Notes under the pieces: generated by a model
What the model saw: the letters and a program-made list of their open reading frames with translations, nothing else
Told to the model about the DNA's origin: nothing
The model's database searches: none
Source: Mucilaginibacter myungsuensis
GTDB taxonomy: Bacteria > Bacteroidota > Bacteroidia > Sphingobacteriales > Sphingobacteriaceae
Length of the DNA stretch: 64,000 nt
NCBI RefSeq assembly: GCF_015222005.1
Contig: NZ_JADFFL010000005.1
Span: 186,001 to 250,000, forward strand
Direction of reading: 5' to 3'
Made by a program: the position numbers and the translations under genes
In this document: one piece after another, positions 1-64,000 of the stretch
How positions within the stretch are numbered: the stretch's first letter is position 1
Layout: each line of letters starts with the position of its first letter

Positions 1-440
1 CTGCGTGCGTCGATCTTAAGTAGTTTTCCCTTTTGCTCAGTTTTGACAAATACATAATGATCCTGATCCGTTGACGGTCGAAGACTGCTGTGTATTGTCC
101 AAAGCCGGTTCACGGCCTTTAAAAATCGAAGGAACTGAACTGGTTTCAGCAAGTAATCGACAACCTGATGTTCAAAACCCTCAATAGCATATTCCTTGTA
201 CGCAGTGGTCATGATGATATGGCTGTCCTTACTGATCAGTTTCAGCATTTCGATCCCGGTAAGGTGAGGCATCTGCACGTCCAAAAAAACAAGGCCGGGT
301 TTCATATCCGTGATCATGGCCAATCCTTTGACAGGATTTGTCGCCGTACCCACCACTCGCAGAAAATGCACCTGGCTGATATGTTGAAGAAGCAGATCTA
401 TCGCGTGCTGCTCATCGTCTATAATAACGCAATCGATCAT
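1..440 (-). CDS. LytTR-type response regulator, 3' part cut by window edge
   Basis: Response regulator that would receive phosphate from the upstream kinase and bind DNA through a LytTR domain. I translated it by hand from the minus strand: it begins MIDCVIIDDEQHAID, with acidic residues DDE for magnesium, the phospho-acceptor in VFLDVQMP near residue 54 and the conserved lysine in LLKPVQ near residue 98. The receiver is complete, and the start of the LytTR domain (DHYVFVKTEQKGKLLKID) is visible before the window ends. Its ATG overlaps the kinase stop as ATGA at 437-440, so the two are translationally coupled. A plus-strand reading frame over the same stretch is a shadow. Confidence 0.9.
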   Translation of the reverse strand, partial: MIDCVIIDDEQHAIDLLLQHISQVHFLRVVGTATNPVKGLAMITDMKPGLVFLDVQMPHLTGIEMLKLISKDSHIIMTTAYKEYAIEGFEHQVVDYLLKPVQFLRFLKAVNRLWTIHSSLRPSTDQDHYVFVKTEQKGKLLKIDAR

Positions 441-1507
441 ACTTGAAATTTTATATGTAAAGTTACACTAAAAGTTAAGCCGGTGTCTGTTATCACAAAG
501 CTACAGCGTTCACCGTAAGTCAGCTTCAGCTGTTGTCTGATGTTTTGCAGGCCGACGCCGTTAGACAGTTCCTTGATCCCTTTGCCTTTCTTGTTCCCGA
601 TCTCAAAAGTAAGTTCGTTGACACTGGTGTTTACCCTGATCAGTAAGGGATGCTCAGGGTCATGCAGATCGCCGTGCTTGAATGCGTTCTCTACCAGTGT
701 GATCAGCACTAGCGGAAGAATACTTATTGACTGGTCATCTATCTGTTCTTCATAGCGGATGTTTAATTGATGGTCGTGACGACGCTGATTGATCTCTATC
801 ACATTCTTCAGGTGTTCAAGTTCATCCATGATATTCACTTTGCCATCAAGACTTTCACTGCTCCCCAAGGCGTAACGCATGATATTAGCCAGCATCAGGA
901 CCGAATCGGCGGTCTCCCTGTCTGTTTTGATGACCTTACCGTAAATAAAGCTTAGCGAGTTAAACAAAAAATGAGGGTTGATCTGGTGTTTTAAAGCACT
1001 AAGTTCCGCCTCGGTCCGTTGCTTCTGCAAGATGATCCTTTCTTTGCTTTTATTTACCCATTCCACCAGCATCGCTACAGAAAGACTGCTCACCATGGTG
1101 AACAGATAAGAAATGAACAGTACCCACCCGATAGAGTGCTCCGATAAACGGTTGCTGCCATTGGTCCTTATATCGCTATCCAAAAGGTAAGTGCCATAGT
1201 CGATCACAAACTTTACAAAAAATGCGAGTACTGTGATGAGTATTGCCCCATGACGGCTGCGCTGCCCATGCATGGTCGGCAGTATAACTAGGAAGATCAG
1301 TACGTAGTGCGTTATTACAGATTCTACAACGAAACTTGCGATGCCAAAGGCAAGTCCATTCTCCCCGGCAAAATTCTTAAGTGTTCGCTCGGGTGTGACC
1401 AGGTAAGAAAGCATAAAGAACGACCCGTAGATGAACAGCGAGAATACCGTGAGTAACAACAATTTCCTGCTGTTCACTCTAAAGAAAGTCGTCAATACTC
1501 TGACCAT
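437..1507 (-). CDS. LytS/YehU-family sensor histidine kinase
   Basis: Membrane sensor kinase of the His_kinase family (PF06580 type), 356 residues. Four hydrophobic segments lie at about residues 15-37, 52-77, 87-109 and 126-150, with no large periplasmic domain. The phospho-acceptor block HQINPHFLFNS spans residues 174-184. The ATP-binding lid follows, with N-box LVENAFKHG near 271-279 and G-box NGVGLQNIRQQL near 316-327. It overlaps the downstream LytTR regulator by four bases, the usual arrangement for this two-component class. The signal sensed cannot be read from the sequence. Confidence 0.92.
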   Translation of the reverse strand: MVRVLTTFFRVNSRKLLLLTVFSLFIYGSFFMLSYLVTPERTLKNFAGENGLAFGIASFVVESVITHYVLIFLVILPTMHGQRSRHGAILITVLAFFVKFVIDYGTYLLDSDIRTNGSNRLSEHSIGWVLFISYLFTMVSSLSVAMLVEWVNKSKERIILQKQRTEAELSALKHQINPHFLFNSLSFIYGKVIKTDRETADSVLMLANIMRYALGSSESLDGKVNIMDELEHLKNVIEINQRRHDHQLNIRYEEQIDDQSISILPLVLITLVENAFKHGDLHDPEHPLLIRVNTSVNELTFEIGNKKGKGIKELSNGVGLQNIRQQLKLTYGERCSFVITDTGLTFSVTLHIKFQV

Positions 1508-1544
1508 GCGATCTGTCGATTAAAGGTGTTGTTAAAGCGGCACC

Positions 1545-1952
1545 TTATTCATATTTGATGAAAGTAGCCATAATTTTCTTCTGTTTGATATCGGTCGAGG
1601 TTGAACTATTGGTGCCGATAACGTTCTTTTTCTTTGTCCGGTTGACCACTCCGGTACCTGTTTGCGAAGTAGTGACAACTTCCTCTGTAAGTACCATGAT
1701 CACACCGTCTGCGCCCTTAGCTTTACCTAACTCGATCACTTTCTGCTGAGCAGACTCCAATGAACCAAACCCTTTGCCAATGTCGGTGGTTCCCATTGTT
1801 GTGAAATTCTTTTTGACATCTTCCTTAGCCAGGTATACATCGACATTTGACGTCGGCGAGTAAGTTTTGCCGAAATACTTCGGTGAAGAACATGCTGCGA
1901 AAAGTCCCATGACCAGGAACGTGATGAGCAAAATTGTTGTTGCCTTTTTCAT
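1545..1952 (-). CDS. Small lipoprotein, function unknown
   Basis: Protein of 135 residues with a lipoprotein signal: a lysine start, a hydrophobic core and lipobox LFAAC, with the lipidated cysteine at about residue 21. The mature part has a pattern SAQQKVIELGKAKGADGVIM that I associate with small envelope lipoproteins which handle an outer-surface or stress-related ligand, but I do not recognise a named family with certainty. It lies 37 bp upstream of the kinase on the same strand and could be co-transcribed with it, perhaps as an accessory sensor. That role is inference. Confidence 0.75.
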   Translation of the reverse strand: MKKATTILLITFLVMGLFAACSSPKYFGKTYSPTSNVDVYLAKEDVKKNFTTMGTTDIGKGFGSLESAQQKVIELGKAKGADGVIMVLTEEVVTTSQTGTGVVNRTKKKNVIGTNSSTSTDIKQKKIMATFIKYE

Positions 1953-2497
1953 TTTAATTCTTTTTTAAATGATTAAATAAATAGCTGTTAAATCTGGATA
2001 TCGAACAGAATTGGCATGACTGCCATACCGATTTATGCGAAATCCTTGAACAAAAGTAGTTTGGGTGCTACTGAAGGAGAATTATATTATGCGAACAGGC
2101 GTTTGCTCTATGTAATCCGGAGAATGTTTCGTGGTTAACAGTTCAATTGGCCTTTAGCAGGTGGAACACGGATCTTAAAGTAAATCAATCCGAATTTTAG
2201 CGGGCTAATGGTTCGAGCGTAAAAAGGAGAATTGCATAATAACGACAAAATACTTGAAAAAGCGCATGCTCCAAAAAGCTAAAGGTGATATTGTCATACA
2301 TTTTACCAATGGTTGCGTGATGAGTTATCCCTTTTGATCCTGCCATCTTTTCATCTTTATTGCAATCGATGCAGGAAATCAGCACTGTATTTATGATATA
2401 TAGCGTCTTACAACAAGATCATAAATTACAGTCGAAATCGAGGCTTCTCCCTAATTGCCTTTGGATCATCGTGATCGAAACATTCCAGACTCAATTC
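1953..2497. other. Intergenic region without a supported gene
   Basis: About 550 bp. The only open frame is 62 codons on the minus strand (2197-2385), without recognisable motifs, and I do not call it. The right end leads into the composite operator described at 2498. Confidence 0.6.
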
Positions 2498-2553
2498 GGC
2501 AATGTATTACCTCAATATGGCAAAATGGAAATGTGATATGGTACAGACCTTTG
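2498..2553 (+). promoter_or_regulatory. Composite operator-promoter A (21-bp direct repeat + TTTG)
   Basis: GGCAA half-sites start at 2498 and 2519, 21 bp apart. A TTTG element starts at 2550, 31 bp after the second half-site, and the ATG of the NTF2-like gene is 28 bp further on. The -7 element reads GACCTTTG, weak against TAnnTTTG, which fits a promoter that needs an activator. The same layout recurs at 4151, 5850, 6695 and 8993. Confidence 0.75.
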
Positions 2554-2577
2554 TGTTAACAACAAAGCATAAATATC

Positions 2578-3054
2578 ATGGCTAACGAAAATAACAACAA
2601 CGAACTGACGCTAAAGATCTATAAAGCGTTCGCAAACAATGATTTGGCGCAATGGAATGGCGTGATCCACCCGGATGTGAAACTAAATAGCCCGGCCGGT
2701 CGCGGCTTAGCAGGAATAGAAACGCTTAAGTCATTTGCCGGAGCCTTTCACGCGGCTTTTCGTCCAACCGTCGACCTGATCGATCATTATGTCGCCGGTG
2801 ATAGAGGCCTGGTAACGGTCAACCTGCACTGGAAACACGATGGTGAGGAATTTTAAGGGATCAAGCCAAGCGGTCAGGGCGGTACTTCTGTAGAAACTTT
2901 CCTGCTACGTATTGAGAACGGTTTAGTGACCCATTGGGACACCGCCGATAACTCGCTTGATCTGGCCAACTACCTTTTCAGCGAAGGTTATGAACTGCCA
3001 AAAGAAGTAAAGCCTGCTGCGCTGATCGAGGGACCGAACATCCACGGCAGATAA
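2578..3054 (+). pseudogene. NTF2/SnoaL-like protein interrupted by an in-frame stop
   Basis: The reading frame starts with ATG at 2578 and encodes a nuclear-transport-factor-2-like (SnoaL) fold: helix IYKAFANNDLAQW, then VIHPDVKLNSPAGRGLAG and later strand GLVTVNLHWKHDGEEF. A TAA at 2854-2856 stops translation after 92 residues. The same frame then continues without another stop to 3054, giving the expected C-terminal strands (VETFLLRIENGLVTHWDTAD). The full product would be 158 residues, normal for the family. A single base change explains the break. Stop-codon readthrough or a sequencing error are the alternatives. It carries operator A and precedes the AraC gene. Confidence 0.8.
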
Positions 3055-3071
3055 GTTTAGGAAATGTAAAT

Positions 3072-3103
3072 ATTAACCTGCGAGCAAAATATTCAAGGTT
3101 AAT
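3072..3103. promoter_or_regulatory. Inverted repeat upstream of the AraC gene
   Basis: ATTAACCT at 3072-3079 and AGGTTAAT at 3096-3103 form a perfect 8-bp inverted repeat with a 16-nt spacer, ending 18 bp before the AraC start. It may be an operator controlling this regulator, or the weak terminator of the broken gene before it. Confidence 0.4.
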
Positions 3104-3121
3104 GCTTTAAATTTATGAATC

Positions 3122-4045
3122 ATGAAAAAGGAAAGAACAGCTACAGTAAACATGAGAACACTCTCGGATATCCACCGGGACCATGGTTTACCTGTTCCGG
3201 CACATCCGCTGATCAGCCTGATCGACTGGCCGAAACATCAGATACCCAAGAACAATTTCTCCGGCGCTGTTGTCTCGGGATTTTACCGCATTACCTTAAA
3301 TATTGGTATGAGTGGTAAGTCCAAATACGGGCAGGGACATTACGATTATTCTGAAGGCGGCATGACCTTCGTTGCACCTACGCAGGTCATCAGCCCTTGC
3401 GTTTACGATGTGGCAGATAACTGGTCGATGTATACGCTGCTGATCCATCCGGATTTTCTGTGGAATTACCCGGTCGCCAAAACCATCAAACAATACGGTT
3501 TTTTCTCGTACAATACGAATGAGGCACTCCACCTGTCCGATAAAGAAAGAAATACGATCATCCAAATTTTCCAGAATATAGAAGATGAACTGAACAGCCG
3601 GATCGACGAGGTCAGCCAGGATGTGGTCATCGCGCAGATCGAATTGTTGCTGAACTATGCGAACCGATTTTACAAGCGGCAGTTCATCACGAGAAAGGTT
3701 GTCAACAATGATCTGCTGCAAAAAATGGATGACATATTGGACGGTTACCTGAGCGGTGATAAAACTTTCAGTGACGGCATACCGACCGTACATTTCCTCG
3801 CCGAACAACTGAATGTTTCACCGAGCTATCTAAGCGACATGGTACGTTCGGTCACCGGGCAAAGTGCATTAGGGGTGATCCATCAGAAGATCATTGAAAA
3901 AGCCAAAGAAAAGCTTTCCACTACCATTATGACAGTAAGTGAAGTGGCCTACGAGTTGGGTTTCGGGCATCCCTCATCATTTACCAAACTGTTCAAAGCA
4001 AAAACGAACCTGTCGCCGCTGGAGTTCAGGAAATCGTTCAACTAA
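3122..4045 (+). CDS. AraC-family transcriptional regulator
   Basis: Protein of 307 residues with an N-terminal cupin-like sensing domain (HYDYSEGGMTFVAPTQ, about 75-90) and a C-terminal pair of helix-turn-helix motifs (VHFLAEQLNVSPSYLSDMV near 222-240 and TVSEVAYELGFGHPSSFTKL near 271-290, ending in TNLSPLEFRKSF). The family usually binds direct repeats spaced by two helical turns. Five such sites occur at the promoters around this gene, so I infer that it is their regulator, probably an activator. A close paralogue lies at 63002-63919 on the opposite strand (shared PAHPLI, YGQG-YDF/Y-EG, KQYGFFSY-NEALHLS-KER). Confidence 0.93.
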   Translation: MKKERTATVNMRTLSDIHRDHGLPVPAHPLISLIDWPKHQIPKNNFSGAVVSGFYRITLNIGMSGKSKYGQGHYDYSEGGMTFVAPTQVISPCVYDVADNWSMYTLLIHPDFLWNYPVAKTIKQYGFFSYNTNEALHLSDKERNTIIQIFQNIEDELNSRIDEVSQDVVIAQIELLLNYANRFYKRQFITRKVVNNDLLQKMDDILDGYLSGDKTFSDGIPTVHFLAEQLNVSPSYLSDMVRSVTGQSALGVIHQKIIEKAKEKLSTTIMTVSEVAYELGFGHPSSFTKLFKAKTNLSPLEFRKSFN

Positions 4046-4088
4046 AGATCAGCCTATTTTCAGACTAATCATAGATGCTTTGCATCGC

Positions 4089-4119
4089 AAGCCTTTGGGA
4101 TCAGGGATCTCAAAGGCTT
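4089..4119 (+). terminator. Hairpin after the AraC gene
   Basis: AAGCCTTTG (4089-4097) pairs with CAAAGGCTT (4111-4119), continued by a G-T pair and GATC/GATC, closing on a three-base loop. A short T-rich stretch follows. The core is nearly the same as the hairpin at 6645-6685, which also sits just before a copy of the composite operator. Confidence 0.6.
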
Positions 4120-4150
4120 TGTTATTTGAGAATTAGCGTAAAACTATTTC

Positions 4151-4205
4151 GGCAAAGCAATACCGCAATACGGCAAAATGCCGCTCAACATGTTTCTTCA
4201 ATTTG
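4151..4205 (+). promoter_or_regulatory. Composite operator-promoter B upstream of the MFS gene
   Basis: GGCAA half-sites start at 4151 and 4172, again 21 bp apart. TTTG is at 4202-4205, 30 bp after the second half-site. The TTG codon at 4203, a formally possible start for the exporter, lies inside this promoter element, so translation most likely begins at the ATG at 4233. Confidence 0.72.
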
Positions 4206-4232
4206 GCGTCCATAAATCAAAATGATGACCAA

Positions 4233-5810
4233 ATGATCACGAATGCTAAAAGTAACGCTCCTGAAGCTATACAATTACCAGATCCACGCGGGATCTATGT
4301 CCTGATCTCCGTTTGTTGCGTAGCCATTGCCACGCCTTTTTGTTTCACTGGCATCGCCGTAGGGCTGCCCACGATCAGCCGGGCACTTGGCGGCACGCCG
4401 CTACAACTGAACTGGGCGATCAACTCCTTTTTGCTGACCTTCGGCAGCACGCTGATGGCTGCCGGTGCACTCGCTGATAATTACGGACGTAAACGGCTGT
4501 TATTGTCAGGACTGGGCATATTTGGCTTATTCTCTATCTGCCTTTCGTTTTTCGTTGACATCGTGTCGTTCGATATCCTCCGGGCCATGCAGGGCCTTGG
4601 CGCGGCAGCCGCGTTCGCAGGGGGATTTGCTTCCCTGGCACAGGAGTTCGACGGCGCAGCCCGTTTACGGGCGTTCAGTATCGTCGGTACCAATTTTGGT
4701 ATCGGGCTGGCCTTCGGTCCGGTAGCAGCAGGCTGGCTGATCGCCCATTTCGGATGGCAAGCCATCTTTGTGCTGGTATTGCTGCTTTCAGCAACAGCGC
4801 TGCTGTTCGCAGCGGTTTTCATGCGGGAGTCACGTGATCCAGATGCTTCCGGCCTGGACTGGAAGGGCGCGATCAGTTTTACACTCGCGCTTTCTGCCTT
4901 CACTTTCGGTATCATTCAGGGGCCGGAAAGCGGCTGGTCGCATCCGCTTGTGATCTGTTTGCTGGCCGGTTCGGTTTTGCTGTTCGGCTTGTTCGTACTG
5001 GTCGAACGCGTGGCAAAACGCCCGATGCTTGACCTGTCCTTATTCCTGTTTCCCCGTTTCGTCGGTGCCCAACTGCTGGCGATCGCACCCTCATTTGCGT
5101 TCGTCGCCTTGCTGGTCATGCTTCCGGTACGTTTTGTCGGTATCCAGGGCATGTCCGAATTAGCCGCCGGGCAATTGATGGTCGCCTTATCCGCACCGTT
5201 CCTGATCCTTCCTATCATTGCGGGCTTGATGACCCGTTGGTTCGCCCCGGCGACCATCTGCGGGGCGGGCCTTGCTCTGTCAGCCGCAGGCTTATACTGG
5301 CTGAGCCGTTATACTATCGCTACTGCCCCGGTTGCACTAATTGGTCCCTTGCTGACCATCGGTGTCGGCATCAGCCTGCCATGGGGACTGATGGACGGCC
5401 TTGCCGTCAGCGTGGTACCCAAAGAACGTGCGGGAATGGCGACAGGTATTTTCAGTACCTCACGCGTCGCTGGTGAAGGTGTCGCACTGGCGATCGTCAC
5501 GGCACTGCTTTCTGCGCTGATCAGGACCAACCTGAGTCCGGTCGCAGGCAGTAAAGCCGGCGCTGTAGCGCAGCGCCTGGTCACCGGAGACCTTAAAGCG
5601 GCCTCTGAAATTGCAGCATCCGTTCAGAGGGAAACATTGCTGCAGGGCTATAATAACGGATTTACAGCCACGCTTTGGTTCCTCAGCGGCATCACTGCGC
5701 TAACTGCGCTGATCGTCTTTCTGTTCCTGGGCAGAAGCCATGAAATTGTAGACGACATTGAGCACGAAGCGGACGAAGCAGCGCATCACAACCCGCGACC
5801 CGGCGAATAA
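4233..5810 (+). CDS. MFS drug/metabolite exporter, DHA2 (EmrB/QacA) type
   Basis: Integral inner-membrane exporter, 525 residues from the ATG at 4233, with about 14 hydrophobic segments as expected for the proton-driven DHA2 family. Visible motifs are the loop 2-3 motif GALADNYGRKRLLLSG (motif A) and a repeated glycine-rich pattern in segment 5 (GLAFGPVAAGWLIAHFGW). The frame is open back to a TTG at 4203, but that codon overlaps the promoter element. Its promoter carries operator B, tying efflux to the neighbouring reductases. The substrate is unknown; toxic electrophiles or xenobiotics handled by the reductases are an inference. Confidence 0.92.
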   Translation: MITNAKSNAPEAIQLPDPRGIYVLISVCCVAIATPFCFTGIAVGLPTISRALGGTPLQLNWAINSFLLTFGSTLMAAGALADNYGRKRLLLSGLGIFGLFSICLSFFVDIVSFDILRAMQGLGAAAAFAGGFASLAQEFDGAARLRAFSIVGTNFGIGLAFGPVAAGWLIAHFGWQAIFVLVLLLSATALLFAAVFMRESRDPDASGLDWKGAISFTLALSAFTFGIIQGPESGWSHPLVICLLAGSVLLFGLFVLVERVAKRPMLDLSLFLFPRFVGAQLLAIAPSFAFVALLVMLPVRFVGIQGMSELAAGQLMVALSAPFLILPIIAGLMTRWFAPATICGAGLALSAAGLYWLSRYTIATAPVALIGPLLTIGVGISLPWGLMDGLAVSVVPKERAGMATGIFSTSRVAGEGVALAIVTALLSALIRTNLSPVAGSKAGAVAQRLVTGDLKAASEIAASVQRETLLQGYNNGFTATLWFLSGITALTALIVFLFLGRSHEIVDDIEHEADEAAHHNPRPGE

Positions 5811-5849
5811 ATGTCTTGATGACCATGTGATTACAAAACTGAAAAAAAT

Positions 5850-5905
5850 GGCAAAGTAATACCCAAAAATGGCAAAATCGGAAAAGTGATACTTCCTGAC
5901 CTTTG
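5850..5905 (+). promoter_or_regulatory. Composite operator-promoter C
   Basis: GGCAA half-sites start at 5850 and 5871 (21 bp apart). TTTG starts at 5902, 31 bp after the second. The reductase ATG is 26 bp beyond the TTTG start. The -7 element reads GACCTTTG, the same eight bases as at operator A. Confidence 0.75.
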
Positions 5906-5927
5906 ACATTACATAAAAAGAAAGAAA

Positions 5928-6626
5928 ATGAAAATCGGAATTTTGAATACCGGGAATATCGGCTCAAGGCTTGCAAGAGCCTGGGTTGCCGCCGGACACG
6001 AATTGGTTATCGCGAAAGACAGCGACTATTGGGACCTTGAGCCATTATTGAAAGAACTTGGAGCGAAGGCGCGCTACGGAACGATACGCGAAGCTGCGGA
6101 ATTCGGCGACGTATTGTTATTCTCTGTTTACTGGCCACGTGCTGAGGGCGTACTGGAAGCAGTGGGTAATGCAGCGGACGGAAAGATCGTGATCGAGACC
6201 ATGAACCCGCTGGGTGTTACCGAGGAATTTGTACACTACCATGATCTGGAGTTCATGAAGAACAGTTCGACCACTGAGTTTCTACAATCCAAGTTACCCA
6301 AAGCGAAAGTGGTCAAAGCATTCAACGTTCTGCCAGCGCCTACGCTTGAGCCGGCAGCCTGGGCGGATAACGCAATAAAGCCTAATATATTCTACGCAGG
6401 TGATGATGCGGAAGCGGGAAAGATCACCCGTGGCCTGATCGAAGATGCAGGTTTTACACCGCTGAATACCGGCGGGTTAAAGTCAGCTAGAGCCATTGAA
6501 CAGCTGGGTGTGCTCGTGCATCACGTTGCCAACCATGAATATGACGGCGATGCCACACTTGTTCGCCTAGGGGTCTCAGTGATCCAGGCTAACCCGGGAC
6601 CGATCTTCCGCGAAGGACTGGTATAA
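5928..6626 (+). CDS. NADP-binding oxidoreductase, F420/NADP-reductase-like fold
   Basis: Protein of 232 residues with an N-terminal Rossmann motif (MKIGILNTGNIGSRLARAW, glycines at about 4, 9 and 12) and the layout of the F420-dependent NADP oxidoreductase superfamily: VIETMNPLG after strand 5, KVVKAFNVLP around residue 125, and a C-terminal helical part. Bacteroidota generally lack F420, so the name reflects fold only; NADPH-dependent reduction of a small substrate is more likely. It is the first gene after operator C. A second, longer member of the family lies at 8146. Confidence 0.85.
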   Translation: MKIGILNTGNIGSRLARAWVAAGHELVIAKDSDYWDLEPLLKELGAKARYGTIREAAEFGDVLLFSVYWPRAEGVLEAVGNAADGKIVIETMNPLGVTEEFVHYHDLEFMKNSSTTEFLQSKLPKAKVVKAFNVLPAPTLEPAAWADNAIKPNIFYAGDDAEAGKITRGLIEDAGFTPLNTGGLKSARAIEQLGVLVHHVANHEYDGDATLVRLGVSVIQANPGPIFREGLV

Positions 6627-6644
6627 GCACGGCTAATAATTATC

Positions 6645-6685
6645 ATACGACAAAGCCTTTGAGTACCTCAAAGGCTTTGTCGTAT
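6645..6685. terminator. Perfect 19-bp hairpin with 3-base loop
   Basis: Arms 6645-6663 and 6667-6685 are perfectly complementary (core CAAAGCCTTTGAG) around the loop TAC. It follows the reductase gene and probably ends its transcript, although no clear T-tract follows. Its core matches the hairpin at 4089. Confidence 0.65.
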
Positions 6686-6694
6686 ACGGAACTT

Positions 6695-6750
6695 GGCAAT
6701 GAAAACCCTATAAACGGCAAAGAAATATCCGTCACCGTTCCCAAGATTTG
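6695..6750 (+). promoter_or_regulatory. Composite operator-promoter D, orphan
   Basis: Half-sites start at 6695 and 6716 (21 bp apart), with TTTG at 6747, 31 bp later. This is the exact geometry of copies A, C and E, but no plus-strand gene follows. The next 450 bp are covered by the minus-strand HxlR gene. It looks like a promoter whose gene was lost or displaced. Confidence 0.65.
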
Positions 6751-6819
6751 TATTCGTTGTCAGGATGGCGCAGATTCCGTCGTCTCGTCCCGATGATCTT
6801 ATTTGCTCAGCAAAAAGTG

Positions 6820-7197
6820 CTATACCTGAGCGACCGTTCTTTGAGCATTTTCCTGGCCTTCCCGCAACACGAAATCGCGATGTGTTTTGCCCCAATCCGA
6901 CAGGTCATATATGAGGTTTTGCAATGACCAACCATATTCTGTCAAGTTATATTTAACAGATACAGGTGTCGTATCCAAAACAGTGCGTTTAACGAGCTTA
7001 TTCTCCTCCAGGTCCTTCAGTTCTTTACTTAACTGCTTGTTGGAGATGCCGTGCAGGTCATTCAGGATCTCTGAAAACCGGCGATCATTGTAATAACACA
7101 TAGAGGAAATGATGGATATTTTCCATTTTCCGTTGAGTACATCCATTGCATCGTGGATGGCAAGGATGTCGCGTTTGTGGCAAATTTCTTCTGTCAT
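6820..7197 (-). CDS. HxlR-family transcriptional regulator
   Basis: Winged helix-turn-helix regulator of 125 residues. The family signature is clear: MDVLNGKWKISIISSM near the N-terminus, RRFSEILNDLHGISNKQLSKELKDLEENKLVKR in the recognition part, and LTEYGWSLQNLIYDLSDWG at the end. It is transcribed away from the SDR gene at 7301, and a 9-bp inverted repeat lies between them, the standard setting in which an HxlR protein controls its neighbour and itself. Some family members sense quinones or aldehydes through a cysteine. Cysteines are present here near the N-terminus (EICHKRD) and mid-protein (SSMCYY), but their role is unknown. Confidence 0.92.
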   Translation of the reverse strand: MTEEICHKRDILAIHDAMDVLNGKWKISIISSMCYYNDRRFSEILNDLHGISNKQLSKELKDLEENKLVKRTVLDTTPVSVKYNLTEYGWSLQNLIYDLSDWGKTHRDFVLREGQENAQRTVAQV

Positions 7198-7223
7198 AAG
7201 TTACTTGGTTACCTCAAATATAC

Positions 7224-7248
7224 CGTTACTTTAAGCTACAAAGTAACG
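7224..7248. promoter_or_regulatory. Inverted-repeat operator between HxlR and SDR genes
   Basis: CGTTACTTT (7224-7232) and AAAGTAACG (7240-7248) form a perfect 9-bp inverted repeat with a 7-nt spacer. It sits just upstream of the SDR promoter element TATGTTTG (7268-7275). GTTAC cores also recur in the tandem operator next to the second HxlR gene at 62045-62101. Confidence 0.65.
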
Positions 7249-7267
7249 AAAATAAATCGACTACCCC

Positions 7268-7275
7268 TATGTTTG
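7268..7275 (+). promoter_or_regulatory. Bacteroidota -7 element for the SDR gene
   Basis: TATGTTTG matches the TAnnTTTG consensus. It lies 26 bp before the SDR ATG. No good -33 TTG is present: that position is taken by the HxlR inverted repeat. Confidence 0.6.
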
Positions 7276-7300
7276 CATCACAAAATTAATATTTAAGAAA

Positions 7301-8044
7301 ATGAGTTTACAAAACAAAAATGTAGTAATAACAGGTGGCAGTCAGGGAATTGGCTTAGCTACCGCTAAACAATTTATTCAGCAAGGTGCCAATGTATGGA
7401 TCACCGGCAGAAATGCAGATAACCTTCAGAAAGCGGCTGATGAGATCGGCAGTGCAAAACTGAAAACAGTGGTATCGGACACCTCAAAATTCGAAGGTAT
7501 CGCTGCTTTGGAAAAAGCAGTAGCGGAAAGTGGTCAGAAGATTGACGTTCTTTTCCTGAACGCCGGTGTTGCGACCTTCGCGCCGATCGAGCATGTTACC
7601 GAAGCAGATTTTGACCTGCAATTCAACACCAACGTGAAAGGACATTTCTTTACGCTGCAAAAGCTGACCCCGCATTTAGCTGAGGGCGCATCGATCACTT
7701 TCACTTCTTCAGGTGTAGCTACAGGTTCTGCGATCGCCACCGCTGTTTATTCAGCCACCAAGGCTGCTTTAAACAAGATCGCAGACGTTGCCCTGAATGA
7801 GCTTGCCCCAAGAAAGATACGCGTGAATATCGTTAGTCCCGGCCCGATCGCAACACCTGGTCTGGATTCAGTAGCACCGCCGGAAGCGCAGGCGTATTTA
7901 GCGTCGACCACTGCTTTACAGCGTGTGGGTACTGCTGATGAGATCGCTGGTGCTGTTGTATTCCTGGCAAGCGACGCTGCCGGTTACATCAACGGTGCCG
8001 ATATCGCCATCGACGGTGGTTTTATCCAGTACCACCTGAAATAA
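7301..8044 (+). CDS. Short-chain dehydrogenase/reductase (SDR)
   Basis: Classical SDR of 247 residues, probably NADP(H)-dependent. Seen in order: cofactor motif TGGSQGIG (about 11-18), arginine after strand 2 (WITGRN, common in NADP users), LNAG near 86-89, catalytic serine in FTSSG, and catalytic YSATK at about 150-154. The C-terminal block RVGTADEIAGAVVFLASD and DGGF is complete. The substrate is not defined by the sequence. It is divergent from the HxlR gene and probably under its control. Confidence 0.93.
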   Translation: MSLQNKNVVITGGSQGIGLATAKQFIQQGANVWITGRNADNLQKAADEIGSAKLKTVVSDTSKFEGIAALEKAVAESGQKIDVLFLNAGVATFAPIEHVTEADFDLQFNTNVKGHFFTLQKLTPHLAEGASITFTSSGVATGSAIATAVYSATKAALNKIADVALNELAPRKIRVNIVSPGPIATPGLDSVAPPEAQAYLASTTALQRVGTADEIAGAVVFLASDAAGYINGADIAIDGGFIQYHLK

Positions 8045-8087
8045 GCAAAAGTATATCCTTAAATACCCCTTTTAACAAAGCGTAAAT

Positions 8088-8109
8088 GCCGGGGGCGAAT
8101 GCCTCCGGC
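8088..8109 (+). terminator. Hairpin after the SDR gene
   Basis: GCCGGGGGC (8088-8096) pairs with GCCTCCGGC (8101-8109), with one G-T pair and a 4-base loop. It lies 43 bp after the SDR stop and is followed by TTACTTATT. Confidence 0.6.
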
Positions 8110-8145
8110 TTACTTATTCCTGTCATCCTATAAATTACATATCTT

Positions 8146-8973
8146 ATGTCACAGGCAAAAAACACTTCAGAGAACAGTTATCAGATCAGCACCGTCGGCA
8201 TCATCGGCACCGGTCAGATCGGCACCACATTAGCACGCTTGTCCGTACGAGCCGGGATCAATGTGGTTTTGAGCAATTCCCGCGGGCCGGAAAGCCTCCG
8301 GTCACTTATTGCAGAATTAGGTCCGCTGGCCAAAGCCGGCAGCATCAGCGAAGCGATCGAAGCAGCCGACATTGTGGTCGCAACGATCCCCTTGCCCAAT
8401 TACCAGTCACTACCAGCCGGTGAACTTGCCGGGAAGACGGTGATCGACACCATGAATTATTACCCAATAGGTTACAACATCGAAGATCTGGACAATAATA
8501 AATTCACTTCAAGTGAACTGGTACAGCAGCACCTGATCGGTGCAGAGGTCGTCAAGGCATTCAATAATATTCCGTATCCGCATATTGCCCTGCATGCAAG
8601 ACCTCAAAACGATCCCGGACGCACGACCATTCCGATCGCCGGCGATGATGAGGAAGCGAAGGGCGCTGTTGAGCAATTCATCAATACGATCGGTTATGAC
8701 ACCGTAGATGCCGGTCCCCTTGCAGAAAGCTGGCGTTTCGAGCCAATGACCCCGATCTATTACTGGCCATACGCACCGGTCGTTCCGGAAGGCACCCCTG
8801 ATGCAGAAGCCCGCAGGATCTATCAGACCACATTCGTTGACCCTTTGAGACCGGCTGCTGCGCAAACTTTGCTTAAAGAGACCGATCGCAAGGTCCCTGT
8901 AGGCGGCCGCCTGGATATACTTCCTCCGATCCATTTGAAGTTGTATGAAGAATTCACCAAAGGAAGATATTAA
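8146..8973 (+). CDS. NADP-binding reductase, F420/NADP-reductase-like (longer form)
   Basis: Protein of 275 residues with a Rossmann motif after a 15-residue lead (GIIGTGQIGTTLARL), then VVLSNSRGPESL, a signature of NADPH recognition by arginine and serine in this superfamily, VVATIPLPNY, VIDTMNYYP and VVKAFNNIPYPHI. The C-terminus is about 40 residues longer than that of the reductase at 5928. It follows the SDR gene by about 100 bp across a hairpin, has no composite operator and no obvious promoter, so I cannot say whether it is transcribed with the SDR. Function is a reductase of unknown substrate. Confidence 0.85.
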   Translation: MSQAKNTSENSYQISTVGIIGTGQIGTTLARLSVRAGINVVLSNSRGPESLRSLIAELGPLAKAGSISEAIEAADIVVATIPLPNYQSLPAGELAGKTVIDTMNYYPIGYNIEDLDNNKFTSSELVQQHLIGAEVVKAFNNIPYPHIALHARPQNDPGRTTIPIAGDDEEAKGAVEQFINTIGYDTVDAGPLAESWRFEPMTPIYYWPYAPVVPEGTPDAEARRIYQTTFVDPLRPAAAQTLLKETDRKVPVGGRLDILPPIHLKLYEEFTKGRY

Positions 8974-8992
8974 AAGCAAGGATACACGATCC

Positions 8993-9048
8993 GGCAAAGC
9001 ATTCCCGCAAAACGGCAAAATCAGACTTAGGGGCTTTCCTGAGATTTG
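8993..9048 (+). promoter_or_regulatory. Composite operator-promoter E
   Basis: GGCAA half-sites start at 8993 and 9014 (21 bp apart), with TTTG at 9045 (31 bp later). The SDR ATG is at 9071, 26 bp beyond, the same offset as copy C. Confidence 0.75.
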
Positions 9049-9070
9049 TCATAAATAACAAAAACATATT

Positions 9071-9871
9071 ATGGCACAAGAGAATGAATTAAAGAATGCC
9101 ACTACCGGAAAAGCCCTGGCTGGCAAAACAGCATTGGTTACCGGCGGTGCAAGAGGTATAGGAAGAGCTATTGTTGAACGATTTGCCGCCGAAGGCGCAA
9201 CCGTTGCATTTACATATAATGCAAGTAAATCAGCTGCTGACGAAGTTGTCGCAGCGATTGAGCAAGCCGGAGGAACAGCTATCGCACTAAAGGCAGATCT
9301 TGTTGATGCGGCAAGTATTCCGGCTTTATTTGAGCAACTGGATGCTGAACTGGCAAACTGGAACGGTAGCAAAAAACTGGATATCCTGGTGAACAATGCC
9401 GGCAATTCCGGCTGGGGCGGCTTGCCGGATGCTACACCCGACAGCTTTGACACGATGTTCGCGGTACATGCCCGTGCGCCATTTTTTATGATCCAGTCCG
9501 CACAGAGCCGTTTATCTGACGGTGGGCGCATCATTAACATTTCGTCAGGCCTAGCGACACGCCCGATGCCAATGGTTCCGATCTACTCTATGGCCAAAGC
9601 CGCTATCAATACCCTTACCCATGCATTGGCCATGGAACTTGGTAAACGCGGGATCACTGTCAATGCTGTTGCACCAGGCTGGACCAAAACGGACATGAAT
9701 GCTGCAGTACGGGAGAATGCAGATATGGTAAAATCTATTGAAGCCGATACCTCACTGGGCCGTTTCGGAGAAACTTCGGACATCGCAGATGTTGTTGCCT
9801 TCCTTGCCTCACATGAAGGCCGTTGGGTAACCGCACAAGTGATCGAAGCAAGCGGCGGCTACAGACTTTGA
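9071..9871 (+). CDS. Short-chain dehydrogenase/reductase (SDR), FabG-like
   Basis: Classical SDR of 266 residues. An 18-residue lead precedes TGGARGIGRAIVERF. NNAGNSGWGG follows at about 110-119, then catalytic serine in INISSGLA and YSMAK at about 172-176, VNAVAPGWTKTDMN after strand 6, and the C-terminal VIEASGGYRL. Downstream of operator E, hence probably in the same regulon as the MFS exporter and the first reductase. The substrate is unknown; a carbonyl compound is expected from the family. Confidence 0.92.
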   Translation: MAQENELKNATTGKALAGKTALVTGGARGIGRAIVERFAAEGATVAFTYNASKSAADEVVAAIEQAGGTAIALKADLVDAASIPALFEQLDAELANWNGSKKLDILVNNAGNSGWGGLPDATPDSFDTMFAVHARAPFFMIQSAQSRLSDGGRIINISSGLATRPMPMVPIYSMAKAAINTLTHALAMELGKRGITVNAVAPGWTKTDMNAAVRENADMVKSIEADTSLGRFGETSDIADVVAFLASHEGRWVTAQVIEASGGYRL

Positions 9872-9961
9872 TCTTTGAGAATACAAGGTCATTCTTTTCA
9901 AAAGATGCTTTACTAACCAATTGCATCCTGATGCCCCGGCTCAATTCGTCATCTGAGCGTT

Positions 9962-9991
9962 AAAGCCACCTGCGTAAAGCATGGTGGCTTT
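9962..9991 (+). terminator. Hairpin after the second SDR
   Basis: AAAGCCACC (9962-9970) and GGTGGCTTT (9983-9991) are perfectly complementary with a 12-base loop. It lies 90 bp after the SDR stop. Only three T follow the stem, so termination is likely but not certain. Confidence 0.5.
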
Positions 9992-10007
9992 GCCGTTAAC
10001 CGGCAAA
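9989..10007. promoter_or_regulatory. Inverted repeat TTTGCCG-N5-CGGCAAA before the TetR gene
   Basis: Perfect 7-bp inverted repeat with a 5-nt spacer, 62 bp upstream of the TetR start. Palindromes of this size are typical TetR operators. The arm CGGCAAA is also the half-site of the composite operators, here arranged head to head, so either regulator could bind. Confidence 0.5.
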
Positions 10008-10068
10008 AGGCTTTGCTTCAACGAAGCTACAGTTACTGTACTTAAATTAACTACCTAAACTATAATAA

Positions 10069-10710
10069 TTGATGAGAGATAAAGAGCAAACGAAAAGAAA
10101 ACTGATCAATGCTGTAGCCCAGGTTTTTAAAAATGAAGGATATGCGGGCTTAGGGGTCAATAAGATCGCCCGGCTGGCCGGCACCGATAAAAAACTAATT
10201 TATCGTTATTTCGGGACCTTTGAGGGGCTGGTGGAAGCCTATGTGGTCGAGACCGATTATTGGATGCGTTTTGCAGATCAACTGAATGAACTGCGGGTAC
10301 CGGAAGGTATGGAAGAGATGAAGCGTTTGCTGGGCTACATTCTCAAGAACCAATTTCTTTATTTTTATGAAGACAAGGAAATGCAACAGCTTATCTTTTG
10401 GGAACTGGCGGCCAAGAGCGACCTCATGCGGAGCATCCATCAAACCCGCGAGGTCAAAGGGCAGCAACTGCTGGAGATGACCGATCATTATCTGGAAAAA
10501 GGTAAAGTAAATTTCCGGGCGATCGCCGCCTTATTGGTCGGTGGCATTTATTACATGATCCTGCACACCCGGAACAATGGCAGTATGTTCTCTGATATCG
10601 ACCTGTCGAAGCCGGATGGCCGTCAGGACATATTGAACGCGATCGATGCGATCCTGGACATGACCTTTAAGCTATCGAACGGATCCACCGTTGATGATAT
10701 TGCCCAATAA
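10069..10710 (+). CDS. TetR/AcrR-family transcriptional regulator
   Basis: Protein of 213 residues. The N-terminal helix-turn-helix is typical: RKLINAVAQVFKNEGYAGLGVNKIARLAGTD with KLIYRYFGTFEGL, about residues 9-56. The C-terminal ligand-binding part is helical with a YYMILHTRN stretch. It is the last gene of the redox/efflux cluster and faces the mobile-element module. A palindrome that could be its operator lies just upstream. Targets and ligand are unknown. Confidence 0.92.
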   Translation: MMRDKEQTKRKLINAVAQVFKNEGYAGLGVNKIARLAGTDKKLIYRYFGTFEGLVEAYVVETDYWMRFADQLNELRVPEGMEEMKRLLGYILKNQFLYFYEDKEMQQLIFWELAAKSDLMRSIHQTREVKGQQLLEMTDHYLEKGKVNFRAIAALLVGGIYYMILHTRNNGSMFSDIDLSKPDGRQDILNAIDAILDMTFKLSNGSTVDDIAQ

Positions 10711-10767
10711 AGCGCCCCGTATTTTTGCCTCTGAACTCAAGCGTTAACAAAATTCGGGGCGTTCTCC

Positions 10768-10790
10768 CGGGCTCCGCATGGCGGAGCCCG
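10768..10790. terminator. Strong GC-rich hairpin between TetR gene and mobile module
   Basis: CGGGCTCCGC (10768-10777) pairs with GCGGAGCCCG (10781-10790) around the loop ATG. It is nested near a longer-range pair CGCCCCG (10712-10718) and CGGGGCG (10755-10761). It probably insulates the chromosomal cluster from the convergent module beginning at 10922, and is a place to look for an element boundary. Confidence 0.55.
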
Positions 10791-10921
10791 CCGGCATTTT
10801 CACGATCCCGGCAGGTTCCGCAAAGCTACGTCCTGAACTTGAGTGCTGTATGGCAGCCTTAAACGGCAGTTAAGCATCATGAGTGTTACGCTAAGTTTTT
10901 CAACTGTTACGCTCCCTGATC

Positions 10922-11221
10922 TTAAACCTTGATTTGATTATATCCCTCAACAGCCAGCAAGAAAAGCCCCGCCAAACCGCAAACATTCGCGACGAATAAG
11001 CAGAGCCTTTCCAACAAACCTACCGCCACCGCCTTGCCATAGCTCGAAAAATACTGCACCCCGCCAGATCCCCTGCGGTTGAACCGGCGCTTTCCGATCT
11101 GATAACGGATCAGCATGCATAGCGCCAATAAGAATAAACCGCAGGAGATTATATGATTTGATTGGGGATTTATATTAACCGAATAAGAGTTCAACGGCCG
11201 GTTTAAATTTCGGGTCGGCAT
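10922..11221 (-). CDS. Small two-helix membrane protein of mobile elements
   Basis: Ends at 10922. The frame has two hydrophobic segments (ISCGLFLLALCMLI and LCLFVANVCGLAGLFLLAVEG) separated by a basic, conserved-looking stretch RYQIGKRRFNRRGSGGVQYF. I recall similar small proteins in Bacteroidota conjugative elements, sometimes mislabelled as molybdenum transporter permease. That label should not be taken as function. The start is uncertain: the ATG at 11221 overlaps the upstream gene by 47 bp. A non-ATG start closer to 11170 is possible. Confidence 0.55.
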   Translation of the reverse strand: MPTRNLNRPLNSYSVNINPQSNHIISCGLFLLALCMLIRYQIGKRRFNRRGSGGVQYFSSYGKAVAVGLLERLCLFVANVCGLAGLFLLAVEGYNQIKV

Positions 11222-11549
11222 GTTTGCCCCGTTCGGTGTACTGCAACAACGCATGCACGGTAAACAAAGCCATAAACCCGCCGAATAACTGGTCAGCGAA
11301 GGCCGGCGCGCTTTTGCGCAGGTCTTTGGGATACTTGACCATCACCTTTTGCGTATCTCTGGCCAGTTCGATCCACATGCCTACACCGAACATGGGGTCT
11401 TTCCACTCCGCGGCGATGCGTTCCTGATCGCTCAAAACCGTTTCGGTCAATTCCTGAAGATACCCCAGAAATTGGGGTATCTCGTTGCTCAATAAGCTGT
11501 GCAAAAGCCTTGCTTTCTGCACATTGTTCAATATTTTCAATGGTTGCAT
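11175..11549 (-). CDS. Conserved hypothetical protein of mobile elements
   Basis: Protein of 124 residues, soluble and mostly helical by composition, with motif-like stretches LQELTETVLSDQERIAAEWKD and FADQLFGGFMALFTVHALLQY. No named domain recognised. It lies directly downstream (4 bp) of the DUF932 gene on the same strand and belongs to the SSB-DUF932 module seen in Bacteroidota integrative elements. A housekeeping role in element replication or establishment is inferred from position only. Confidence 0.7.
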   Translation of the reverse strand: MQPLKILNNVQKARLLHSLLSNEIPQFLGYLQELTETVLSDQERIAAEWKDPMFGVGMWIELARDTQKVMVKYPKDLRKSAPAFADQLFGGFMALFTVHALLQYTERGKHADPKFKPAVELLFG

Positions 11550-11553
11550 GAGG

Positions 11554-12630
11554 TTAGTTTTTAATAAGATTTAACGCATCTGCCCCCTGACGGGCAAAGT
11601 TCCCGCAAAGGTCAAAAGCGACCTGCGCGCGCTGTTTAGCGGTGCCATCCATAATGGATCTGAATTTGGCGTCACCATCCTTAAAGCTCCGCACATTCTG
11701 GTAGTAGCCCGTAATGGCATTGTAAGCGCCAAATAAAGTGCCTGCTGTAGTTTCCATCTGCTGGGTCGGGTTACCCATCGCGTAGGCAAAGGTATTGTCC
11801 ACGATGTTGGTATAAGCGGTCGATAGCTTGTCGGTCAAACCCAATTCGAGATTGGTCAGCACTTCCTTGTTCGGTGCCATAGCGACCTGTATCAGCTTTT
11901 TCACCTGCTTGTCGGTGATGCGCACGGTTGTCCAGTAATTGAACAACTCTTCCAGTTCCTGCGCCATGAGATCAGAAATACCCATGAGCGTATGCGCCTG
12001 CTTCAAACGGTCGTTCGCCGAAGCCGTGTGTCTGATCTTGATGCCGTTGGAATGGTTACGCATAGCTGCATTCAGCGTGTTGTTACACACGATCCGGGTC
12101 GGCGTAAAGGCTGCTGTGATGCTCCCAAAGCCGTCATGCGAAGTGGTCAGGAACAGGTATTGCTCGATCAGATCCGCTTTACCCACTTTGATGTATTCGG
12201 GCAGTTTAGCGGTAATGAATATGCGTTCACCCTTACCCAACGCTCCGGCGGTCTCATATTTGATCCCGCTGCCATCACCCACAATGGCATCAAAGAACTG
12301 GAAGGCATCCGCGTTCTGTACCACTGCGTAATCTTTGCCCACCACGCCCAAAACCGCATCGTTATCCGTGCGTACGGTCGCGTAAAAGTCAGGTACTTCG
12401 ACAGACGGATAAGCCAGATCGCTATCCACGTTGTCCAGCCCTAAAGGTGCGCCATTGGTGAACAGGGGCCGCTTCTCTACAAAATAATCCAAACCCGCGT
12501 ACCTGATCGCTTCGGCGCTGGTGGGGTGATCCTGTACGATCTGCCCCAATCCATGCCATGCCTTTTCCTTCACGCTAAAGAAGCTGTGTTGCTCTGTCTG
12601 CCCATTATAAAAAATGTTGTGTGCCATCAT
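11554..12630 (-). CDS. DUF932 (phage/plasmid-like, TIGR03299-type) protein
   Basis: Protein of 358 residues matching the DUF932 family by its typical beginning (AHNIFYNGQTEQHSFFSVKE, KAWHGLGQ) and by VVGKDYAVVQNADAFQFFD, TSHDGFGSITAAFTPTRIVCNNTLNAA. The family is common on plasmids, phages and conjugative elements and resembles proteins that may act on single-stranded or recombining DNA, but its biochemistry is not settled. It sits 35 bp downstream of ssb, which supports a DNA-processing or transfer-establishment role. Confidence 0.88.
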   Translation of the reverse strand: MMAHNIFYNGQTEQHSFFSVKEKAWHGLGQIVQDHPTSAEAIRYAGLDYFVEKRPLFTNGAPLGLDNVDSDLAYPSVEVPDFYATVRTDNDAVLGVVGKDYAVVQNADAFQFFDAIVGDGSGIKYETAGALGKGERIFITAKLPEYIKVGKADLIEQYLFLTTSHDGFGSITAAFTPTRIVCNNTLNAAMRNHSNGIKIRHTASANDRLKQAHTLMGISDLMAQELEELFNYWTTVRITDKQVKKLIQVAMAPNKEVLTNLELGLTDKLSTAYTNIVDNTFAYAMGNPTQQMETTAGTLFGAYNAITGYYQNVRSFKDGDAKFRSIMDGTAKQRAQVAFDLCGNFARQGADALNLIKN

Positions 12631-12665
12631 CTTAAAATTTAAATGTTACTGAATGTTGAATTGCT

Positions 12666-13028
12666 TTAAGCCGCTTGGTTCTTCCGGTTTCTTCTGTTCT
12701 TTGCCGTTGCCGGTTCTGCCTTACGGGATGCGCCCAATAAGGTGATCTCGTTGGTGTGAAAGTTCAGGCTCGCCATCGGCTCCCCGTCACGGCTCACCCA
12801 CGGTCTTGCGCTGATGTGCCCGAACAACTGCACCAATAAGCCTTTGGTCAGATAAGGCGCAACGGCATCCGAACGCCAATAAGCGCAATCAATAAATGTG
12901 GTGTCCTCTCTTTGCTCACCGCCCGACACATACCTGCGGTTCACCGCTACCCTGAAATTGGTTACTGTCCTGTCTCCCTCGACGTTCCTTACGGCAGCAT
13001 CTGCTACCAATCTTCCTGTAATTTCCAT
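12666..13028 (-). CDS. ssb: Single-stranded DNA-binding protein
   Basis: OB-fold SSB of 120 residues: MEITGRLVADAAVRNVEGDRTV, then FRVAVNRRY, FIDCAYWRSDAVAPYLTKGLLVQLFGHISARPW and a short basic tail (KNRRNRKNQAA). Chromosomal SSBs end in an acidic tip that recruits partners; this one ends in basic residues instead, typical of small element-encoded SSBs. First gene of the minus-strand module with DUF932. Protects transferred single strands during conjugation by inference. Confidence 0.92.
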   Translation of the reverse strand: MEITGRLVADAAVRNVEGDRTVTNFRVAVNRRYVSGGEQREDTTFIDCAYWRSDAVAPYLTKGLLVQLFGHISARPWVSRDGEPMASLNFHTNEITLLGASRKAEPATAKNRRNRKNQAA

Positions 13029-13494
13029 GACCTTTAAATTTTAGTCGTTTAAAAATTCGTTAATTAATGAATTGATCTGCTTTCCCCCTTTACCTGTGCG
13101 ACCCTCCCGGATAGCTATTTTTCAAAAGAAAAAACGGTAAAAAAGAAAGTCAAAAGAGCGGTCGTAAAGACGGAGCGGGAGAACTATAAGTCCCGGAGGG
13201 TGGCCGCAGCGCAGCGGAGGACATTATGCGTTCGTACGAAACGGCTGACCGAGATTGACGCCGCTTTTGTCCGTTTTCTTGGGAAAATAGCGTAAGTGGC
13301 TAATACTCGAAGCAGTCCATGAACGTGTCCGGCAAGTACGGAAAGTCCGTTCTTGTACCAAAGACCGTCGGCTTTTACAGCACAGCGAAAATGCCCGAAT
13401 ACTTTATGTTCATCTTATGAAATCGGTAAGTTTCGAGATGGAAAATCGTGTCGGATAAGAAAATATTTTAGGGAATTTGCCAATTTGTAATTAG
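13029..13494. other. Non-coding region rich in inverted repeats
   Basis: About 470 bp between divergent ssb and the sacsin-like gene. It contains ACCCTCC near 13091 with its complement GGAGGGT near 13195, the 10-bp palindrome TTCGTACGAA at 13231-13240, and hairpin CAAGTACGG (13333-13341) with CCGTTCTTG (13347-13355; one mismatch). The density of palindromes and the place next to ssb make it a candidate origin of transfer or replication, but I see no relaxase gene beside it. Confidence 0.45.
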
Positions 13495-13527
13495 TAGATT
13501 TGAGTTTCCTCAGTAGTGCTGAGGAAA
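13495..13527 (+). promoter_or_regulatory. Promoter element and hairpin of the sacsin-like operon
   Basis: TAGATTTG at 13495-13502 matches TAnnTTTG. Immediately after it, TTTCCTCAG (13505-13513) and CTGAGGAAA (13519-13527) form a perfect 9-bp hairpin around the loop TAGTG, which would sit at the very 5' end of the transcript, 28 bp before the chosen start. It may stabilise the RNA or bind a repressor. Confidence 0.5.
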
Positions 13528-13554
13528 GTATTAAATCCTCACCTTACTTCATTA

Positions 13555-16500
13555 ATGAAAAAAGAATTTATAGATGCTCTAGCTGTAAAGCGGTCGGTAT
13601 ATTTAGACGAAGAACAGTCGGAGATTATGGCCAACCTTCTGGATACTGTGTCCTCCGATATTTATTCTCAAAACATTCGCTTTGTATTTGAACTTATCCA
13701 AAATGCCGATGATGCAGGAAATGAAAGCGGAAACGAAGTGAGATTTGACTTTCTCGACGATGCCCTGATCGTTTCCCATAATGGCAATCCTTTTGAAGAG
13801 AAAGATATCAGTTCGCTGGCTAGTGCCGGTAAAAGTCAAAAAGAAGACGACCCCAATGCAACAGGATACAAGGGGATCGGATTTAAATCCGTTTTCGGCC
13901 GCTCAAAGCGAGTGTCCATTATTTCTGATGGTTATCGATTCCGTTTTGATAAACACGTTCATGGCAAACGCACGCCTTGGCAGATCGTTCCTGTCTGGAC
14001 CGAAGAGCGAGATCTATCTGCACCGATCACTTCGGTATTAAAAGATGAATACGCTGTAAGTACCGTCATCGAAATGAAGAACGCCAAAGACCTTCAGGCG
14101 GATCTCGATGAAGTTTTGGCGGACGGGCGTATCCTGCTTTTCCTGAGGAAAGTAAATAAAATCTCTGTTGCGCTTGGTGGAGAAATCAGTTGTGTTCTGG
14201 AAAAATCACTTATTGAAGAGCATTGTTCTTATAAGAAAATTGCTTTGAAGAAAGACGGCGAACCACTAAGTACCTGGTTAGTTCAAACATTTTCCAATAT
14301 CGCTGTGCCGGAAGCCCTACAACAAAAACTGGCAGAGGACGAGGATACCCCTCCCAAATTGAAGAAAGCTAAAAAAACGGAGCTTTCATTGGCGGTCAGT
14401 TTAGATGATCAACAAATTATGCCAGTTCAGCAGAGCCAAAGCCTGCTTTTTACCTATTTACCTACCAAGGTTTCGTCTTTTCAATTCCCGTTTCTCGTCA
14501 ATAGTAATTTTTTGACCAATGCACCGCGCGAAGCTTTACATGAAGACCATCTGTGGAACGAATGGTTAATGTATCTAACTGCCGAAAAATTGATCCTGTG
14601 GCTGGCCGCTTGGTCGAACACTGACTTTAAGTTTCAAATCCTAAAAATATTACCATCTGTGCAAGCAGGTAGCGCCGGCTTGAAAGGTCGTTTTAATAAC
14701 GAGTTGTTACGGCAGATAAGGGAAACGGCCTTTATACCTAACGCCGGTGTTAAACTTAAACGAACGTCTGAACTGATCGTCGATAAGACAGGATTATCTC
14801 GCCTTGAATTTATAGATAGGCAAGCATTTATAGATTTTATCAACCGTGAAAAAGGCACTGGATACGCGATCGATAGTTTTGTGCATGCAGATGTGAGCGA
14901 TGTTGATACATTGATCAATTATGGGGCGCTATCTTATGATATTGAACACCTACAAGATTTTTTCCTTTCCGAAGAATTTAAGAACAGTCACAAAACATCG
15001 GATAATGATAAACTTATCGAGTATTTTTTTGATAAGGCGAACGGATCTGAGGGTGATGAATGGCAAGAAAGACTTGCTAAAATCCCCTTTATTTTTTCGG
15101 CTGAAGGGAATTTGAAAGCACCTAAGGCCATTTGCTTTCCGGGTATAAGTTATCAAACGGAATTCGGAGACGGTGTGACTCTTATTCACGAAGAGGTATA
15201 CAAAGTTATTCAGGAAAAGCGGCCGGTAATACAATGGCTCGAAAGCCTTGGTGTCAAGGAGCCATCAGAAATGGCTTATATTGAGAACGAGATCATTGGA
15301 AATATAACCAATTGCTCTACACCTCAGAATCATTTACAACTGATCAGGTTTTTGTTTCGAAGGTTCAAAGATGGCGTCTTGACAAAAGATCATTTAGATC
15401 AGATGCAGGATATCAAGATCAAAACCACCAAAGTGAATTTGGAATCTGCCAAGTTGTGTTTTCTGTCTGATTTTTATCAGCCAGAATTAAGATTGGAAAC
15501 TGTAAACGATGCCTGTCATTTTGTGTCGCCGGAATATTGGCAACAAGGAGATCTCACCAGCGAATGGAAAACTTTCCTTATAAAATTGGGGGTGGCAGAG
15601 AAGATCGAGCAGACATGCATGAATTTAGATAGAGCAGAAGCCCGAACTAAATATAATGCATTCGTTAGTTTCTTTGATTCCAATAGCACTTTGAGGTATG
15701 TATCCCGGGCGGGTTGGGTACATTATAATACTATTACCAATTATAAATTACAGTCTTATAGTTTGCTGGAGTTTGCAACGGAATACGCCTTTTCAAAGGT
15801 TTTCTGGGACCAAATTTTCAAAACAAATTTTCGCCGACAGTCATCCGACGAAGGAGAAGCTAATTATTATGATACCCCGTATCTGAAGGATAATTTCTTT
15901 GAATGGTCCCTGGCGGAAATGGCGCTCATTCCGACCAGGATGAAAACCTGTGAAAAGGCTTCGGATGTTTTCATCAATGACCAGGAAATAATAGAAATTT
16001 CCGGTGCTTATTTACCCGTGTTAGATCATGAACGCCCTTTAAGCGATGACTGGAGAAAGTTATTGAAACTCAAAACCAGTTTGTCCCTGAGTGACTATTT
16101 ACACATTCTAGAGCAGATGGCGGTCGCTCATGACCGAACACCTATAACGCGCGCGGATCAACGTCGGCTCGGTTTGATCTACAATAAGTTGGGGGAAATG
16201 ATGCCTAACCTATCGCCGGAAAATGAAGTGCTTATCAAAGATTGGGCAACGAAGAATCGTTTACCTTCTACCAGTTTAAATTTCGAAAACGTCGATACGT
16301 TAAAATTAGTTAGCATAGCAAGCTTCAGCACCTCTACCGACACCTTGAAAGTCATGCTACTTCCCGAAAATTCGAGGCCTAATTTACCGGAATTTAAAAA
16401 GTTGATCGAATTGCTCGGTATACCAGAGATCAATAGTTATGTGCCAGATTTTGGAACGGAAGATCCAAAGCATAATGTTGCATTAAAGAATAAACTATTG

Positions 16501-17544
16501 AGCATACTTCCATACTTAGCGCTAGTCGTTGCAAAAAAGCAGTATGAGGACTTTTTGGAAACTTTTAAAAAGATGCACAAGAACCTTGTTCAAACAGATT
16601 TCTATGTTGTTCAAAGTGCGAGGCTTACCTTCCAGAACGGACAGGAAACATTTTCCGGGCCTGAGTTGAACACTTATAAAGACCAGTTTAAACTCTACTT
16701 CAAAGGAGATTGGCAGAAACCGTTGGTTCTATATTCGTTGCTACCTGAGTTGTTAACCATTTTCCAAGTCAGGGGATTCAGTGAAGAATTACGTCTTCTT
16801 CTCGCCATCGAGCGTGCTGACATTGAAGAGCATTTCATTACACTGGGCCTAGATATTAATTCTACGGCATTTATATCTGCGGTACAGTCCATTCAGCCAG
16901 AGCTGGCGGAAGAAGTGATTGAACCTGCTGAAGAGGCGTATTCTGGGTTTCAAAGTCCACCTTTTGCACATTCCACCTCGTCACATACAGGAACTCGCAA
17001 TGATCAAAATGATGTTTATGATGTGGATGAGCGAGAAGAATTCGAAACGCCTTTCACGCCAACCAGTGATGCGACCGATACAACGGTCCCAACCGTAATT
17101 AGGAACCGCTCTTATGACCAAGGCATCCAGATACAAACTGCGACCGTGGCCAATTACAGGACGATGGAAGATCAAAAATCCAGAGATGAGGTGGGACGTT
17201 GGAGTGAGGAAAAGGTTTACACCATTTTGTCGAAAGAGGGTCGTTTTGCAGACATTGTCTGGGTGAATAAGGATGTGGAATCTAAATTACCTTATGACAT
17301 ATCGTATTCGGAAAATGGTCACAAGCGCTACATAGATGTTAAAGGAACACCATCACCGGTTAAAGAGATAGTTTACCTATCCGGCCCGGAATGGGCATTT
17401 ATGTTCGCAACAGGTGGTGATTATTCAATATATCGCGTCTTTAACGCAGGGAAAGAAGATGCAATCATCGAAATAATTAATAACCCGGCTAATTTAATTT
17501 TAACAGATAAGATCAGGCCAGAAAAAGTCAGCCTCCAATTATAG
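13555..17544 (+). CDS. Sacsin-like GHKL ATPase with C-terminal DUF3883 domain
   Basis: Very large protein, 1329 residues from ATG 13555 (the frame is open to 13516, but the upstream ATG lies close behind the hairpin). The first 170 residues are a sacsin/Hsp90-type ATP-binding fold: RFVFELIQNADDAG (N-box with catalytic E and D), LIVSHNGNPF, then SSLASAGKSQK and GYKGIGFKSVFG (glycine lid). A long middle part has no named domain. A low-complexity linker follows (about 1120-1200), and the last 120 residues are DUF3883-like: GRWSEEKVY, IVWVNKDVESKLPYDI, IDVKGT. DUF3883 often accompanies defence helicases and nucleases. Four bp separate it from the next gene. Anti-phage function is inferred. Confidence 0.85.
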   Translation: MKKEFIDALAVKRSVYLDEEQSEIMANLLDTVSSDIYSQNIRFVFELIQNADDAGNESGNEVRFDFLDDALIVSHNGNPFEEKDISSLASAGKSQKEDDPNATGYKGIGFKSVFGRSKRVSIISDGYRFRFDKHVHGKRTPWQIVPVWTEERDLSAPITSVLKDEYAVSTVIEMKNAKDLQADLDEVLADGRILLFLRKVNKISVALGGEISCVLEKSLIEEHCSYKKIALKKDGEPLSTWLVQTFSNIAVPEALQQKLAEDEDTPPKLKKAKKTELSLAVSLDDQQIMPVQQSQSLLFTYLPTKVSSFQFPFLVNSNFLTNAPREALHEDHLWNEWLMYLTAEKLILWLAAWSNTDFKFQILKILPSVQAGSAGLKGRFNNELLRQIRETAFIPNAGVKLKRTSELIVDKTGLSRLEFIDRQAFIDFINREKGTGYAIDSFVHADVSDVDTLINYGALSYDIEHLQDFFLSEEFKNSHKTSDNDKLIEYFFDKANGSEGDEWQERLAKIPFIFSAEGNLKAPKAICFPGISYQTEFGDGVTLIHEEVYKVIQEKRPVIQWLESLGVKEPSEMAYIENEIIGNITNCSTPQNHLQLIRFLFRRFKDGVLTKDHLDQMQDIKIKTTKVNLESAKLCFLSDFYQPELRLETVNDACHFVSPEYWQQGDLTSEWKTFLIKLGVAEKIEQTCMNLDRAEARTKYNAFVSFFDSNSTLRYVSRAGWVHYNTITNYKLQSYSLLEFATEYAFSKVFWDQIFKTNFRRQSSDEGEANYYDTPYLKDNFFEWSLAEMALIPTRMKTCEKASDVFINDQEIIEISGAYLPVLDHERPLSDDWRKLLKLKTSLSLSDYLHILEQMAVAHDRTPITRADQRRLGLIYNKLGEMMPNLSPENEVLIKDWATKNRLPSTSLNFENVDTLKLVSIASFSTSTDTLKVMLLPENSRPNLPEFKKLIELLGIPEINSYVPDFGTEDPKHNVALKNKLLSILPYLALVVAKKQYEDFLETFKKMHKNLVQTDFYVVQSARLTFQNGQETFSGPELNTYKDQFKLYFKGDWQKPLVLYSLLPELLTIFQVRGFSEELRLLLAIERADIEEHFITLGLDINSTAFISAVQSIQPELAEEVIEPAEEAYSGFQSPPFAHSTSSHTGTRNDQNDVYDVDEREEFETPFTPTSDATDTTVPTVIRNRSYDQGIQIQTATVANYRTMEDQKSRDEVGRWSEEKVYTILSKEGRFADIVWVNKDVESKLPYDISYSENGHKRYIDVKGTPSPVKEIVYLSGPEWAFMFATGGDYSIYRVFNAGKEDAIIEIINNPANLILTDKIRPEKVSLQL

Positions 17545-17548
17545 CACC

Positions 17549-18544
17549 ATGTTACGCATACTCAATGACAGCGGACAAATCCTTAGAGCGCATAAAAAGT
17601 TGTTAAGGCAATTTTTGCCGTTATTTAATGAAGAGATCGAGTGTACCATCGGTTATCACGGCGGTAGTTTTCAAGAAACCGTTCAATATTCTGATTCATT
17701 AGATCTTTGGTTTGCGACCTGGGAATATGAAGGAGTTATCAAGAATCTATTCGGACTCGGCAGGCCAAATGAGAATACGAGTAACTCGATGACCGGGCAA
17801 ATCAATATACCAATTGAGCAAACCGACCGATCCGTTGCCGGTGCTTTAGCCAAATCGGAAGCCGGTCAAGTATTGTTATTACACAGAGGAAATATCGGTG
17901 GTGGTAAACTTGGTATAGGTAAGTCTATGTTTTTGGAAAATTTTCGTGGCGATCAGGAGGATGTTGATGAATTGGGTAAGGTCACTCGTTTTTGTGTCAT
18001 TGGCGAAATAGGTTCAACATTACTTCCAATTCAAATCAAAAACTTCATGGTCGAAATCCGCCGCATCAAAGATCTCGTCACTTTTCCGGATGAATTCAAT
18101 GCGAATCCCTTTCGGTTCAATGATGAAAAAGGCGGAACCTACACGCTTGGTGACCTGACCCGGGGCGGTCAGGCGAACAGAACGCATTATATTATTGTGA
18201 ACGCGTTATCTGGTCTACTGGAAAAGCAAGGTTTTAAAGTCGGAAATGATCGTAATCGAGATCTTTTTATTCATGATCTCAAAAGAATCAAAGCCTTGTT
18301 CGAGATCAAATCATGTCTTAGTACACATAATCTTTACAGCGCTGTGGGGCAACTATTGATTTACAGCATTCCCATTTCTACCCCTGTACTTTTGATCTTG
18401 ATCCTTCCAGAAAAACTTGAGCCTTCTGTCGAAAAAAAATTGAAACAATACAGTATTAATGTCCTGTATATTTCTATTTCGCCGGACAATGAACCGATTT
18501 TCCCTATGAGAAAATTATCTAATCTATTAAACCAATTAAAATAG
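17549..18544 (+). CDS. Unknown protein with possible PD-(D/E)XK nuclease core, partner of the sacsin-like ATPase
   Basis: Protein of 331 residues starting 4 bp after the sacsin-like gene, so almost certainly co-translated. The C-terminal third has a nuclease-like order: VNALSGLLEKQGFKVGNDRN, then RDLFIHDLKRIKALFEIKS (a D followed by EIK, as in PD-(D/E)XK folds), then LYSAVGQLLIYS, the helix with glutamine common in this superfamily, and strand PVLLILILPE. The N-terminal half has no recognised domain. I infer an effector nuclease commanded by the ATPase. The family is not one I can name. Confidence 0.7.
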   Translation: MLRILNDSGQILRAHKKLLRQFLPLFNEEIECTIGYHGGSFQETVQYSDSLDLWFATWEYEGVIKNLFGLGRPNENTSNSMTGQINIPIEQTDRSVAGALAKSEAGQVLLLHRGNIGGGKLGIGKSMFLENFRGDQEDVDELGKVTRFCVIGEIGSTLLPIQIKNFMVEIRRIKDLVTFPDEFNANPFRFNDEKGGTYTLGDLTRGGQANRTHYIIVNALSGLLEKQGFKVGNDRNRDLFIHDLKRIKALFEIKSCLSTHNLYSAVGQLLIYSIPISTPVLLILILPEKLEPSVEKKLKQYSINVLYISISPDNEPIFPMRKLSNLLNQLK

Positions 18545-18703
18545 CACCCTCAAAAAGCAAGATTTCAAACTAAAACCAGCACATTACACTAATGCTAACG
18601 GAAACGGCCTTTCTAAAGAAATAAAAAAATTCGTCAGCAATGGAAAAAGTTTTAAAGGAAACTGAAGACATGATCGCATTACATTGATATCTCGTCTTTT
18701 TTG

Positions 18704-19024
18704 ATGAATAAGTTTCCGGGAAAACTGAATGGTACTGCCTCGATAATTTCAGACAAAACTGCTTGGGAAGGCTCGCAGCGGATGCAAACTTTGTTGTACG
18801 CTGATATAAGGCCGGAGATCGAGATTAATGTCAAAATGGACTAGTTGAACGCCCCGCGATGGAAGAAAATAGGCTGGAGCGTAATTGATGGCTGAGAATA
18901 CTGCATTTTCGTCGATGATTGCGCTGAGAAACTGGCGGAACTGTGTGGAAAGCTAAGCGATTCCTATTATCGAAGTATTGGCGATTATCCTATTTATGCA
19001 TATCTTCACCTTTATTATGCTTAA
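18704..19024 (+). pseudogene. Degenerate reading frame with two in-frame stops
   Basis: A single frame runs from ATG 18704 to the TAA at 19022-19024, broken by TAG at 18842 and TGA at 18893-18895. The pieces read MNKFPGKLNGTASIISDKTA, then LNAPRWKKIGWSVIDG, then EYCIFVDDCAEKLAELCGKL and SDSYYRSIGDYPIYAYLHL, protein-like throughout. I do not recognise the family. Its end overlaps the start of the next gene by a few bases. The 160 bp before it hold nothing I can support. It marks decay or gene replacement inside the defence island. Confidence 0.5.
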
Positions 19025-19727
19025 ACTTTATCTCAAACAATTGCGTGAGCGATTTATCGCTGCTCTCGAAGGTTTTTCAGATTTCGAGATGAGTGAGGGC
19101 AATCCGTTTCGGTTAAAAATAGCAGACCGCAACTTTATTGTTTTTGTAAAAAGTCTATCTCCAGGCTATTTTAAAGGAAGCCCTGACGTTTCCAGAATTC
19201 AACTCCCAATGCTCCGCTTGGCCGATGGCGACCGTCGCTCTACATTTATCGCATTAGGCTATGATGAAAATAACAATTCATTTGTTGCCTGGAACCCAGA
19301 AAAACTTGAAAAGCGATTAAATGTACGCGGAAATGTTTCCTTGTATTCGAGAATATCTATTCAAAAATTACCTCAACCGGAAGATTTCAATGTAGGCATT
19401 TTGAATTCGGGAGAAAGGTTTCTGGCATTTCATTCCAGCTTACTTCCGGTTTTTTTTAAAAAATATCAAGAGCTTTTTAAAGAGGAAGTTCCCTTTTTCG
19501 TGCCCTTTGTCGAAAAGAACTCCATCCAGAAGCAGGCCATTCTTACCAAAGTTACCGACCCAAGCGTGCTTTCTGAAATCATGCCTATGCTTCGTGAAAC
19601 AAGAATTTTAGATACCGCAGCCAAGTGTTTTGACCACTATAGCGCCTTATACCCAGCGATGTCTTTTAGTGACTGGCTGGCTATCGCAAAAAACATGCAT
19701 GCGCAACTTATCAGCGATCAAAATTAG
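19017..19727 (+). CDS. Unknown protein, probable restriction component convergent with the R-M operon
   Basis: Protein of 236 residues from ATG 19017 (MLKLYLKQL; the frame is open to 18978). The N-terminal half is beta-rich with KIADRNFIVFVKSLSPGYFKG, STFIALGYDENNNSFVAWNP and VSLYSRISIQ, resembling DNA-recognition domains found in type II restriction enzymes. The C-terminal half is helical (LTKVTDPSVLSEIMPMLRET). Its stop overlaps the stop of the convergent DUF4420 gene (TTAG at 19724-19727), suggesting it belongs to the same block. I cannot identify a catalytic motif, so it may be a specificity or accessory subunit. Confidence 0.6.
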   Translation: MLKLYLKQLRERFIAALEGFSDFEMSEGNPFRLKIADRNFIVFVKSLSPGYFKGSPDVSRIQLPMLRLADGDRRSTFIALGYDENNNSFVAWNPEKLEKRLNVRGNVSLYSRISIQKLPQPEDFNVGILNSGERFLAFHSSLLPVFFKKYQELFKEEVPFFVPFVEKNSIQKQAILTKVTDPSVLSEIMPMLRETRILDTAAKCFDHYSALYPAMSFSDWLAIAKNMHAQLISDQN

Positions 19728-20710
19728 ATTGCTTTTAATAAGGCTGAGGCATGATCGCTTACAGATACAGGGCTAACATCTGTTAAATCAGAATCATAGC
19801 TTACCCGCTGGATCTGTGGAGGGATGTTCTCTACTGCTATTTTAGGAATATCATTTGTATCAAAAAGCCTAATACTATCCGCCGCTTGCGCATAATCAAA
19901 ATAATGATCTCGTGCCGATTCTAGCGCATTGCCTAAAGTCTTGCCTATCTTCATTTTCAGGTCAAGTAGCAAGGCCTCATCCTGTAAGCGCTTATTTATA
20001 GCCTCTACGAGATCGTCTATGCTCGATCCTGCTGCGGTTTCGATAGCAAAAATGGAGATAATCAAGGTTTGAGAGCTTGGATTTGGAAGCAATTGCTCAG
20101 CAGAAAAATGATGGACTCGCCTGGAGGATGCGGCGCTTTTTACTTCAATCTTACTTACGCCGTCATTGAAGTCATATTTATCAGTAGATTCCCGATGCCA
20201 AGCCTTAACTAAACGCGCAGGATCCTTGGCCCGCTCGATCACCAGCAGTTCCGCCCACAGCCCCTGCACAGTACGCTTAGGTGGTGCGGACAGATGGTTA
20301 AAAAGCGATAAAACTTCATGCAATTTTTCATTTAGGTCACCGACTACGGTGTTCTTTGGGAGCCCCTTGATCAGTAAGTAGAAAACATCTAAAAAGTAAG
20401 CGATTAATTCATCAGCGCCAGGCCTAAGCTCTATCGTCGTAAAAGTTTCTTCCGCTTCCTCCTGCTGGTTATTTTTAATGAGGCATTTTTTACTGAATTG
20501 TATGATCAGGCGCTCTAATCGATAGCCGGCTTGCTTAGCTCTAGATTTTTGTGGACTGCAGCGCACAAAAAATATGGGCTGGCCTTCACTGGTAATCCCT
20601 AAGCGATGCAGGGGTAGATTAGGAATAGGCACAGCAGCGTAAGCCTGATGCTCTGAGGCGACCATCGTTCGCAATTCTTCAAACGCTTTGCTTAGGGAGT
20701 TTCTACTCAT
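19724..20710 (-). CDS. PD-(D/E)XK motif protein (DUF4420 type), restriction nuclease candidate
   Basis: Protein of 328 residues of the DUF4420/PD-(D/E)XK family known from restriction-modification loci. The catalytic block is visible near residues 175-195: STDKYDFNDGVSKIEVKSAAS, with D then E-V-K. Upstream helices LWAELLVIERAKDPARLVKAW fit the conserved glutamate-bearing helix before the core. Last gene of a four-gene operon: its start overlaps the Z1 gene by four bases. Expected role is cleavage of unmethylated DNA together with the Z1 and GHKL ATPases. Confidence 0.82.
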   Translation of the reverse strand: MSRNSLSKAFEELRTMVASEHQAYAAVPIPNLPLHRLGITSEGQPIFFVRCSPQKSRAKQAGYRLERLIIQFSKKCLIKNNQQEEAEETFTTIELRPGADELIAYFLDVFYLLIKGLPKNTVVGDLNEKLHEVLSLFNHLSAPPKRTVQGLWAELLVIERAKDPARLVKAWHRESTDKYDFNDGVSKIEVKSAASSRRVHHFSAEQLLPNPSSQTLIISIFAIETAAGSSIDDLVEAINKRLQDEALLLDLKMKIGKTLGNALESARDHYFDYAQAADSIRLFDTNDIPKIAVENIPPQIQRVSYDSDLTDVSPVSVSDHASALLKAI

Positions 20711-22881
20711 GGCATTCCCACAAAAGTGTGTTCAAGTGATTCGGGATAATAAATCCCCAGTGTATACAAGATTTTTCTATTCCATTCAGAATCATGCTTT
20801 AGACGGATCTTGTGGATCTGGATACAAAGAAAATCCGGGTAATAAACATAACGGTCCCCCGGATAGACTAGGCTTCCGGATAAGGAAGCCCCGGAGAAGA
20901 TATTATTGATCTTTAATTTGCCGTCCTTTTCAATTAATGAGCGCTCTCGACCCTGGTTAACCTGATAAGCCATATCAAAAACATAAGCATATTTCAGGTC
21001 TGTATGCTCTTTCATATGGTTGAGGTATTGAATTGTCGATGATTTACGTAAAGTATCGGGGACATTCGATATTTTGAAATCACGTAAGAAACTGATCGCC
21101 TCATCAATGGGAACCTTAGCCATCAGGTGATTTCGGTCAGAAGTCTTGTAATCTTCAAATAAAGTGAACTCATGAGCGGCCCGAAACTCTTCGACAATCC
21201 TAGTGTTCTCTTCGATATGCTGCAGCGCATTAAGTTGTCGCCATCCTAATAGCTTTGAGCGAACGATATCCTTGGTTAGAATATTATTCCTGGTCGGGTT
21301 CATACTGCTGCTTAAAACCAGCACTTTTTCAAACTCTTCCAAGCTTTTGGTCGATAATTCCCCGCGCATGATCTCTTCATGCTTTACATAGTCTTCATAT
21401 TCCTCAATCGTGCCTTCCGGTAAAAATACGCGGCAGGATTGAATATAGCTGCGCTTATAACCAAAGAAGCGGCATCGCTGCTGAATAGTATCAGCATTGG
21501 CCTTACCTATCGTATAGCGCGGCATGTAAGATACTGCAAGTCCTTCTACGGTGTAACCCCGGTTTAGCATTTCGGCTCCGATCAGAATATGCGCAGAAGC
21601 GCTACTCCAATTGATCTCTGGACTGCGCTTACTTCCCTGGCCGATCACTAAATGTATTCGGTAATCTAAAATGACATCGAGTAAAGCTTCTATCACAGCG
21701 TCGAAGGCCGGCGGCTCGTCCATTAACTTGACCGCTTCAGGATAGACCGATTTAAATTCGGCGATCAATTCCAGCCTGCTCGGATCTCCCTCATCGAGAT
21801 CATTGAGCCTATCCGCCCAGCTGCCTAAGATGGCCTTGACCCACTTGTGAAATTTTTTACTTGCATCTGTCTCTCGATCTGCATGCACCATCATTGATAA
21901 AAAGCGCGCCTTCTGCTTAATCTCTACTACAATAGCAACACCTATTAAAAATAGCTGTAGCGCTTCGATCAGGCTTTGCGGACAATGCTCCAGATCATTC
22001 AACTTATAATGATATACTTCTTGCCGTGGAATCTCGACGATCAAGCCTGGCTGGTCCACGAAAAAGGTTTTGCCGCCTGTATACCCTCCGCCCGGGGTCA
22101 ATAGCACATGGAATTTCGGAGAAAGCAAATCCATGATATTGATCAATAATGGACCTTGAGGAGTAGCCGTGTATTGAATATAAGTATGATTTTTTAATGC
22201 AGCCTTAAGGTCCAGTATACTGGAGTAAGTTGAGCTAAATTCATCTTCCTCCCAATCTTCTGCCTTACTGTTTTTACGGGCATAGGTATTCAAGCTAGCC
22301 TGATCTGCTTCGTCATCAATAATGAGCACGCCCTGGCTGCCTAACGCATCCCGAACTTCCGGCGTCTTGATGATCTGGGTCAATTCCCCAATATGCTTAT
22401 AATGCTTAAGCACGGTAATCAGCACCACTGGCTTGCGTCTTTGAGACAGCGTGTTCTTGATCAGGGTCGCCGAATCCTCGGCCATAGTTGGACTTTGAAG
22501 CACCCGAAAAATCTTCATATTCTCGGCCTCGGTCTGTAGATCAGACTTTAAACGCTTGGTCGTCTGGTCTAATAAATTATTCTTGATACCAGCCAGATAA
22601 ATTACCATTCTATAGCCATGATCCGCTGCAAGCGCCGTTAGCGTAGTAAATGACATGGTTTTGCCACTCTGCACATAGCCGATGACAATACCGGTGGCAC
22701 TGCCGATTTCGTCCACGGGGTTACAATTTGACAGGATCTGTCCGGTCTCTATTAATAAGGTCTCTCGCTCCTCCGCTGATAGCTTTCGCCCCAGATCAGC
22801 TAGCAGCGCAGTTGTTAAAGGTCCGGCAGCCATATCGCTGCCATCACCTGAAGGTAAGATGCTTATAGTTTCTGACATCAC
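20707..22881 (-). CDS. Z1-domain ATPase of the restriction cassette
   Basis: Protein of 724 residues. Walker A is GIVIGYVQSGKTMSFTTL near residue 65-80, and Walker B/DEAD-like block is VLIIDDEADQASL near 185-197. The Z1 signature follows in the C-terminal half: HILIGAEMLNRGYTVEGLA and QQRCRFFGYKR. The Z1 family was described as helicase-related ATPases linked to MutL/MORC-type GHKL ATPases and restriction nucleases. Overlaps of four bases with both neighbours show a tight operon. Likely translocates or remodels DNA for the nuclease. Confidence 0.9.
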   Translation of the reverse strand: MMSETISILPSGDGSDMAAGPLTTALLADLGRKLSAEERETLLIETGQILSNCNPVDEIGSATGIVIGYVQSGKTMSFTTLTALAADHGYRMVIYLAGIKNNLLDQTTKRLKSDLQTEAENMKIFRVLQSPTMAEDSATLIKNTLSQRRKPVVLITVLKHYKHIGELTQIIKTPEVRDALGSQGVLIIDDEADQASLNTYARKNSKAEDWEEDEFSSTYSSILDLKAALKNHTYIQYTATPQGPLLINIMDLLSPKFHVLLTPGGGYTGGKTFFVDQPGLIVEIPRQEVYHYKLNDLEHCPQSLIEALQLFLIGVAIVVEIKQKARFLSMMVHADRETDASKKFHKWVKAILGSWADRLNDLDEGDPSRLELIAEFKSVYPEAVKLMDEPPAFDAVIEALLDVILDYRIHLVIGQGSKRSPEINWSSASAHILIGAEMLNRGYTVEGLAVSYMPRYTIGKANADTIQQRCRFFGYKRSYIQSCRVFLPEGTIEEYEDYVKHEEIMRGELSTKSLEEFEKVLVLSSSMNPTRNNILTKDIVRSKLLGWRQLNALQHIEENTRIVEEFRAAHEFTLFEDYKTSDRNHLMAKVPIDEAISFLRDFKISNVPDTLRKSSTIQYLNHMKEHTDLKYAYVFDMAYQVNQGRERSLIEKDGKLKINNIFSGASLSGSLVYPGDRYVYYPDFLCIQIHKIRLKHDSEWNRKILYTLGIYYPESLEHTFVGMP

Positions 22882-24407
22882 AAGTTCTTTAGTACATTAT
22901 TAAAAATCTTACGCACTATGCCAGGGCTGCGCGCGCCCTCTGAAGGGGCGTAGAGCTCGGCGATCACTAAGGCGCGAATCATTAATATAATCGGTTTATA
23001 ATCTTCCTCAGATTCAAAATTGTCGAACCGGCCAAAAAATGGATGGCTCATATTAATCTTGAAAACAGCGGATTTTGAATAAGTATCGCTGTGCTCGATC
23101 ACTAAATTATAAAGGTTAGATATCGATGGCTCGGTGATCATTTCCATCCGTAAGCGATATATCTCTCCTTTAATATTGATATCATCTGTATGACTGCTAA
23201 TTACCCTTGTACTTGATTCCAGCCTAGAATTATTTTCATCGAGTTCCTTGTTGGCCGAATCCTCCAGCGAAGCTTCTATTGCTGCGTCCAGTGGCTTTGC
23301 TCGGGTTTCCGTCTTTATCTTATCGACGATAGTTTTGGCGACCTTGGCACTTTCTTCCTTTCCTTTGCCTTTTCGATAGTCGTCCCCTTGCTTCAGTAGA
23401 TTAAAATCCTTAGCGCTTAATTCCACCTTGATGGCTTCCATGAGCGCTTCGATCTCGGCTGTTTCCTGAAAACTGCCTTTGTTAAAACTGACATCGAAGC
23501 CTTCTAATTCTAATTCTCCAAACAAGCGCTTGTAGCGCGGGGAGCCTTCGTGCCCCGAAAGTATCTTAGGGCGATATTTTTCATCGTGACTGCCTTCGAT
23601 CACCCGGCCGCGCCGAAAAAGGGAAAACCCATTATTGATGCTGGTAGACAATTCGTTCAGTAGTGCCACAAAACCACGCGCATGGTATTTTCCCATGGAA
23701 AAGTCAATCTCTTTTTTCCAAAGTATGCTGCGCCCTTCCGGATCGGTCGTTGCCGGAGCATTTAGAATTTCTGGATTCTTATAGGTGAGTAATTCACCGT
23801 TGATATATAATTCCAGCTCTCCAGTCCGAATATATCGCCGATAAATACTGGCGAGATGGTTCTTAACTTTGCTAAAGTTATAGGGAGACGGGGCGTTACC
23901 GGTAAGTCCCTTAAGCGTGATCTCAGTAAAATGCTCGCCTGGAAGTTTTGGCGCGCTGATGACATCTAATACCTCACTTTCCTCTCGTAGCACTTTTTGA
24001 AGATCGAATTCTACGGTTCTCGACAGCGTTTCTCCTAGCGCAGCCGTACGCACGATCCACACTTCCGACAGCCATATAGATGCTGTTTTCATACCCATGC
24101 CGAACTCATGAAGTCCGGCATTATTAACTGGAATATTTGCCGGCTCAAATGCTCTGGAAAAATTTCCTTCACCGATACCTGCCGCATTGTCGAAAATTCG
24201 CATTTCGCGTAATTCCCAGTTAATATCTATCGCCACTCTGAATTGATAGCCGCTATTGGAGGCCCGCAGGTTCTTCTTATGATCCTCATAGCTTTGGACA
24301 GCATTGTCTACATATTCTCCGATGGCGTGCCAGGCTTTATTCTGCAGATTTCGAAACACACTGTAAGTGCCTGCCTTGAATTTAATAGATACTGACCCTA
24401 TATTCAT
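22878..24407 (-). CDS. GHKL ATPase, MORC/MutL-like, of the restriction cassette
   Basis: Protein of 509 residues with a complete GHKL ATP-binding site: N-box IGEYVDNAVQSY (about 29-40), DNAAGIGEGNF (about 73-83) and the lid EFGMGMKTASIWLS (about 101-114). The layout agrees with bacterial MORC-like proteins of restriction loci rather than with histidine kinases, since no phospho-acceptor or receiver is present. Four-base overlaps with the methyltransferase (24404-24407) and with the Z1 gene (22878-22881) mark one operon. Expected to act as an ATP-dependent clamp or sensor of foreign DNA. Confidence 0.88.
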   Translation of the reverse strand: MNIGSVSIKFKAGTYSVFRNLQNKAWHAIGEYVDNAVQSYEDHKKNLRASNSGYQFRVAIDINWELREMRIFDNAAGIGEGNFSRAFEPANIPVNNAGLHEFGMGMKTASIWLSEVWIVRTAALGETLSRTVEFDLQKVLREESEVLDVISAPKLPGEHFTEITLKGLTGNAPSPYNFSKVKNHLASIYRRYIRTGELELYINGELLTYKNPEILNAPATTDPEGRSILWKKEIDFSMGKYHARGFVALLNELSTSINNGFSLFRRGRVIEGSHDEKYRPKILSGHEGSPRYKRLFGELELEGFDVSFNKGSFQETAEIEALMEAIKVELSAKDFNLLKQGDDYRKGKGKEESAKVAKTIVDKIKTETRAKPLDAAIEASLEDSANKELDENNSRLESSTRVISSHTDDINIKGEIYRLRMEMITEPSISNLYNLVIEHSDTYSKSAVFKINMSHPFFGRFDNFESEEDYKPIILMIRALVIAELYAPSEGARSPGIVRKIFNNVLKNL

Positions 24408-25699
24408 TTGATGAGGTTTTTGGAAATCTTAGCGACAACACGGACATTCACCGCATTGCCCAGCGCCTTAAAGGCTTTAGCAATAGTTGGCGGAAGCTCT
24501 TCCAGGGCTTCCATACATTGGATCCGCGCCGCTTCCTTGCGTGTCATATACCTCCCCAGCCACGGAAATATGGGAATCTGGGTTGTGGTCAAAACTAAAG
24601 CTGGCGAATAGGTTGGCAACTTTACACGTATGCCGGATGGCCTGAACTGTACAATCTTATCCTGTATATTCAGCGTTGTTTTTGTTCCGCAGTTCCATTC
24701 AAATTTCTGATGGCTATTCTCAAAGCCGCGTATAGACGGGATCCACTCATCCAGCCATTCCTTATGCTTTAGATAAAATGCTCTATTATTACGAATGTAC
24801 GTTTTTTTCCAGTCAGGAAATTCATCGCTATCCTCATCATCCGTCCGCGCATAGATCGGCAGGCATTCCAATACATCGTCCATTGAATGTCCTTCAACGG
24901 GCTCCCCAAATTTCCCTAGATAATTCATCAATTCCTTAGGGTCCTGACGGATCGGCGCCTTACCTTCGAAGGGATACGTCGCTCCGAATTCCATCGCCCA
25001 TATCGGGAAACCAGGAACTTCATCCGGCTGCAAATGATTTAAAAATTCTTGCCAAATAGCCAAATGATGCCTGGTATTAGCTCTCAGGCTCATGTAATCA
25101 TCATCGTCAGGTATGACAATGTCATGAATACTAATCTCTCGCATCTCCCTTTCCGGCCAAACAAAATCAGCCAGTCCGCCCTTAGTTCGCCGGCGGCACA
25201 CGATATACATGCGCAGCCTGTGCTGCGCAATGCCGAAATGATGCGGAGAGATCACCTGGTCCCGCACATCATAATGTTCATTCAGCAACTCATAGATGAT
25301 CTTCCAGGTATTCCCGCCATCATGTCCCTTTAGGTTCGCCACGTTTTCCAAGAAAATGTATTCCGGCTCATGGTGGTTAACAATATCCATGATCTTGTAA
25401 AAAAGATTTCCGTTCCGAGGATCTTCCAAGCCAAGCTGGGCACCTGCTTTGGAAAATGGTTGGCACGGAAAACCCGCACATAGGATATCATGGGCAGGAA
25501 TTTGCTGTACCGTTACCTGATTAATGTCACCTGCAATGGGTGTAGCGTGATTTTTTGTATATAACTCTCTTAGGTCGGAATTCAACTCGCTGGCAAAAAC
25601 ACATTCATGGCCAAGACCCGCTAGTGCTAGGTGAAAACCGCCTAATCCCGCAAAGAGATCGATAAATTTTAATTTTTTAGTAACTTGAGCTTCAGGCAT
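24404..25699 (-). CDS. DNA (cytosine-5) methyltransferase
   Basis: C5-cytosine methyltransferase of about 431 residues from ATG 25699 (a TTG two codons earlier is the alternative). Motif I is FIDLFAGLGGFHLAL, motif IV with catalytic cysteine GFPCQPFSKAG, motif VI FLENVANL, motif VIII QHRLRMYIV, and motif X ALGNAVNVRVV at the end. Between VIII and IX lies a long target-recognition region (about 200 residues). First gene of the R-M operon, protecting host DNA. A palindrome shared with the SOS-type genes lies 41 bp upstream. Confidence 0.95.
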   Translation of the reverse strand: MPEAQVTKKLKFIDLFAGLGGFHLALAGLGHECVFASELNSDLRELYTKNHATPIAGDINQVTVQQIPAHDILCAGFPCQPFSKAGAQLGLEDPRNGNLFYKIMDIVNHHEPEYIFLENVANLKGHDGGNTWKIIYELLNEHYDVRDQVISPHHFGIAQHRLRMYIVCRRRTKGGLADFVWPEREMREISIHDIVIPDDDDYMSLRANTRHHLAIWQEFLNHLQPDEVPGFPIWAMEFGATYPFEGKAPIRQDPKELMNYLGKFGEPVEGHSMDDVLECLPIYARTDDEDSDEFPDWKKTYIRNNRAFYLKHKEWLDEWIPSIRGFENSHQKFEWNCGTKTTLNIQDKIVQFRPSGIRVKLPTYSPALVLTTTQIPIFPWLGRYMTRKEAARIQCMEALEELPPTIAKAFKALGNAVNVRVVAKISKNLIK

Positions 25700-25736
25700 G
25701 TACAAACCGTTGGTGACGATATAATGAGCGCTTCAA

Positions 25737-25757
25737 TATACTAATATATTTAGCAAT
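25737..25757. promoter_or_regulatory. Palindrome TTRCTAA-N5-TTAGYAA upstream of the methyltransferase operon
   Basis: ATACTAA-TATAT-TTAGCAA, core 25740-25754. The same pattern with the same spacing occurs at 55106-55124 (SRAP gene) and 57300-57318 (UmuD-like gene). Six of seven positions of the left arm and all seven of the right arm fit the consensus. It lies between the methyltransferase operon and the divergent DUF3883 gene. Confidence 0.5.
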
Positions 25758-25967
25758 CATTGTAATGAAATAAATAAAAGTTCCTGTGACTTAATGTATG
25801 TTGCGAACTAGCTTTTTGTCCTGAATTAAAGCGACATTCGATGATAGGCCGTACAATCGTGTAAAGTCAAGGTCCAAGCAAATATAATACTTTGTCCCAA
25901 TTTAACAGGACTGCGCAAAATCGCTAACAATTATAATATATTAGCATTTAATAACTAATGATAACGA

Positions 25968-26801
25968 ATGGCCTACGATGATTGGACCGATGAGGAAGTT
26001 GAACTCACGGTCGCAGATTATTTTACAATGTTAAAATTTGATCTTTCAGGCATCAAGTATAATAAGACAGTCCATAGAAAGGCGCTGTTGCCATTGTTGC
26101 GTGGCCGTTCTGAAGGTGCCATCGAATTCAAGCATCAGAACATTAGCGCTGTATTAGTTGATCTCGGATTACCTTTTATCAGGGGATATAAGCCACTTTT
26201 TAATATCCAAAAAACTAAGTTGAATGTGATAGTGTCTAAGCATGTAGATCGCGATCATTCTCTAGTGCCGCTTTTTTTAGATTTTTCCGAGCGCGTTCCC
26301 GCAATACCTGCGGTGGATTTCGCTAATTGGGTTGCGCCGGCTCCGCTAGCTCAAGAACGTCCCAAGCGTCAAAATGACTTTTGGCAGCCGAGACAAATTA
26401 ATTATTTAGAGCGAGAGCAAGCAAATACTCGGTTGGGCGTGCGTGGGGAAGAACTGGTTGTCGCTTATGAGCGCTATCGGCTAAGCCAGGCTGGTAAAGT
26501 AGGATTGGCTGATCAAGTGGAATGGGTTTCACGCGATAAGGGGGATGGTCTTGGCTTTGATATCTTATCTCGGGAAGTAAGCGGGCAAGACCGATTGATT
26601 GAAGTCAAAACCACAAAATTGGCCAAAGAGACGCCGTTTTTTTTCAGCGCCAGAGAGTTCGATTGTTCGATCATCCACGAATCGCGGTACCATCTATATC
26701 GAATCTACGACATTGGACGGATTACTGGCTTATTTATGCTTCAAGGCCGCTATGACAAATTTTGTCGAATGGAGCCGGTAAGCTATGTTGGAAGGGTTTA
26801 A
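25968..26801 (+). CDS. DUF3883-domain protein, nuclease-like
   Basis: Protein of 277 residues. The N-terminal part starts DDWTDEEVELTVADYFTML, a helical module often fused to defence nucleases. The C-terminal 130 residues are DUF3883-like: LGVRGEELVVAYERYRL, then QVEWVSRDKGDGLGFDILS, then RLIEVKTTKL. The D and E-V-K pair agree with a PD-(D/E)XK-like core. It is divergent from the methyltransferase operon and overlaps stop-to-stop with the HNH gene. The domain is shared with the C-terminus of the sacsin-like protein at 13555. Restriction function is inferred. Confidence 0.8.
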   Translation: MAYDDWTDEEVELTVADYFTMLKFDLSGIKYNKTVHRKALLPLLRGRSEGAIEFKHQNISAVLVDLGLPFIRGYKPLFNIQKTKLNVIVSKHVDRDHSLVPLFLDFSERVPAIPAVDFANWVAPAPLAQERPKRQNDFWQPRQINYLEREQANTRLGVRGEELVVAYERYRLSQAGKVGLADQVEWVSRDKGDGLGFDILSREVSGQDRLIEVKTTKLAKETPFFFSAREFDCSIIHESRYHLYRIYDIGRITGLFMLQGRYDKFCRMEPVSYVGRV

Positions 26802-27751
26802 AGAACGTTTTCTTCGCAAAAGGCAGCCCATTTAAATTTCAGCGCTGCAATCGACAAGCAGTATTGATGGTCCAACAGCACATTAACGCCCTCTAAATCT
26901 TTGTAACTGGATTGTTTAAGTTTTTGGGCGACACTGATGGTTAAGTTTTGTGGATGAATCCCGATAAGGTCGGCATCAAAAAGTGCGTGCAAATCCTTTC
27001 GTAAAATCAAGCCATTTTCTAGGTGATTGTCCTCTGGACCAAGGTATGGCGCGATATGGCAAGCATCAAGCGCTTCCGCAATATCACAGTTTGAGATCAT
27101 ACATCTGGACCCATGCCGGATAATCAACTGTGAGCGGAATGCAGCCTGTGCGGGCCTAATTGCTAATTTTAACAATTTATAATCGCGCATATCCGAGATT
27201 GACGGAACATAATTGTCGCCAGGGATGTGGATTGACCGTGTCAATAAATTTGAGATGTCTTTAAAGCGGTCGCTTAATAATTCTTGCCGCGCTGCCTGGA
27301 TCGAGTAATAGGCGTTGTAATTCAAATAATAATTTGCGATTAATCGAGCAGGTATCTGCTCCTTTATCGCTTGATATCCTGAAGCATATTTAGCAATATA
27401 TTGGTCAACGTACACAGTTGCTGATATAGGCTCATCAAAACCATGTCCATTCTTGCAGCGGTAACGCGGCTGGAGTGATTTTCTGCTCGCCAAGCGACGT
27501 GTTTGACATTCAGGACAACTGTATTGCCGCTTAGGGGTTTGGGGTTGAATAATAACCTCTGCTATAATCGCTAATCCTTTAACATGCTTTTTGTCTACAA
27601 TAATCACACTATCTCCAGCCTTTACTTTATTGTGATTAAAAACCGTACTATCATAAACATAATGCAGTTCGGCGCGATCAGCATAGCCTTCGTTTCCGCC
27701 AAACGATCGCGTCCCTTCAAATGATTTAAACACCCAAAGATTAGTTTCCAT
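26798..27751 (-). CDS. HNH endonuclease with PUA/EVE-like reader and zinc ribbon
   Basis: Protein of 317 residues in three parts. Residues 1-70 (NLWVFKSFEGTRSFGG, then GDSVIIVDKKHVKGLAIIAEV) look like a PUA/EVE-like domain. Residues 75-105 hold a zinc ribbon (CPEC ... C then H in CKNGHGF). The C-terminal 100 residues are an HNH_2 nuclease: CMISNCDIAEALDACHIAPYL, HLENGLILRKDLHALFDADL. EVE-HNH proteins are known as modification-dependent restriction enzymes that cut DNA with modified cytosine. Convergent with the DUF3883 gene, stops overlapping at 26798-26801. Its place beside a cytosine methyltransferase is odd. Confidence 0.82.
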   Translation of the reverse strand: METNLWVFKSFEGTRSFGGNEGYADRAELHYVYDSTVFNHNKVKAGDSVIIVDKKHVKGLAIIAEVIIQPQTPKRQYSCPECQTRRLASRKSLQPRYRCKNGHGFDEPISATVYVDQYIAKYASGYQAIKEQIPARLIANYYLNYNAYYSIQAARQELLSDRFKDISNLLTRSIHIPGDNYVPSISDMRDYKLLKLAIRPAQAAFRSQLIIRHGSRCMISNCDIAEALDACHIAPYLGPEDNHLENGLILRKDLHALFDADLIGIHPQNLTISVAQKLKQSSYKDLEGVNVLLDHQYCLSIAALKFKWAAFCEENVL

Positions 27752-27965
27752 AATAGTAGGTCAAGGTAAAATTTATGATCGTTGTTAAAGATAAATTAAT
27801 GTTTTTTATGATAAATATTTTTTTTAGTAATGTATATTTTATTATTATAATTTTCACCTCACAAAACCTTATTCAAATGCTTACCGAGACTTCAAAGCCA
27901 TTTTCCCTACTGCCAGTTTAAAGCGCCTACCAATATAGCTCTGCTTTTTTAGCCCAAGTGTCTAG
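27752..27965. other. A+T-rich intergenic stretch
   Basis: Very A+T-rich from 27770 to 27860, holding the likely promoter of the minus-strand HNH gene. I see no gene in it. Confidence 0.5.
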
Positions 27966-28229
27966 CCTTCGATTTCCATCTTAAGAGAACAATCATTCAA
28001 CAATAACAGCTCCCCCTCAAACAGCGACTTTCCCGGCATAGAACGGCGTAAGCTGCAAATCAACCTTCCATTAGATTTGATATTTTTAGACACCGAAAAT
28101 CCTCGTCTGGCTAAGCAGCGGCATGCTGTTGAAGAATTAGATATTCTACGTACGCTTTATGATGAATATGATTTGAATGAATTGGCGATGTCATGTAAAC
28201 CGGATACTAAGAAGAAAGCCCATCTTTAA
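27966..28229 (+). pseudogene. 5'- and 3'-truncated ParB/Srx-like fragment
   Basis: An open frame of 87 codons without a usable ATG. After about 30 nondescript residues it reads LPLDLIFLDTENPRL, then ELDILRTLYDEYDLNELAMS, which is the start of a ParB/Srx-type N-terminal domain (NPRL and the ELA-S helix), then ends in KPDTKKKAHL. The conserved ENG region that should follow is missing. I read it as a remnant of a DNA-modification or defence gene lost when Kiwa or the HNH gene arrived. Confidence 0.5.
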
Positions 28230-28262
28230 TAATTAGCGACCTAAATCAACTATCTTTATATC

Positions 28263-28823
28263 ATGTTAGACAAGGCTTTACGAAAGATTGAGCTCTATAT
28301 TATTTCCTTATGGCTGCTGTTTCTTTTAGTAGCGATTAAGGAGTTCCAATTCGTGCATGGCAATTTCTCGCTGCATGCGGACGCAATCTGGAATTTTGTA
28401 CAGCCGAATTTAATATCGCTGAGCTCGCTGGTGCTGTTGCTGATCGGAGGCTTGTGTTACTGGCATTTTTTGTACCTGCTAAAAGGGTCATCTGATCTGC
28501 CGAAAACGATCAAGAAAATCGACGATCAGAATTTTGAGCACCTGACCTTTTTAACAACCTATATCGTACCATTCCTACGCGTAAAACTGGAAGGTCGCGA
28601 TCTGATCATGACCGTTATGCTCTTAATTATTATTGGGGCTATTTTCGTAAGAACCAATCTTTTTTACAAGAATCCTACGCTGGCTTTATTGGGCTACCGG
28701 CTTTATAAAGTTGATACTGCTGAGAGCGCTGGTGCGATCTTCATATCCAAGCAACCATTACAGACCGGTGATACTGTACATAATATCTATTTAGCTGAGA
28801 ACATATATTTCGTAAAAAAATGA
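28263..28823 (+). CDS. kwaA: Kiwa anti-phage membrane protein KwaA
   Basis: Protein of 186 residues with about three hydrophobic segments (YIISLWLLFLLVAI near 12-25; LISLSSLVLLLIGGLCYWHF near 50-69; IMTVMLLIIIGAIFV near 115-130) and a C-terminal soluble part. Size, topology and four-base overlap with a DUF4868 gene (28820-28823) match KwaA of the Kiwa system, a membrane sensor thought to detect phage attack at the envelope. A weak promoter element TATCTTTA lies just before the start. Identification depends mostly on the partner. Confidence 0.78.
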   Translation: MLDKALRKIELYIISLWLLFLLVAIKEFQFVHGNFSLHADAIWNFVQPNLISLSSLVLLLIGGLCYWHFLYLLKGSSDLPKTIKKIDDQNFEHLTFLTTYIVPFLRVKLEGRDLIMTVMLLIIIGAIFVRTNLFYKNPTLALLGYRLYKVDTAESAGAIFISKQPLQTGDTVHNIYLAENIYFVKK

Positions 28824-29764
28824 ACCAAGAAGAATTAATGCAGGCGCTAGCCTATTACGTAGATGAACAACGGGTGTTGGCAGCTGTACTTTATTTTGTA
28901 CTGTATGATGGCCAGCAGCGTATCATCAAGCGGGTAGACTTGGATGGTGTTGCACAGCAAAGTTTGCGAACCCGCTACGTGGGCTCAATTCGGGAGACCC
29001 TGATCCAAAATGACCAATTGCATCTAATGCCGCTATCCGCAGCGGATGAGCGACGAAATGCTATCTATCGTTATGACTTGCAGCAGCCAATCGATAGCCT
29101 CGAAGTCATGCGGGATGTCCTGCAAAATAATATCCGTGAACAATTTCGATTTGACCGAGACAATCTGTCAGACCTTGAGGGCTTTATCATAGTAATCGGC
29201 GATGAAGCCCATCGTATTGTTTTATACAAAAAAAATTACCCGGTGAATATCTTGCAAAGAGATCGGTTTTTACTCGTGCCGGTATCCAACACACGTTTTG
29301 TACCTTCTGGGCAGGATGCGATTGTATTGGATAAGAAGTTTGATTTTATGTTGGTCGAAAATGAGTTGTTTGTTATTAAACTGGCTACGCTGGAAAGGTC
29401 ATTCGGCTACGAAGCAGCAATCATTGGCCAGGCACAACAGACAATCGAACTCATTCAAAATAGTGACCTGCTTGCAGACATGCAGCCATTACTGGAACTG
29501 GCCACGCAGTTAACGAATGCAAAAAAATTAGTAAAGGTTAGGCTTTCACCGGTGCTGCAAGTACCTACTGTCAATGTGATCAACTTTATAAGAAATCATC
29601 CCAAGCTAACTGGAAGAATCCATTTTAATGCCGACGAAACTCAGATATCTCTTGATACGGGTGTTTCGAAAAAACTTTTTTTGAAATTGCTAAATGACGA
29701 TTACCTGTTCTCGCAGTTGACGGAATTGCAATATGACACTATCGCCAAGGATGAAGTCACTTAA
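28820..29764 (+). CDS. kwaB: Kiwa anti-phage protein KwaB (DUF4868)
   Basis: Protein of 314 residues with the DUF4868 layout: a variable N-terminal half, LVPVSNTRFVPSGQ and LDKKFDFMLVENELFV in the centre, FGYEAAIIGQAQQTIELI, and the most typical end LLNDDYLFSQLTELQYDTIA. In Kiwa, KwaB binds DNA and restricts phage after KwaA senses infection. Length and gene order (kwaA then kwaB) are canonical. No truncation is visible, so the system is probably functional. Confidence 0.85.
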   Translation: MNQEELMQALAYYVDEQRVLAAVLYFVLYDGQQRIIKRVDLDGVAQQSLRTRYVGSIRETLIQNDQLHLMPLSAADERRNAIYRYDLQQPIDSLEVMRDVLQNNIREQFRFDRDNLSDLEGFIIVIGDEAHRIVLYKKNYPVNILQRDRFLLVPVSNTRFVPSGQDAIVLDKKFDFMLVENELFVIKLATLERSFGYEAAIIGQAQQTIELIQNSDLLADMQPLLELATQLTNAKKLVKVRLSPVLQVPTVNVINFIRNHPKLTGRIHFNADETQISLDTGVSKKLFLKLLNDDYLFSQLTELQYDTIAKDEVT

Positions 29765-29931
29765 CATACATACCTGCAAATCAAGATGACTGATGAAATC
29801 ATTTTAAAAATCATCAAATGATCAGGCTTATCAAGATCAATGGCCCAATTGTTTGAAGTAATCACCAGTGTTTAAACTTTCCACCTGCTCTTAAATCTAA
29901 AAAAGTAAATTAACATTACCTTTCAAAAGCT

Positions 29932-30009
29932 TACGCGATAGGGATCGTAGCGGCATCCTGCGCAGCAGATACAGCGAAGAGCCCGGGCCGAAGGCATCGT
30001 CCAAACTAG
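29932..30009 (+). ncRNA. Possible conserved Bacteroidota RNA or terminator element
   Basis: The stretch contains CGATAGGGATCGTAGCGGCA, a small hairpin CTGC-GCA-GCAG, and AGCCCGGGCCGAAGGCATCG. From memory I associate this combination (GATAGGGAT, GTAGCGGCATCC, AGCCCGGGCCGAAGG) with a recurring intergenic element in Bacteroidota genomes. No coding potential. Function and strand are unproven. Confidence 0.3.
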
Positions 30010-30014
30010 AAATT

Positions 30015-30293
30015 CTATTTGCCTTTTCTTTCTTTTCTTGTAGGAGGATGTTTAATTTGATCAAAATCAAAGTTTAGAAGTTCTCTGGGATGCACCTCTA
30101 AAGCGTGTGCTAATGCTTCCAAATGAGAAATGGCAAAATTGCTTTTCCCGCTAAGCATTAACCAAACCTGTTTTTGAGTAAAACCGGTCCTTTCAACTAT
30201 ATCTTCCTGAACAATACCTCTATGTAAGCGAATCTCTTCAATTCGTTTAATGATTTTATCAATGAATTCTTGGTTACGGTATTGCTTTGCCAT
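30015..30293 (-). CDS. XRE-family helix-turn-helix regulator
   Basis: Protein of 92 residues with a Cro/CI-type motif: IKRIEEIRLHRGIVQEDIVERTGFTQKQVWLML (about 16-48) and a helix LEALAHALEVHPRELLNFD. No second domain. It is divergent from the structured leader and TlpA-SusC-SusD operon at 30340 onward and might regulate it. Alternatively it belongs to the mobile element's own control circuit. Confidence 0.85.
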   Translation of the reverse strand: MAKQYRNQEFIDKIIKRIEEIRLHRGIVQEDIVERTGFTQKQVWLMLSGKSNFAISHLEALAHALEVHPRELLNFDFDQIKHPPTRKERKGK

Positions 30294-30339
30294 TATCCAT
30301 GTAAAGCAACCACCAAATTAATTTTATCAGTACGTCACT

Positions 30340-30371
30340 ATTGACGTTATTGTTTATGATAGCTATATTTG
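30340..30371 (+). promoter_or_regulatory. Consensus Bacteroidota promoter for the structured leader
   Basis: TTG at 30341-30343 and TATATTTG at 30364-30371, separated by 20 bp, match the TTTG-N19/21-TAnnTTTG consensus. Predicted RNA start is near 30378, giving about 290 nt of leader before the ATG at 30667. Confidence 0.65.
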
Positions 30372-30426
30372 GTATATGAATAAAAAGCTAAATAAACCTG
30401 TGCATTAAAGCACATATGTTATTTTT

Positions 30427-30457
30427 GCGAATCCTTCGAAAATATTGAAGCATTCGC
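30427..30457 (+). other. Leader hairpin 1
   Basis: GCGAAT (30427-30432) and CTTC (30434-30437) pair with GAAG (30447-30450) and ATTCGC (30452-30457), each side separated by a single C. Ten base pairs in total. Confidence 0.6.
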
Positions 30458-30469
30458 TTTGAGTCTTGC

Positions 30470-30609
30470 TCACGGAAATTACCACTTTCAAAACGAGCAC
30501 AAGATGAGAAGCCGGAATGCCCATGCTACAGGTGTGGGTATCCCTTCTTATTTGTGCTCCAGGCTGTGGTAAGCCTCCGTGAACAGTAAGTTGGGACCCA
30601 TGCCTGTAG
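30470..30609 (+). ncRNA. Long structured leader RNA with two mutually exclusive folds
   Basis: Nested pairs build a rod of about 40 bp: 30470-30476 with 30576-30582, 30479-30485 with 30566-30572, 30495-30502 with 30552-30559, 30506-30511 with 30544-30549, and 30520-30526 with 30532-30538. In addition, 30526-30539 can pair over 14 bp (two G-U) with ACCCATGCCTGTAG at 30596-30609, which would open the top of the rod. No coding frame. It ends 57 bp before the small gene. This may be a regulatory switch in the leader or an independent small RNA. Confidence 0.55.
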
Positions 30610-30666
30610 TATTATAACAGACCATCCCCTTCAGCGGACTCCATACTTGAAAACAAATTCAATGTC

Positions 30667-30945
30667 ATGGAAAACTTAGAACCAAAAAACAACAAACCTG
30701 ACTTCGGTACTTTGACCGGGATCATGGAACGCTTTGCTCAGATTCCTTATGAGCAGTTCCAGCAGGAATTGCATGACTGGTTCTATCACTCGCTATCGGA
30801 AAAAGGGATCGATCTACAACAATTACAGGATAAGGGTTTAACCCATTTACCCGAACTGGTCAGCGCCATTTACCACGAGGCCGAAATCAAGCAATTGTTG
30901 AACGATCAATCCATTTCCGATGAACCGCACAACGATCAAGCTTAA
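30667..30945 (+). CDS. Small acidic protein of unknown function
   Basis: Protein of 92 residues, soluble, with a helical middle (GIMERFAQIPYEQFQQELHD and SEKGIDLQQLQDKGLTHLPE). No signal peptide and no recognised domain. It is the first gene after the structured leader and could be co-transcribed with the TlpA-like gene, but a hairpin lies between them. Confidence 0.6.
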   Translation: MENLEPKNNKPDFGTLTGIMERFAQIPYEQFQQELHDWFYHSLSEKGIDLQQLQDKGLTHLPELVSAIYHEAEIKQLLNDQSISDEPHNDQA

Positions 30946-30985
30946 GCTCTGGCATCTTGTTATCTGCCCGCCCGAATGACCTCCC

Positions 30986-31041
30986 GGTAACGGCAGGCCG
31001 GCGATCAGTTAATAGTTAAGCTCTTGCGGGCCGCCGTTATC
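30986..31041 (+). terminator. Intercistronic hairpin
   Basis: GGTAACGGC (30986-30994) pairs with GCCGTTATC (31033-31041) and GGCC (30996-30999) with GGCC (31029-31032), one bulged base. It lies between the small gene and the TlpA gene, with CCCTTTTCC after it. Partial terminator or processing site. Confidence 0.45.
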
Positions 31042-31087
31042 GCGCATCCCTTTTCCTGAACAATTCCTTCAAATCTTAAATGATCCC

Positions 31088-32422
31088 ATGAAAAAAATGA
31101 TACTAAACAGTGTCCTGGCCACGCTTTGCCTTTTTTCCAGCGCAAGCGCACAGGACAGCCCCAACAGCCCCCTGACGATCGGTGACCGCCTGCCGGACCT
31201 CACGATCACCAATGTCCAGCATTATAAAACCCCGACCCTTAAACTATCCGCCTTCAAAGGCAAAGCCATCATCATTGACTTTTGGGCCACCTGGTGCGCC
31301 CCCTGTGTGAAGATGGTACCTAAGATGGATTCCCTGCAAACCAAATATGCGGATCAGTTACAATTCATATCGGTCAGTACACAGCCCGCCGCAACGGTGA
31401 ACGCCTTTTATAAACGCATCGAGCAGCAACAAAAATTTCAGATAACGGTACCGTCGGTCACCGATGACCGCGCGCTATCTGCACTGTTCCCTTACCAATA
31501 CCTGCCGCACTACGTGTGGATCAACAAAAAAGGCATCGTAACGAACTTTAGCAGCTTCGAACAGGTGGATGATGAAACTATTGCGGCCTACCTGAAAGGC
31601 ATCAATCCCGAACAAAAAGAAATGCCGGAGGTCACCGAGGTTATTTACGATAAAAGCAAACCCTTGTTTTTGGGCGGCAATGGTGGAGAGCCCAACAAGC
31701 TTTTTGCCCACAGCTTCCTCAGTGACTATATGCCCGGATTAGAGGTCGGCACGACGGTAAAGGTGGATTCCATCAACGGGATCAAGATCAGTGCCCGGAA
31801 TCAATCCATTTCGCAATTGATGGAGACCGCGTATGGGAATGGTATGAAATTCATGGGAGAGCATAACGTCATTTACGAGGTGAAAGACAAAATAAAACTC
31901 ACCACCGAATTATATGGGCAACCTTATCTCAACTGGTTACAGAGTGGCGTGGGGTACTGTTACGAACTACATTTTCCACCAGCCTTGATCGATTCCGCAT
32001 ACCATCGAATGCGACAGGATATGGAACTTTACTTTCCGCAATACCAGGCGCGCGTAGAAAAGCGGGCGACGAAATGCCTGGTATTGAAACGTACTTCAGG
32101 TATTGAAAAATTTAAAAGCAAAGGTGGCGGAGCAAGTGTGGAAATAGATCCCGTTCATGTGAAGATAAGAAACAGCTTTCTATTTCAGTTAACCATGCAA
32201 ATGGGCATGAGAAATGCGGACTTGACGGTCGTCGATGGTACCGGCTACCAAGGCCGTGTTGATCTTGATATCGATGCCGCTTTAAATAACATTGATGCCA
32301 TCAATAAAGAGTTGGCAAAATATGACCTCCGTTTCGAACAGGAAGAAAGGAAGGCTGACTTCCTCATTATCCGTGATCATCCAGCGGCAGTGACGAATAC
32401 TATAAAAGGAGGCACAAGATGA
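31088..32422 (+). CDS. TlpA-like thiol-disulfide protein with C-terminal extension
   Basis: Exported protein of 444 residues with a signal peptide ending near ASAQ (about residue 22). Residues 28-175 are a TlpA/AhpC-TSA thioredoxin domain with active site WCAPC at 69-73 (FWATWCAPCVKMVPKM) and the cis-proline loop in YLPHYVW. The C-terminal 260 residues resemble the soil-bacterium DUF3738 type domain (ISQLMETAYGNGMKFMGEHN, FLFQLTMQMGMRNADLTVVD). The last four bases overlap the SusC gene. In Bacteroidota such proteins are commonly coupled to SusC/SusD systems and probably handle disulfides in exported partners. Confidence 0.88.
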   Translation: MKKMILNSVLATLCLFSSASAQDSPNSPLTIGDRLPDLTITNVQHYKTPTLKLSAFKGKAIIIDFWATWCAPCVKMVPKMDSLQTKYADQLQFISVSTQPAATVNAFYKRIEQQQKFQITVPSVTDDRALSALFPYQYLPHYVWINKKGIVTNFSSFEQVDDETIAAYLKGINPEQKEMPEVTEVIYDKSKPLFLGGNGGEPNKLFAHSFLSDYMPGLEVGTTVKVDSINGIKISARNQSISQLMETAYGNGMKFMGEHNVIYEVKDKIKLTTELYGQPYLNWLQSGVGYCYELHFPPALIDSAYHRMRQDMELYFPQYQARVEKRATKCLVLKRTSGIEKFKSKGGGASVEIDPVHVKIRNSFLFQLTMQMGMRNADLTVVDGTGYQGRVDLDIDAALNNIDAINKELAKYDLRFEQEERKADFLIIRDHPAAVTNTIKGGTR

Positions 32423-35400
32423 AAATATATATATTTCTTTGGCTCACACTCATTATTTCGGTACCGGTCTTCGCCCAGCAAAACTATAATGTGACCGGCA
32501 CGGTAAGCAGTAGCGATGGTCAGATGCTTCCCGGCTCGACGATCAGCCTTCCCGCACTGAAAAAAAGCGTTGTAACCAATGCAGAAGGAAAATTCACCAT
32601 CAATGTGCCGGCTGGCAAAACAATCGTCATCGTGACCTTCATTGGCTATGATACGACGTCCTATATCATCGATCCGCAAAGATCGCTGCAGATCTCCATC
32701 GTCATGCGGTCAAAGGAGACCAGCCTCAAAGAGGTCACCGTCAGCACCGGTTACCAGAACCTGCCGAGGGAACGCGCTACCGGCTCCTTTTCCCGGGTGG
32801 ACAGTTCGCTGCTCCAGCGGCGCATCAGTACCGATGTATTGAGCCGCCTGGAAGATAATGTGCCGGGATTAAGTTTTAACCGCAGTGCCACGGCAGGCGG
32901 CGTGAACAACCCGATCAGTATCCGGGGGCGCAGTACGCTCTTTGCCAATGCCAACCCGCTGATCGTGCTGGACAATTTCCCGTATGAAGGTGATGTATCT
33001 GCCATCAACCCTAATGATATCGAAAGCGTAACGGTGCTGAAAGATGCCGCCGCAGCCTCCATCTGGGGGGCCAGGGCCGGTAACGGTGTGATCGTGATCA
33101 CCACCCGAAAAGGCAAACGCAACCAGGCACCTACAGTTGCAGTGAGTTCCAACATCACCGTCGGCGAAAAGCCTGACCTGTACGCACAACCCAGGATCAG
33201 CACGGCCGACTACATCGAACTGGAAAAAACATTGTTCGCCAAAAACTACTTTCAGAGCGACGAAAGATCGGCGAATCATCCTGCGCTGTCCCCGGTGGTC
33301 GAACTGCTCATCGCGCAGCGGGACGGTAAACTCAGCGCCACCGAAGCCCAGCAACAGATCGAAGCCCTCAAAGGCCGGGACCTTCGGGATGACTACAGCC
33401 GCTACCTGTATCAGAAAAGCGTGAACCAGCAATATGCCCTGCAAGTGACGGGCGGCTCGGATGATCAAAGCTATCATTTGTCGGCGGGCCTGGACCGGAA
33501 CCAAAGTAACCTGGTGCGCAATGACCTGTCAAGAGCCACGGTGAACGCCGGCAATACGATCTGGCTGCTCAACAAGCGCCTGTCCCTGAGTGGTGACATC
33601 CTGTTCAGCCGCCAGCGTACCAGCAATAATAACCCCGGCACGCTTTTCTGGAACGGTGGACAACGGCTTTATCCCTATGCCAGGCTGACCAGTAACAAAG
33701 GCGATCCGGCGGCGGTCACCAAAGACTTTCGCTTATCGTATCTGCAAGGCGCAGAACAATCGGGGCTGAATGACTGGCAATACCGCCCGCTAGAAGACCT
33801 GGCACTGGCCAATAACACGAATACGGCACAGAACCTGCGGATCAGTACCGGGCTGGGCTACCGGATCATTACAGGACTGAACCTGCAACTGAAATATTTG
33901 TATGAGCATCGCGGCATCACCGGGGAGAACCTGCAAAGTGCAGCCAGCTATTTCGCACGAGACCTGGTCAACCGCTACAGTTCGGTCAACGCCGATGGAA
34001 CGATCAACCGCCCGGTACCTTCCGGCGGTATCTTCACCGGTGAGCAAAGCAATGCCCAGACCCATTATGTACGTGGTCAATTGGATTATAACCGGCAATT
34101 CGGTACCCGGAGCGAATTGAGCCTGTTGGCGGGTTATGAGTTGCGCCACATCGGCACCGAGGGCCGTACTTTCCGTTACTATGGCTATGACGAGGAGCAC
34201 GGAACGAGCCAACCAGTAGACTATGTGTCGAACTTTCCTTACTTCTACAATCCGAACTCATCGGGCCGCATACCCAACGTGGAAAAGAGCAACCTGCTCA
34301 CCGATAATTTTGTGTCCTGGTTCAGCAACGCTTCCTGGTCGTATGACGGAAAATATATCATTTCAGGCAGTGCGCGGTTCGACCGTTCTAATTTATTCGG
34401 GGTGAATACCAACCAGAAAGGCGTACCGCTATGGTCAGCCGGACTGGCCTGGGACGTGGCCAAAGAAAGTTTTTACAAAGCAGACTGGCTGCCCTCACTG
34501 AAACTACGTGCTACATATGGGGTGAGCGGCAACCTGGAAAGAACATTGTCCGCCTACACGACGGCCAACTATTACGGTGGTGCCGGGCAATATACCGGCT
34601 ATCCTTTCGCCAGTATCGCCAACCCGCCAAACCCCGATCTTCGCTGGGAACGGATCAGGATGTTCAATGTCGGGCTGGACTTCGCCACGAAAGGCAGCAG
34701 AATTTCAGGCAGCGTGGAGTATTACCGAAAAAAAGGCACCGATATCATCGGTGACGCGCCATACCCGGCCTCGTCCGGGATCATTACCTTCCGTGGCAAT
34801 ACGGCTCAGACGCAGGGTAACGGGATCGATGTCAATCTGACCGGGCGGATCATCGAACAGCAAAAGATCACCTGGCTATCGACGCTGCTGGTTAGCCACG
34901 CCACCGATAAGGTCACCCGGTTTTTGCTCAAGTCATCCGCCAGCGCTTATGTGCAGCAAAATATTCCGGTGGAAGGCAAACCACTTTACGGGATCTACAG
35001 CTATGCCTGGGCTGGGCTCGACCCGAATACGGGTGATCCGCAGGGCATGCTGGACGGCGCGGTCAGCAACAACTACAGCGCAATTTTAGGGAACACGCCG
35101 GATGAACAGGTAATCTATCATGGTGCTGCAAGACCGACCTGGTTCGGTGCCTGGCGCAATACCGTGCGCTGGAAACAGTTGACGCTCTCGGCCTCGGTAA
35201 GCTATCGGCTCGGGTATTATTTCCGGCTCAACTCGATCATTTATGGCAGTGATATGGGGCTGGCCAACGGTCATGGCGACTATGCGCGGCGCTGGCAAAA
35301 GACCGGTGACGAGACCGGTACGAATGTGCCATCAGCCCCTCAGAGCCGGAACAACGGCCGCGACCTGTTCTATACGTACTCCTCGGCCCTGGTCGAGAAA

Positions 35401-35610
35401 GGCGATCATGTCCGGCTGCAGGACGCCAGACTGTCCTGGCAACCCGGCACGCGTTTGACAAATCGCTGGACCAGCCGTGCTGAAGTATTCCTTTACGCCA
35501 ACAATATCGGCCTGCTCTGGAAAGCAACGAAAGTGGATATTGACCCGGACTGGGCCTACCAGACCCCGCCGTTCGCATTATCCGCAGGCATCAGTTTAAC
35601 CTTTAAATAA
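32419..35610 (+). CDS. SusC/RagA-family TonB-linked outer-membrane transporter
   Basis: Protein of 1063 residues. A signal peptide (about 1-20, ending VFAQQ) is followed by a CarboxypepD_reg-like domain (NVTGTVSSSDGQMLPGSTIS, about 24-110), the TonB plug (SIRGRSTLFANANPLIVLDN and IESVTVLKDAAAASIWGARA), and a 22-strand type barrel ending in LSAGISLTFK with a terminal aromatic residue. It works with the SusD-like lipoprotein downstream (6 bp gap) to import a large substrate, polysaccharide or peptide. No glycoside hydrolase is nearby, so the substrate cannot be assigned; pairing with a TlpA protein is more typical of peptide or cofactor uptake. Confidence 0.95.
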   Translation: MKIYIFLWLTLIISVPVFAQQNYNVTGTVSSSDGQMLPGSTISLPALKKSVVTNAEGKFTINVPAGKTIVIVTFIGYDTTSYIIDPQRSLQISIVMRSKETSLKEVTVSTGYQNLPRERATGSFSRVDSSLLQRRISTDVLSRLEDNVPGLSFNRSATAGGVNNPISIRGRSTLFANANPLIVLDNFPYEGDVSAINPNDIESVTVLKDAAAASIWGARAGNGVIVITTRKGKRNQAPTVAVSSNITVGEKPDLYAQPRISTADYIELEKTLFAKNYFQSDERSANHPALSPVVELLIAQRDGKLSATEAQQQIEALKGRDLRDDYSRYLYQKSVNQQYALQVTGGSDDQSYHLSAGLDRNQSNLVRNDLSRATVNAGNTIWLLNKRLSLSGDILFSRQRTSNNNPGTLFWNGGQRLYPYARLTSNKGDPAAVTKDFRLSYLQGAEQSGLNDWQYRPLEDLALANNTNTAQNLRISTGLGYRIITGLNLQLKYLYEHRGITGENLQSAASYFARDLVNRYSSVNADGTINRPVPSGGIFTGEQSNAQTHYVRGQLDYNRQFGTRSELSLLAGYELRHIGTEGRTFRYYGYDEEHGTSQPVDYVSNFPYFYNPNSSGRIPNVEKSNLLTDNFVSWFSNASWSYDGKYIISGSARFDRSNLFGVNTNQKGVPLWSAGLAWDVAKESFYKADWLPSLKLRATYGVSGNLERTLSAYTTANYYGGAGQYTGYPFASIANPPNPDLRWERIRMFNVGLDFATKGSRISGSVEYYRKKGTDIIGDAPYPASSGIITFRGNTAQTQGNGIDVNLTGRIIEQQKITWLSTLLVSHATDKVTRFLLKSSASAYVQQNIPVEGKPLYGIYSYAWAGLDPNTGDPQGMLDGAVSNNYSAILGNTPDEQVIYHGAARPTWFGAWRNTVRWKQLTLSASVSYRLGYYFRLNSIIYGSDMGLANGHGDYARRWQKTGDETGTNVPSAPQSRNNGRDLFYTYSSALVEKGDHVRLQDARLSWQPGTRLTNRWTSRAEVFLYANNIGLLWKATKVDIDPDWAYQTPPFALSAGISLTFK

Positions 35611-35616
35611 AAGCAA

Positions 35617-36999
35617 ATGAAGTATATACATCATATCCTGCTCTGTGTCATTCTGATTCTGATCCTGACACTGAGCCTGACCTCTTGCCAAAAGGAATTC
35701 CTCGACAAGAAACCTAATAAGGCGCTGCTGGTGCCGACCACGCTGAGCGACTTCCAGGCTTTACTGGATAACAGCAACACGATGAATTACGCTCCCGGCA
35801 TGAATATCATCGCCTCCGATGACCTGGATAATACGGCTGACGGACTTGATCAGGTAGAACTGCCTCTGGAGAAAAATGCTTTCCTATGGGCGGCAGATAT
35901 CTATGAAGGTCTGCCCATTACCCCGGACTGGGATACACCGTACCAGCAGATATTTTATGCCAACGTTGTACTGAACGGGCTTCAAGACCTGGAGCAAACC
36001 AGCAGCCAGGCAAAACAATTGAAAGGCAGCGCCCTGTTCTATCGCAGTTTCGCTTTGTACCAGTTACTACAGTTGTTCGCCAAGCCCTATGCCCCGGCGA
36101 CCGCAGCAACTGACCCGGGCGTACCCGTTCCGGTCACCGCGAACGTCAGTAACCGGCCGGGCCGGGGAACCGTCGCAGCGGCCTACCGGCAATTGATCGC
36201 AGATCTGCAAACCGCTGCGACCTTACTGCCGCAGGTAAATGGCCTACCGACCCGCCCGACCCAGGCTTCAGCCTATGGCTTGCTGGCGAGGACTTACCTA
36301 ACGATGCAGGAATACGAACAGGCAGCGAATGCTGCAAACGAATGCCTGAAGCTCAATGACCGGTTATTGGACTACAATGATCTCGACGCCAGTTCGGGAG
36401 GATCATTGCCGGTGGGCATCATGGGCAGCAACCCGGAAATATTGTTCTATGCATTCAACCTCTATTCCTGCTATTTTCTGCCCTCTACTGTAGTCGAAGC
36501 AGAACTGGCCAACAGTTATACGACAAATGACCTTCGTAAAACGCTGCTGATCGAGCAGAACGGAGCGGACCGTAATTTTAAAGGAAGTTATACTGGCGAT
36601 CTTTTTTCTTATGGCATGTTTGCCGGGCTGGCCACGGATGAGCTCTATCTGACCAGAGCGGAAGCTTTTGCACGTACCAACCGGATAGCGGATGCCCTGA
36701 AAGACCTGAACCTGTTGCGGAGCAGACGGTATCAAAGCGGCACAATCAACCCGGTTACGGTTACCGACCCTGAACAGGTGCTCAGGCTGATACTGACAGA
36801 GCGCAGAAAAGAATTGCTTACCAGAGGTACCCGCTGGACGGACCTGCGCCGCCTAAATCAGGACAGCCGCTTCGCCGTCACACTCAAACGTGATATAGAC
36901 GTTACGGAATACACGTTGTTACCCCATTCGCTGCGGTATCTTTTTCCAATTCCGGATAATGAGATCAATATCAGCGGCATTACGCAGAATCCGAGATAA
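35617..36999 (+). CDS. RagB/SusD-family nutrient-binding lipoprotein
   Basis: Protein of 460 residues with a lipoprotein signal (hydrophobic core LCVILILILTLSLTSC, lipidated cysteine at 24). After it comes the typical FLDKKPNKALLVPTTLSDFQ, then tetratricopeptide-like helices (FYRSFALYQLLQLFAKPY, ASAYGLLARTYLTMQEYEQA) and the SusD C-terminal region with ERRKELLTRGTRWTDLRRL and FPIPDNEIN. It caps the SusC barrel at the cell surface. Last gene of the operon; a small hairpin AAACCC-GGAA-GGGTTT at 37122-37137 may end the transcript. Confidence 0.95.
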   Translation: MKYIHHILLCVILILILTLSLTSCQKEFLDKKPNKALLVPTTLSDFQALLDNSNTMNYAPGMNIIASDDLDNTADGLDQVELPLEKNAFLWAADIYEGLPITPDWDTPYQQIFYANVVLNGLQDLEQTSSQAKQLKGSALFYRSFALYQLLQLFAKPYAPATAATDPGVPVPVTANVSNRPGRGTVAAAYRQLIADLQTAATLLPQVNGLPTRPTQASAYGLLARTYLTMQEYEQAANAANECLKLNDRLLDYNDLDASSGGSLPVGIMGSNPEILFYAFNLYSCYFLPSTVVEAELANSYTTNDLRKTLLIEQNGADRNFKGSYTGDLFSYGMFAGLATDELYLTRAEAFARTNRIADALKDLNLLRSRRYQSGTINPVTVTDPEQVLRLILTERRKELLTRGTRWTDLRRLNQDSRFAVTLKRDIDVTEYTLLPHSLRYLFPIPDNEINISGITQNPR

Positions 37000-37557
37000 T
37001 CGCATAACAAGGGTTGGTGATCAGCCGGACCGGGTGTCCAGGTACATAAAAACTTAATACCCAACATTGATATTCCTATTTCAAAAAAAATCTATTATTG
37101 TTTGAACTGTGGGTATGTTGTAAACCCGGAAGGGTTTTCAATATATCCACGGTTACTTAAGTCGTCTTACACCAGCACCATTGACAGAGCAACACAAATT
37201 TTGAAAGATGTTATGATAAAAAGAAGGCTTTGTGCCCATAACCGCAGCAATCATGTCCGGTTGAGAATGTCGTGAACAAGCGCGCAAGCAAAGACGCGTT
37301 TACCTTGATAACGAGTTGTCTAACATCAAACGCTATCCGTTGATCTCCATTTCTGGATCATGAATCGCAAGGACATGTCTTTCATGAAGTGGTAGCACCA
37401 TGAATATCATTTTTGATATCGTCGCATTGCGCCTTCGTTAGGCCGCTGCGGTGGGATACATTGCCGTCTATGCTAACGGTAGAGCCTCCGGTTGATCCGG
37501 GATTCTAGTATAAGGGATTTTCTAAAGTACTCGGTTTAGTTCGGCATGAAATCAATC
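37000..37557. other. Intergenic region after SusD with no supported gene
   Basis: About 550 bp. Beside the weak hairpin at 37122-37137 I see only short broken frames, for example DNELSNIKRYPLISISGS near 37310-37365, which might be a protein remnant. Nothing here supports a gene call. Confidence 0.5.
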
Positions 37558-37594
37558 AAAAGTCCGTCTCAGTTATATCCTGAGACGGACTTTT
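37558..37594 (-). terminator. Perfect 15-bp terminator hairpin
   Basis: AAAAGTCCGTCTCAG (37558-37572) and CTGAGACGGACTTTT (37580-37594) pair without mismatch around a 7-base loop. The A and T ends give a T-tract in either direction. It lies right after the stop of the minus-strand small secreted protein. Confidence 0.85.
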
Positions 37595-37596
37595 AT

Positions 37597-37881
37597 TTAG
37601 TTGCTGAAGCCGTTAGGCACATCGATGGAAACAGCATGGCTGATGGCATCGTTATAGCTACTGGCGGTATTTGGATCGTAGGTGGCATCAAAGGTTGCCT
37701 TACAAACCCGGTTGGAAAGAGTACACGAGTTGGACAGGTTCATCGTTGACCAGACGTTTGAGGAATTACGTTTCCACTGCTGGGTAGCCTGTTTTGCAGG
37801 CTTGTGCACATTAGAAGCAAAGGCGGCAGATACACCTACAAATAAACCTGCTAAAGCTAAATTCATTTTCATGGTACGCAT
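37597..37881 (-). CDS. Small secreted protein (DUF6520-like)
   Basis: Protein of 94 residues from the in-frame ATG at 37881 (MRTMKMNLALAGLFVGVSAA), which gives a clean signal peptide cut after AFA. The frame is open to 37902. The mature part is short, with two cysteines (NSCTLSNRVCKATFD) that could form a disulfide. Similar small secreted proteins occur beside MauE-like membrane proteins in Bacteroidota. Role unknown. Confidence 0.7.
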   Translation of the reverse strand: MRTMKMNLALAGLFVGVSAAFASNVHKPAKQATQQWKRNSSNVWSTMNLSNSCTLSNRVCKATFDATYDPNTASSYNDAISHAVSIDVPNGFSN

Positions 37882-38020
37882 AATGATGTATGCTTTATTC
37901 AATCAAAAAGCACAAAAAACTTTGGTTTAATATTAATTTGATTTTACTACTCTTGTCGATGGTAGATGTGAACGGCGGACGGTGATCATTTTCGAAAACG
38001 GTCAGCGGCAGAAAGGATAA

Positions 38021-38458
38021 TTATATTTGCGGAGACCTCCTTTCTCTGATGCTCCAACGTATGCCGAGAAAACTGATCAGCGTAAAGAAAAGATTGAATA
38101 GCAAATGCGTAGTCCAACCCATGGATCTGAGTACCCCGCCACATGAGCATGGTGTCCTGTCATAATAGCCCGCAATCACAAGTAGGATATAGGTCGTAAA
38201 TAATACCATCAGCAGGAAAGAGATCATTAACCCTGTAAGCCTGGTTCTTTGAAAAAGTATCAGTACCGCCGTTACGATCTCTAATGCAGGCAAGGTTGTT
38301 ATCAGCAGGTCAGCCAGCCAGGCGGGAAATTCCTGATTGTACATTTGCTCGCGAAAAGCCTGCATATCAAGCAATTTGCTTACGGCTGTATAAACGAATA
38401 ATAAGATCAGTAAAGCACTGATCATCTCGATGGCTAAGGTTCGTCTGAGATAGTACAT
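38021..38458 (-). CDS. MauE/DoxX-type redox membrane protein
   Basis: Protein of 145 residues from ATG 38458, four hydrophobic segments (about 10-30, 47-66, 74-95 and 116-137). The pair TPCSCGGVLRSMGW between segments 3 and 4 is the typical MauE-like CxCGG signature, suggesting exchange of electrons with a periplasmic thiol partner. The adjacent small secreted protein with two cysteines is a natural candidate partner. Confidence 0.85.
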   Translation of the reverse strand: MYYLRRTLAIEMISALLILLFVYTAVSKLLDMQAFREQMYNQEFPAWLADLLITTLPALEIVTAVLILFQRTRLTGLMISFLLMVLFTTYILLVIAGYYDRTPCSCGGVLRSMGWTTHLLFNLFFTLISFLGIRWSIRERRSPQI

Positions 38459-38540
38459 ACCCAAATCTACCTACGACCTCAAATTTTTACAGATAAAGGC
38501 AATTACGAGTTTGGTGGAAAAAGATCACCATTTTCTGTGA

Positions 38541-39107
38541 TCAATTCTCTTTTCCGATCAACCTGCTCAGGTTTTCACGGGTCATATTCAGATATGATGC
38601 AATAAATTTCAACGGGACTTCCCGGAAAATCATCGGGTGAGCTTTTCTGAAATCCCGGTAGCGTTCCTCGGCGCTCTTCGACAAAAGGCGGCTTTTAAAC
38701 AGTTCAGTAGCCCGGTATTTTGCGATAAAATATCTGATCAGTTCATCACCTTCGGGATATTGTCTGATCGCGGGAATTTCGGCATAACGCACTGTTAGCG
38801 CACGGGTAAGTTGCAATGCCTCCACGTAATGATCGATCTGATGCGAAAGATAGCCCTCCCAAAAGAACAATAGTTCGCCGGGCAGATAGAAGGCTTCTGT
38901 TATTTGTTTACCCTGGTCGTTAAAATAATAAGTACGTACGATACCAGATGCGGTCAGCCACATACGATGATGCTGGTTACCCGGCGAGTCGATGATCTGA
39001 TGAGGTTGATAGGTCTCTTCAACAAGAAGCGCAGATAATCTCTCCTGAAAAACGACCGACAAGCCCAGGGTTTTGTGTAATTCTGCAATGATCTCTGCTT
39101 TATTCAT
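38541..39107 (-). CDS. Crp/Fnr-family transcriptional regulator
   Basis: Protein of 188 residues from ATG 39107 (MNKAEIIAEL; the frame is open 60 bp further). An N-terminal cyclic-nucleotide-binding fold (MWLTASGIVRTYYFNDQGKQ, FYLPGELLFFWEGYL) is followed by a C-terminal helix-turn-helix (REVPLKFIASYLNMTRENLSRL), as in the many Bacteroidota Crp-like proteins that lack the cAMP-contacting arginine. Divergent from the PLP-dependent enzyme gene. Confidence 0.88.
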   Translation of the reverse strand: MNKAEIIAELHKTLGLSVVFQERLSALLVEETYQPHQIIDSPGNQHHRMWLTASGIVRTYYFNDQGKQITEAFYLPGELLFFWEGYLSHQIDHYVEALQLTRALTVRYAEIPAIRQYPEGDELIRYFIAKYRATELFKSRLLSKSAEERYRDFRKAHPMIFREVPLKFIASYLNMTRENLSRLIGKEN

Positions 39108-39287
39108 ATCGCTCAGTTTCGTGATGGGGCCAGGTCTGAAAAAACTCAAAGAAACAGCTGAAAACACCGCCAGGTGGTGACATAGAAAAATATAAAGCGA
39201 AGGTTAAATTTTTGTTAAAATAGTTCACCATGTCACCATTTCGGGCTTTTTTAACCAATAAGTTTATGTGTTTTTACGCCCTTACAC

Positions 39288-40544
39288 ATGACCATAGATT
39301 TTAAAAAAGCAAGTTTTAAAGACTTCGAGAACATTCCGGGATGGGATGCTTTTCAAACCGCTGATGAGTTTCAACGCTACCTTAATTTCCTCCGGGAAAA
39401 CGGCCATCTCAACTATCGCATAGAATCTCTCAGCCCGGTCGGGCCGGAGATGCAGCTGAGACTTCCAGGGAAAACATCAGCGACAAATGCGATCTGTCTG
39501 GTATCAAATGATTATCTCGGATTTAGCCAGCACCCTAAGATCAAAGAGGCGGTGATCAAAAGCATCAGGGAATTCGGAACAGGCTCCGGCGCTTCCCCGG
39601 CCATTGGCGGCCACTTCAGTTATCACCAAGAGTTGGAAGCAAGGATCGCCGCTTTCTACCGACGGCAGGATGCCATTTTATACACGACGGGCTATACGGC
39701 CAACAGTGCATCGTTGCAGTGCCTGCTGCATCCGGAAGACATCGCTATCCTGGATATGGCGGTTCACGCCAGTGTTTATGAGGGCTGCCTGAACACCAAC
39801 ACCAAACAATTCATTCATAATAATCTGGAACACCTTGAACAGATCCTCAAACTGTCAAAGGACAAGTACCGCACCAAGTTTGTCATCGTTGACGGCGTTT
39901 ACAGCCAGGACGGGGATATCGCGATCCTTGATGAGATCGCCAGTTTAACCCATCAATATGGAGGTTACCTCGTAGTAGATGATGCCCATGGGATCGGCGT
40001 AGTTGGCGAAACGGGCCGCGGCGTGATCGAAATGTTTAACCTGTTCGACCAGGTTGATATTATCACAGGCACGTTCAGCAAAGCACTGGGAAATATTGGC
40101 GGCTACGTGATCGCCAAAGCGGAAGTGGTCTACTACCTGAAATACCAATCCAAGCAGCATCTGTTCTCAACCACAGCAACACCGGCGATCGGTGGCATCA
40201 TCCGTGCCATTGAACTCATCGATGAGGAACCGCAATGGAAGGCAAGCCTATGGGATAATATCACCTATCTCAAAAGCGGGCTTATCTCACTGGGTTTCGA
40301 TGTTGGGACAACTGCGTCTGCGGTGATACCGGTCAAGATCGGCGAGATCGCGAAGACCCTTGAAGCTGGTAATCTGTTGCTGAAAGCAGGGGTTTATGCC
40401 AATCCTATTATGTATCCGGCAGTATCGAGAAAGAATGCCCGGATCAGAATGAACGTTATGGCTACCCATACCAAAGCACACCTGGACAAGGTGCTAAACG
40501 CATTTGCGGACATTGACCTTAAACTGAACCTTACATCCAAATAA
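39288..40544 (+). CDS. PLP-dependent alpha-oxoamine synthase (KBL/BioF/SPT-like)
   Basis: Protein of 418 residues of the aminotransferase class I/II fold, alpha-oxoamine synthase family, which condenses an amino acid with an acyl-CoA. Visible: VSNDYLGFSQHPKI, GTGSGASPAIGGHFSYHQEL, the pyridoxal phosphate contact VVDDAHGIGVVG and the Schiff-base lysine in TGTFSKALGNIGG. Product could be a 2-amino-3-ketobutyrate, 8-amino-7-oxononanoate or 3-ketosphinganine type compound; sequence alone does not decide. It is next to rteC, a pairing I recall in Sphingobacteriaceae elements. Confidence 0.88.
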   Translation: MTIDFKKASFKDFENIPGWDAFQTADEFQRYLNFLRENGHLNYRIESLSPVGPEMQLRLPGKTSATNAICLVSNDYLGFSQHPKIKEAVIKSIREFGTGSGASPAIGGHFSYHQELEARIAAFYRRQDAILYTTGYTANSASLQCLLHPEDIAILDMAVHASVYEGCLNTNTKQFIHNNLEHLEQILKLSKDKYRTKFVIVDGVYSQDGDIAILDEIASLTHQYGGYLVVDDAHGIGVVGETGRGVIEMFNLFDQVDIITGTFSKALGNIGGYVIAKAEVVYYLKYQSKQHLFSTTATPAIGGIIRAIELIDEEPQWKASLWDNITYLKSGLISLGFDVGTTASAVIPVKIGEIAKTLEAGNLLLKAGVYANPIMYPAVSRKNARIRMNVMATHTKAHLDKVLNAFADIDLKLNLTSK

Positions 40545-40555
40545 TCTACCTACCT

Positions 40556-41401
40556 ATGAGAACTTATACTGACCGCATCTATAACGCGATGGCTAACCAA
40601 CTGAACGAGCTGAATGTAAACAGCGGTTCACATGCAGAACAACTCAAAGAGTCGATCAAGGTCTGCAAAAAGGCAATGACAAAGCTTAAAAAGTTTATTT
40701 CAGGTTACGCTTTCGATAACGAAAATGAAGAGATCATCTTTTTTAAGGAGATCAAGCCTTTGTTTTACAGCAAGTACATTTATTTCATCAATGTCTATAA
40801 TTTTCTGATGCAGTTCCCGGCCGGCGGTGAAGAGGCGGTCGTTAGTTATATCAATTTTCACTTGTCCGATCTGCAACGCTTTTTCGATAACAACAAGGCT
40901 TTCTATCAGTATTACCGTTCGGGCAGTTCGCAGTTGGATCAGGTATATTTTACACGCGGTGGCTTTGACGTGCAGATGGAACTGGAGGATTTTGAAGAAG
41001 ATGAACTGTACAGTACCAGTCACGATTATAAGCTTTCAAAGATCATTGCCAACGAAAAGTTCCAGGACTATCTCCGGTCGGAGCATGCACGGGTCGGCAA
41101 TGGTCATATCACACCCATAGAATCAGGCAAGATCTTCCCTTTTCAACACCCTAACTGGACAGCAAGCCCAACTGACGCCGTCGAACTCATTTACTCCCTG
41201 AAAGCGTCCGGGTCGGTCAATAACGGTAACGTAGATGTCAGCGAGTTGGTCGCCATCTTTGAATTTGTTTTTCAGATGGAGATCAAAGAAACCTATCATA
41301 AGATCATTGACATCAGCCGGAGGAAAAAGATGATCCCCATATTTCTCAGTAAGCTGACAGACGCCTTGCTTCGGCTGATCAATGACAAACTGAGCGCCTG
41401 A
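40556..41401 (+). CDS. RteC-domain regulator of element transfer
   Basis: Protein of 281 residues similar to RteC, the regulator of excision and transfer of the CTnDOT class of Bacteroidota elements. The C-terminal half is typical: AVELIYSLKASGSVNNGNVDVSELVAIFEFVFQMEIKETY, then DISRRKKMIPIFLSKLTDAL. Starts 11 bp after the synthase gene and is therefore probably co-transcribed. It stands just before the tra operon, so its expected function is to switch on excision or transfer. Confidence 0.87.
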   Translation: MRTYTDRIYNAMANQLNELNVNSGSHAEQLKESIKVCKKAMTKLKKFISGYAFDNENEEIIFFKEIKPLFYSKYIYFINVYNFLMQFPAGGEEAVVSYINFHLSDLQRFFDNNKAFYQYYRSGSSQLDQVYFTRGGFDVQMELEDFEEDELYSTSHDYKLSKIIANEKFQDYLRSEHARVGNGHITPIESGKIFPFQHPNWTASPTDAVELIYSLKASGSVNNGNVDVSELVAIFEFVFQMEIKETYHKIIDISRRKKMIPIFLSKLTDALLRLINDKLSA

Positions 41402-41471
41402 GCATCACGCGTTCAGCGTATTGTGATCCAATTGAGGCCATAATAACCATTCTATCAGGATAAACGACACA

Positions 41472-41547
41472 ACCTGCGCAGGTGTTGTAATATAAGATCT
41501 TCAGCGCTCCTGACCTTTGTTTAGCCCGGCAGCATGGTGCTTCCGGG
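41472..41547 (+). promoter_or_regulatory. Leader of the tra operon: palindrome and hairpin
   Basis: The 12-bp palindrome ACCTGCGCAGGT (41472-41483) is a possible operator. Downstream, CCCGG (41525-41529) with CCGGG (41543-41547) and AGCA with TGCT form a hairpin that ends 15 bp before the first ATG, where it could hide the ribosome site. Confidence 0.45.
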
Positions 41548-41562
41548 ACTAATACAAAAGGT

Positions 41563-42066
41563 ATGTTAAACGCTATTTCCTGGCAGCAATATCTGACTGC
41601 CATTTTACTATTGTGCGTTGCCTGGTATGCGTATGTCGGGCTTCGGTTCTATTCAAAAGAGATCGCTGCGAAGTTAAAGATCAAAGCGGTTGTTAAAAGT
41701 CAGCTGCCGCCGGTAGCCACCCGTTCAAATGTGGTTATGGGCGCAGCCAAAGCGGACCCGGATGCCGGTGTCCATCCTGCGGATGAGCTGATCTTCGGTT
41801 CGGCCGAACCCGACGACATCGATGATCAAACCCTGCCTGCCGGCCCTTCCGACGAACTGCTCGCTGAAGCAAAGGTACTGGTCACTGCCTACAGCGATAA
41901 TAACGACAAGAGCGAGTTCCTTTCGCTTTTTAAACTACTGATCGGCAAATACGAAGTTTTCAGCGATGAGATCAGCCTGCCCGCGATCATACGACCGCTG
42001 CGCGAGTATGCAGAAAGCCGTTTACCTTTTTCCGTGAAAGAAACGGAATGGCCTTTAACCTTTTAA
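41563..42066 (+). CDS. Conjugation-operon protein of unknown function (TraD position)
   Basis: Protein of 167 residues with one N-terminal membrane segment (WQQYLTAILLLCVAWYAYVG) and a soluble part ending in helices (FLSLFKLLIGKYEVFSDEIS). No domain recognised with certainty. Its position, directly before traE in a run of same-strand genes, is that of small accessory genes in the Bacteroidota transfer operon. Confidence 0.65.
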   Translation: MLNAISWQQYLTAILLLCVAWYAYVGLRFYSKEIAAKLKIKAVVKSQLPPVATRSNVVMGAAKADPDAGVHPADELIFGSAEPDDIDDQTLPAGPSDELLAEAKVLVTAYSDNNDKSEFLSLFKLLIGKYEVFSDEISLPAIIRPLREYAESRLPFSVKETEWPLTF

Positions 42067-42076
42067 TTCCACGAGT

Positions 42077-42382
42077 ATGAAGACGAACATGAGAAAATTT
42101 TATGCGGTCGCGGTACTGCTGCTGCTGAACATATCGGCGTTTGCGCAAGATGGCAATGCCGGTATCAATGAGGCCACGAATCAGGTCAAAAGTTACTTCG
42201 CGACCGGCACCAATCTGATGTATGCGATAGGCGCTATCGTCGGCTTGGTAGGTGCGATCAAAGTTTATAAGAAATGGAACGATGGCGAAAATGATACCGG
42301 TAAAGTTGCGTCGAGTTGGTTCGGCAGTTGCATCTTTCTGGTTGTGGTCGCCACGGTTTTAAAATCATTCTTCGGCGTATGA
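42077..42382 (+). CDS. traE: Conjugative transfer protein TraE (DUF4134)
   Basis: Small membrane protein of 101 residues with signal peptide (MRKFYAVAVLLLLNISAFAQ) and two hydrophobic segments, the second half reading NLMYAIGAIVGLVGAIKVYK and SSWFGSCIFLVVVATVL. This is the VirB2/pilin-like position in Bacteroidota type IV secretion. Stop overlaps the traF start as ATGA (42379-42382). Confidence 0.92.
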   Translation: MKTNMRKFYAVAVLLLLNISAFAQDGNAGINEATNQVKSYFATGTNLMYAIGAIVGLVGAIKVYKKWNDGENDTGKVASSWFGSCIFLVVVATVLKSFFGV

Positions 42383-42687
42383 GTTACCAGATCAACAAGG
42401 GCATTAACAAGCCCATCGAATTCAAAGGGCTGAAAGCACAATATATCGGTTATCTCGGCGGCGGCCTCGTGGCCCTGCTCGTGCTTTTCGCTGTGCTTTA
42501 CCTTATTGGCCTGGCGGTTTACTTGTGCATTTTGGTTATAGGCGGTTTAGGAGGTGGCTTATTCTACAAGGTATTTCAGTTAAGCCATAAGTATGGCGAG
42601 CACGGCCTGATGAAAAGGAATGCCCGCAAGTATATACCGGATTATTTAAAATTCAGATCAAGGAGGCTTTTTTATGAAAAACGCTGA
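42379..42687 (+). CDS. traF: Conjugative transfer protein TraF (DUF4133)
   Basis: Membrane protein of 102 residues from ATG 42379: MSYQINKGINKPIEFKGLKA, then two hydrophobic stretches (YLGGGLVALLVLFAVLYLIG, LCILVIGGLGGGLFY) and a basic end. VirB3-like in position. Overlaps traE by four bases and traG by 14 bases. Confidence 0.9.
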   Translation: MSYQINKGINKPIEFKGLKAQYIGYLGGGLVALLVLFAVLYLIGLAVYLCILVIGGLGGGLFYKVFQLSHKYGEHGLMKRNARKYIPDYLKFRSRRLFYEKR

Positions 42688-45121
42688 ACAGGCATTTCCG
42701 ATCTACAAAGTAGAGCATGACAGCATCCTTTCCATGCAGGGTGAACTGAGCATCGCTTTTGACATTCAGTTGCCCGAGTTGTTCACGCTGTCGAATGATG
42801 AATATCTCGCTTTCCATCAAACCTGGGTCAAAGCGATCAAACTGCTGCCTAAGAACAGCATTTTCCATAAACAGGACTGGTTCGTGGAAACCGCCTATCA
42901 GGCAACATTTGGTGATAAAACCTTTCTAAGCCATGCAAGTGAGAAGTTCTTTAATGAGCGTCCATATCTCGCTCATCATAGTCTGATCATCCTGACCAAA
43001 AGGCCTGAGAACTACCGTCAGGTGACCAGTGCGACGAGTAGTTTGCTGCGGAAGCGGCTTACGCCTGCGGAAAGTACCGATGCCGAACTTTTCAGAAATT
43101 TCAATGACAGCGCGGGGCAGTTCAAACGGGTCATGGAAGACAGCGGATTAGTAAAAATGCGCAGGCTCAGCGATGATGAGCTGGCCGGAACGCTGGTTTC
43201 CCCCGGTGTGCTGGAACAATATTGCTTTCTGCTCGGGCGCGATGATGAACCTGAATTGAAGGATATTCATTTAGCGGACGGCATACGTATCGGCGATAAC
43301 AGCTGCCAGCTCTACACGCTGGCTGAAGCAGAATATTTACCTGCAATGTGCGGGCCACGGATCACCTATGACCAGTATAGCACCGATAAAACCAAATTCA
43401 GTACAGGATTTGCAAGTCCCGTCGGGGCCTTGCTTGACTGTAATCATATTTACAACCAGTACATTTTCATTGAAGATGGCGCCAAAACGATCAAAAAACT
43501 GGAAGCAAAAAAGCTGCGGCTGCAATCGCTGTCTGCGTATTCCCGCGAGAACGCTATTGGCCGTGATGCCACCCAGGACTATTTGCATGAGGCGATCAGC
43601 CAGCAGCGGCTTCCGGTAAAAGCGCACTTTAATATAATGGCCTGGACGGATGACGTCAAAAAACTTAAAGACATCAAGAACAAGGTAAGTTCCGCGTTGG
43701 CCCAACTCGATGCTCAGCCAAAGCAGGAGACTGATGGTGCGCCTCAGATCTGGTGGTCGGGACTGCCGGGCAACAGTGGTAATTTTCCGGTCAATGACAC
43801 TTTTGACACATTCGTTGAGCAGGCCGCATGTTTTTTCAACCTGGAAACGAATTACCGCAGCAGCCTTTCACCCTGCGGCATCCGTTTGGGTGACCGCTTG
43901 TCGGGCAAGCCGCTGCACGTTGACCTGAGCGATGAACCGATGAAAAACGGTATCACAACGAACCGCAATAAATTTATCCTTGGACCATCAGGAAGCGGAA
44001 AATCTTTTTTTACCAATCATTTGCTGCGCAGTTATTACGAACAGGGCGCTCATATCGTACTGGTGGATGTTGGGCACAGCTACGAAGGGCTGTGCGAGTT
44101 CGTGGGTGGTTATTATTTTACTTACTCTGAGGACAGCCCGATCAGTTTTAATCCATTTTATGTTGGCGAAGGCGATACACTCGATACCGAAAAGCGGGAA
44201 AGCATCAAGGCGATGATCCTGGCGCTTTGGAAGAAAGAAGATGAAGGCGTGCAACGGTCAGAATACATTGCCATTTCCGATGCGCTGTTCCATTACTACG
44301 AACAGTTAAAAAGCTTTGCCTGCTTTGATACCTTTTACGAGTTTTTAAAAGGTCCTTTCTACGACACGATGAAGCAAAGCAAAGTCAAAGATCAGCATTT
44401 CGATATCGACAACCTCTTATTCGTTTTAAGGCCGTACTACAAAGGCGGCGAGTATGATTACCTGCTGAACGCTACCGAAAACCTCGACCTGTTGCATCGC
44501 CGCTTCATTGTTTTTGAACTGGATAATATCAAAGATCATCCTATTCTTTTTCCGGTGGTGACGTTGATCATTATGGAAACTTTTGTCAGCAAGATGCGGA
44601 AGCTGCCAAAAGAAACCCGCAAAATGATCCTGATCGAAGAAGCATGGAAAGCGATCGCCCGCGAAGGCATGGCCGAATACATCAAATATCTTTTTAAAAC
44701 CGTCCGCAAGTACTTTGGTGAAGCCTTAGTTGTGACACAAGATATCGAAGACATCATCTCGTCGCCGGTCGTTAAACAAGCTATTATCAATAATAGCGAT
44801 TGTAAAATTCTGCTTGACCAACGCAAGTATCAAAATGACTTTCCAAAGATCCAGCAATTGCTTGGCATTACGGACAAGGAAACCGCACTCATTATGAGTA
44901 TGAACCGGGCCAATGACGAACGCTATAAATACAAAGAAGTATTCATCTCCCTCAATGGCCAATTATCGCGGGTTTACCGAACCGAGGTCAGCCGGGAGGA
45001 ATATTGGACCTACACTACCGAATCAGCTGAAAAAGCAAAGGTGAAAAAGTACAAAGCAAAATACGGCGACATCCGCAAGGCTATTGCGGTGATCGTACAG
45101 GAAGAACAATTAACTAACTAA
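42674..45121 (+). CDS. traG: Conjugation ATPase TraG (VirB4-like)
   Basis: Protein of 815 residues that powers assembly of the transfer channel. Walker A GPSGSGKSFF at about 437-446; Walker B MILIEEAWK at about 650-658. The N-terminal half resembles the TraG/VirB4 family (PVGALLDCNHIYNQYIFIED). Complete in length for the Bacteroidota family. Overlaps traF by 14 bases, and a small lipoprotein gene follows. Confidence 0.95.
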   Translation: MKNAEQAFPIYKVEHDSILSMQGELSIAFDIQLPELFTLSNDEYLAFHQTWVKAIKLLPKNSIFHKQDWFVETAYQATFGDKTFLSHASEKFFNERPYLAHHSLIILTKRPENYRQVTSATSSLLRKRLTPAESTDAELFRNFNDSAGQFKRVMEDSGLVKMRRLSDDELAGTLVSPGVLEQYCFLLGRDDEPELKDIHLADGIRIGDNSCQLYTLAEAEYLPAMCGPRITYDQYSTDKTKFSTGFASPVGALLDCNHIYNQYIFIEDGAKTIKKLEAKKLRLQSLSAYSRENAIGRDATQDYLHEAISQQRLPVKAHFNIMAWTDDVKKLKDIKNKVSSALAQLDAQPKQETDGAPQIWWSGLPGNSGNFPVNDTFDTFVEQAACFFNLETNYRSSLSPCGIRLGDRLSGKPLHVDLSDEPMKNGITTNRNKFILGPSGSGKSFFTNHLLRSYYEQGAHIVLVDVGHSYEGLCEFVGGYYFTYSEDSPISFNPFYVGEGDTLDTEKRESIKAMILALWKKEDEGVQRSEYIAISDALFHYYEQLKSFACFDTFYEFLKGPFYDTMKQSKVKDQHFDIDNLLFVLRPYYKGGEYDYLLNATENLDLLHRRFIVFELDNIKDHPILFPVVTLIIMETFVSKMRKLPKETRKMILIEEAWKAIAREGMAEYIKYLFKTVRKYFGEALVVTQDIEDIISSPVVKQAIINNSDCKILLDQRKYQNDFPKIQQLLGITDKETALIMSMNRANDERYKYKEVFISLNGQLSRVYRTEVSREEYWTYTTESAEKAKVKKYKAKYGDIRKAIAVIVQEEQLTN

Positions 45122-45133
45122 AATCAATGCAGT

Positions 45134-45448
45134 ATGAAAACGAATCTGATCAAATGCGTGGCAGTATCGACTGTCGTCATTTTTTCTGCATGTGGCAGTG
45201 AATCTCCGGATGGTATTTACGTAGCAAAATGGAAGAATGAGTTCTCTGTGGCTGACGACACCATAATTATAAAAGATAATATTGTAACCAAGCGTACAGG
45301 CTACCAAAAAATCAGGAATGGCAAATTAAAACCAAAAGAATGGAGCGTTCAAAGGTGGAGGTTTAATGACCCAGATTCGCCTGTTATTGAACCTGGTGAA
45401 AAAGAGATAAGTATTGGAACAACTACTTATAAATTGATTGAACCATGA
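45134..45448 (+). CDS. Small lipoprotein inserted in the tra operon
   Basis: Protein of 104 residues with lipoprotein signal (CVAVSTVVIFSAC, lipidated cysteine near 21). The rest is beta-rich (GIYVAKWKNEFSVADDTIII). Base composition is richer in A+T than the neighbours. It overlaps the next gene by four bases. Its place between traG and the traI-like genes suggests a surface or entry-exclusion function, but that is inference; the family is not recognised. Confidence 0.7.
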   Translation: MKTNLIKCVAVSTVVIFSACGSESPDGIYVAKWKNEFSVADDTIIIKDNIVTKRTGYQKIRNGKLKPKEWSVQRWRFNDPDSPVIEPGEKEISIGTTTYKLIEP

Positions 45449-46113
45449 AAAGATTAGCTGTAATTCTTACAATAGCACTGATTGGTCTTACTAATCGTTC
45501 TTCGGCCCAAATCGTCGCCGCTGAAGCGATCAAACTGGTCGTCAAAAAAGTCATCAAAGCGATCGATCTTAAGGTTCAGCGGATGCAGAACCAAACGATC
45601 TGGCTGCAAAATGCGCAAAAAACCATTGAAAATGAATTGTCCAAGTTCCGGCTCGACGAGATATCCAATTGGACGGATAAGCAGCGGGCACTATACGATG
45701 GATACTACAAGGAATTATGGAAAGTAAGATCAACGATAGCTTATTATCAACGGATCAAAGACCTCTCCATCCGGCAGATCGCTATGATCGGTGAATACAG
45801 ACGAGCCTGGCAACTTATCCAGTCGGATAAGCGTTTCAGGCCCGAAGAGATCACAGAAATGGGACGTGTTTACGTTGGCATTCTTGAAGCCAGCGCCAGG
45901 AACCTGGATCAGATCATGATGGTCGTCAATCCTGGAAAAACGCAGATGACCGACCAGCAAAGGCTGGAAGCTATCAATCTGGCAGGTGACCGGCTTGATG
46001 AGAACTACAGTGACCTGAAGCAATACAACAATCAGAATATGCTTTTGAGTCTTCACCGCGGTAAGGACCTGAACGAGATACAAACCATCAAAAATTATTA
46101 TGGCCTACATTAA
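45445..46113 (+). CDS. Conjugative transfer protein TraI-like (first of three paralogues)
   Basis: Secreted, helical protein of 222 residues: signal peptide ending in SSAQ, then KVIKAIDLKVQRMQNQTIWL and QKTIENELSKFRLDEISNW. The end reads NQNMLLSLHRGKDLNEIQTI. It shares length, layout and end pattern with the next two genes (short NQ/LS...L...YGL/YA end), so the three form a tandem family. Periplasmic role in the transfer apparatus is expected. Overlaps the next gene by 14 bases. Confidence 0.82.
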   Translation: MKRLAVILTIALIGLTNRSSAQIVAAEAIKLVVKKVIKAIDLKVQRMQNQTIWLQNAQKTIENELSKFRLDEISNWTDKQRALYDGYYKELWKVRSTIAYYQRIKDLSIRQIAMIGEYRRAWQLIQSDKRFRPEEITEMGRVYVGILEASARNLDQIMMVVNPGKTQMTDQQRLEAINLAGDRLDENYSDLKQYNNQNMLLSLHRGKDLNEIQTIKNYYGLH

Positions 46114-46729
46114 AACAACCCTCTTGCTGTTGCTGATAAGTTCCGGCGTGCGGGCCCAGAGTTTTTCTGAATGGTTTCGCCAAAAAAACACACAGAAGAA
46201 ATACCTCACCCAGCAGATCGCTGCGCTGCAGGTTTATAGCGGATATCTGTCAAAAGGTTATCGTATCGCTAAAGGCGGTTTGGGTTCTATCGGTGGCTAT
46301 GTTGGCCGCGAATTCGACCTCCATGGCGTGTATTATGACCGGCTTGATCACGCGGGTATTGTTGTGAAAAGTGATCCTCAAACTGCGGAAATACTTCGCT
46401 GGCAAAGCGATATCATCAGCCAGTCAGAAAAGATCAGGAAGGTGGCCGGCCTGAACAGCAATGAAAAGGATTATGTCGGTAAAGTCTGCAAGGCATTGCT
46501 GGACGATTGTGAGGCAAGGTTGAATGACCTTGAGGTTATCCTCGGGGATCATCAAACAAAAATGTCTGACGAAGAAAGAATCCGGCATTTGGGGAGGCTT
46601 CACCAAGCTATGCAGGATAATTACCGTTTCTCCGCCACTTTTTTAGTACAAATTCAGCTTTATGTCAAGAACAAAAGCCAGGAAAAACAGGATGTTAACT
46701 CTTTGAATCAATTGTATGCAAATCAATAA
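46100..46729 (+). CDS. TraI-like periplasmic protein (second paralogue)
   Basis: Protein of 209 residues with a signal peptide (LLLLLISSGVRAQSFSEWF) and helical repeats. Shared pattern: KKYLTQQIAALQVYSGYLSK, GLGSIGGYVGREFDLHGVYY, MSDEERIRHLGRLHQAMQDN. Databases tend to call this type TerB or tellurite resistance; I see no evidence for that function. Overlaps both neighbours by 14 bases. Confidence 0.8.
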   Translation: MAYIKTTLLLLLISSGVRAQSFSEWFRQKNTQKKYLTQQIAALQVYSGYLSKGYRIAKGGLGSIGGYVGREFDLHGVYYDRLDHAGIVVKSDPQTAEILRWQSDIISQSEKIRKVAGLNSNEKDYVGKVCKALLDDCEARLNDLEVILGDHQTKMSDEERIRHLGRLHQAMQDNYRFSATFLVQIQLYVKNKSQEKQDVNSLNQLYANQ

Positions 46730-47360
46730 AATTTTCGGAATGATGATCGCGTCAATACTGATCGTCTCCGCTACAGGTGTCCGAGCTTATGCTCAATCGA
46801 CGGAGTTACAGCAATTGCTGCTGAACATCGAAAAGCTAACGCAATTCAAAGCTATACTTTCAGATATGAAGAAAGGTTATCAGATCTATCAGCAAGGTTA
46901 TGGCACGATATCAAACCTTTCCAAAGGGAACTTCAACCTGCACAATGTTTACCTGACAGGCTTGATGGCGGTCAGCCCGGCGGTACGCAATAATCCAAGG
47001 GTCGGACAGATCATCGGGCAGCAAAACGATATTTTAAACGAATATCGCAGGTATTCCAATTTATTCAGGCAAAGCGGGTCTTTTAATAATAATGAGTTGA
47101 GCTATATGGATAACGTTTTCCGGCAATTGGTCAAACAAAGCAACGCTAACACAGATGATCTGGTGAGTGTGACCACTGCCGGTAACCTTCGCATGTCGGA
47201 CGACGACCGGCTCCGGGCTATAGAGCGGATCTACAACGGTAGTGTTGAACAACTACAATTTCTAAGATTCTTTAACCGAAAGGCAGTCATCCTTAGCTTG
47301 CAGCGGAGTAAAGACCTCCATGATACCCGTTCACTTAAAAAACTCTACGCTATAAACTAA
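46716..47360 (+). CDS. TraI-like periplasmic protein (third paralogue)
   Basis: Protein of 214 residues with signal peptide ending AYAQ. KLTQFKAILSDMKKGYQIYQ, GNFNLHNVYLTGLMAVSP and MSDDDRLRAIERIYNGSVEQ align by eye with the second paralogue. The three genes are consecutive and overlapping, which suggests duplication and co-assembly. Precise role unknown. Confidence 0.8.
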   Translation: MQINKIFGMMIASILIVSATGVRAYAQSTELQQLLLNIEKLTQFKAILSDMKKGYQIYQQGYGTISNLSKGNFNLHNVYLTGLMAVSPAVRNNPRVGQIIGQQNDILNEYRRYSNLFRQSGSFNNNELSYMDNVFRQLVKQSNANTDDLVSVTTAGNLRMSDDDRLRAIERIYNGSVEQLQFLRFFNRKAVILSLQRSKDLHDTRSLKKLYAIN

Positions 47361-47371
47361 AGCCCACCAGC

Positions 47372-48574
47372 ATGAAAAAGAAGATATTTTTCAGCGTTTT
47401 TTTGACGCTGACAGGGATAGGCATTCCCTTACTTTCCCGCGCCGACGGCCTCGCAGATGATATTCACGAACTTCAGAGCGTCCTCGATAGTGTATACAAT
47501 GAGATGTTGCCCTTATGCAGTGACCTGATCGGCGTTGCCCGCGCGATCGCCGGTTTCGGGGCGCTGTGGTATATCGCCGCCCGAGTATGGCGTCATTTGG
47601 CCAGCGCTGAACCGATCGACTTTTATCCGTTGATGCGTCCTTTCGGATTAGGTTTGGCGATCCTGCTTTTCCCGACCGTGATCGCTGTGATCAACGGTGT
47701 GATGAACCCGGTGGTCAAAACTACCGCTGGCATGGTGAAAAATTCCGACGCAGCCATCGCTAAGCTATTGGCGCAAAAACAAGCGGCAATAGAAAAAACG
47801 GATACCTGGCAGATGTATGTCGGCGACGATGGTGATGGAGATCGGGACAAATGGTATAAATACACCCATCCGGAAGATAAAGATGGCAGCAACGATAAAC
47901 TGTTAAAAGGTCTTGGCAATGATGTCAAGTTTGCTATGGACAAGGCCGGTTACAAGTTCAGAAATAGCGTAAAACAATGGATGAGTGAGGTGCTACAGGT
48001 CGTTTATGAAGCAGCTGCGCTTTGCATCAATACGATCCGGACGTTCTACCTCGTCGTACTTGCTATTCTGGGGCCGCTCGTTTTCGGCTTATCCGTTTTT
48101 GATGGCCTTCAGCATGTCTTGACCACCTGGCTGGCGAAATACCTCAATGTTTTTTTGTGGTTACCGGTCGCCAACATCTTCGGAACGATCATTGGTAAAG
48201 TGCAGGAAAACATGCTGAAGCTGGATATTCAACAGGTTAATAATGCCGGTGACACATTCTTCAGTTCTACGGACACCGCTTACCTCATTTTTTTACTGAT
48301 CGGCATAGTCGGTTATTTCACTGTCCCGGCGGTCGCCGGTTACATCATCAATCCGGGCGGCAGTAATGGCCTGCTCAATAAAGTCACTAATCTTACACAT
48401 ATCGGCCTGAGTTCTGCGAGTTCGATGTCAACGACTGCCGGGGCAAACGCCGGTGAACGTATGGCCAGTGGTGCCACCAACATCATCAATACACCAAGCT
48501 ATATCCGCGAAGGTTACCGGTCAGCAGGCAATGATCACCAGGCAGAAAAATTAAACGGAAATGCAAAAAACTAA
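47372..48574 (+). CDS. traJ: Conjugative transfer protein TraJ
   Basis: Polytopic membrane protein of 400 residues, signal-like start (MKKKIFFSVFLTLTGIGIPL) and six or so hydrophobic segments (IGVARAIAGFGALWYIAARV, RPFGLGLAILLFPTVIAVIN, TFYLVVLAILGPLVFGLSVF and others). VirB6-like member of the transfer channel in the expected place between the traI-type genes and traK. The C-terminal SGATNIINTPSYIREGYR is soluble. Confidence 0.92.
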   Translation: MKKKIFFSVFLTLTGIGIPLLSRADGLADDIHELQSVLDSVYNEMLPLCSDLIGVARAIAGFGALWYIAARVWRHLASAEPIDFYPLMRPFGLGLAILLFPTVIAVINGVMNPVVKTTAGMVKNSDAAIAKLLAQKQAAIEKTDTWQMYVGDDGDGDRDKWYKYTHPEDKDGSNDKLLKGLGNDVKFAMDKAGYKFRNSVKQWMSEVLQVVYEAAALCINTIRTFYLVVLAILGPLVFGLSVFDGLQHVLTTWLAKYLNVFLWLPVANIFGTIIGKVQENMLKLDIQQVNNAGDTFFSSTDTAYLIFLLIGIVGYFTVPAVAGYIINPGGSNGLLNKVTNLTHIGLSSASSMSTTAGANAGERMASGATNIINTPSYIREGYRSAGNDHQAEKLNGNAKN

Positions 48575-48579
48575 AAGCT

Positions 48580-49194
48580 ATGTTCACTCACCTCAAAAAT
48601 ATCGAATCTGCTTTTCAGCAAAATAAAAGGATCGTCGCCCTGGTTATCATCACCAGTGCTATCATTTCTGTCGCGGCGATATATTTCGCCTTTGCGGCTT
48701 ACCAAAAGTCATCGGCGCATATTTATGTGCTGGCTAACGGTAAAGCACTGGAGGCTATAGCAGCCGACCGGAAAGACAACATTCCGGTAGAAGCCAGGGA
48801 TCACATCAGGATGTTCCATCATTATTTTTTCACCCTTGATCCCGATGAAAAGGTGATCAACGGCAATATCAGTAAAGCGATGTATCTCGCGGATGAGACC
48901 GCCCGCACCCAGTACAATAATTTAAAGGAGAAAAGCTATTACAACAATCTGATCTCCGGTAACATCAGCCAGAGCGTAGCTGTTGACAGCATCCAGTTGG
49001 ATATGAACAGTTACCCTTACGCTTTTAAGTGCTTTGCAACGCAAAAACTGATCCGCTCAAGTTCTACCATCTATAAAATGCTGATCACACAAGGCTACCT
49101 GAGAAACGTGAGCCGCTCTGATAATAATCCGCATGGTTTCCTGATACAGCATTGGGAGACTATTGCTAACCGCGACACCACCATTATCAGATAG
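48580..49194 (+). CDS. traK: Conjugative transfer protein TraK
   Basis: Protein of 204 residues with one N-terminal membrane anchor (RIVALVIITSAIISVAAIYF) and a periplasmic NTF2-like domain (RDHIRMFHHYFFTLDPDEKV). This is the VirB8-like scaffold of the channel. Gene order traJ-traK-traL-traM is the standard one for Bacteroidota elements. Confidence 0.92.
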   Translation: MFTHLKNIESAFQQNKRIVALVIITSAIISVAAIYFAFAAYQKSSAHIYVLANGKALEAIAADRKDNIPVEARDHIRMFHHYFFTLDPDEKVINGNISKAMYLADETARTQYNNLKEKSYYNNLISGNISQSVAVDSIQLDMNSYPYAFKCFATQKLIRSSSTIYKMLITQGYLRNVSRSDNNPHGFLIQHWETIANRDTTIIR

Positions 49195-49196
49195 CA

Positions 49197-49424
49197 ATGT
49201 TCAGAAATATCATCGACCGTTTCAGCCGCTGGTTCAATGACCTGCGGGGCGACAGACCGGTATTCTACTTCTTCGGCTTTTGTCTGGTTTTTCTTGCATT
49301 GCTATGGCTATGCGTACGGTACGTTCGGTTTGACGGAAAAACCTACAACAACCGGTTACCCGGAAATATTGGCAAACCATCCGGCTTGCTACCAACTGAT
49401 TCATTAACCCTTAAAAAACACTGA
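49197..49424 (+). CDS. traL: Small membrane protein, TraL-like
   Basis: Protein of 75 residues with a single hydrophobic segment (VFYFFGFCLVFLALLWLCVR) and a basic N-terminus, in the position of traL between traK and traM (gaps of 2 and 1 bp). Similarity is mostly positional and topological. Confidence 0.75.
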   Translation: MFRNIIDRFSRWFNDLRGDRPVFYFFGFCLVFLALLWLCVRYVRFDGKTYNNRLPGNIGKPSGLLPTDSLTLKKH

Positions 49425-49425
49425 T

Positions 49426-50445
49426 ATGGAAAAGCAACGAAAATTCCTGCTCGTATTGCCTTTACTGGTCATTCCTTTCATCACAATGGCCTTTTGGGCG
49501 CTTGGCGGCGGCAAGTCCGGCCAGCAAGAGATTGTTCACAACTCCGGCCTGGACACTGATCTGCCGGAGGCGCAATTTAAGCAGAAAGACCGCTCAGATA
49601 AAATGGAGATTTACCAGACCGCACAGCGGGACTCATCCCAGGACGGCATCAGTCCGGCATTTCTAAAGTCAATTGGCATGGACAAAACGCCAACCCAAGA
49701 TCCGGTAACGACGCCGGATGACCAGGCTCAAAAGATACAGACCAAGCTGGCTATGCTGCATAAGCAACTTGATCAGCCACAGAACCCTGTTGAACCCGCC
49801 GCTTCCTACGATTATGGTGAACCAGAGAAGGTCAGGCAAATCAAGAAAATGATGAACAGAGCCAATACGGAGAATAATAAACCTGACCCTGAAATGCAGG
49901 AACTGAGTAAAATGCTGGATAAGATCCAGGCAATTCAAAACCCTTCGGCAGTGCAGACCAAACCTGCTGTTACTGAATTTGCAAAACCATTTCGCGCTAT
50001 TCCGGCCGTGATCGACGGTAAGCAAAAAGTGGCAGATGGTGCTTCTGTTAAGCTTCGCCTGACCGACACGGCGACGATCAAGGGCCAGTTATTGCCCAAA
50101 GGGCAGGAAATATTCGGCTCGTGTCAGATCACTAATCAGCGGCTGCTGCTTACTATTCAAAACATCCGGCTGGATAAACAGATCGTGCCGGTCAGCCTCG
50201 TCGTATTCAGTTTGGATGGTATGCCGGGCATCCCCGCGCCCGAAGCGGAACTGGCAGGTGCTGCCGGGAATGGAGCAGACAATACCATTCAAAGTATGCA
50301 ATTGCTCACCATGGACCAGAGCCTCGGCGTTCAGGCTGCTGCGGGCGGCATCAATGCCGCAAAGGACCTTTTCAGCAAGAAGATCAAAAAGATCAAAGTT
50401 AAATTGAAGGATGAATATCCGGTTCTTCTAAAGATCAATCGTTAA
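49426..50445 (+). CDS. traM: Conjugative transfer protein TraM
   Basis: Protein of 339 residues: an N-terminal membrane anchor (FLLVLPLLVIPFITMAFWAL), a long low-complexity linker rich in D, Q and P (about 60-180), and a conserved C-terminal domain (FRAIPAVIDGKQKVADGASV, LTDTATIKGQLLPKGQEIFG). VirB10-like. In related operons traN follows directly; here it does not. Confidence 0.92.
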   Translation: MEKQRKFLLVLPLLVIPFITMAFWALGGGKSGQQEIVHNSGLDTDLPEAQFKQKDRSDKMEIYQTAQRDSSQDGISPAFLKSIGMDKTPTQDPVTTPDDQAQKIQTKLAMLHKQLDQPQNPVEPAASYDYGEPEKVRQIKKMMNRANTENNKPDPEMQELSKMLDKIQAIQNPSAVQTKPAVTEFAKPFRAIPAVIDGKQKVADGASVKLRLTDTATIKGQLLPKGQEIFGSCQITNQRLLLTIQNIRLDKQIVPVSLVVFSLDGMPGIPAPEAELAGAAGNGADNTIQSMQLLTMDQSLGVQAAAGGINAAKDLFSKKIKKIKVKLKDEYPVLLKINR

Positions 50446-50459
50446 TTAAATCAAATATT

Positions 50460-51218
50460 ATGAACACGGAAAATTTAAGCTATCTGCAAAAGCAATTGCT
50501 GAACCTTGGGTTCGGTGAAAAATTGAATGATGAACTGGCAAAAAACATTAAAGCCGGAAAAAAAGAATTCACGCTGACCACTGATCAGGAATACAACAAG
50601 CAAAGTGTAGATTACACTTTACACTACAAAGAAGGCAAAACCAATGAGATGTATTTCTTTAATAAATACGATGCCTCGCTGCGGGAAAAGGACATGCAGC
50701 AGACCTTTTACATCAACAAAATTGGCGGCATTACCGCGAAGGAAGCCTACAACCTGATGGAAGGCCGGGCAGTGTACAAGCAACTGGAAAATCTGGAAAA
50801 TGAAAAGTACAATGCCTGGATCGTGATCGATAAAGAGAATAAGACGGAGAACGGTAATTTCAAGCTGAAGACCTTCGGTGACGGCTGGAATTATAAGCCG
50901 GAACGTGCCGTGGATAAGATCGACATCGTAGGTATAAACGAAACCGGTGCCCGTGACAAACTCATGAAATCCCTTGAAAAAGGGAACCGTCATCAGGTAA
51001 GTGCGATGAAAGATGGTAAGGAAGTAAAACTGTTCCTTGAAGCCAACCCGGCCGAGCATCGTGTTAACCTGACCAATTGGAAAGGCGAAGCTCAGCAATT
51101 GGAACATTACAAGAAGGCGGATCTCAAGAACGACAGTAAGAAAGATCAGAAACAAGCGCAGGGCCAGGAGGCTGCGCCCGAAAAAAAGTCACGCAAAGGC
51201 GCTAAAATGAAGGTATAA
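50460..51218 (+). CDS. DUF3945-like protein of mobile elements
   Basis: Soluble protein of 252 residues: LSYLQKQLLNLGFGEKLNDE, ANPAEHRVNLTNWKGEAQQL and a lysine-rich tail (KKDQKQAQGQEAAPEKKSRK). The pattern LGFGE...L...I..GKKEFTL is reminiscent of DUF3945-type proteins carried on Bacteroidota elements; function unknown. It takes the place after traM where traN is expected. Confidence 0.7.
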   Translation: MNTENLSYLQKQLLNLGFGEKLNDELAKNIKAGKKEFTLTTDQEYNKQSVDYTLHYKEGKTNEMYFFNKYDASLREKDMQQTFYINKIGGITAKEAYNLMEGRAVYKQLENLENEKYNAWIVIDKENKTENGNFKLKTFGDGWNYKPERAVDKIDIVGINETGARDKLMKSLEKGNRHQVSAMKDGKEVKLFLEANPAEHRVNLTNWKGEAQQLEHYKKADLKNDSKKDQKQAQGQEAAPEKKSRKGAKMKV

Positions 51219-51294
51219 TTTTATATTGTGCCCACTGACCAGCGTTCCGCCGGTCAATTGTGATAAGGTTCCTCTAAAAAAGAAATAGATAAGC

Positions 51295-51330
51295 AGCCGT
51301 GGGTATGAAAATACTTGCGGCTTTTAATTT
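51295..51330 (+). terminator. Terminator of the tra operon
   Basis: AGCCG (51295-51299) pairs with CGGCT (51318-51322) and GGGTAT with ATACTT (two G-T pairs) around GAAA, then TTTTAATTT. A second small hairpin GACC/GGTC lies at about 51237-51255. Confidence 0.7.
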
Positions 51331-52717
51331 AAAAAATAAGTTTCCTCTACGTTCTCTTAGAACAAGCCTGGGCGCTATCTATAAGTTTGGCAGCTTAGGT
51401 TTCAGACTGTTATTTCTATTACCTTTTCCGTCCTTTTAAGTTCGTTCAATCGGTGTTTGTATTTGGCCAGGCCAATCTTGATTGATGATACAATGCGGCT
51501 TTTGCCTGCAAGTCTACAAAATGTGCAATGCCTTTTTCCTGGTAAACGGTCAACGTTTCTAATGTTTTGTAAACCACTTTAAGTAATCTTCTTGCTACTG
51601 CAACAATCGCCTTTTGCGCTTTCATCCGTTTGCGTAGCTTATCAAATAACGCATGCCAATAAGACTTTTTTATTCTGACGGCAGCCCATGCTGCACCGAC
51701 TATAGCAACACGTAGGTAGTTGTTTCCTTTTCGAATGGCTGTATTCATACGCTTTCCGGCACTTTCATTATTCCCGGGTGCGATACCGCACCATGCGGTA
51801 AAGTGATCTGCGGTTGGGAAGCGGCTCATGTCGTTGCCTGCTTCACTGATTATGATTTCTGCTGACTTGACACCTATCCCGCTGATACTGTCGAGGCAAT
51901 GAAATGCTTCTGCGTAATGTTGGGCAATAATTTCGTTGATTGAGGTGTCTAAAAAGTCGATCTGTTTTTGAACATGATCGTAATCGTTCAGCAACATTTG
52001 AAGTTGCGTATGATGATACGGCTGTAATGTGCCGTCCAATGCCTTGATAAGCAATTCTTTCTTTTCCTTAACTTTTCCTCTGGCACAATTTAAAAGCTGT
52101 TCATGATCGGTTACGCCTTTGGCTAACAAGCGGATCATGTCCATTGCCGACAATGTATTGATTGAACTTATTACAGACCGCAATTTAATATTGTTGCTTT
52201 CCAATATTTTCAGCAACCTGTTCCGAATACGGTTAAGCTGCCATGTGTAAAACAGCCGGTTCCGACAATAATCCCTAATAATCCTTTGTGTAAAGTCAGG
52301 CATAAAGCTTGGCCTGACCAATCCGTGCAATAATAAAGTACAAAGCCATTTAGCATCCTTTCGGTCGGTCTTTCGCTTGGGCATTTGCTTGATATGAACG
52401 GGATTTGCAACTACAACCTCAATTCCGGCCTCTACCAATATCGCGTATAAACTCATCCAGTAAATCCCCGTGCTTTCCATTAAACAGTGCCCGACATCGT
52501 TTTCCTGTAGCCAGTCCCTAATCTCTTTGAGTTCGCAGGTGAATGTACCGAACTCTCGGAGTTTCTGATCGCCGCCATCTTTTGAAGAAATAAAACCAAC
52601 GATCTTGTCTTTGTGCATGTCAAGTCCGCAGGCTTTATCCAACTGTGGCCTGATGTTCACATCTTCATTAACTTGCTGTTTCATAGACTATTGTTTTGTT
52701 GTCTATAAATAACGGTT
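51331..52717 (-). mobile_element. IS110-family insertion sequence (ends approximate)
   Basis: One transposase gene (51446-52684) flanked by about 115 bp on its 3' side after the tra terminator and only about 33 bp on its 5' side before the DUF2490 stop. The family has no classical terminal inverted repeats, so the exact ends cannot be read. Short repeats TCTATAA occur at 51378-51384, near 52702 and near 53498. The long non-coding side lies downstream of the transposase, as in the IS1111 subgroup. Confidence 0.65.
51446..52684 (-). CDS. IS110-family transposase
   Basis: DEDD-type transposase of 412 residues. The N-terminal RuvC-like part starts CGLDMHKDKIVGFISS (first catalytic D) with HCLMESTGIYWMSL (catalytic E) and KTDRKDAKWLCTLLLHGLV (the two last D). 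The C-terminal transposase_20 domain holds SISGIGVKSAEIIISEAGND and AWCGIAPGNNESAGKR with the serine that attacks DNA. Complete and without frameshift, so probably active. Family members use a structured bridge RNA made from the element's non-coding end to choose target and donor. Confidence 0.95.
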   Translation of the reverse strand: MKQQVNEDVNIRPQLDKACGLDMHKDKIVGFISSKDGGDQKLREFGTFTCELKEIRDWLQENDVGHCLMESTGIYWMSLYAILVEAGIEVVVANPVHIKQMPKRKTDRKDAKWLCTLLLHGLVRPSFMPDFTQRIIRDYCRNRLFYTWQLNRIRNRLLKILESNNIKLRSVISSINTLSAMDMIRLLAKGVTDHEQLLNCARGKVKEKKELLIKALDGTLQPYHHTQLQMLLNDYDHVQKQIDFLDTSINEIIAQHYAEAFHCLDSISGIGVKSAEIIISEAGNDMSRFPTADHFTAWCGIAPGNNESAGKRMNTAIRKGNNYLRVAIVGAAWAAVRIKKSYWHALFDKLRKRMKAQKAIVAVARRLLKVVYKTLETLTVYQEKGIAHFVDLQAKAALYHQSRLAWPNTNTD

Positions 52718-53497
52718 TTAACCTTTGGCTTGGTGTCTTTTAAATTGAGAAAACAGATTATCGAATGTTACGATCATCCAGAGCGCATTTGCGTTATCAA
52801 ACTCTTTACCGGAAATGCGGCTCTGCCTGATGTTCAGATAGCTTGCACTGAATTTGATGTTCTTAACTACTTCATAAGCAAACCCGAAGCTAATACGGTT
52901 CTGGTCAAATACATTAGGATTGCTTTTAACCGCTTCTCCAAACTGAATGAACACTTCGTCCGACACAAAAACTGACAAAGGCTTTTCATCGGAAATCACA
53001 TGTAGCAGGGGCTTTTCAAATTTTAACATATAACGCACCCGCCAGTTCGGCAGATAATCACCATTATATTTGAGATCACGCATGCGATATTCTAAACTGT
53101 AACGATTGCTGTAGTTAAATAGTCGTGATTTCTGTTCGTTTTCTGCCCTTAGTGAAATACGGTATTCTTTAACACCTTCATCCTTAACCTCTGATGGGGC
53201 ATTATAAAAAAGATGAGAATCGAAATAGCCTACAGGCGACAACGATACGCGGGTTGTTTTGGATAGCGTGTAACTCAACCACGGCCAAATGCTAAAAAAG
53301 TGTGGTGCAGAAAATATATTGCCTGTTCCTGCGTCTTGTGTCCGTTTTTGTAGGAATACCTCCCATTTCAGTTTGCTATTAATGGTATCGGCTAATACAA
53401 CCCGTGCCCAAAAAACGCCATGATTATAGGTCTTTTGACCGTAAGAAACAGATGCAATAACGCAAGCAAGTAATGTGATGATAAGGTGCTTTTTCAA
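52718..53497 (-). CDS. DUF2490-type outer-membrane protein
   Basis: Protein of 259 residues with a signal peptide (LIITLLACVIASVSYGQ) and alternating beta strands (FLQKRTQDAGTGNIFSAPHF, WPWLSYTLSKTTRVSLSPVG, RISFGFAYEVVKNIKFSASY), as in DUF2490 outer-membrane barrels of Bacteroidota. Start is a TTG at 53497, since no ATG is in place. GTCTATAAA occurs just before this start and again between it and the transposase gene. Role unknown. Confidence 0.75.
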   Translation of the reverse strand: MKKHLIITLLACVIASVSYGQKTYNHGVFWARVVLADTINSKLKWEVFLQKRTQDAGTGNIFSAPHFFSIWPWLSYTLSKTTRVSLSPVGYFDSHLFYNAPSEVKDEGVKEYRISLRAENEQKSRLFNYSNRYSLEYRMRDLKYNGDYLPNWRVRYMLKFEKPLLHVISDEKPLSVFVSDEVFIQFGEAVKSNPNVFDQNRISFGFAYEVVKNIKFSASYLNIRQSRISGKEFDNANALWMIVTFDNLFSQFKRHQAKG

Positions 53498-53606
53498 TGT
53501 CTATAAAATTAGTAGACAAAAATAATCGAAAATAGCGAACTGCCTAAACTGTTTGCATTTTTATCAGCGCGGGTGTTTTCTTTAAATCATGAAACTTAGG
53601 TTAAAG

Positions 53607-53642
53607 GTCCCCGGCAGCGAGTGTTCGGGGACTTTTATTTTT
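53607..53642 (+). terminator. Strong plus-strand terminator without an upstream plus-strand gene
   Basis: GTCCCCG (53607-53613) and CGGGGAC (53626-53632) pair around a 12-base loop, followed by TTTTATTTTT. On the plus strand nothing is transcribed toward it now: the IS110 and DUF2490 genes are on the minus strand. It may be the old end of the tra operon, cut off by insertion. Confidence 0.65.
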
Positions 53643-53766
53643 CCTTGATACGGGGGTAAAACTTATTTTTCCCGCTAATACTGAAGACAATTTTGAGCAC
53701 ATCGAGCAGATGTAAAATGCCTGCATGCACAAGATGTAAATTTACTGACCGAGTTGATGAGCGCAG

Positions 53767-54006
53767 TTAGGTGTTCGTCTGACCCAGTTTAACATAAGCC
53801 GCCAGCGAGGATAAAGCGGTGAATGCCCGGCATCGGGTGATCCGGTTGTTATCGCCGTCATAAAACACTTCAGCATAAAAATCCGGGTGGCTATACAATG
53901 CGACCTTCAATCCTTTCTCCAGACGTACATCAATAAAATTGCCGTTAACGGCTACTGAGGTTTTTTCTTCAGGGGAAAGTGTATTGAATTCGTCAAGCGT
54001 CATCAT
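53767..54006 (-). CDS. Small hypothetical protein
   Basis: Protein of 79 residues (MTLDEFNTLSPEEKTSVAV, then VALYSHPDFYAEVFYDGDNN), beta-rich, no recognised domain. Start overlaps the upstream DUF5655-type gene by four bases (54003-54006), so the two are co-translated. Confidence 0.7.
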   Translation of the reverse strand: MMTLDEFNTLSPEEKTSVAVNGNFIDVRLEKGLKVALYSHPDFYAEVFYDGDNNRITRCRAFTALSSLAAYVKLGQTNT

Positions 54007-54401
54007 AATTCGTAAGATTCCCTAAGATAGACAAACAAACCCGGACGGATGTCATCCAGTTGTGAGACCCGGATGTGATTTTCGAACTTTTTACCCGCTG
54101 CCACACTTTTAATGACCGGTTTTTCCGGATGCGGCACGTTGGAATAAAATTTCAGGTCAAGTTCTTTTTTCATGGGCCGGATAATAAGGAAACCCACCCG
54201 CCGGGTAAAAACAATGCAATTGGGCGTTACGCCGATCAACACTTTTGGCCAGTCCGCTACTTCGGCCAGGATCCTGTCAAAGACAAGCACCAGTTCCGCT
54301 GAACGTCCCTCAAATAAGCTATCCAGACTGACCCGTGCGCAATAATGGCGGTAGTCTGCCCAGGGCAGTTCGCGGTCACATGTCGGGCAGGTCCAACTCA
54401 T
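54003..54401 (-). CDS. DUF5655-type protein with N-terminal zinc-finger-like cysteines
   Basis: Protein of 132 residues. The first 20 residues carry CPTC and HYC (SWTCPTCDRELPWADYRHYC), a possible zinc site. The rest is DUF5655-like: LDSLFEGRSAELVLVFDRIL, then VIFTRRVGFLIIRPMKKELD. The family is met near nucleic-acid or toxin systems, but no biochemical role is known to me. Confidence 0.75.
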   Translation of the reverse strand: MSWTCPTCDRELPWADYRHYCARVSLDSLFEGRSAELVLVFDRILAEVADWPKVLIGVTPNCIVFTRRVGFLIIRPMKKELDLKFYSNVPHPEKPVIKSVAAGKKFENHIRVSQLDDIRPGLFVYLRESYEL

Positions 54402-54474
54402 AATGATGAAACCCTATGGCGGGCAACTTGTTTATTAATAGTTCAGTTCAGGAAATAGCGATCCTGATCCCGAG

Positions 54475-55083
54475 TTAAGATCTCGCCTGTTCCACTGTGA
54501 TCTTTAATGTTTCGGGTAAACAGGGTCTGCTTTGCAAAAACGCAGCACGTTCTGTTCCCGTCAGGCCTTTATCCAGCCACGTTTTGATATCACCGCGCTC
54601 AAGTATCGCCGGCATCCGATCATGGATCTCGGCCATCGCACGATTGGGTGGCATGGTGATCATGGCGAACGTGGGTATCAATAACGTAGTGGGTATGTCC
54701 ATCCAGATATCCCAAAGACCTGCGATGTAGAAAGGTTTGCCATCGACGCGCTCTACCCGGTATAGTTTTTCCTGCTCTTTATTGTATTCGAAAAAGGCCT
54801 GGATGCGGATCACGCAATGCTTCCTGCCCAACAGGTCTTTCCACGTTTTTCTGTTATGCAGATTTTCAATCCTGGCGTGTTTATACTTATCATGGATCTT
54901 GTCATCCTCCGGGGTTAAAAGGCCCCAGCGGAACTGCTGCACCTTATCAGGCATCGCGTCCGTTACTACCGGTAACATTGAACCCGGATTACCTGTGCCA
55001 TTCGGTTTGGGTTTGAACTGGCGGCCGTCCCGGCCGGTGATCACAATATCTTTTTGTTCGCCAACTAATACTCTTCCACACAT
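54475..55083 (-). CDS. SOS-response-associated peptidase (SRAP/YedK/HMCES)
   Basis: Protein of 202 residues. I start it at ATG 55083 (MCGR), because the catalytic cysteine must be residue 2 and become the N-terminus; an ATG two codons upstream would spoil that. MCGRVLVGEQ, KHARIENL, RKHCVIRIQAFFEYNKEQE and MITMPPNRAMAEIHDRMPAI are typical. SRAP proteins form a covalent cross-link with abasic sites in single-stranded DNA, shielding them. It lies below an SOS-like palindrome and near umuC. Confidence 0.93.
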   Translation of the reverse strand: MCGRVLVGEQKDIVITGRDGRQFKPKPNGTGNPGSMLPVVTDAMPDKVQQFRWGLLTPEDDKIHDKYKHARIENLHNRKTWKDLLGRKHCVIRIQAFFEYNKEQEKLYRVERVDGKPFYIAGLWDIWMDIPTTLLIPTFAMITMPPNRAMAEIHDRMPAILERGDIKTWLDKGLTGTERAAFLQSRPCLPETLKITVEQARS

Positions 55084-55105
55084 AGTCAAAAATTAACGAA
55101 CAAAA

Positions 55106-55124
55106 ATACTAATTATTTTAGTAA
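55106..55124. promoter_or_regulatory. SOS-like palindrome upstream of the SRAP gene
   Basis: ATACTAA-TTATT-TTAGTAA (core ACTAA 55108-55112, TTAGT 55118-55122). On the minus strand the promoter element TATTTTTG overlaps its near edge, so a bound protein would block transcription. The same pattern occurs at 57300 and 25738. Confidence 0.6.
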
Positions 55125-55149
55125 TTAATATTTTTACGTTCTAAATAAT

Positions 55150-55584
55150 TTAGTCGGTTCTTTTGTAAGCGTAATACCAATCTTCTTCTTTCGAAGATAG
55201 TGGCTTAAGGACCCGGCTATCGAATTTCTCATCCATGAAGAACGTTTTCCAATGGCTTGATTCGGAGACCATATGCCTTACCGTAATGGTAATAGTAAGA
55301 TCAGACCTGCCGGAACGTTTGAGACCTGCCGCCAGCACGATACAAACCTTTCTTACGAACTCGTCGATATTAGCCTTTTTAGCTTCAGGGGGATAAAAAA
55401 CTTCTTTATAATATTCCGGCTCGAACCGCCTGAGGTCAATAGACAAGCCCCTGTTAGGATGGAACTCGAAAAGGTATTGCAGATCATACTGCGTGATCTT
55501 ATGCAGGAGTTTGCTGTTGTTCCAGACCCAGGTCATCAGTTCTCTTTTCAGTTCCTCAAAAAATTTTCCTGCGTAATAACTCAT
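55150..55584 (-). CDS. Hypothetical protein coupled to umuC
   Basis: Protein of 144 residues (MSYYAGKFFEELKRELMTWV, LRRFEPEYYKEVFYPPEAKK, EDWYYAYKRTD), soluble, no domain recognised. Starts inside the umuC stop (ATGA, 55581-55584), so it belongs to the damage-tolerance operon; possibly an accessory factor for the polymerase. Confidence 0.7.
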   Translation of the reverse strand: MSYYAGKFFEELKRELMTWVWNNSKLLHKITQYDLQYLFEFHPNRGLSIDLRRFEPEYYKEVFYPPEAKKANIDEFVRKVCIVLAAGLKRSGRSDLTITITVRHMVSESSHWKTFFMDEKFDSRVLKPLSSKEEDWYYAYKRTD

Positions 55585-56834
55585 TTGGCGACGACGATAT
55601 CCCTCCAGTTAGTGGTGTATTGTTTACTCAGAAATTCCTGCTTCATTTTCCAGGTCTTCGCATAACCTTCAGCAGCGACCCGCAGTGCACCGCGCCCGTA
55701 ACGGGCATTTATGTCATCCATGAGGCCACTAAGCGCCTGCTGCTTGCTGTTGTCATAATTGCTGAACAGGTTATACTGCACTTCACCTGCCGGAATGATC
55801 CCGGTAGCCCTGACGCCGGTCTTCAGGTAATTATACCCGGGCTGATAGATGGCCCTCAGAGCCTGCACACAGATCCGCGTCAACTCCTGGGTGCTATTGG
55901 TAGCGAACGAGACCTTCACCGTGATGCTCGGGTAATGCTGGTCATGCGTCACGTTATGTTTATTGGTGCGGAGGTAAATGGTCAGGGCCATGGCCATACT
56001 TTTTTGCTGCCGGAGTTTAACGGCCACGGTCGCCGCGTGCATCGCTGTGGCTTCCTCGATCTGGCCCAGTTCGGTCTGGTAAGTATTAAAGCTTTGGCTT
56101 GACTCGATGCCCTTGGAGCGATCGGCCACATCTTTGATCACATTGCAGGGTTTGCCCCACAACTCCTGGTGCAGCCGCCAGCCCTGTACGGTCATGTGCT
56201 GACGCACAAGATCCGGTTTCAACCTGCGGAAATCTTCCGCGGTGGTCACACCCAGTTCCGTTAACTTTTCATAGTATTGCCGTCCCACGCCCCAGACATC
56301 TTCGATCGGGAAAGTTCTGACCACCTCATCGATCTTACTTTCCGTATCCAGTACCAGGAAGTTACGGCCCATTTTTTTGGATGCTTTATTGGCCAGCTTA
56401 GCCAGCGCCATCGTGGGACCTACGCCTACGGTGATCGAGAGGCCGGTGTCTCTCATCACATTCCGGCTGATCGTGGCCACGTGCTTTTCAAGATCTATCG
56501 CTTTGATATTACCCAGTGCCAGGAATGCTTCGTCGATACTGTACACCATCAGCATATAGGTATAACGTGCGAGGTTATTCATCATCCGGGCACTCATATC
56601 TGCATAGAGGGCGTAGTTGCTGCTGAAAATTACCGCATCATGTTCTTTCAGGGTCTTTCGTACCAGGAATTCCGCGTCACCCATTTTAAGCCCGATGGCT
56701 TTGGCTTCGTTGCTCCGGGCAATGACGCAGCCGTCATTATTCGAAAGCACAACGACCACTTTACCGCGTAAAGATGGGTTGAACAGCGTTTCGCAGCTTA
56801 CATAGCAATTATTGATATCAACATGCGCAAACAC
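55581..56834 (-). CDS. umuC: Y-family translesion DNA polymerase, UmuC-like
   Basis: Protein of 417 residues. HVDINNCYVSCETLFNP (first metal-binding aspartate), VLSNNDGCVIARSNEAK and VYSIDEAFL (catalytic SIDE) are canonical for UmuC rather than DinB. The C-terminal part includes RATGIIPAGEVQYNLF (DUF4113 type). Performs error-prone synthesis past lesions with a processed UmuD partner. Overlaps the upstream peptidase gene by 17 bases. Confidence 0.95.
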   Translation of the reverse strand: MFAHVDINNCYVSCETLFNPSLRGKVVVVLSNNDGCVIARSNEAKAIGLKMGDAEFLVRKTLKEHDAVIFSSNYALYADMSARMMNNLARYTYMLMVYSIDEAFLALGNIKAIDLEKHVATISRNVMRDTGLSITVGVGPTMALAKLANKASKKMGRNFLVLDTESKIDEVVRTFPIEDVWGVGRQYYEKLTELGVTTAEDFRRLKPDLVRQHMTVQGWRLHQELWGKPCNVIKDVADRSKGIESSQSFNTYQTELGQIEEATAMHAATVAVKLRQQKSMAMALTIYLRTNKHNVTHDQHYPSITVKVSFATNSTQELTRICVQALRAIYQPGYNYLKTGVRATGIIPAGEVQYNLFSNYDNSKQQALSGLMDDINARYGRGALRVAAEGYAKTWKMKQEFLSKQYTTNWRDIVVAK

Positions 56835-57252
56835 GGCCGTACCTCCCTGTTTTTTGCTGCGGTTGTAACAGCGGGTTCAGCGTTAGCATGACCACACCCC
56901 AGCATTCCCATTTTTGTTCATCTTCAACGATAACGCTGTCCGCCTGCGTATTTGCTTTTAAAACCAACCTGTTCTTTTCAGGACAGTATTCACGCACGTA
57001 AAAGTCGCCTTCATGAAAAAACACAACGATGCAACCGGAAACCGGTGATAAGGACCGGTCGATGATCAGGATGTGGTCTTCCAGGATATGATAAGCGGTC
57101 ATGGCTTCACTGCCCATGCGCATGTAATAGGTATTGTCCGGATCTATCACGATAATATCGGTGACATCAAGGGTGGGTTCCTCATGTGTAAGCATCGGCA
57201 GGCGGAAGCCCAGCACATCTCTTTTTGTCGCCTGTTTTTTGATCCTTAACAT
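56818..57252 (-). CDS. umuD: UmuD/LexA-type S24 peptidase
   Basis: Protein of 144 residues from ATG 57252 (MLRIKKQATKRDVLGFRLPM). It lacks a LexA DNA-binding domain, so it is UmuD-like. The catalytic serine lies in the segment MRMGSEAMTAYHILEDHILI (GSEAM, as in UmuD GDSM), and the lysine in SLSPVSGCIVVFFHEGDFYV region is less evident by eye. C-terminal strands WECWGVVMLTLN are present. Expected to be cut by RecA-stimulated autolysis and to activate UmuC. Confidence 0.88.
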   Translation of the reverse strand: MLRIKKQATKRDVLGFRLPMLTHEEPTLDVTDIIVIDPDNTYYMRMGSEAMTAYHILEDHILIIDRSLSPVSGCIVVFFHEGDFYVREYCPEKNRLVLKANTQADSVIVEDEQKWECWGVVMLTLNPLLQPQQKTGRYGRVCAC

Positions 57253-57299
57253 GAATTTTTCTTTTTGAAGCCTCAAAATTATGGAAAGGTTTTTTACAT

Positions 57300-57318
57300 T
57301 TGCTAATAATTTTAGTAA
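57300..57318. promoter_or_regulatory. SOS-like palindrome between umuDC and the divergent repair operon
   Basis: TTGCTAA-TAATT-TTAGTAA (core GCTAA 57302-57306, TTAGT 57312-57316). It could control both the minus-strand umuDC operon (candidate -7 TAATTTTG at 57274-57281) and the plus-strand operon starting at 57384. Confidence 0.6.
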
Positions 57319-57383
57319 ATAAATATTCCTGTGAGCTGTGACCAATGGAGGTATAGTGACGGGTTACCATTTGAAGATCAAGG

Positions 57384-57644
57384 ATGTTACAGTTCATGAC
57401 CACAGAGATGAAGGCCTGGCTTAAACACCGGGACGGCAGCAGCAATGTGATCCGCATCTTACCAGATAGGAATGGTCCGGCTGCACAATTTTATCTGCTG
57501 TTCACTGCCTATGATGCATACCCCGCGGATCTGGGCAGGATCTTATTTGATGCGGACGGATACTGGATTTATGACGGGGATGAACTAAAGGTAGAGCAGC
57601 AGGAACAGGTCGCCGGAATGATCATGGGAACTGCAAGGAGATAA
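57384..57644 (+). CDS. Small hypothetical protein, start of the repair operon
   Basis: Protein of 86 residues (or 82 from ATG 57396). MKAWLKHRDGSSNVIRILPD and LGRILFDADGYWIYDGDELK, beta-rich, no recognised domain. First plus-strand gene after the palindrome, 21 bp before the Cdd1-like gene. Confidence 0.7.
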   Translation: MLQFMTTEMKAWLKHRDGSSNVIRILPDRNGPAAQFYLLFTAYDAYPADLGRILFDADGYWIYDGDELKVEQQEQVAGMIMGTARR

Positions 57645-57665
57645 ATAAGCTGATCAGAAACTGAT

Positions 57666-58160
57666 ATGAAAAAGAACATTGATCTCGAACTGACCAGTGC
57701 TGAAAAACAGCAACTGAGAGAACGAAAAGTAAGCCTGAAAGCATTGCGGGATCATGCCCCCGATGAGATCGCGGCTATGATAAATGCTTCAGCAGAGCGG
57801 ACTAAGGAGTTGTTTGCCCTGATCGAATTTCAAAGTATTCCCTCACTCGGGCTCGGTTTCGCAAAGGAGCTGATCGTCCAGGGCTATTACGCACTCGATC
57901 AATTGAAAGGTAAGAGCGCGGTTGAATTATTTGATGCCTATGAGATGCACTGCGGTTGCTGGGCGGACCCGTGTGTGGAAGATTCTTATCGGCTGTTGGT
58001 TCATTACATTGAACACCGGGATGAAAGCAAGCGCTGGTGGGATTTTACGAAAGACCGTAAAGCTTATCGTGCGGAGTTCGGCTTTCCCGCCGACCGGCCG
58101 GTAGTCGCCTGGTACGAGACGGGAAAATACCCGAAGGCAGACGCATACATGAAAGGATAA
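57666..58160 (+). CDS. Cdd1-like helix-hairpin-helix protein
   Basis: Protein of 164 residues similar to the Cdd1 (pathogenicity locus) family: IEFQSIPSLGLGFAKELIVQ and GYYALDQLKGKSAVELFDAY form a helix-hairpin-helix that should bind DNA backbone, and the cysteine stretch MHCGCWADPCVEDSYRLLVH is characteristic. Role in DNA repair is inferred from the neighbours: umuDC before and AlkB-like after (3 bp gap). Confidence 0.85.
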   Translation: MKKNIDLELTSAEKQQLRERKVSLKALRDHAPDEIAAMINASAERTKELFALIEFQSIPSLGLGFAKELIVQGYYALDQLKGKSAVELFDAYEMHCGCWADPCVEDSYRLLVHYIEHRDESKRWWDFTKDRKAYRAEFGFPADRPVVAWYETGKYPKADAYMKG

Positions 58161-58163
58161 AAT

Positions 58164-58751
58164 ATGGAACAAATGGCATTATTTCCGGAAGCCGGCCAGA
58201 GTAAAGGTCTGCCTAAAAATTTCCTGGAATATTTTCCGGAACTGATCGGGGCGCTCCAAGGCCGTCAACTCCTGAAGAAGTTCATTGAGAAAACACCCTG
58301 GAAGCAGACCATTCAAAAACTATGGGATAAAGAATATTTGACACCGCGTCTGACCTGCTGGTATGGCGAAACGGACCGTATAGCGGGAACGTTACCCTGG
58401 ACACCGGAGTTACAGGCAATCCGTGACATAGTCGAGCCATTAGCAGGCATCAGTTTTAATACGGTTTTACTGAACTACTATCGCGACGGCAACGATTCGG
58501 TGGCCTGGCACAGCGATAAAGAAAGCATCATGGGCAGCCAGCCGGTGATCGCTTCCGTGAGTTTTGGCGAGGTACGCAGTTTTGATATCCGTAATAAAGC
58601 CGATCATTCGGAAAAATATTCCGTGCGGCTCGAACATGGCTCATTCCTGTTAATGAAAAGCGGGTTACAGGAAAACTGGGAACATCGCATCGCCAAATCA
58701 AATAAACCAATGAAGGCCCGGATCAACCTGACGTTTCGTTCGGTGATCTGA
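58164..58751 (+). CDS. AlkB-like 2OG-Fe(II) dioxygenase
   Basis: Protein of 195 residues of the AlkB family, which removes alkyl groups from nucleic acids. Iron ligands HSD at about 116-118 and H at about 174 (QENWEHRI), and the 2-oxoglutarate-binding arginines in KARINLTFR. The nucleotide-recognition lid VLLNYYRDGNDSVAWHSDKE is typical of the AlkB2/3 type. Third gene of the plus-strand repair group, 3 bp from Cdd1. Confidence 0.95.
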   Translation: MEQMALFPEAGQSKGLPKNFLEYFPELIGALQGRQLLKKFIEKTPWKQTIQKLWDKEYLTPRLTCWYGETDRIAGTLPWTPELQAIRDIVEPLAGISFNTVLLNYYRDGNDSVAWHSDKESIMGSQPVIASVSFGEVRSFDIRNKADHSEKYSVRLEHGSFLLMKSGLQENWEHRIAKSNKPMKARINLTFRSVI

Positions 58752-58803
58752 TATTTTACCAACAATATTAATTTTTAAATCAACCCTGAATTATCTTAGC
58801 AGC

Positions 58804-59895
58804 ATGAAGAAACTGTCCGTTATTTGCCTTTTAGGTCTTTCGATCACCCTGATCTCATGGGGATTCAAAGGTCATCGCGCCATCGCTACCATCGCACAGA
58901 AACACCTCAGCAGCAATACTGCATACGTGGTTTCGGCTTATCTGAAAGGCGAAGGCATGGCGGATGTGGCGACCTGGGCAGACGAGAATAAGAACCCCAA
59001 AACCGCAGCCTGGCATTACGTGAATCTGCCCTTGGGGTTGACCCGTGAGGCATTTGTAAAAGCAATTAGTGAGAGTGATAATAATGTTTATACGGCCATC
59101 CTTAAAACGGAAGCGCAATTAAAAGATAAGAACTTATCCTCAGAACAAAAGTATGAGGCATTGAAATACCTGATCCATTTGGTGGGCGACGCGCACCAGC
59201 CCATGCACGTTTCCCGTAAAGAAGATAAGGGAGGTAATACGATCCAGGTACGCTTTGACAACAAAGGCACCAATCTGCATAGCCTTTGGGATAGCAAACT
59301 GATCGATCACGAAGGTTTGAGTGAGAGCGATATAGCTAAAAATTATGATGTGGCGACAGGCACTGAGATCAAACAATGGCAATCGGACAGCCCGATGGAA
59401 TGGCTTTGGGAAAGCTACCAGATCAGCAGCGAACTGTATATGAATACAAAGCCCGGCCAGCAGATCGACGAGGCTTATTACCAAAAATATATTACGGTCA
59501 TCCGTAAACGCGTGGACCAGGCTGGCATCCGCCTGGCAGGTGAACTGAATAAGCTTTTTAATTCAGCTACGCCACCGACCGCTACCACGGCAACGGCAGT
59601 GCCGCAAGTGGCCGCTACCGTTACGAACATCAAGTTAGAGGATGTGAAAAATGCCATAGGCAAAACGGTTACGACGCAAGGCAAAGTGTTTAGCAGCAAG
59701 GATATCGGAAGCATGGTACTGGTTAACTTAGGCGCGGCTTATCCGAATCAAATGCTGACCGTTGCACTCAAAGGTAAAGCCAAAGAACTCGGCGCTCAAC
59801 TGGAAAACAAAATGATCACGGTGGAAGGTGACGTCATCGATTATAAAGGTAAACCTGAGATCATCATTACCGACCCGGCCAAGATCAAATTCTGA
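58804..59895 (+). CDS. S1/P1-type nuclease with C-terminal OB-fold domain
   Basis: Exported protein of 363 residues. Signal peptide ends before W at about residue 19 (LISWGFKGHRAIATIAQKHL), the tryptophan and histidines being the zinc ligands of S1/P1 nucleases, with LIHLVGDAHQPMHVS and NLHSLWDSKLIDHEG further on. Cleaves single-stranded nucleic acid in the periplasm. A threonine-alanine-rich linker (about 255-270) leads to an extra domain VKNAIGKTVTTQGKVFSSKD to VEGDVIDYKGKPEIII, an OB-fold of the tRNA_anti-like type that probably binds the substrate. Confidence 0.9.
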   Translation: MKKLSVICLLGLSITLISWGFKGHRAIATIAQKHLSSNTAYVVSAYLKGEGMADVATWADENKNPKTAAWHYVNLPLGLTREAFVKAISESDNNVYTAILKTEAQLKDKNLSSEQKYEALKYLIHLVGDAHQPMHVSRKEDKGGNTIQVRFDNKGTNLHSLWDSKLIDHEGLSESDIAKNYDVATGTEIKQWQSDSPMEWLWESYQISSELYMNTKPGQQIDEAYYQKYITVIRKRVDQAGIRLAGELNKLFNSATPPTATTATAVPQVAATVTNIKLEDVKNAIGKTVTTQGKVFSSKDIGSMVLVNLGAAYPNQMLTVALKGKAKELGAQLENKMITVEGDVIDYKGKPEIIITDPAKIKF

Positions 59896-59896
59896 T

Positions 59897-60124
59897 ATGA
59901 ACGAGCCATTTCTTTTGACCGTCAAATATGCAGGATCTGAACACGAACTTAAAGCACGTTTTGAGCGATGGGGATATACCCATCGCATCGCTGTGCTGAT
60001 CGATGAAGAAACGGTGATCTTCGAGCCTGACGAAGAAGGCAGCTACCGGGCGCTCGGCAATTCGACCGCGCCGGTCGGCCTGATGCAGGCTATCGCCGAG
60101 AAGCTGCGGGCTTTGCAATCTTAA
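59897..60124 (+). CDS. Small hypothetical protein
   Basis: Protein of 75 residues from ATG 59897, directly behind the nuclease stop: MNEPFLLTVKYAGSEHELKA, then DEETVIFEPDEEGSYRALGN. Strand-rich, conserved-looking, no named family. Ends overlapping the Arr gene by four bases on the opposite strand. Confidence 0.7.
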   Translation: MNEPFLLTVKYAGSEHELKARFERWGYTHRIAVLIDEETVIFEPDEEGSYRALGNSTAPVGLMQAIAEKLRALQS

Positions 60125-60528
60125 TCCTCGATCGCTTCGATACCCTGCTCCTTTAGTTTTTGCAAGGTACTTGTCATGGAAGCTATTTGTTCTGAGGAGT
60201 GTCCCTGCCAGATGGTAACCTCACCCACAACTTTAAAAGGCTGCTTAGAACGGTAAGACATGGTCGGATTACCGGGAAATTTCTTATCGGTCAGGTTCGG
60301 GTCGTCTTCAAGTGTGCCGGTCGGTTCTACCAGATATATCCTTTCCGGGCCGTCGCCGACCGCTAATTCCGCACCCCAAACCGCAGGATCGAGTGTAGCG
60401 GCGAGGTAGATGTATTTGGCTCGGTTCCTTTGACCGTAATTGGAAGGAACCCCGACTTCGATAAGGTCGCCCATTTTAAGATCAGCTTTTGTCCCGTGGA
60501 AATAAGTTTGTGAAAATGGTGTATGCAT
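60121..60528 (-). CDS. arr: Rifampicin ADP-ribosyltransferase
   Basis: Protein of 135 residues from ATG 60528 (MHTPFSQTYFHGTKADL; the frame is open to 60543). Typical Arr features: YFHGTKADLKMGDLI, AKYIYLAATLDPAVWGAELA, then DDPNLTDKKFPGNPTMSYRS. Arr enzymes inactivate rifamycins by transfer of ADP-ribose from NAD. Convergent with the small gene at 59897. Normal length, no damage. Confidence 0.93.
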   Translation of the reverse strand: MHTPFSQTYFHGTKADLKMGDLIEVGVPSNYGQRNRAKYIYLAATLDPAVWGAELAVGDGPERIYLVEPTGTLEDDPNLTDKKFPGNPTMSYRSKQPFKVVGEVTIWQGHSSEQIASMTSTLQKLKEQGIEAIED

Positions 60529-60678
60529 TTCCGAAAATAGCACGTCAAAACCTGTGTACGGCAGGATCGCAACTATATTTTTTCAGATGCAATAGCATTC
60601 CGGTCAAGACGTTATCTTTACAACAGGCAAAAGGAAATCCTTGATCCAACAAATCACCATCCTGCGTGTTTATGCCGC

Positions 60679-61041
60679 ATGGAAACCACCAAACACCGTT
60701 ATTCAGATACCGAACTTGAGGATTTTAGAACACTCATTGAAAACAAGCTGACCGCCGCTAAAGAAGAAATGGCCCATTTAAGTACCTCGTTAAGCCAGTC
60801 AGACGCCGATGGCGCTTTTCATACCCTGGAAGATGGCGCGGCTACGCTGGAAAAAGAGACCAATCATCAGATGGCCGGCCGCCAAAAGAAATTCATCGAA
60901 CAGTTAGAAGCAGCTTTAGGAAGGATAGCAAATAAAACTTACGGAGTTTGCCGTACTACGGGTAAACTGATCCAAAAGGAGAGGCTGATGGCCGTTCCGC
61001 ATACCACGCAAAGTATGGAAGCAAAAATGCGTCAGAATTGA
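60679..61041 (+). CDS. DksA/TraR-family protein with reduced zinc site
   Basis: Protein of 120 residues. The coiled-coil part (TELEDFRTLIENKLTAAKEE, ETNHQMAGRQKKFIEQLEAA) and the end YGVCRTTGKLIQKERLMAVP are those of DksA/TraR proteins, but only one of the usual four zinc cysteines is left. Such variants can still enter the RNA polymerase secondary channel. Next gene begins in its stop codon. Confidence 0.85.
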   Translation: METTKHRYSDTELEDFRTLIENKLTAAKEEMAHLSTSLSQSDADGAFHTLEDGAATLEKETNHQMAGRQKKFIEQLEAALGRIANKTYGVCRTTGKLIQKERLMAVPHTTQSMEAKMRQN

Positions 61042-61514
61042 AACCGTCCTACATCGATTTTGACAACTCCGGATATGACTGGAAACCTGATATCGATTAC
61101 CGGGCACATCCAGAATTTTACCATGTAGGCAAGGGAGAACAGGGCGTATTGATCTGCGAGCCTTATAAAAGCGAAATCGGGAAATTCTGGCGATTTAAAA
61201 CAGTGGCCATCGCCGAAGAAAGCAGCCGTAAGATATTTGATTTGTTTAACAATTACCTGGATAAAGATGATTTTGTTGGTGCGGATATGGCACGCAAATA
61301 CCTCCAGATGGGTTATACCCGTGCACGCCGCTATGCCAATTACAAAGGCGGCAAAAAATACGATGCTGACCATAATTATAAGCCATTGGAGCGCGGGACG
61401 GGTGATCCGGAAAAGGCTGCGGCAGCAGCCGTGTTCTATGATAAATACAAAGCAGCCGAGGCAGAGCCAAAGTATGCTACCCTAAAAAAGCAATGGAAGC
61501 ATGAACGGGGTTAA
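61038..61514 (+). CDS. DUF4385 protein
   Basis: Protein of 158 residues with TTG start overlapping the DksA stop (TTGA, 61038-61041). [40 protein letters not shown] and [20 protein letters not shown] are diagnostic of DUF4385. Biochemical function unknown; common in plasmids and elements with repair genes. Confidence 0.88.
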
Positions 61515-61647
61515 AAAACAGAACCTTCCTGAAAAGCTATGCGCTACCTGTGGTAAGCCTTTTACCTGGCGCAAGAAATGGGAAAAGGTTTGGGAAGAAG
61601 TGAAATACTGCTCTGAAAGATGCAGGCGTCAGAAAGCCGACCGCTGA
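61501..61647 (+). CDS. DUF2256 small zinc-ribbon protein
   Basis: Short gene of 48 residues: [48 protein letters not shown]. The pattern KKxNLPxKxCxxCGxPFxWR and YCSxRCR is diagnostic for DUF2256. Four cysteines probably bind zinc. It overlaps the DUF4385 gene by 14 bases. Confidence 0.9.
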
Positions 61648-61685
61648 AAGGCAGGGATCTCCACAGAAGATGATTCCTTTCAAGA

Positions 61686-62045
61686 TCATCGGATGACAGG
61701 GTCCCAAACGGACCTGTGGGCCGGATCCTCAATTTGGGCACCCCAGTCATGCATCGCTTTCAGTACCGGAATAAGTGTTTTTCCAAGCTCACTTAGTTCA
61801 TATTCAACACGTGGCGGCTTTTCCATGTAACTGTGACGGATAATCAAACCGTCCTCTTCCAATTCCTTCAGTTGCTGGCTCAATATCTTGCGGGAAATGT
61901 CGGGCATTTGTACGGCGAGTTTGCCGAACCGCACTTTTACACCTGTCAATATTCTGATCAGCACGATGGGTTTCCATTTTCCCCCGATATATCCCATAGT
62001 ACGGACAACCGCACAGTTATCCGGGTTTTGCATCATCTTTCTCAT
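61686..62045 (-). CDS. HxlR-family transcriptional regulator (second copy)
   Basis: Protein of 119 residues. TMGYIGGKWKPIVLIRILTG, ISRKILSQQLKELEEDGLII and YELSELGKTLIPVLKAMHDW are the family signature. Divergent from the SDR gene at 62172 with a tandem operator that overlaps its own start codon, so repression of itself is probable. The design is the same as at 6820-8044, but sequence identity between the two HxlR proteins is low. Confidence 0.92.
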   Translation of the reverse strand: MRKMMQNPDNCAVVRTMGYIGGKWKPIVLIRILTGVKVRFGKLAVQMPDISRKILSQQLKELEEDGLIIRHSYMEKPPRVEYELSELGKTLIPVLKAMHDWGAQIEDPAHRSVWDPVIR

Positions 62046-62101
62046 TAGTTACCTCTTTGTTACCACTAATTGCCTTTAGTTACGAGTTTGTAACCACTAA
62101 T
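62045..62101. promoter_or_regulatory. Tandem 26-bp operator between HxlR and SDR genes
   Basis: Two copies, 62045-62070 and 62076-62101, both TTAGTTAC, three variable bases, TTTGT, one variable base, then ACCACTAAT. Centre spacing is 31 bp, about three helical turns. Each copy is also partly palindromic (TTAGT and ACTAA; GTTAC and GTTAC/GTAAC). The first copy begins at the HxlR start codon. Likely HxlR binding sites. Confidence 0.72.
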
Positions 62102-62171
62102 CCGTTCTGCTTCGAGACAGACCTGCTCAGGCTTTAGTTTCTTTGCGAAACAAAAGTAATAATTATTAAAC

Positions 62172-62969
62172 ATGAGTGATCAACAATTACAGGGCAGAGA
62201 CCTTGAAGGAAAAATTGCATTAGTAACAGGTGGCACAAAAGGGATAGGTAAAGCGATCACCGCACGCCTGCTGTCAGCAGGCGCAACTGTGGTCGTAACA
62301 GCACGGAACGAGCCGGAAGAAGTGGACAATTCCTATCATTTTATTGCAGCAGACCTATCAAAAGCTGACGAGGTGGCGAAAGTTGCGACCGAGATCAGTA
62401 ACAAATTTGGTGGTGTCGATATCCTGATCAATAACATGGGGGCGAACACATTTCCGGGAGGTGGATTCAGCGCATTAAACGACGAACATTGGTACCAGGC
62501 GCTGGAGGTCAATCTGCTGTCTTCAGTACGTTTAGACCGCGCTTTGTTACCTAAAATGCTGGAAAAGAAAAGCGGCGTGATCATTCACATCTCGTCAACC
62601 AGCGGGCAATTTCCGATCTGGGAATCTACCATGGCCTACAGCGCGGCAAAAAGCGCTTTGAATACGTACAGCAAGTCATTAGCTGACGAGGCCGGGCCGC
62701 ATGGCATCAGGGTAAATACCGTATCGCCGGGATTGACCAAAACAGAGGCGATGTCCAGCTTTTTGACCGATCTGGCGGGACAGGCCGGGATAACATTTGA
62801 AGAGATGACCCAAAAGCTGTTCGACCGGGTTGGCGGCGTGCCGCTGGGCAGAATGGCCGAGCCGGAAGAAACCGCGGAACTGGTATACTTCCTGGTATCT
62901 CCAAAAGGGTCGTATATCACCGGGGCAAATTATTTTATTGATGGCGGGAACTTCCCGGTAGTCAAATAA
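62172..62969 (+). CDS. Short-chain dehydrogenase/reductase (SDR)
   Basis: Classical SDR of 265 residues. Cofactor motif VTGGTKGIGKAI near 18-29, arginine in VVTARNEP (NADP type), INNMGANTFPGG, catalytic serine in IHISSTSG, and YSAAK at about 156-160. VNTVSPGLTKTEAMS and the C-terminal FIDGGNFP complete it. Controlled by the divergent HxlR regulator by inference; substrate unknown. Confidence 0.93.
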   Translation: MSDQQLQGRDLEGKIALVTGGTKGIGKAITARLLSAGATVVVTARNEPEEVDNSYHFIAADLSKADEVAKVATEISNKFGGVDILINNMGANTFPGGGFSALNDEHWYQALEVNLLSSVRLDRALLPKMLEKKSGVIIHISSTSGQFPIWESTMAYSAAKSALNTYSKSLADEAGPHGIRVNTVSPGLTKTEAMSSFLTDLAGQAGITFEEMTQKLFDRVGGVPLGRMAEPEETAELVYFLVSPKGSYITGANYFIDGGNFPVVK

Positions 62970-63001
62970 TGATCATGAACCTGCGGGTAGAAATCTTTAG
63001 G

Positions 63002-63919
63002 TCAGTTAAAAGACGATCTGAATTGTACAGGAGATAGATTTGTCTTTGTTTTGAAAAGGCGACTGAAAGACTGTGAATGCTCAAAGCCTAAAGAAAAGGC
63101 AACTTCACTGATGGTCAGGTTGGTAGTAGACAGCAATTCCTTGGACCGCTCGATCAGTTTATGATGGATATGCTGCTGGGCGTTCAATCCGGTGAGCGAA
63201 CGCAGCATATCACTTAAATAGTTGGGTGTGTAATTCAATTGCTCTGCCAGCTCCTGCACAGTCGGAAGACCACGGTTAACAGGTTCCCGATCTTTGAATC
63301 TGGTATTGAGCAGTTTTTCAAATTGCTGAAGCAGATCGTTCGTAGCTGCCTGGCGCGTCAGGAACTGACGCTTATAAAAGCGCTTAGCGTAGCTTAATAA
63401 TAGCTCAATTTGAGCGATGACCACTTCGTGGCTGAAATCATCTATGCGGCTGTTAAGTTCGTCTTCGATGATCATAAAAATGGACGACACAGTTGCCCGT
63501 TCTTTTTCAGACAAGTGTAGTGCCTCATTTGAAGCATAGGAAAAGAAACCATATTGTTTGATCTTGACAGCAAGCGGATAACCCTGAAGAAAATCCTGGT
63601 GAAAGATCAGCGAATACCCTTCATTGCCCTTATAGATCGCCGTACTTCCGACGATCTGACCGGGTGCTGTAAAGACCATACTTCCTTCATCAAAATCATA
63701 ATAACCTTGCCCATACCTGAACTGGCCACCTAATTTACTGACAAAAGATATTTTGTAAAGCGTGGTTACATAACTGACCGGAAGTTTGCTCAAGTTGATG
63801 CGTTCTTCGCGGGTATCCAGCAACGTGATCAGCGGATGAGCCGGTCCGGGAATACCCAGCATACGGTGTATCTCGGTGATCGACCCTAACCTGACAACTT
63901 TTGGCGTAACGTTCTTCAT
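63002..63919 (-). CDS. AraC-family transcriptional regulator (paralogue of the one at 3122)
   Basis: Protein of 305 residues from ATG 63919 (MKNVTPKVVRLGSITEIHRM; the frame is open to 63967). The sensing domain carries YGQGYYDFDEGSMVFTAPGQ; the double helix-turn-helix reads VQELAEQLNYTPNYLSDMLR and TISEVAFSLGFEHSQSFSRL, ending TNLSPVQFRSSF. Roughly half of positions agree by eye with the regulator at 3122. Convergent with the SDR gene. It probably has a different operator, since I find no GGCAA repeat nearby. Confidence 0.92.
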   Translation of the reverse strand: MKNVTPKVVRLGSITEIHRMLGIPGPAHPLITLLDTREERINLSKLPVSYVTTLYKISFVSKLGGQFRYGQGYYDFDEGSMVFTAPGQIVGSTAIYKGNEGYSLIFHQDFLQGYPLAVKIKQYGFFSYASNEALHLSEKERATVSSIFMIIEDELNSRIDDFSHEVVIAQIELLLSYAKRFYKRQFLTRQAATNDLLQQFEKLLNTRFKDREPVNRGLPTVQELAEQLNYTPNYLSDMLRSLTGLNAQQHIHHKLIERSKELLSTTNLTISEVAFSLGFEHSQSFSRLFKTKTNLSPVQFRSSFN

Positions 63920-63934
63920 AATGTAAGGTAATAA

Positions 63935-63969
63935 ATATGACCAGATCCGGTAACAGGATATGGTCATAT
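63935..63969. promoter_or_regulatory. Inverted repeat upstream of the second AraC gene
   Basis: ATATGACCA (63935-63943) and TGGTCATAT (63961-63969) are perfect 9-bp inverted arms with a 17-nt spacer, directly before the start of the AraC gene. Possible operator. Compare the 8-bp arms with 16-nt spacer before the first AraC gene. Confidence 0.45.
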
Positions 63970-64000
63970 CTGAATTTACAAATAAGGTTAATTCTGAGGT

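Follow-up and report, generated by a model that had tools for sequence, protein, structure and literature searches.

Five direct-repeat operators predict a local AraC-family regulon in Mucilaginibacter myungsuensis

The 64,000-nucleotide stretch of M. myungsuensis DNA analysed here (the window) contains five composite operators that most probably mark genes switched on by a nearby AraC-family regulator, encoded at 3122-4045. In the best explanation, to which we assign a probability of about 0.88, a dimer of this regulator would occupy direct-repeat operators and activate, from a class II position, a small detoxification-like regulon. The parts of the cluster are as follows.

2498-2553, + strand: operator 1, half-sites at 2498 and 2519, -7 TTTG at 2550-2553; upstream of the NTF2-like gene and AraC
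2578-3054, + strand: NTF2/SnoaL-like gene, a family name taken from the initial reading of the sequence and not from a profile
3122-4045, + strand: AraC-family regulator, 307 amino acids; H283 and S285 lie in its HTH2 recognition helix, GFGHPSSFTK
4151-4205, + strand: operator 2, offset 30 and not 31; upstream of the MFS exporter
4224-5810, + strand: EmrB/DHA2-like MFS exporter (Pfam/NCBIfam; score under the subfamily cut-off)
5850-5905, + strand: operator 3; upstream of the NAD(P)-binding reductase
5928-6626, + strand: NAD(P)-binding reductase (Pfam F420_oxidored)
6695-6750, + strand: operator 4, sequence-competent and lineage-specific; faces the 3' end of the HxlR gene
6820-7197, - strand: HxlR-family regulator (profile match), divergent from the SDR gene at 7301
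7301-8044, + strand: SDR oxidoreductase a, not directly preceded by an AraC operator
8146-8973, + strand: F420_oxidored-type NAD(P)-binding oxidoreductase, likewise not directly preceded by an AraC operator
8993-9048, + strand: operator 5; upstream of SDR b
9071-9871, + strand: SDR oxidoreductase b (profile match)

Gene families were assigned with Pfam and NCBIfam (AraC, MFS, two F420_oxidored proteins, HxlR, two SDRs and TetR). Further regulators are encoded nearby, namely a TetR protein at 10069 and a LytTR/histidine kinase pair at 1-1507. The NTF2-like gene is broken by an in-frame TAA at 2854-2856; the copy in a congener (L184) is intact, with Tyr at that position.

Layout and rarity of the operators

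Pairs of GGCAA half-sites (GGCAA-N16-GGCAA) start at 2498, 4151, 5850, 6695 and 8993, all on the + strand, exactly where the original prediction had placed them. The predicted distance from the start of the second half-site to the start of a TTTG element was likewise recovered, at 31 bp for four sites and 30 bp for the one at 4151, and the base identity said to extend into the spacer is real, a single extended pattern (GGCAA-W-G-N-A-W-W-M-CC-N3-A-W-A-N-GGCAAA) matching five of five sites. The half-site itself needed amendment, being larger than GGCAA and including an upstream A-box (CTCAAT or CC.CAA). The TTTG element represents the Bacteroidota -7 box, for which the consensus TAnnTTTG is already known (PMC7366714). 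The second GGCAA lies 30-31 bp 5' of this box, at the -33/-35 position, in the layout of a class II promoter, and the stretch between the two contains no further TTTG at any of the five sites, which leaves the promoters devoid of a -33 box. The distance between half-sites is 21 bp at every site of the window and in AraC homologues, as in a two-turn direct-repeat operator, and TTTG precedes the ATG by about 22-24 bp at sites 1, 3 and 5.

The bare GGCAA-N16-GGCAA pair has 78 matches in the 5.09-Mb genome and its reversed control has 26, which makes the bare pattern weak when taken by itself. Addition of a TTTG 24-26 bp further on left six genomic matches, five of them within the window, and the extended pattern with up to three mismatches returned exactly the five window sites genome-wide, with no control matches. 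The full motif is thus confined to the cluster; random scatter through the genome, which the original prediction had named as refuting it, was not seen. In a scan of 395 genomes of the phylum with the extended motif, no exact match was found outside the source genome, and other genomes had at most one or two matches each, with one or two mismatches. A weight matrix built solely from sites of other genomes placed the five window sites at the top, with 28-52 bits, the next site scoring 10.6. When repeated pentamers with the 21/31 spacing were sought de novo, mainly low-value repeats came up outside the window and Dyadobacter soli.

Orthologous clusters and the fourth site

Comparison with homologous clusters, also suggested at the outset, revealed the same operators before orthologous genes in the congener, in two cluster copies from another genus of the family (L185 and L186) and in D. 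soli (L042), which belongs to a different family. The congener has the whole cluster, an AraC protein 94% identical and four operators, each with the 21- and 31-bp distances, including a counterpart of operator 1 (at 7375) and an ortholog of operator 2 whose offset is 31. Across these four promoters all 56 motif letters are identical between the two species (half-site cores, 40/40; TTTG, 16/16) and A-box 2 agrees at 31 of 36 positions, against 225 of 408 (55%) for the remaining bases around them. L185 and L186 have AraC proteins with 70% identity and four such operators, and D. soli (AraC, 83%) has three, upstream of AraC itself (at 75 bp), the reductase and SDR b. The regulon originally proposed, comprising the NTF2-like protein, exporter, reductase and SDR, is supported for sites 1, 2, 3 and 5, which lie immediately 5' of the NTF2-like gene (with AraC), the MFS gene, the reductase gene and SDR b, and does not extend to the site at 6695, which is unconserved and has no clear target.

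Site 4 falls outside the conserved regulon as delimited by these comparisons. It is missing from the congener's promoters and was undetected in D. soli; there is no + strand gene close 3' of it and no clear + strand ORF before 7301. Its score under the matrix from other genomes (28.3 bits, with an offset of 31) places it among the top five, and it is therefore probably bound, though lineage-specific. A search with the segment 6627-6819 in its own genome and 59 relatives found no second copy other than a terminator-like inverted repeat. It is possible, if doubtful, that site 4 is a working promoter for an antisense HxlR transcript, by which AraC would silence HxlR and indirectly raise expression of the SDR gene at 7301. 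The high score and canonical offset would fit such a role, as would the fact that the site points toward the HxlR 3' end and lacks a clear + strand ORF ahead of it; its absence from L184 and the failure to detect it in D. soli weigh against it, and the region 3' of the site may instead be what is left of a gene since lost. This possibility concerns site 4 alone and is compatible with activation of the other genes by AraC.

The AraC protein and related operons with other half-site letters

The C-terminal part of the AraC protein matched Pfam HTH_18 (E 2.1e-20) and HTH_AraC (2.2e-13), and its two AraC-type HTH motifs were confirmed and aligned with those of AraC (PDB 2k9s) and SoxS (7w5w). The N-terminal domain scored 20.6 bits for AraC_binding, just under the cut-off of 21.1. 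Operator 1 is followed by the NTF2-like gene and, after 67 bp, by AraC, which as the gene 3' of the NTF2-like gene is probably a member of its own regulon. Among 396 genomes of the class, the helix GFGHPSSFTK was found in no AraC gene beyond that of the window, and among 150 genomes of the genus only in the AraC proteins of the window and L184. A plasmid search retrieved no close relatives, the best being 60% identical.

On 80 more distant AraC loci, the GGCAA matrix identified real sites in D. soli only, a result that led to the GGCTAC/GGATAC operators. AraC homologues with 48-66% identity (L043-L121) are mostly encoded in a tandem SDR-AraC operon, in which the half-site is GGCTAC or GGATAC and the operator, located 5' of the SDR gene, reads ctCatTTtGGmTACAA..a.cC..aaTT.gGmTAC, then GA.CTTTG. 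In these 80 loci, a core-core distance of 21 occurred in 30 on the coding strand versus three on the opposite strand, and core-TTTG distances of 31 and 52 in 45 versus five and in 52 versus two, respectively. A composite scoring above 15 bits was present upstream of 71 of the 80 AraC homologues of the first set and of 114 of 129 AraC genes in the enlarged set, with a single opposite-strand match in each. The 21/31-bp layout is thus found in about 90% of the sampled upstream regions versus about 1% on the opposite strand. As the composite matrix was trained on some of the scored loci, the opposite strand serves as the control that sets the limit on chance; loci outside the training set (L156-L189) scored equally high. 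The sampled loci are mostly from Bacteroidota, with two from metagenome bins bearing proteobacterial names (L050 and L118). A paralogous AraC gene of the same genome (63002-63967), whose SDR gene lies upstream past the window edge, has GGTTAC half-sites, again at 21 and 31 bp. Two regulators in one genome thus share one layout with two half-site spellings.

The half-site letters vary with residues of the regulator. Base 3 of the half-site (C or A) follows residue 283, with A at 24 of 27 loci for Y283 and at two of 44 for H283 (Fisher p 1.6e-13, kinship being ignored), the H283 exceptions being the AGATAC/GGATAC sites of L111 and L120. Base 4 is A with every S285 protein and T with nearly every Q285 protein. 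A screen of the variable columns of the protein ranked 283 first for base 3, with 285 and 241 tied for base 4; residues 283 and 285 are in the recognition helix of the second HTH and 241 is in HTH1. The SoxS alignment pairs residue 285 with the latter of the two Gln residues in the recognition-helix sequence SQQT, a stretch that belongs to a base-contacting region in MarA/SoxS. On a tree built from the N-terminal part alone, residue 283 changed four times and base 3 four to eight times, which gave two or three well-supported independent pairs (four to six over all branches), nearly always with the same direction or no difference, and the association of residue 285 with base 4 had a single origin. 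With so few independent events both associations are phylogenetically weak and the correction is without power; they are suggestive, not proof. A further locus (L190) encodes an AraC protein, 65% identical and with S285, that joins the window clade at 99% support in a tree built without the DNA-binding domain. Its combination of an SDR-AraC arrangement with GGCAA-type half-sites and S285 suggests that the half-site switch preceded the gain of several target promoters. Together, the association of the layout with AraC genes across the phylum and that of HTH2 residues with operator bases support AraC 3122 as the predicted binder, in agreement with the AraC-type operator first proposed.

Mode of regulation and significance

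From these associations we infer that an AraC dimer binds each operator, with each half-site consisting of a B-box (GGCAAA or GGCAAT) on the promoter side and an A-box that approximates CTCAAT or CC.CAA. The B-box of the second half-site, 31 bp 5' of the -7 TTTG, would take the place of the missing -33 element, from where AraC would most likely recruit RNA polymerase in class II activation once its N-terminal domain senses a ligand. The exporter, the reductase and SDR b would be targets, as would the NTF2-like gene together with AraC, which would amount to positive autoregulation. This set suggests, as our reading of its biochemical role, detoxification of a small organic compound. The GGCAA-reading regulator would derive from the Bacteroidota-wide SDR-AraC operon family, in which GGCTAC/GGATAC is read, with the layout kept and the change to GGCAA coinciding with a Gln285Ser replacement in the recognition helix of HTH2. 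Counted against this explanation were the 30-bp offset of site 2, the lack of an obvious gene at site 4, the N-terminal domain score just under its cut-off and, for the residue/base association, the few independent events, the H283 exceptions and the equal performance of residue 241 for base 4.

AraC-family proteins can both repress and activate, and a second half-site at the place of the -33 element could also be compatible with AraC mainly repressing, or repressing without ligand and activating with it. This is improbable, because with no TTTG at -33 the promoters look activator-dependent and the position fits class II activation. Even less probable is binding of the repeats by another regulator, be it HxlR (6820), TetR (10069) or the LytTR/histidine kinase pair (1-1507). 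All are encoded close by, and the D. soli, L184, L185 and L186 clusters likewise include an HxlR gene. HxlR and TetR proteins, however, normally bind dyads and not direct repeats, TetR was not found in the related clusters, the 21/31 layout also occurs at AraC loci devoid of HxlR or TetR, and it is residues of AraC HTH2 that follow the variable bases most closely; binding to direct repeats is moreover mostly a property of the AraC family (PMC9723621). Least probable of all, recent spread of one promoter segment or mobile repeat could be suspected from five similar copies in 6.5 kb and a lineage-specific site 4, but the promoters differ beyond the operator letters, the four sites shared with L184 have fully identical cores in surroundings of 55% identity, the genome holds no other copies and the same layout recurs elsewhere with different half-site letters.

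Activation by AraC from direct repeats would place the system near known examples. At araI1-I2 of E. coli AraC, a pair of directly repeated half-sites is spaced by about 21 bp, with the half-site nearer the promoter in the -35 region, and the regulator of the window shares with this system the AraC fold in HTH1/HTH2 (2k9s), this half-site spacing and the -33/-35 position in class II manner. It differs in sequence, in its Bacteroidota -7 promoter (TAnnTTTG; PMC7366714) and in having no arabinose genes. In Bacteroides, the consulted passages describe sites of AraC-type hybrid two-component systems (HTCS) with repeats averaging 21 bp apart (PMC3878776; 2013) and sites of the AraC-family rhamnose regulator RhaR with 21-bp periodicity (PMC3870299; 2013). 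Direct repeats of this period are therefore already known for AraC-type regulators in Bacteroides and the kind of system is not new. The window differs from both in its one-component regulator (N-terminus AraC_binding-like, under the cut-off), its reductase/exporter cluster and its half-site letters, and the fixed, phylum-wide 31 bp to the -7 box, measured here, is not given in those passages of PMC3878776 and PMC3870299. With the SDR-AraC operons the window shares operator layout and position; it differs in having GGCAA sites and several targets, the operons typically having one operator each. In the open-licence literature, we found no description of the SDR-linked AraC family or of its 31-bp distance.

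A motif spotted by eye has thus led to a regulon prediction with comparative backing, and the operator layout is common to more than 100 related loci despite differing half-site letters. Its fixed geometry may provide promoter parts for Bacteroidota, in which described regulated promoters are few. By a modest margin over even odds, we favor the view that Bacteroidota harbor a large, undescribed SDR-linked AraC family with a rigid 21/31 grammar, whose B-box specificity would evolve through residues 283 (base 3) and 285 (base 4) and in one clade of which the switch to GGCAA would have preceded expansion from operon to local regulon. Such a family would form a natural recognition-code series, and the pairing of two recognition-helix residues with two operator bases would make an AraC-family recognition code testable by point mutants.

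The gene ahead of AraC and the segment around operator 4

The NTF2-like gene (2578-3054) is interrupted by an in-frame TAA at 2854-2856, and AraC lies downstream of it within the same predicted transcript. Sequence comparison with the orthologous cluster of a congener (L184) placed a Tyr at this position, and the TAA stems either from a nonsense mutation or from an error in sequencing. The segment at 6627-6819, which comprises a terminator-like inverted repeat and the lineage-specific operator 4, is missing in the same congener.

The HxlR/SDR promoter and related clusters

GTTAC/AGTTAC words are repeated at 7198-7300, in the promoter between the divergent HxlR and SDR genes, which is likely the HxlR operator. 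The Dyadobacter soli counterpart (L042, 12242-12347) was similar to this promoter; an SDR gene of that cluster (SDR a, ~12560-12890) carries an apparent frameshift. In G073, a genome from another genus of the family, the AraC/SDR/HxlR cluster occurs in two copies (L185 and L186) ~135 kb apart, with identical AraC HTH regions.

Other genes in the window and the second AraC

11554-13028, DUF932 and SSB
13516-29764, defence-like island: TmtA-like protein, Z1-domain protein (MzaC/type II helicase-like), HATPase, C5 DNA methylase, PDC-S36, HNH protein, KwaB-like protein
42674-52684, genes of a conjugative transposon (TraG, TraM); IS110-type transposase
62172-63967 and L153, second AraC of the main AraC's subfamily, with its own SDR upstream

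GCAAAG/CAAAG words repeated at spacings of about 9 and 21 bp in three Flavobacterium loci (L087, L091 and L119) are unrelated to the AraC operators. The second AraC has a GGTTAC-N15-GGTTAC operator with the layout of the main AraC operators, namely half-sites 21 bp apart and the second starting 31 bp before the -7 TTTG.
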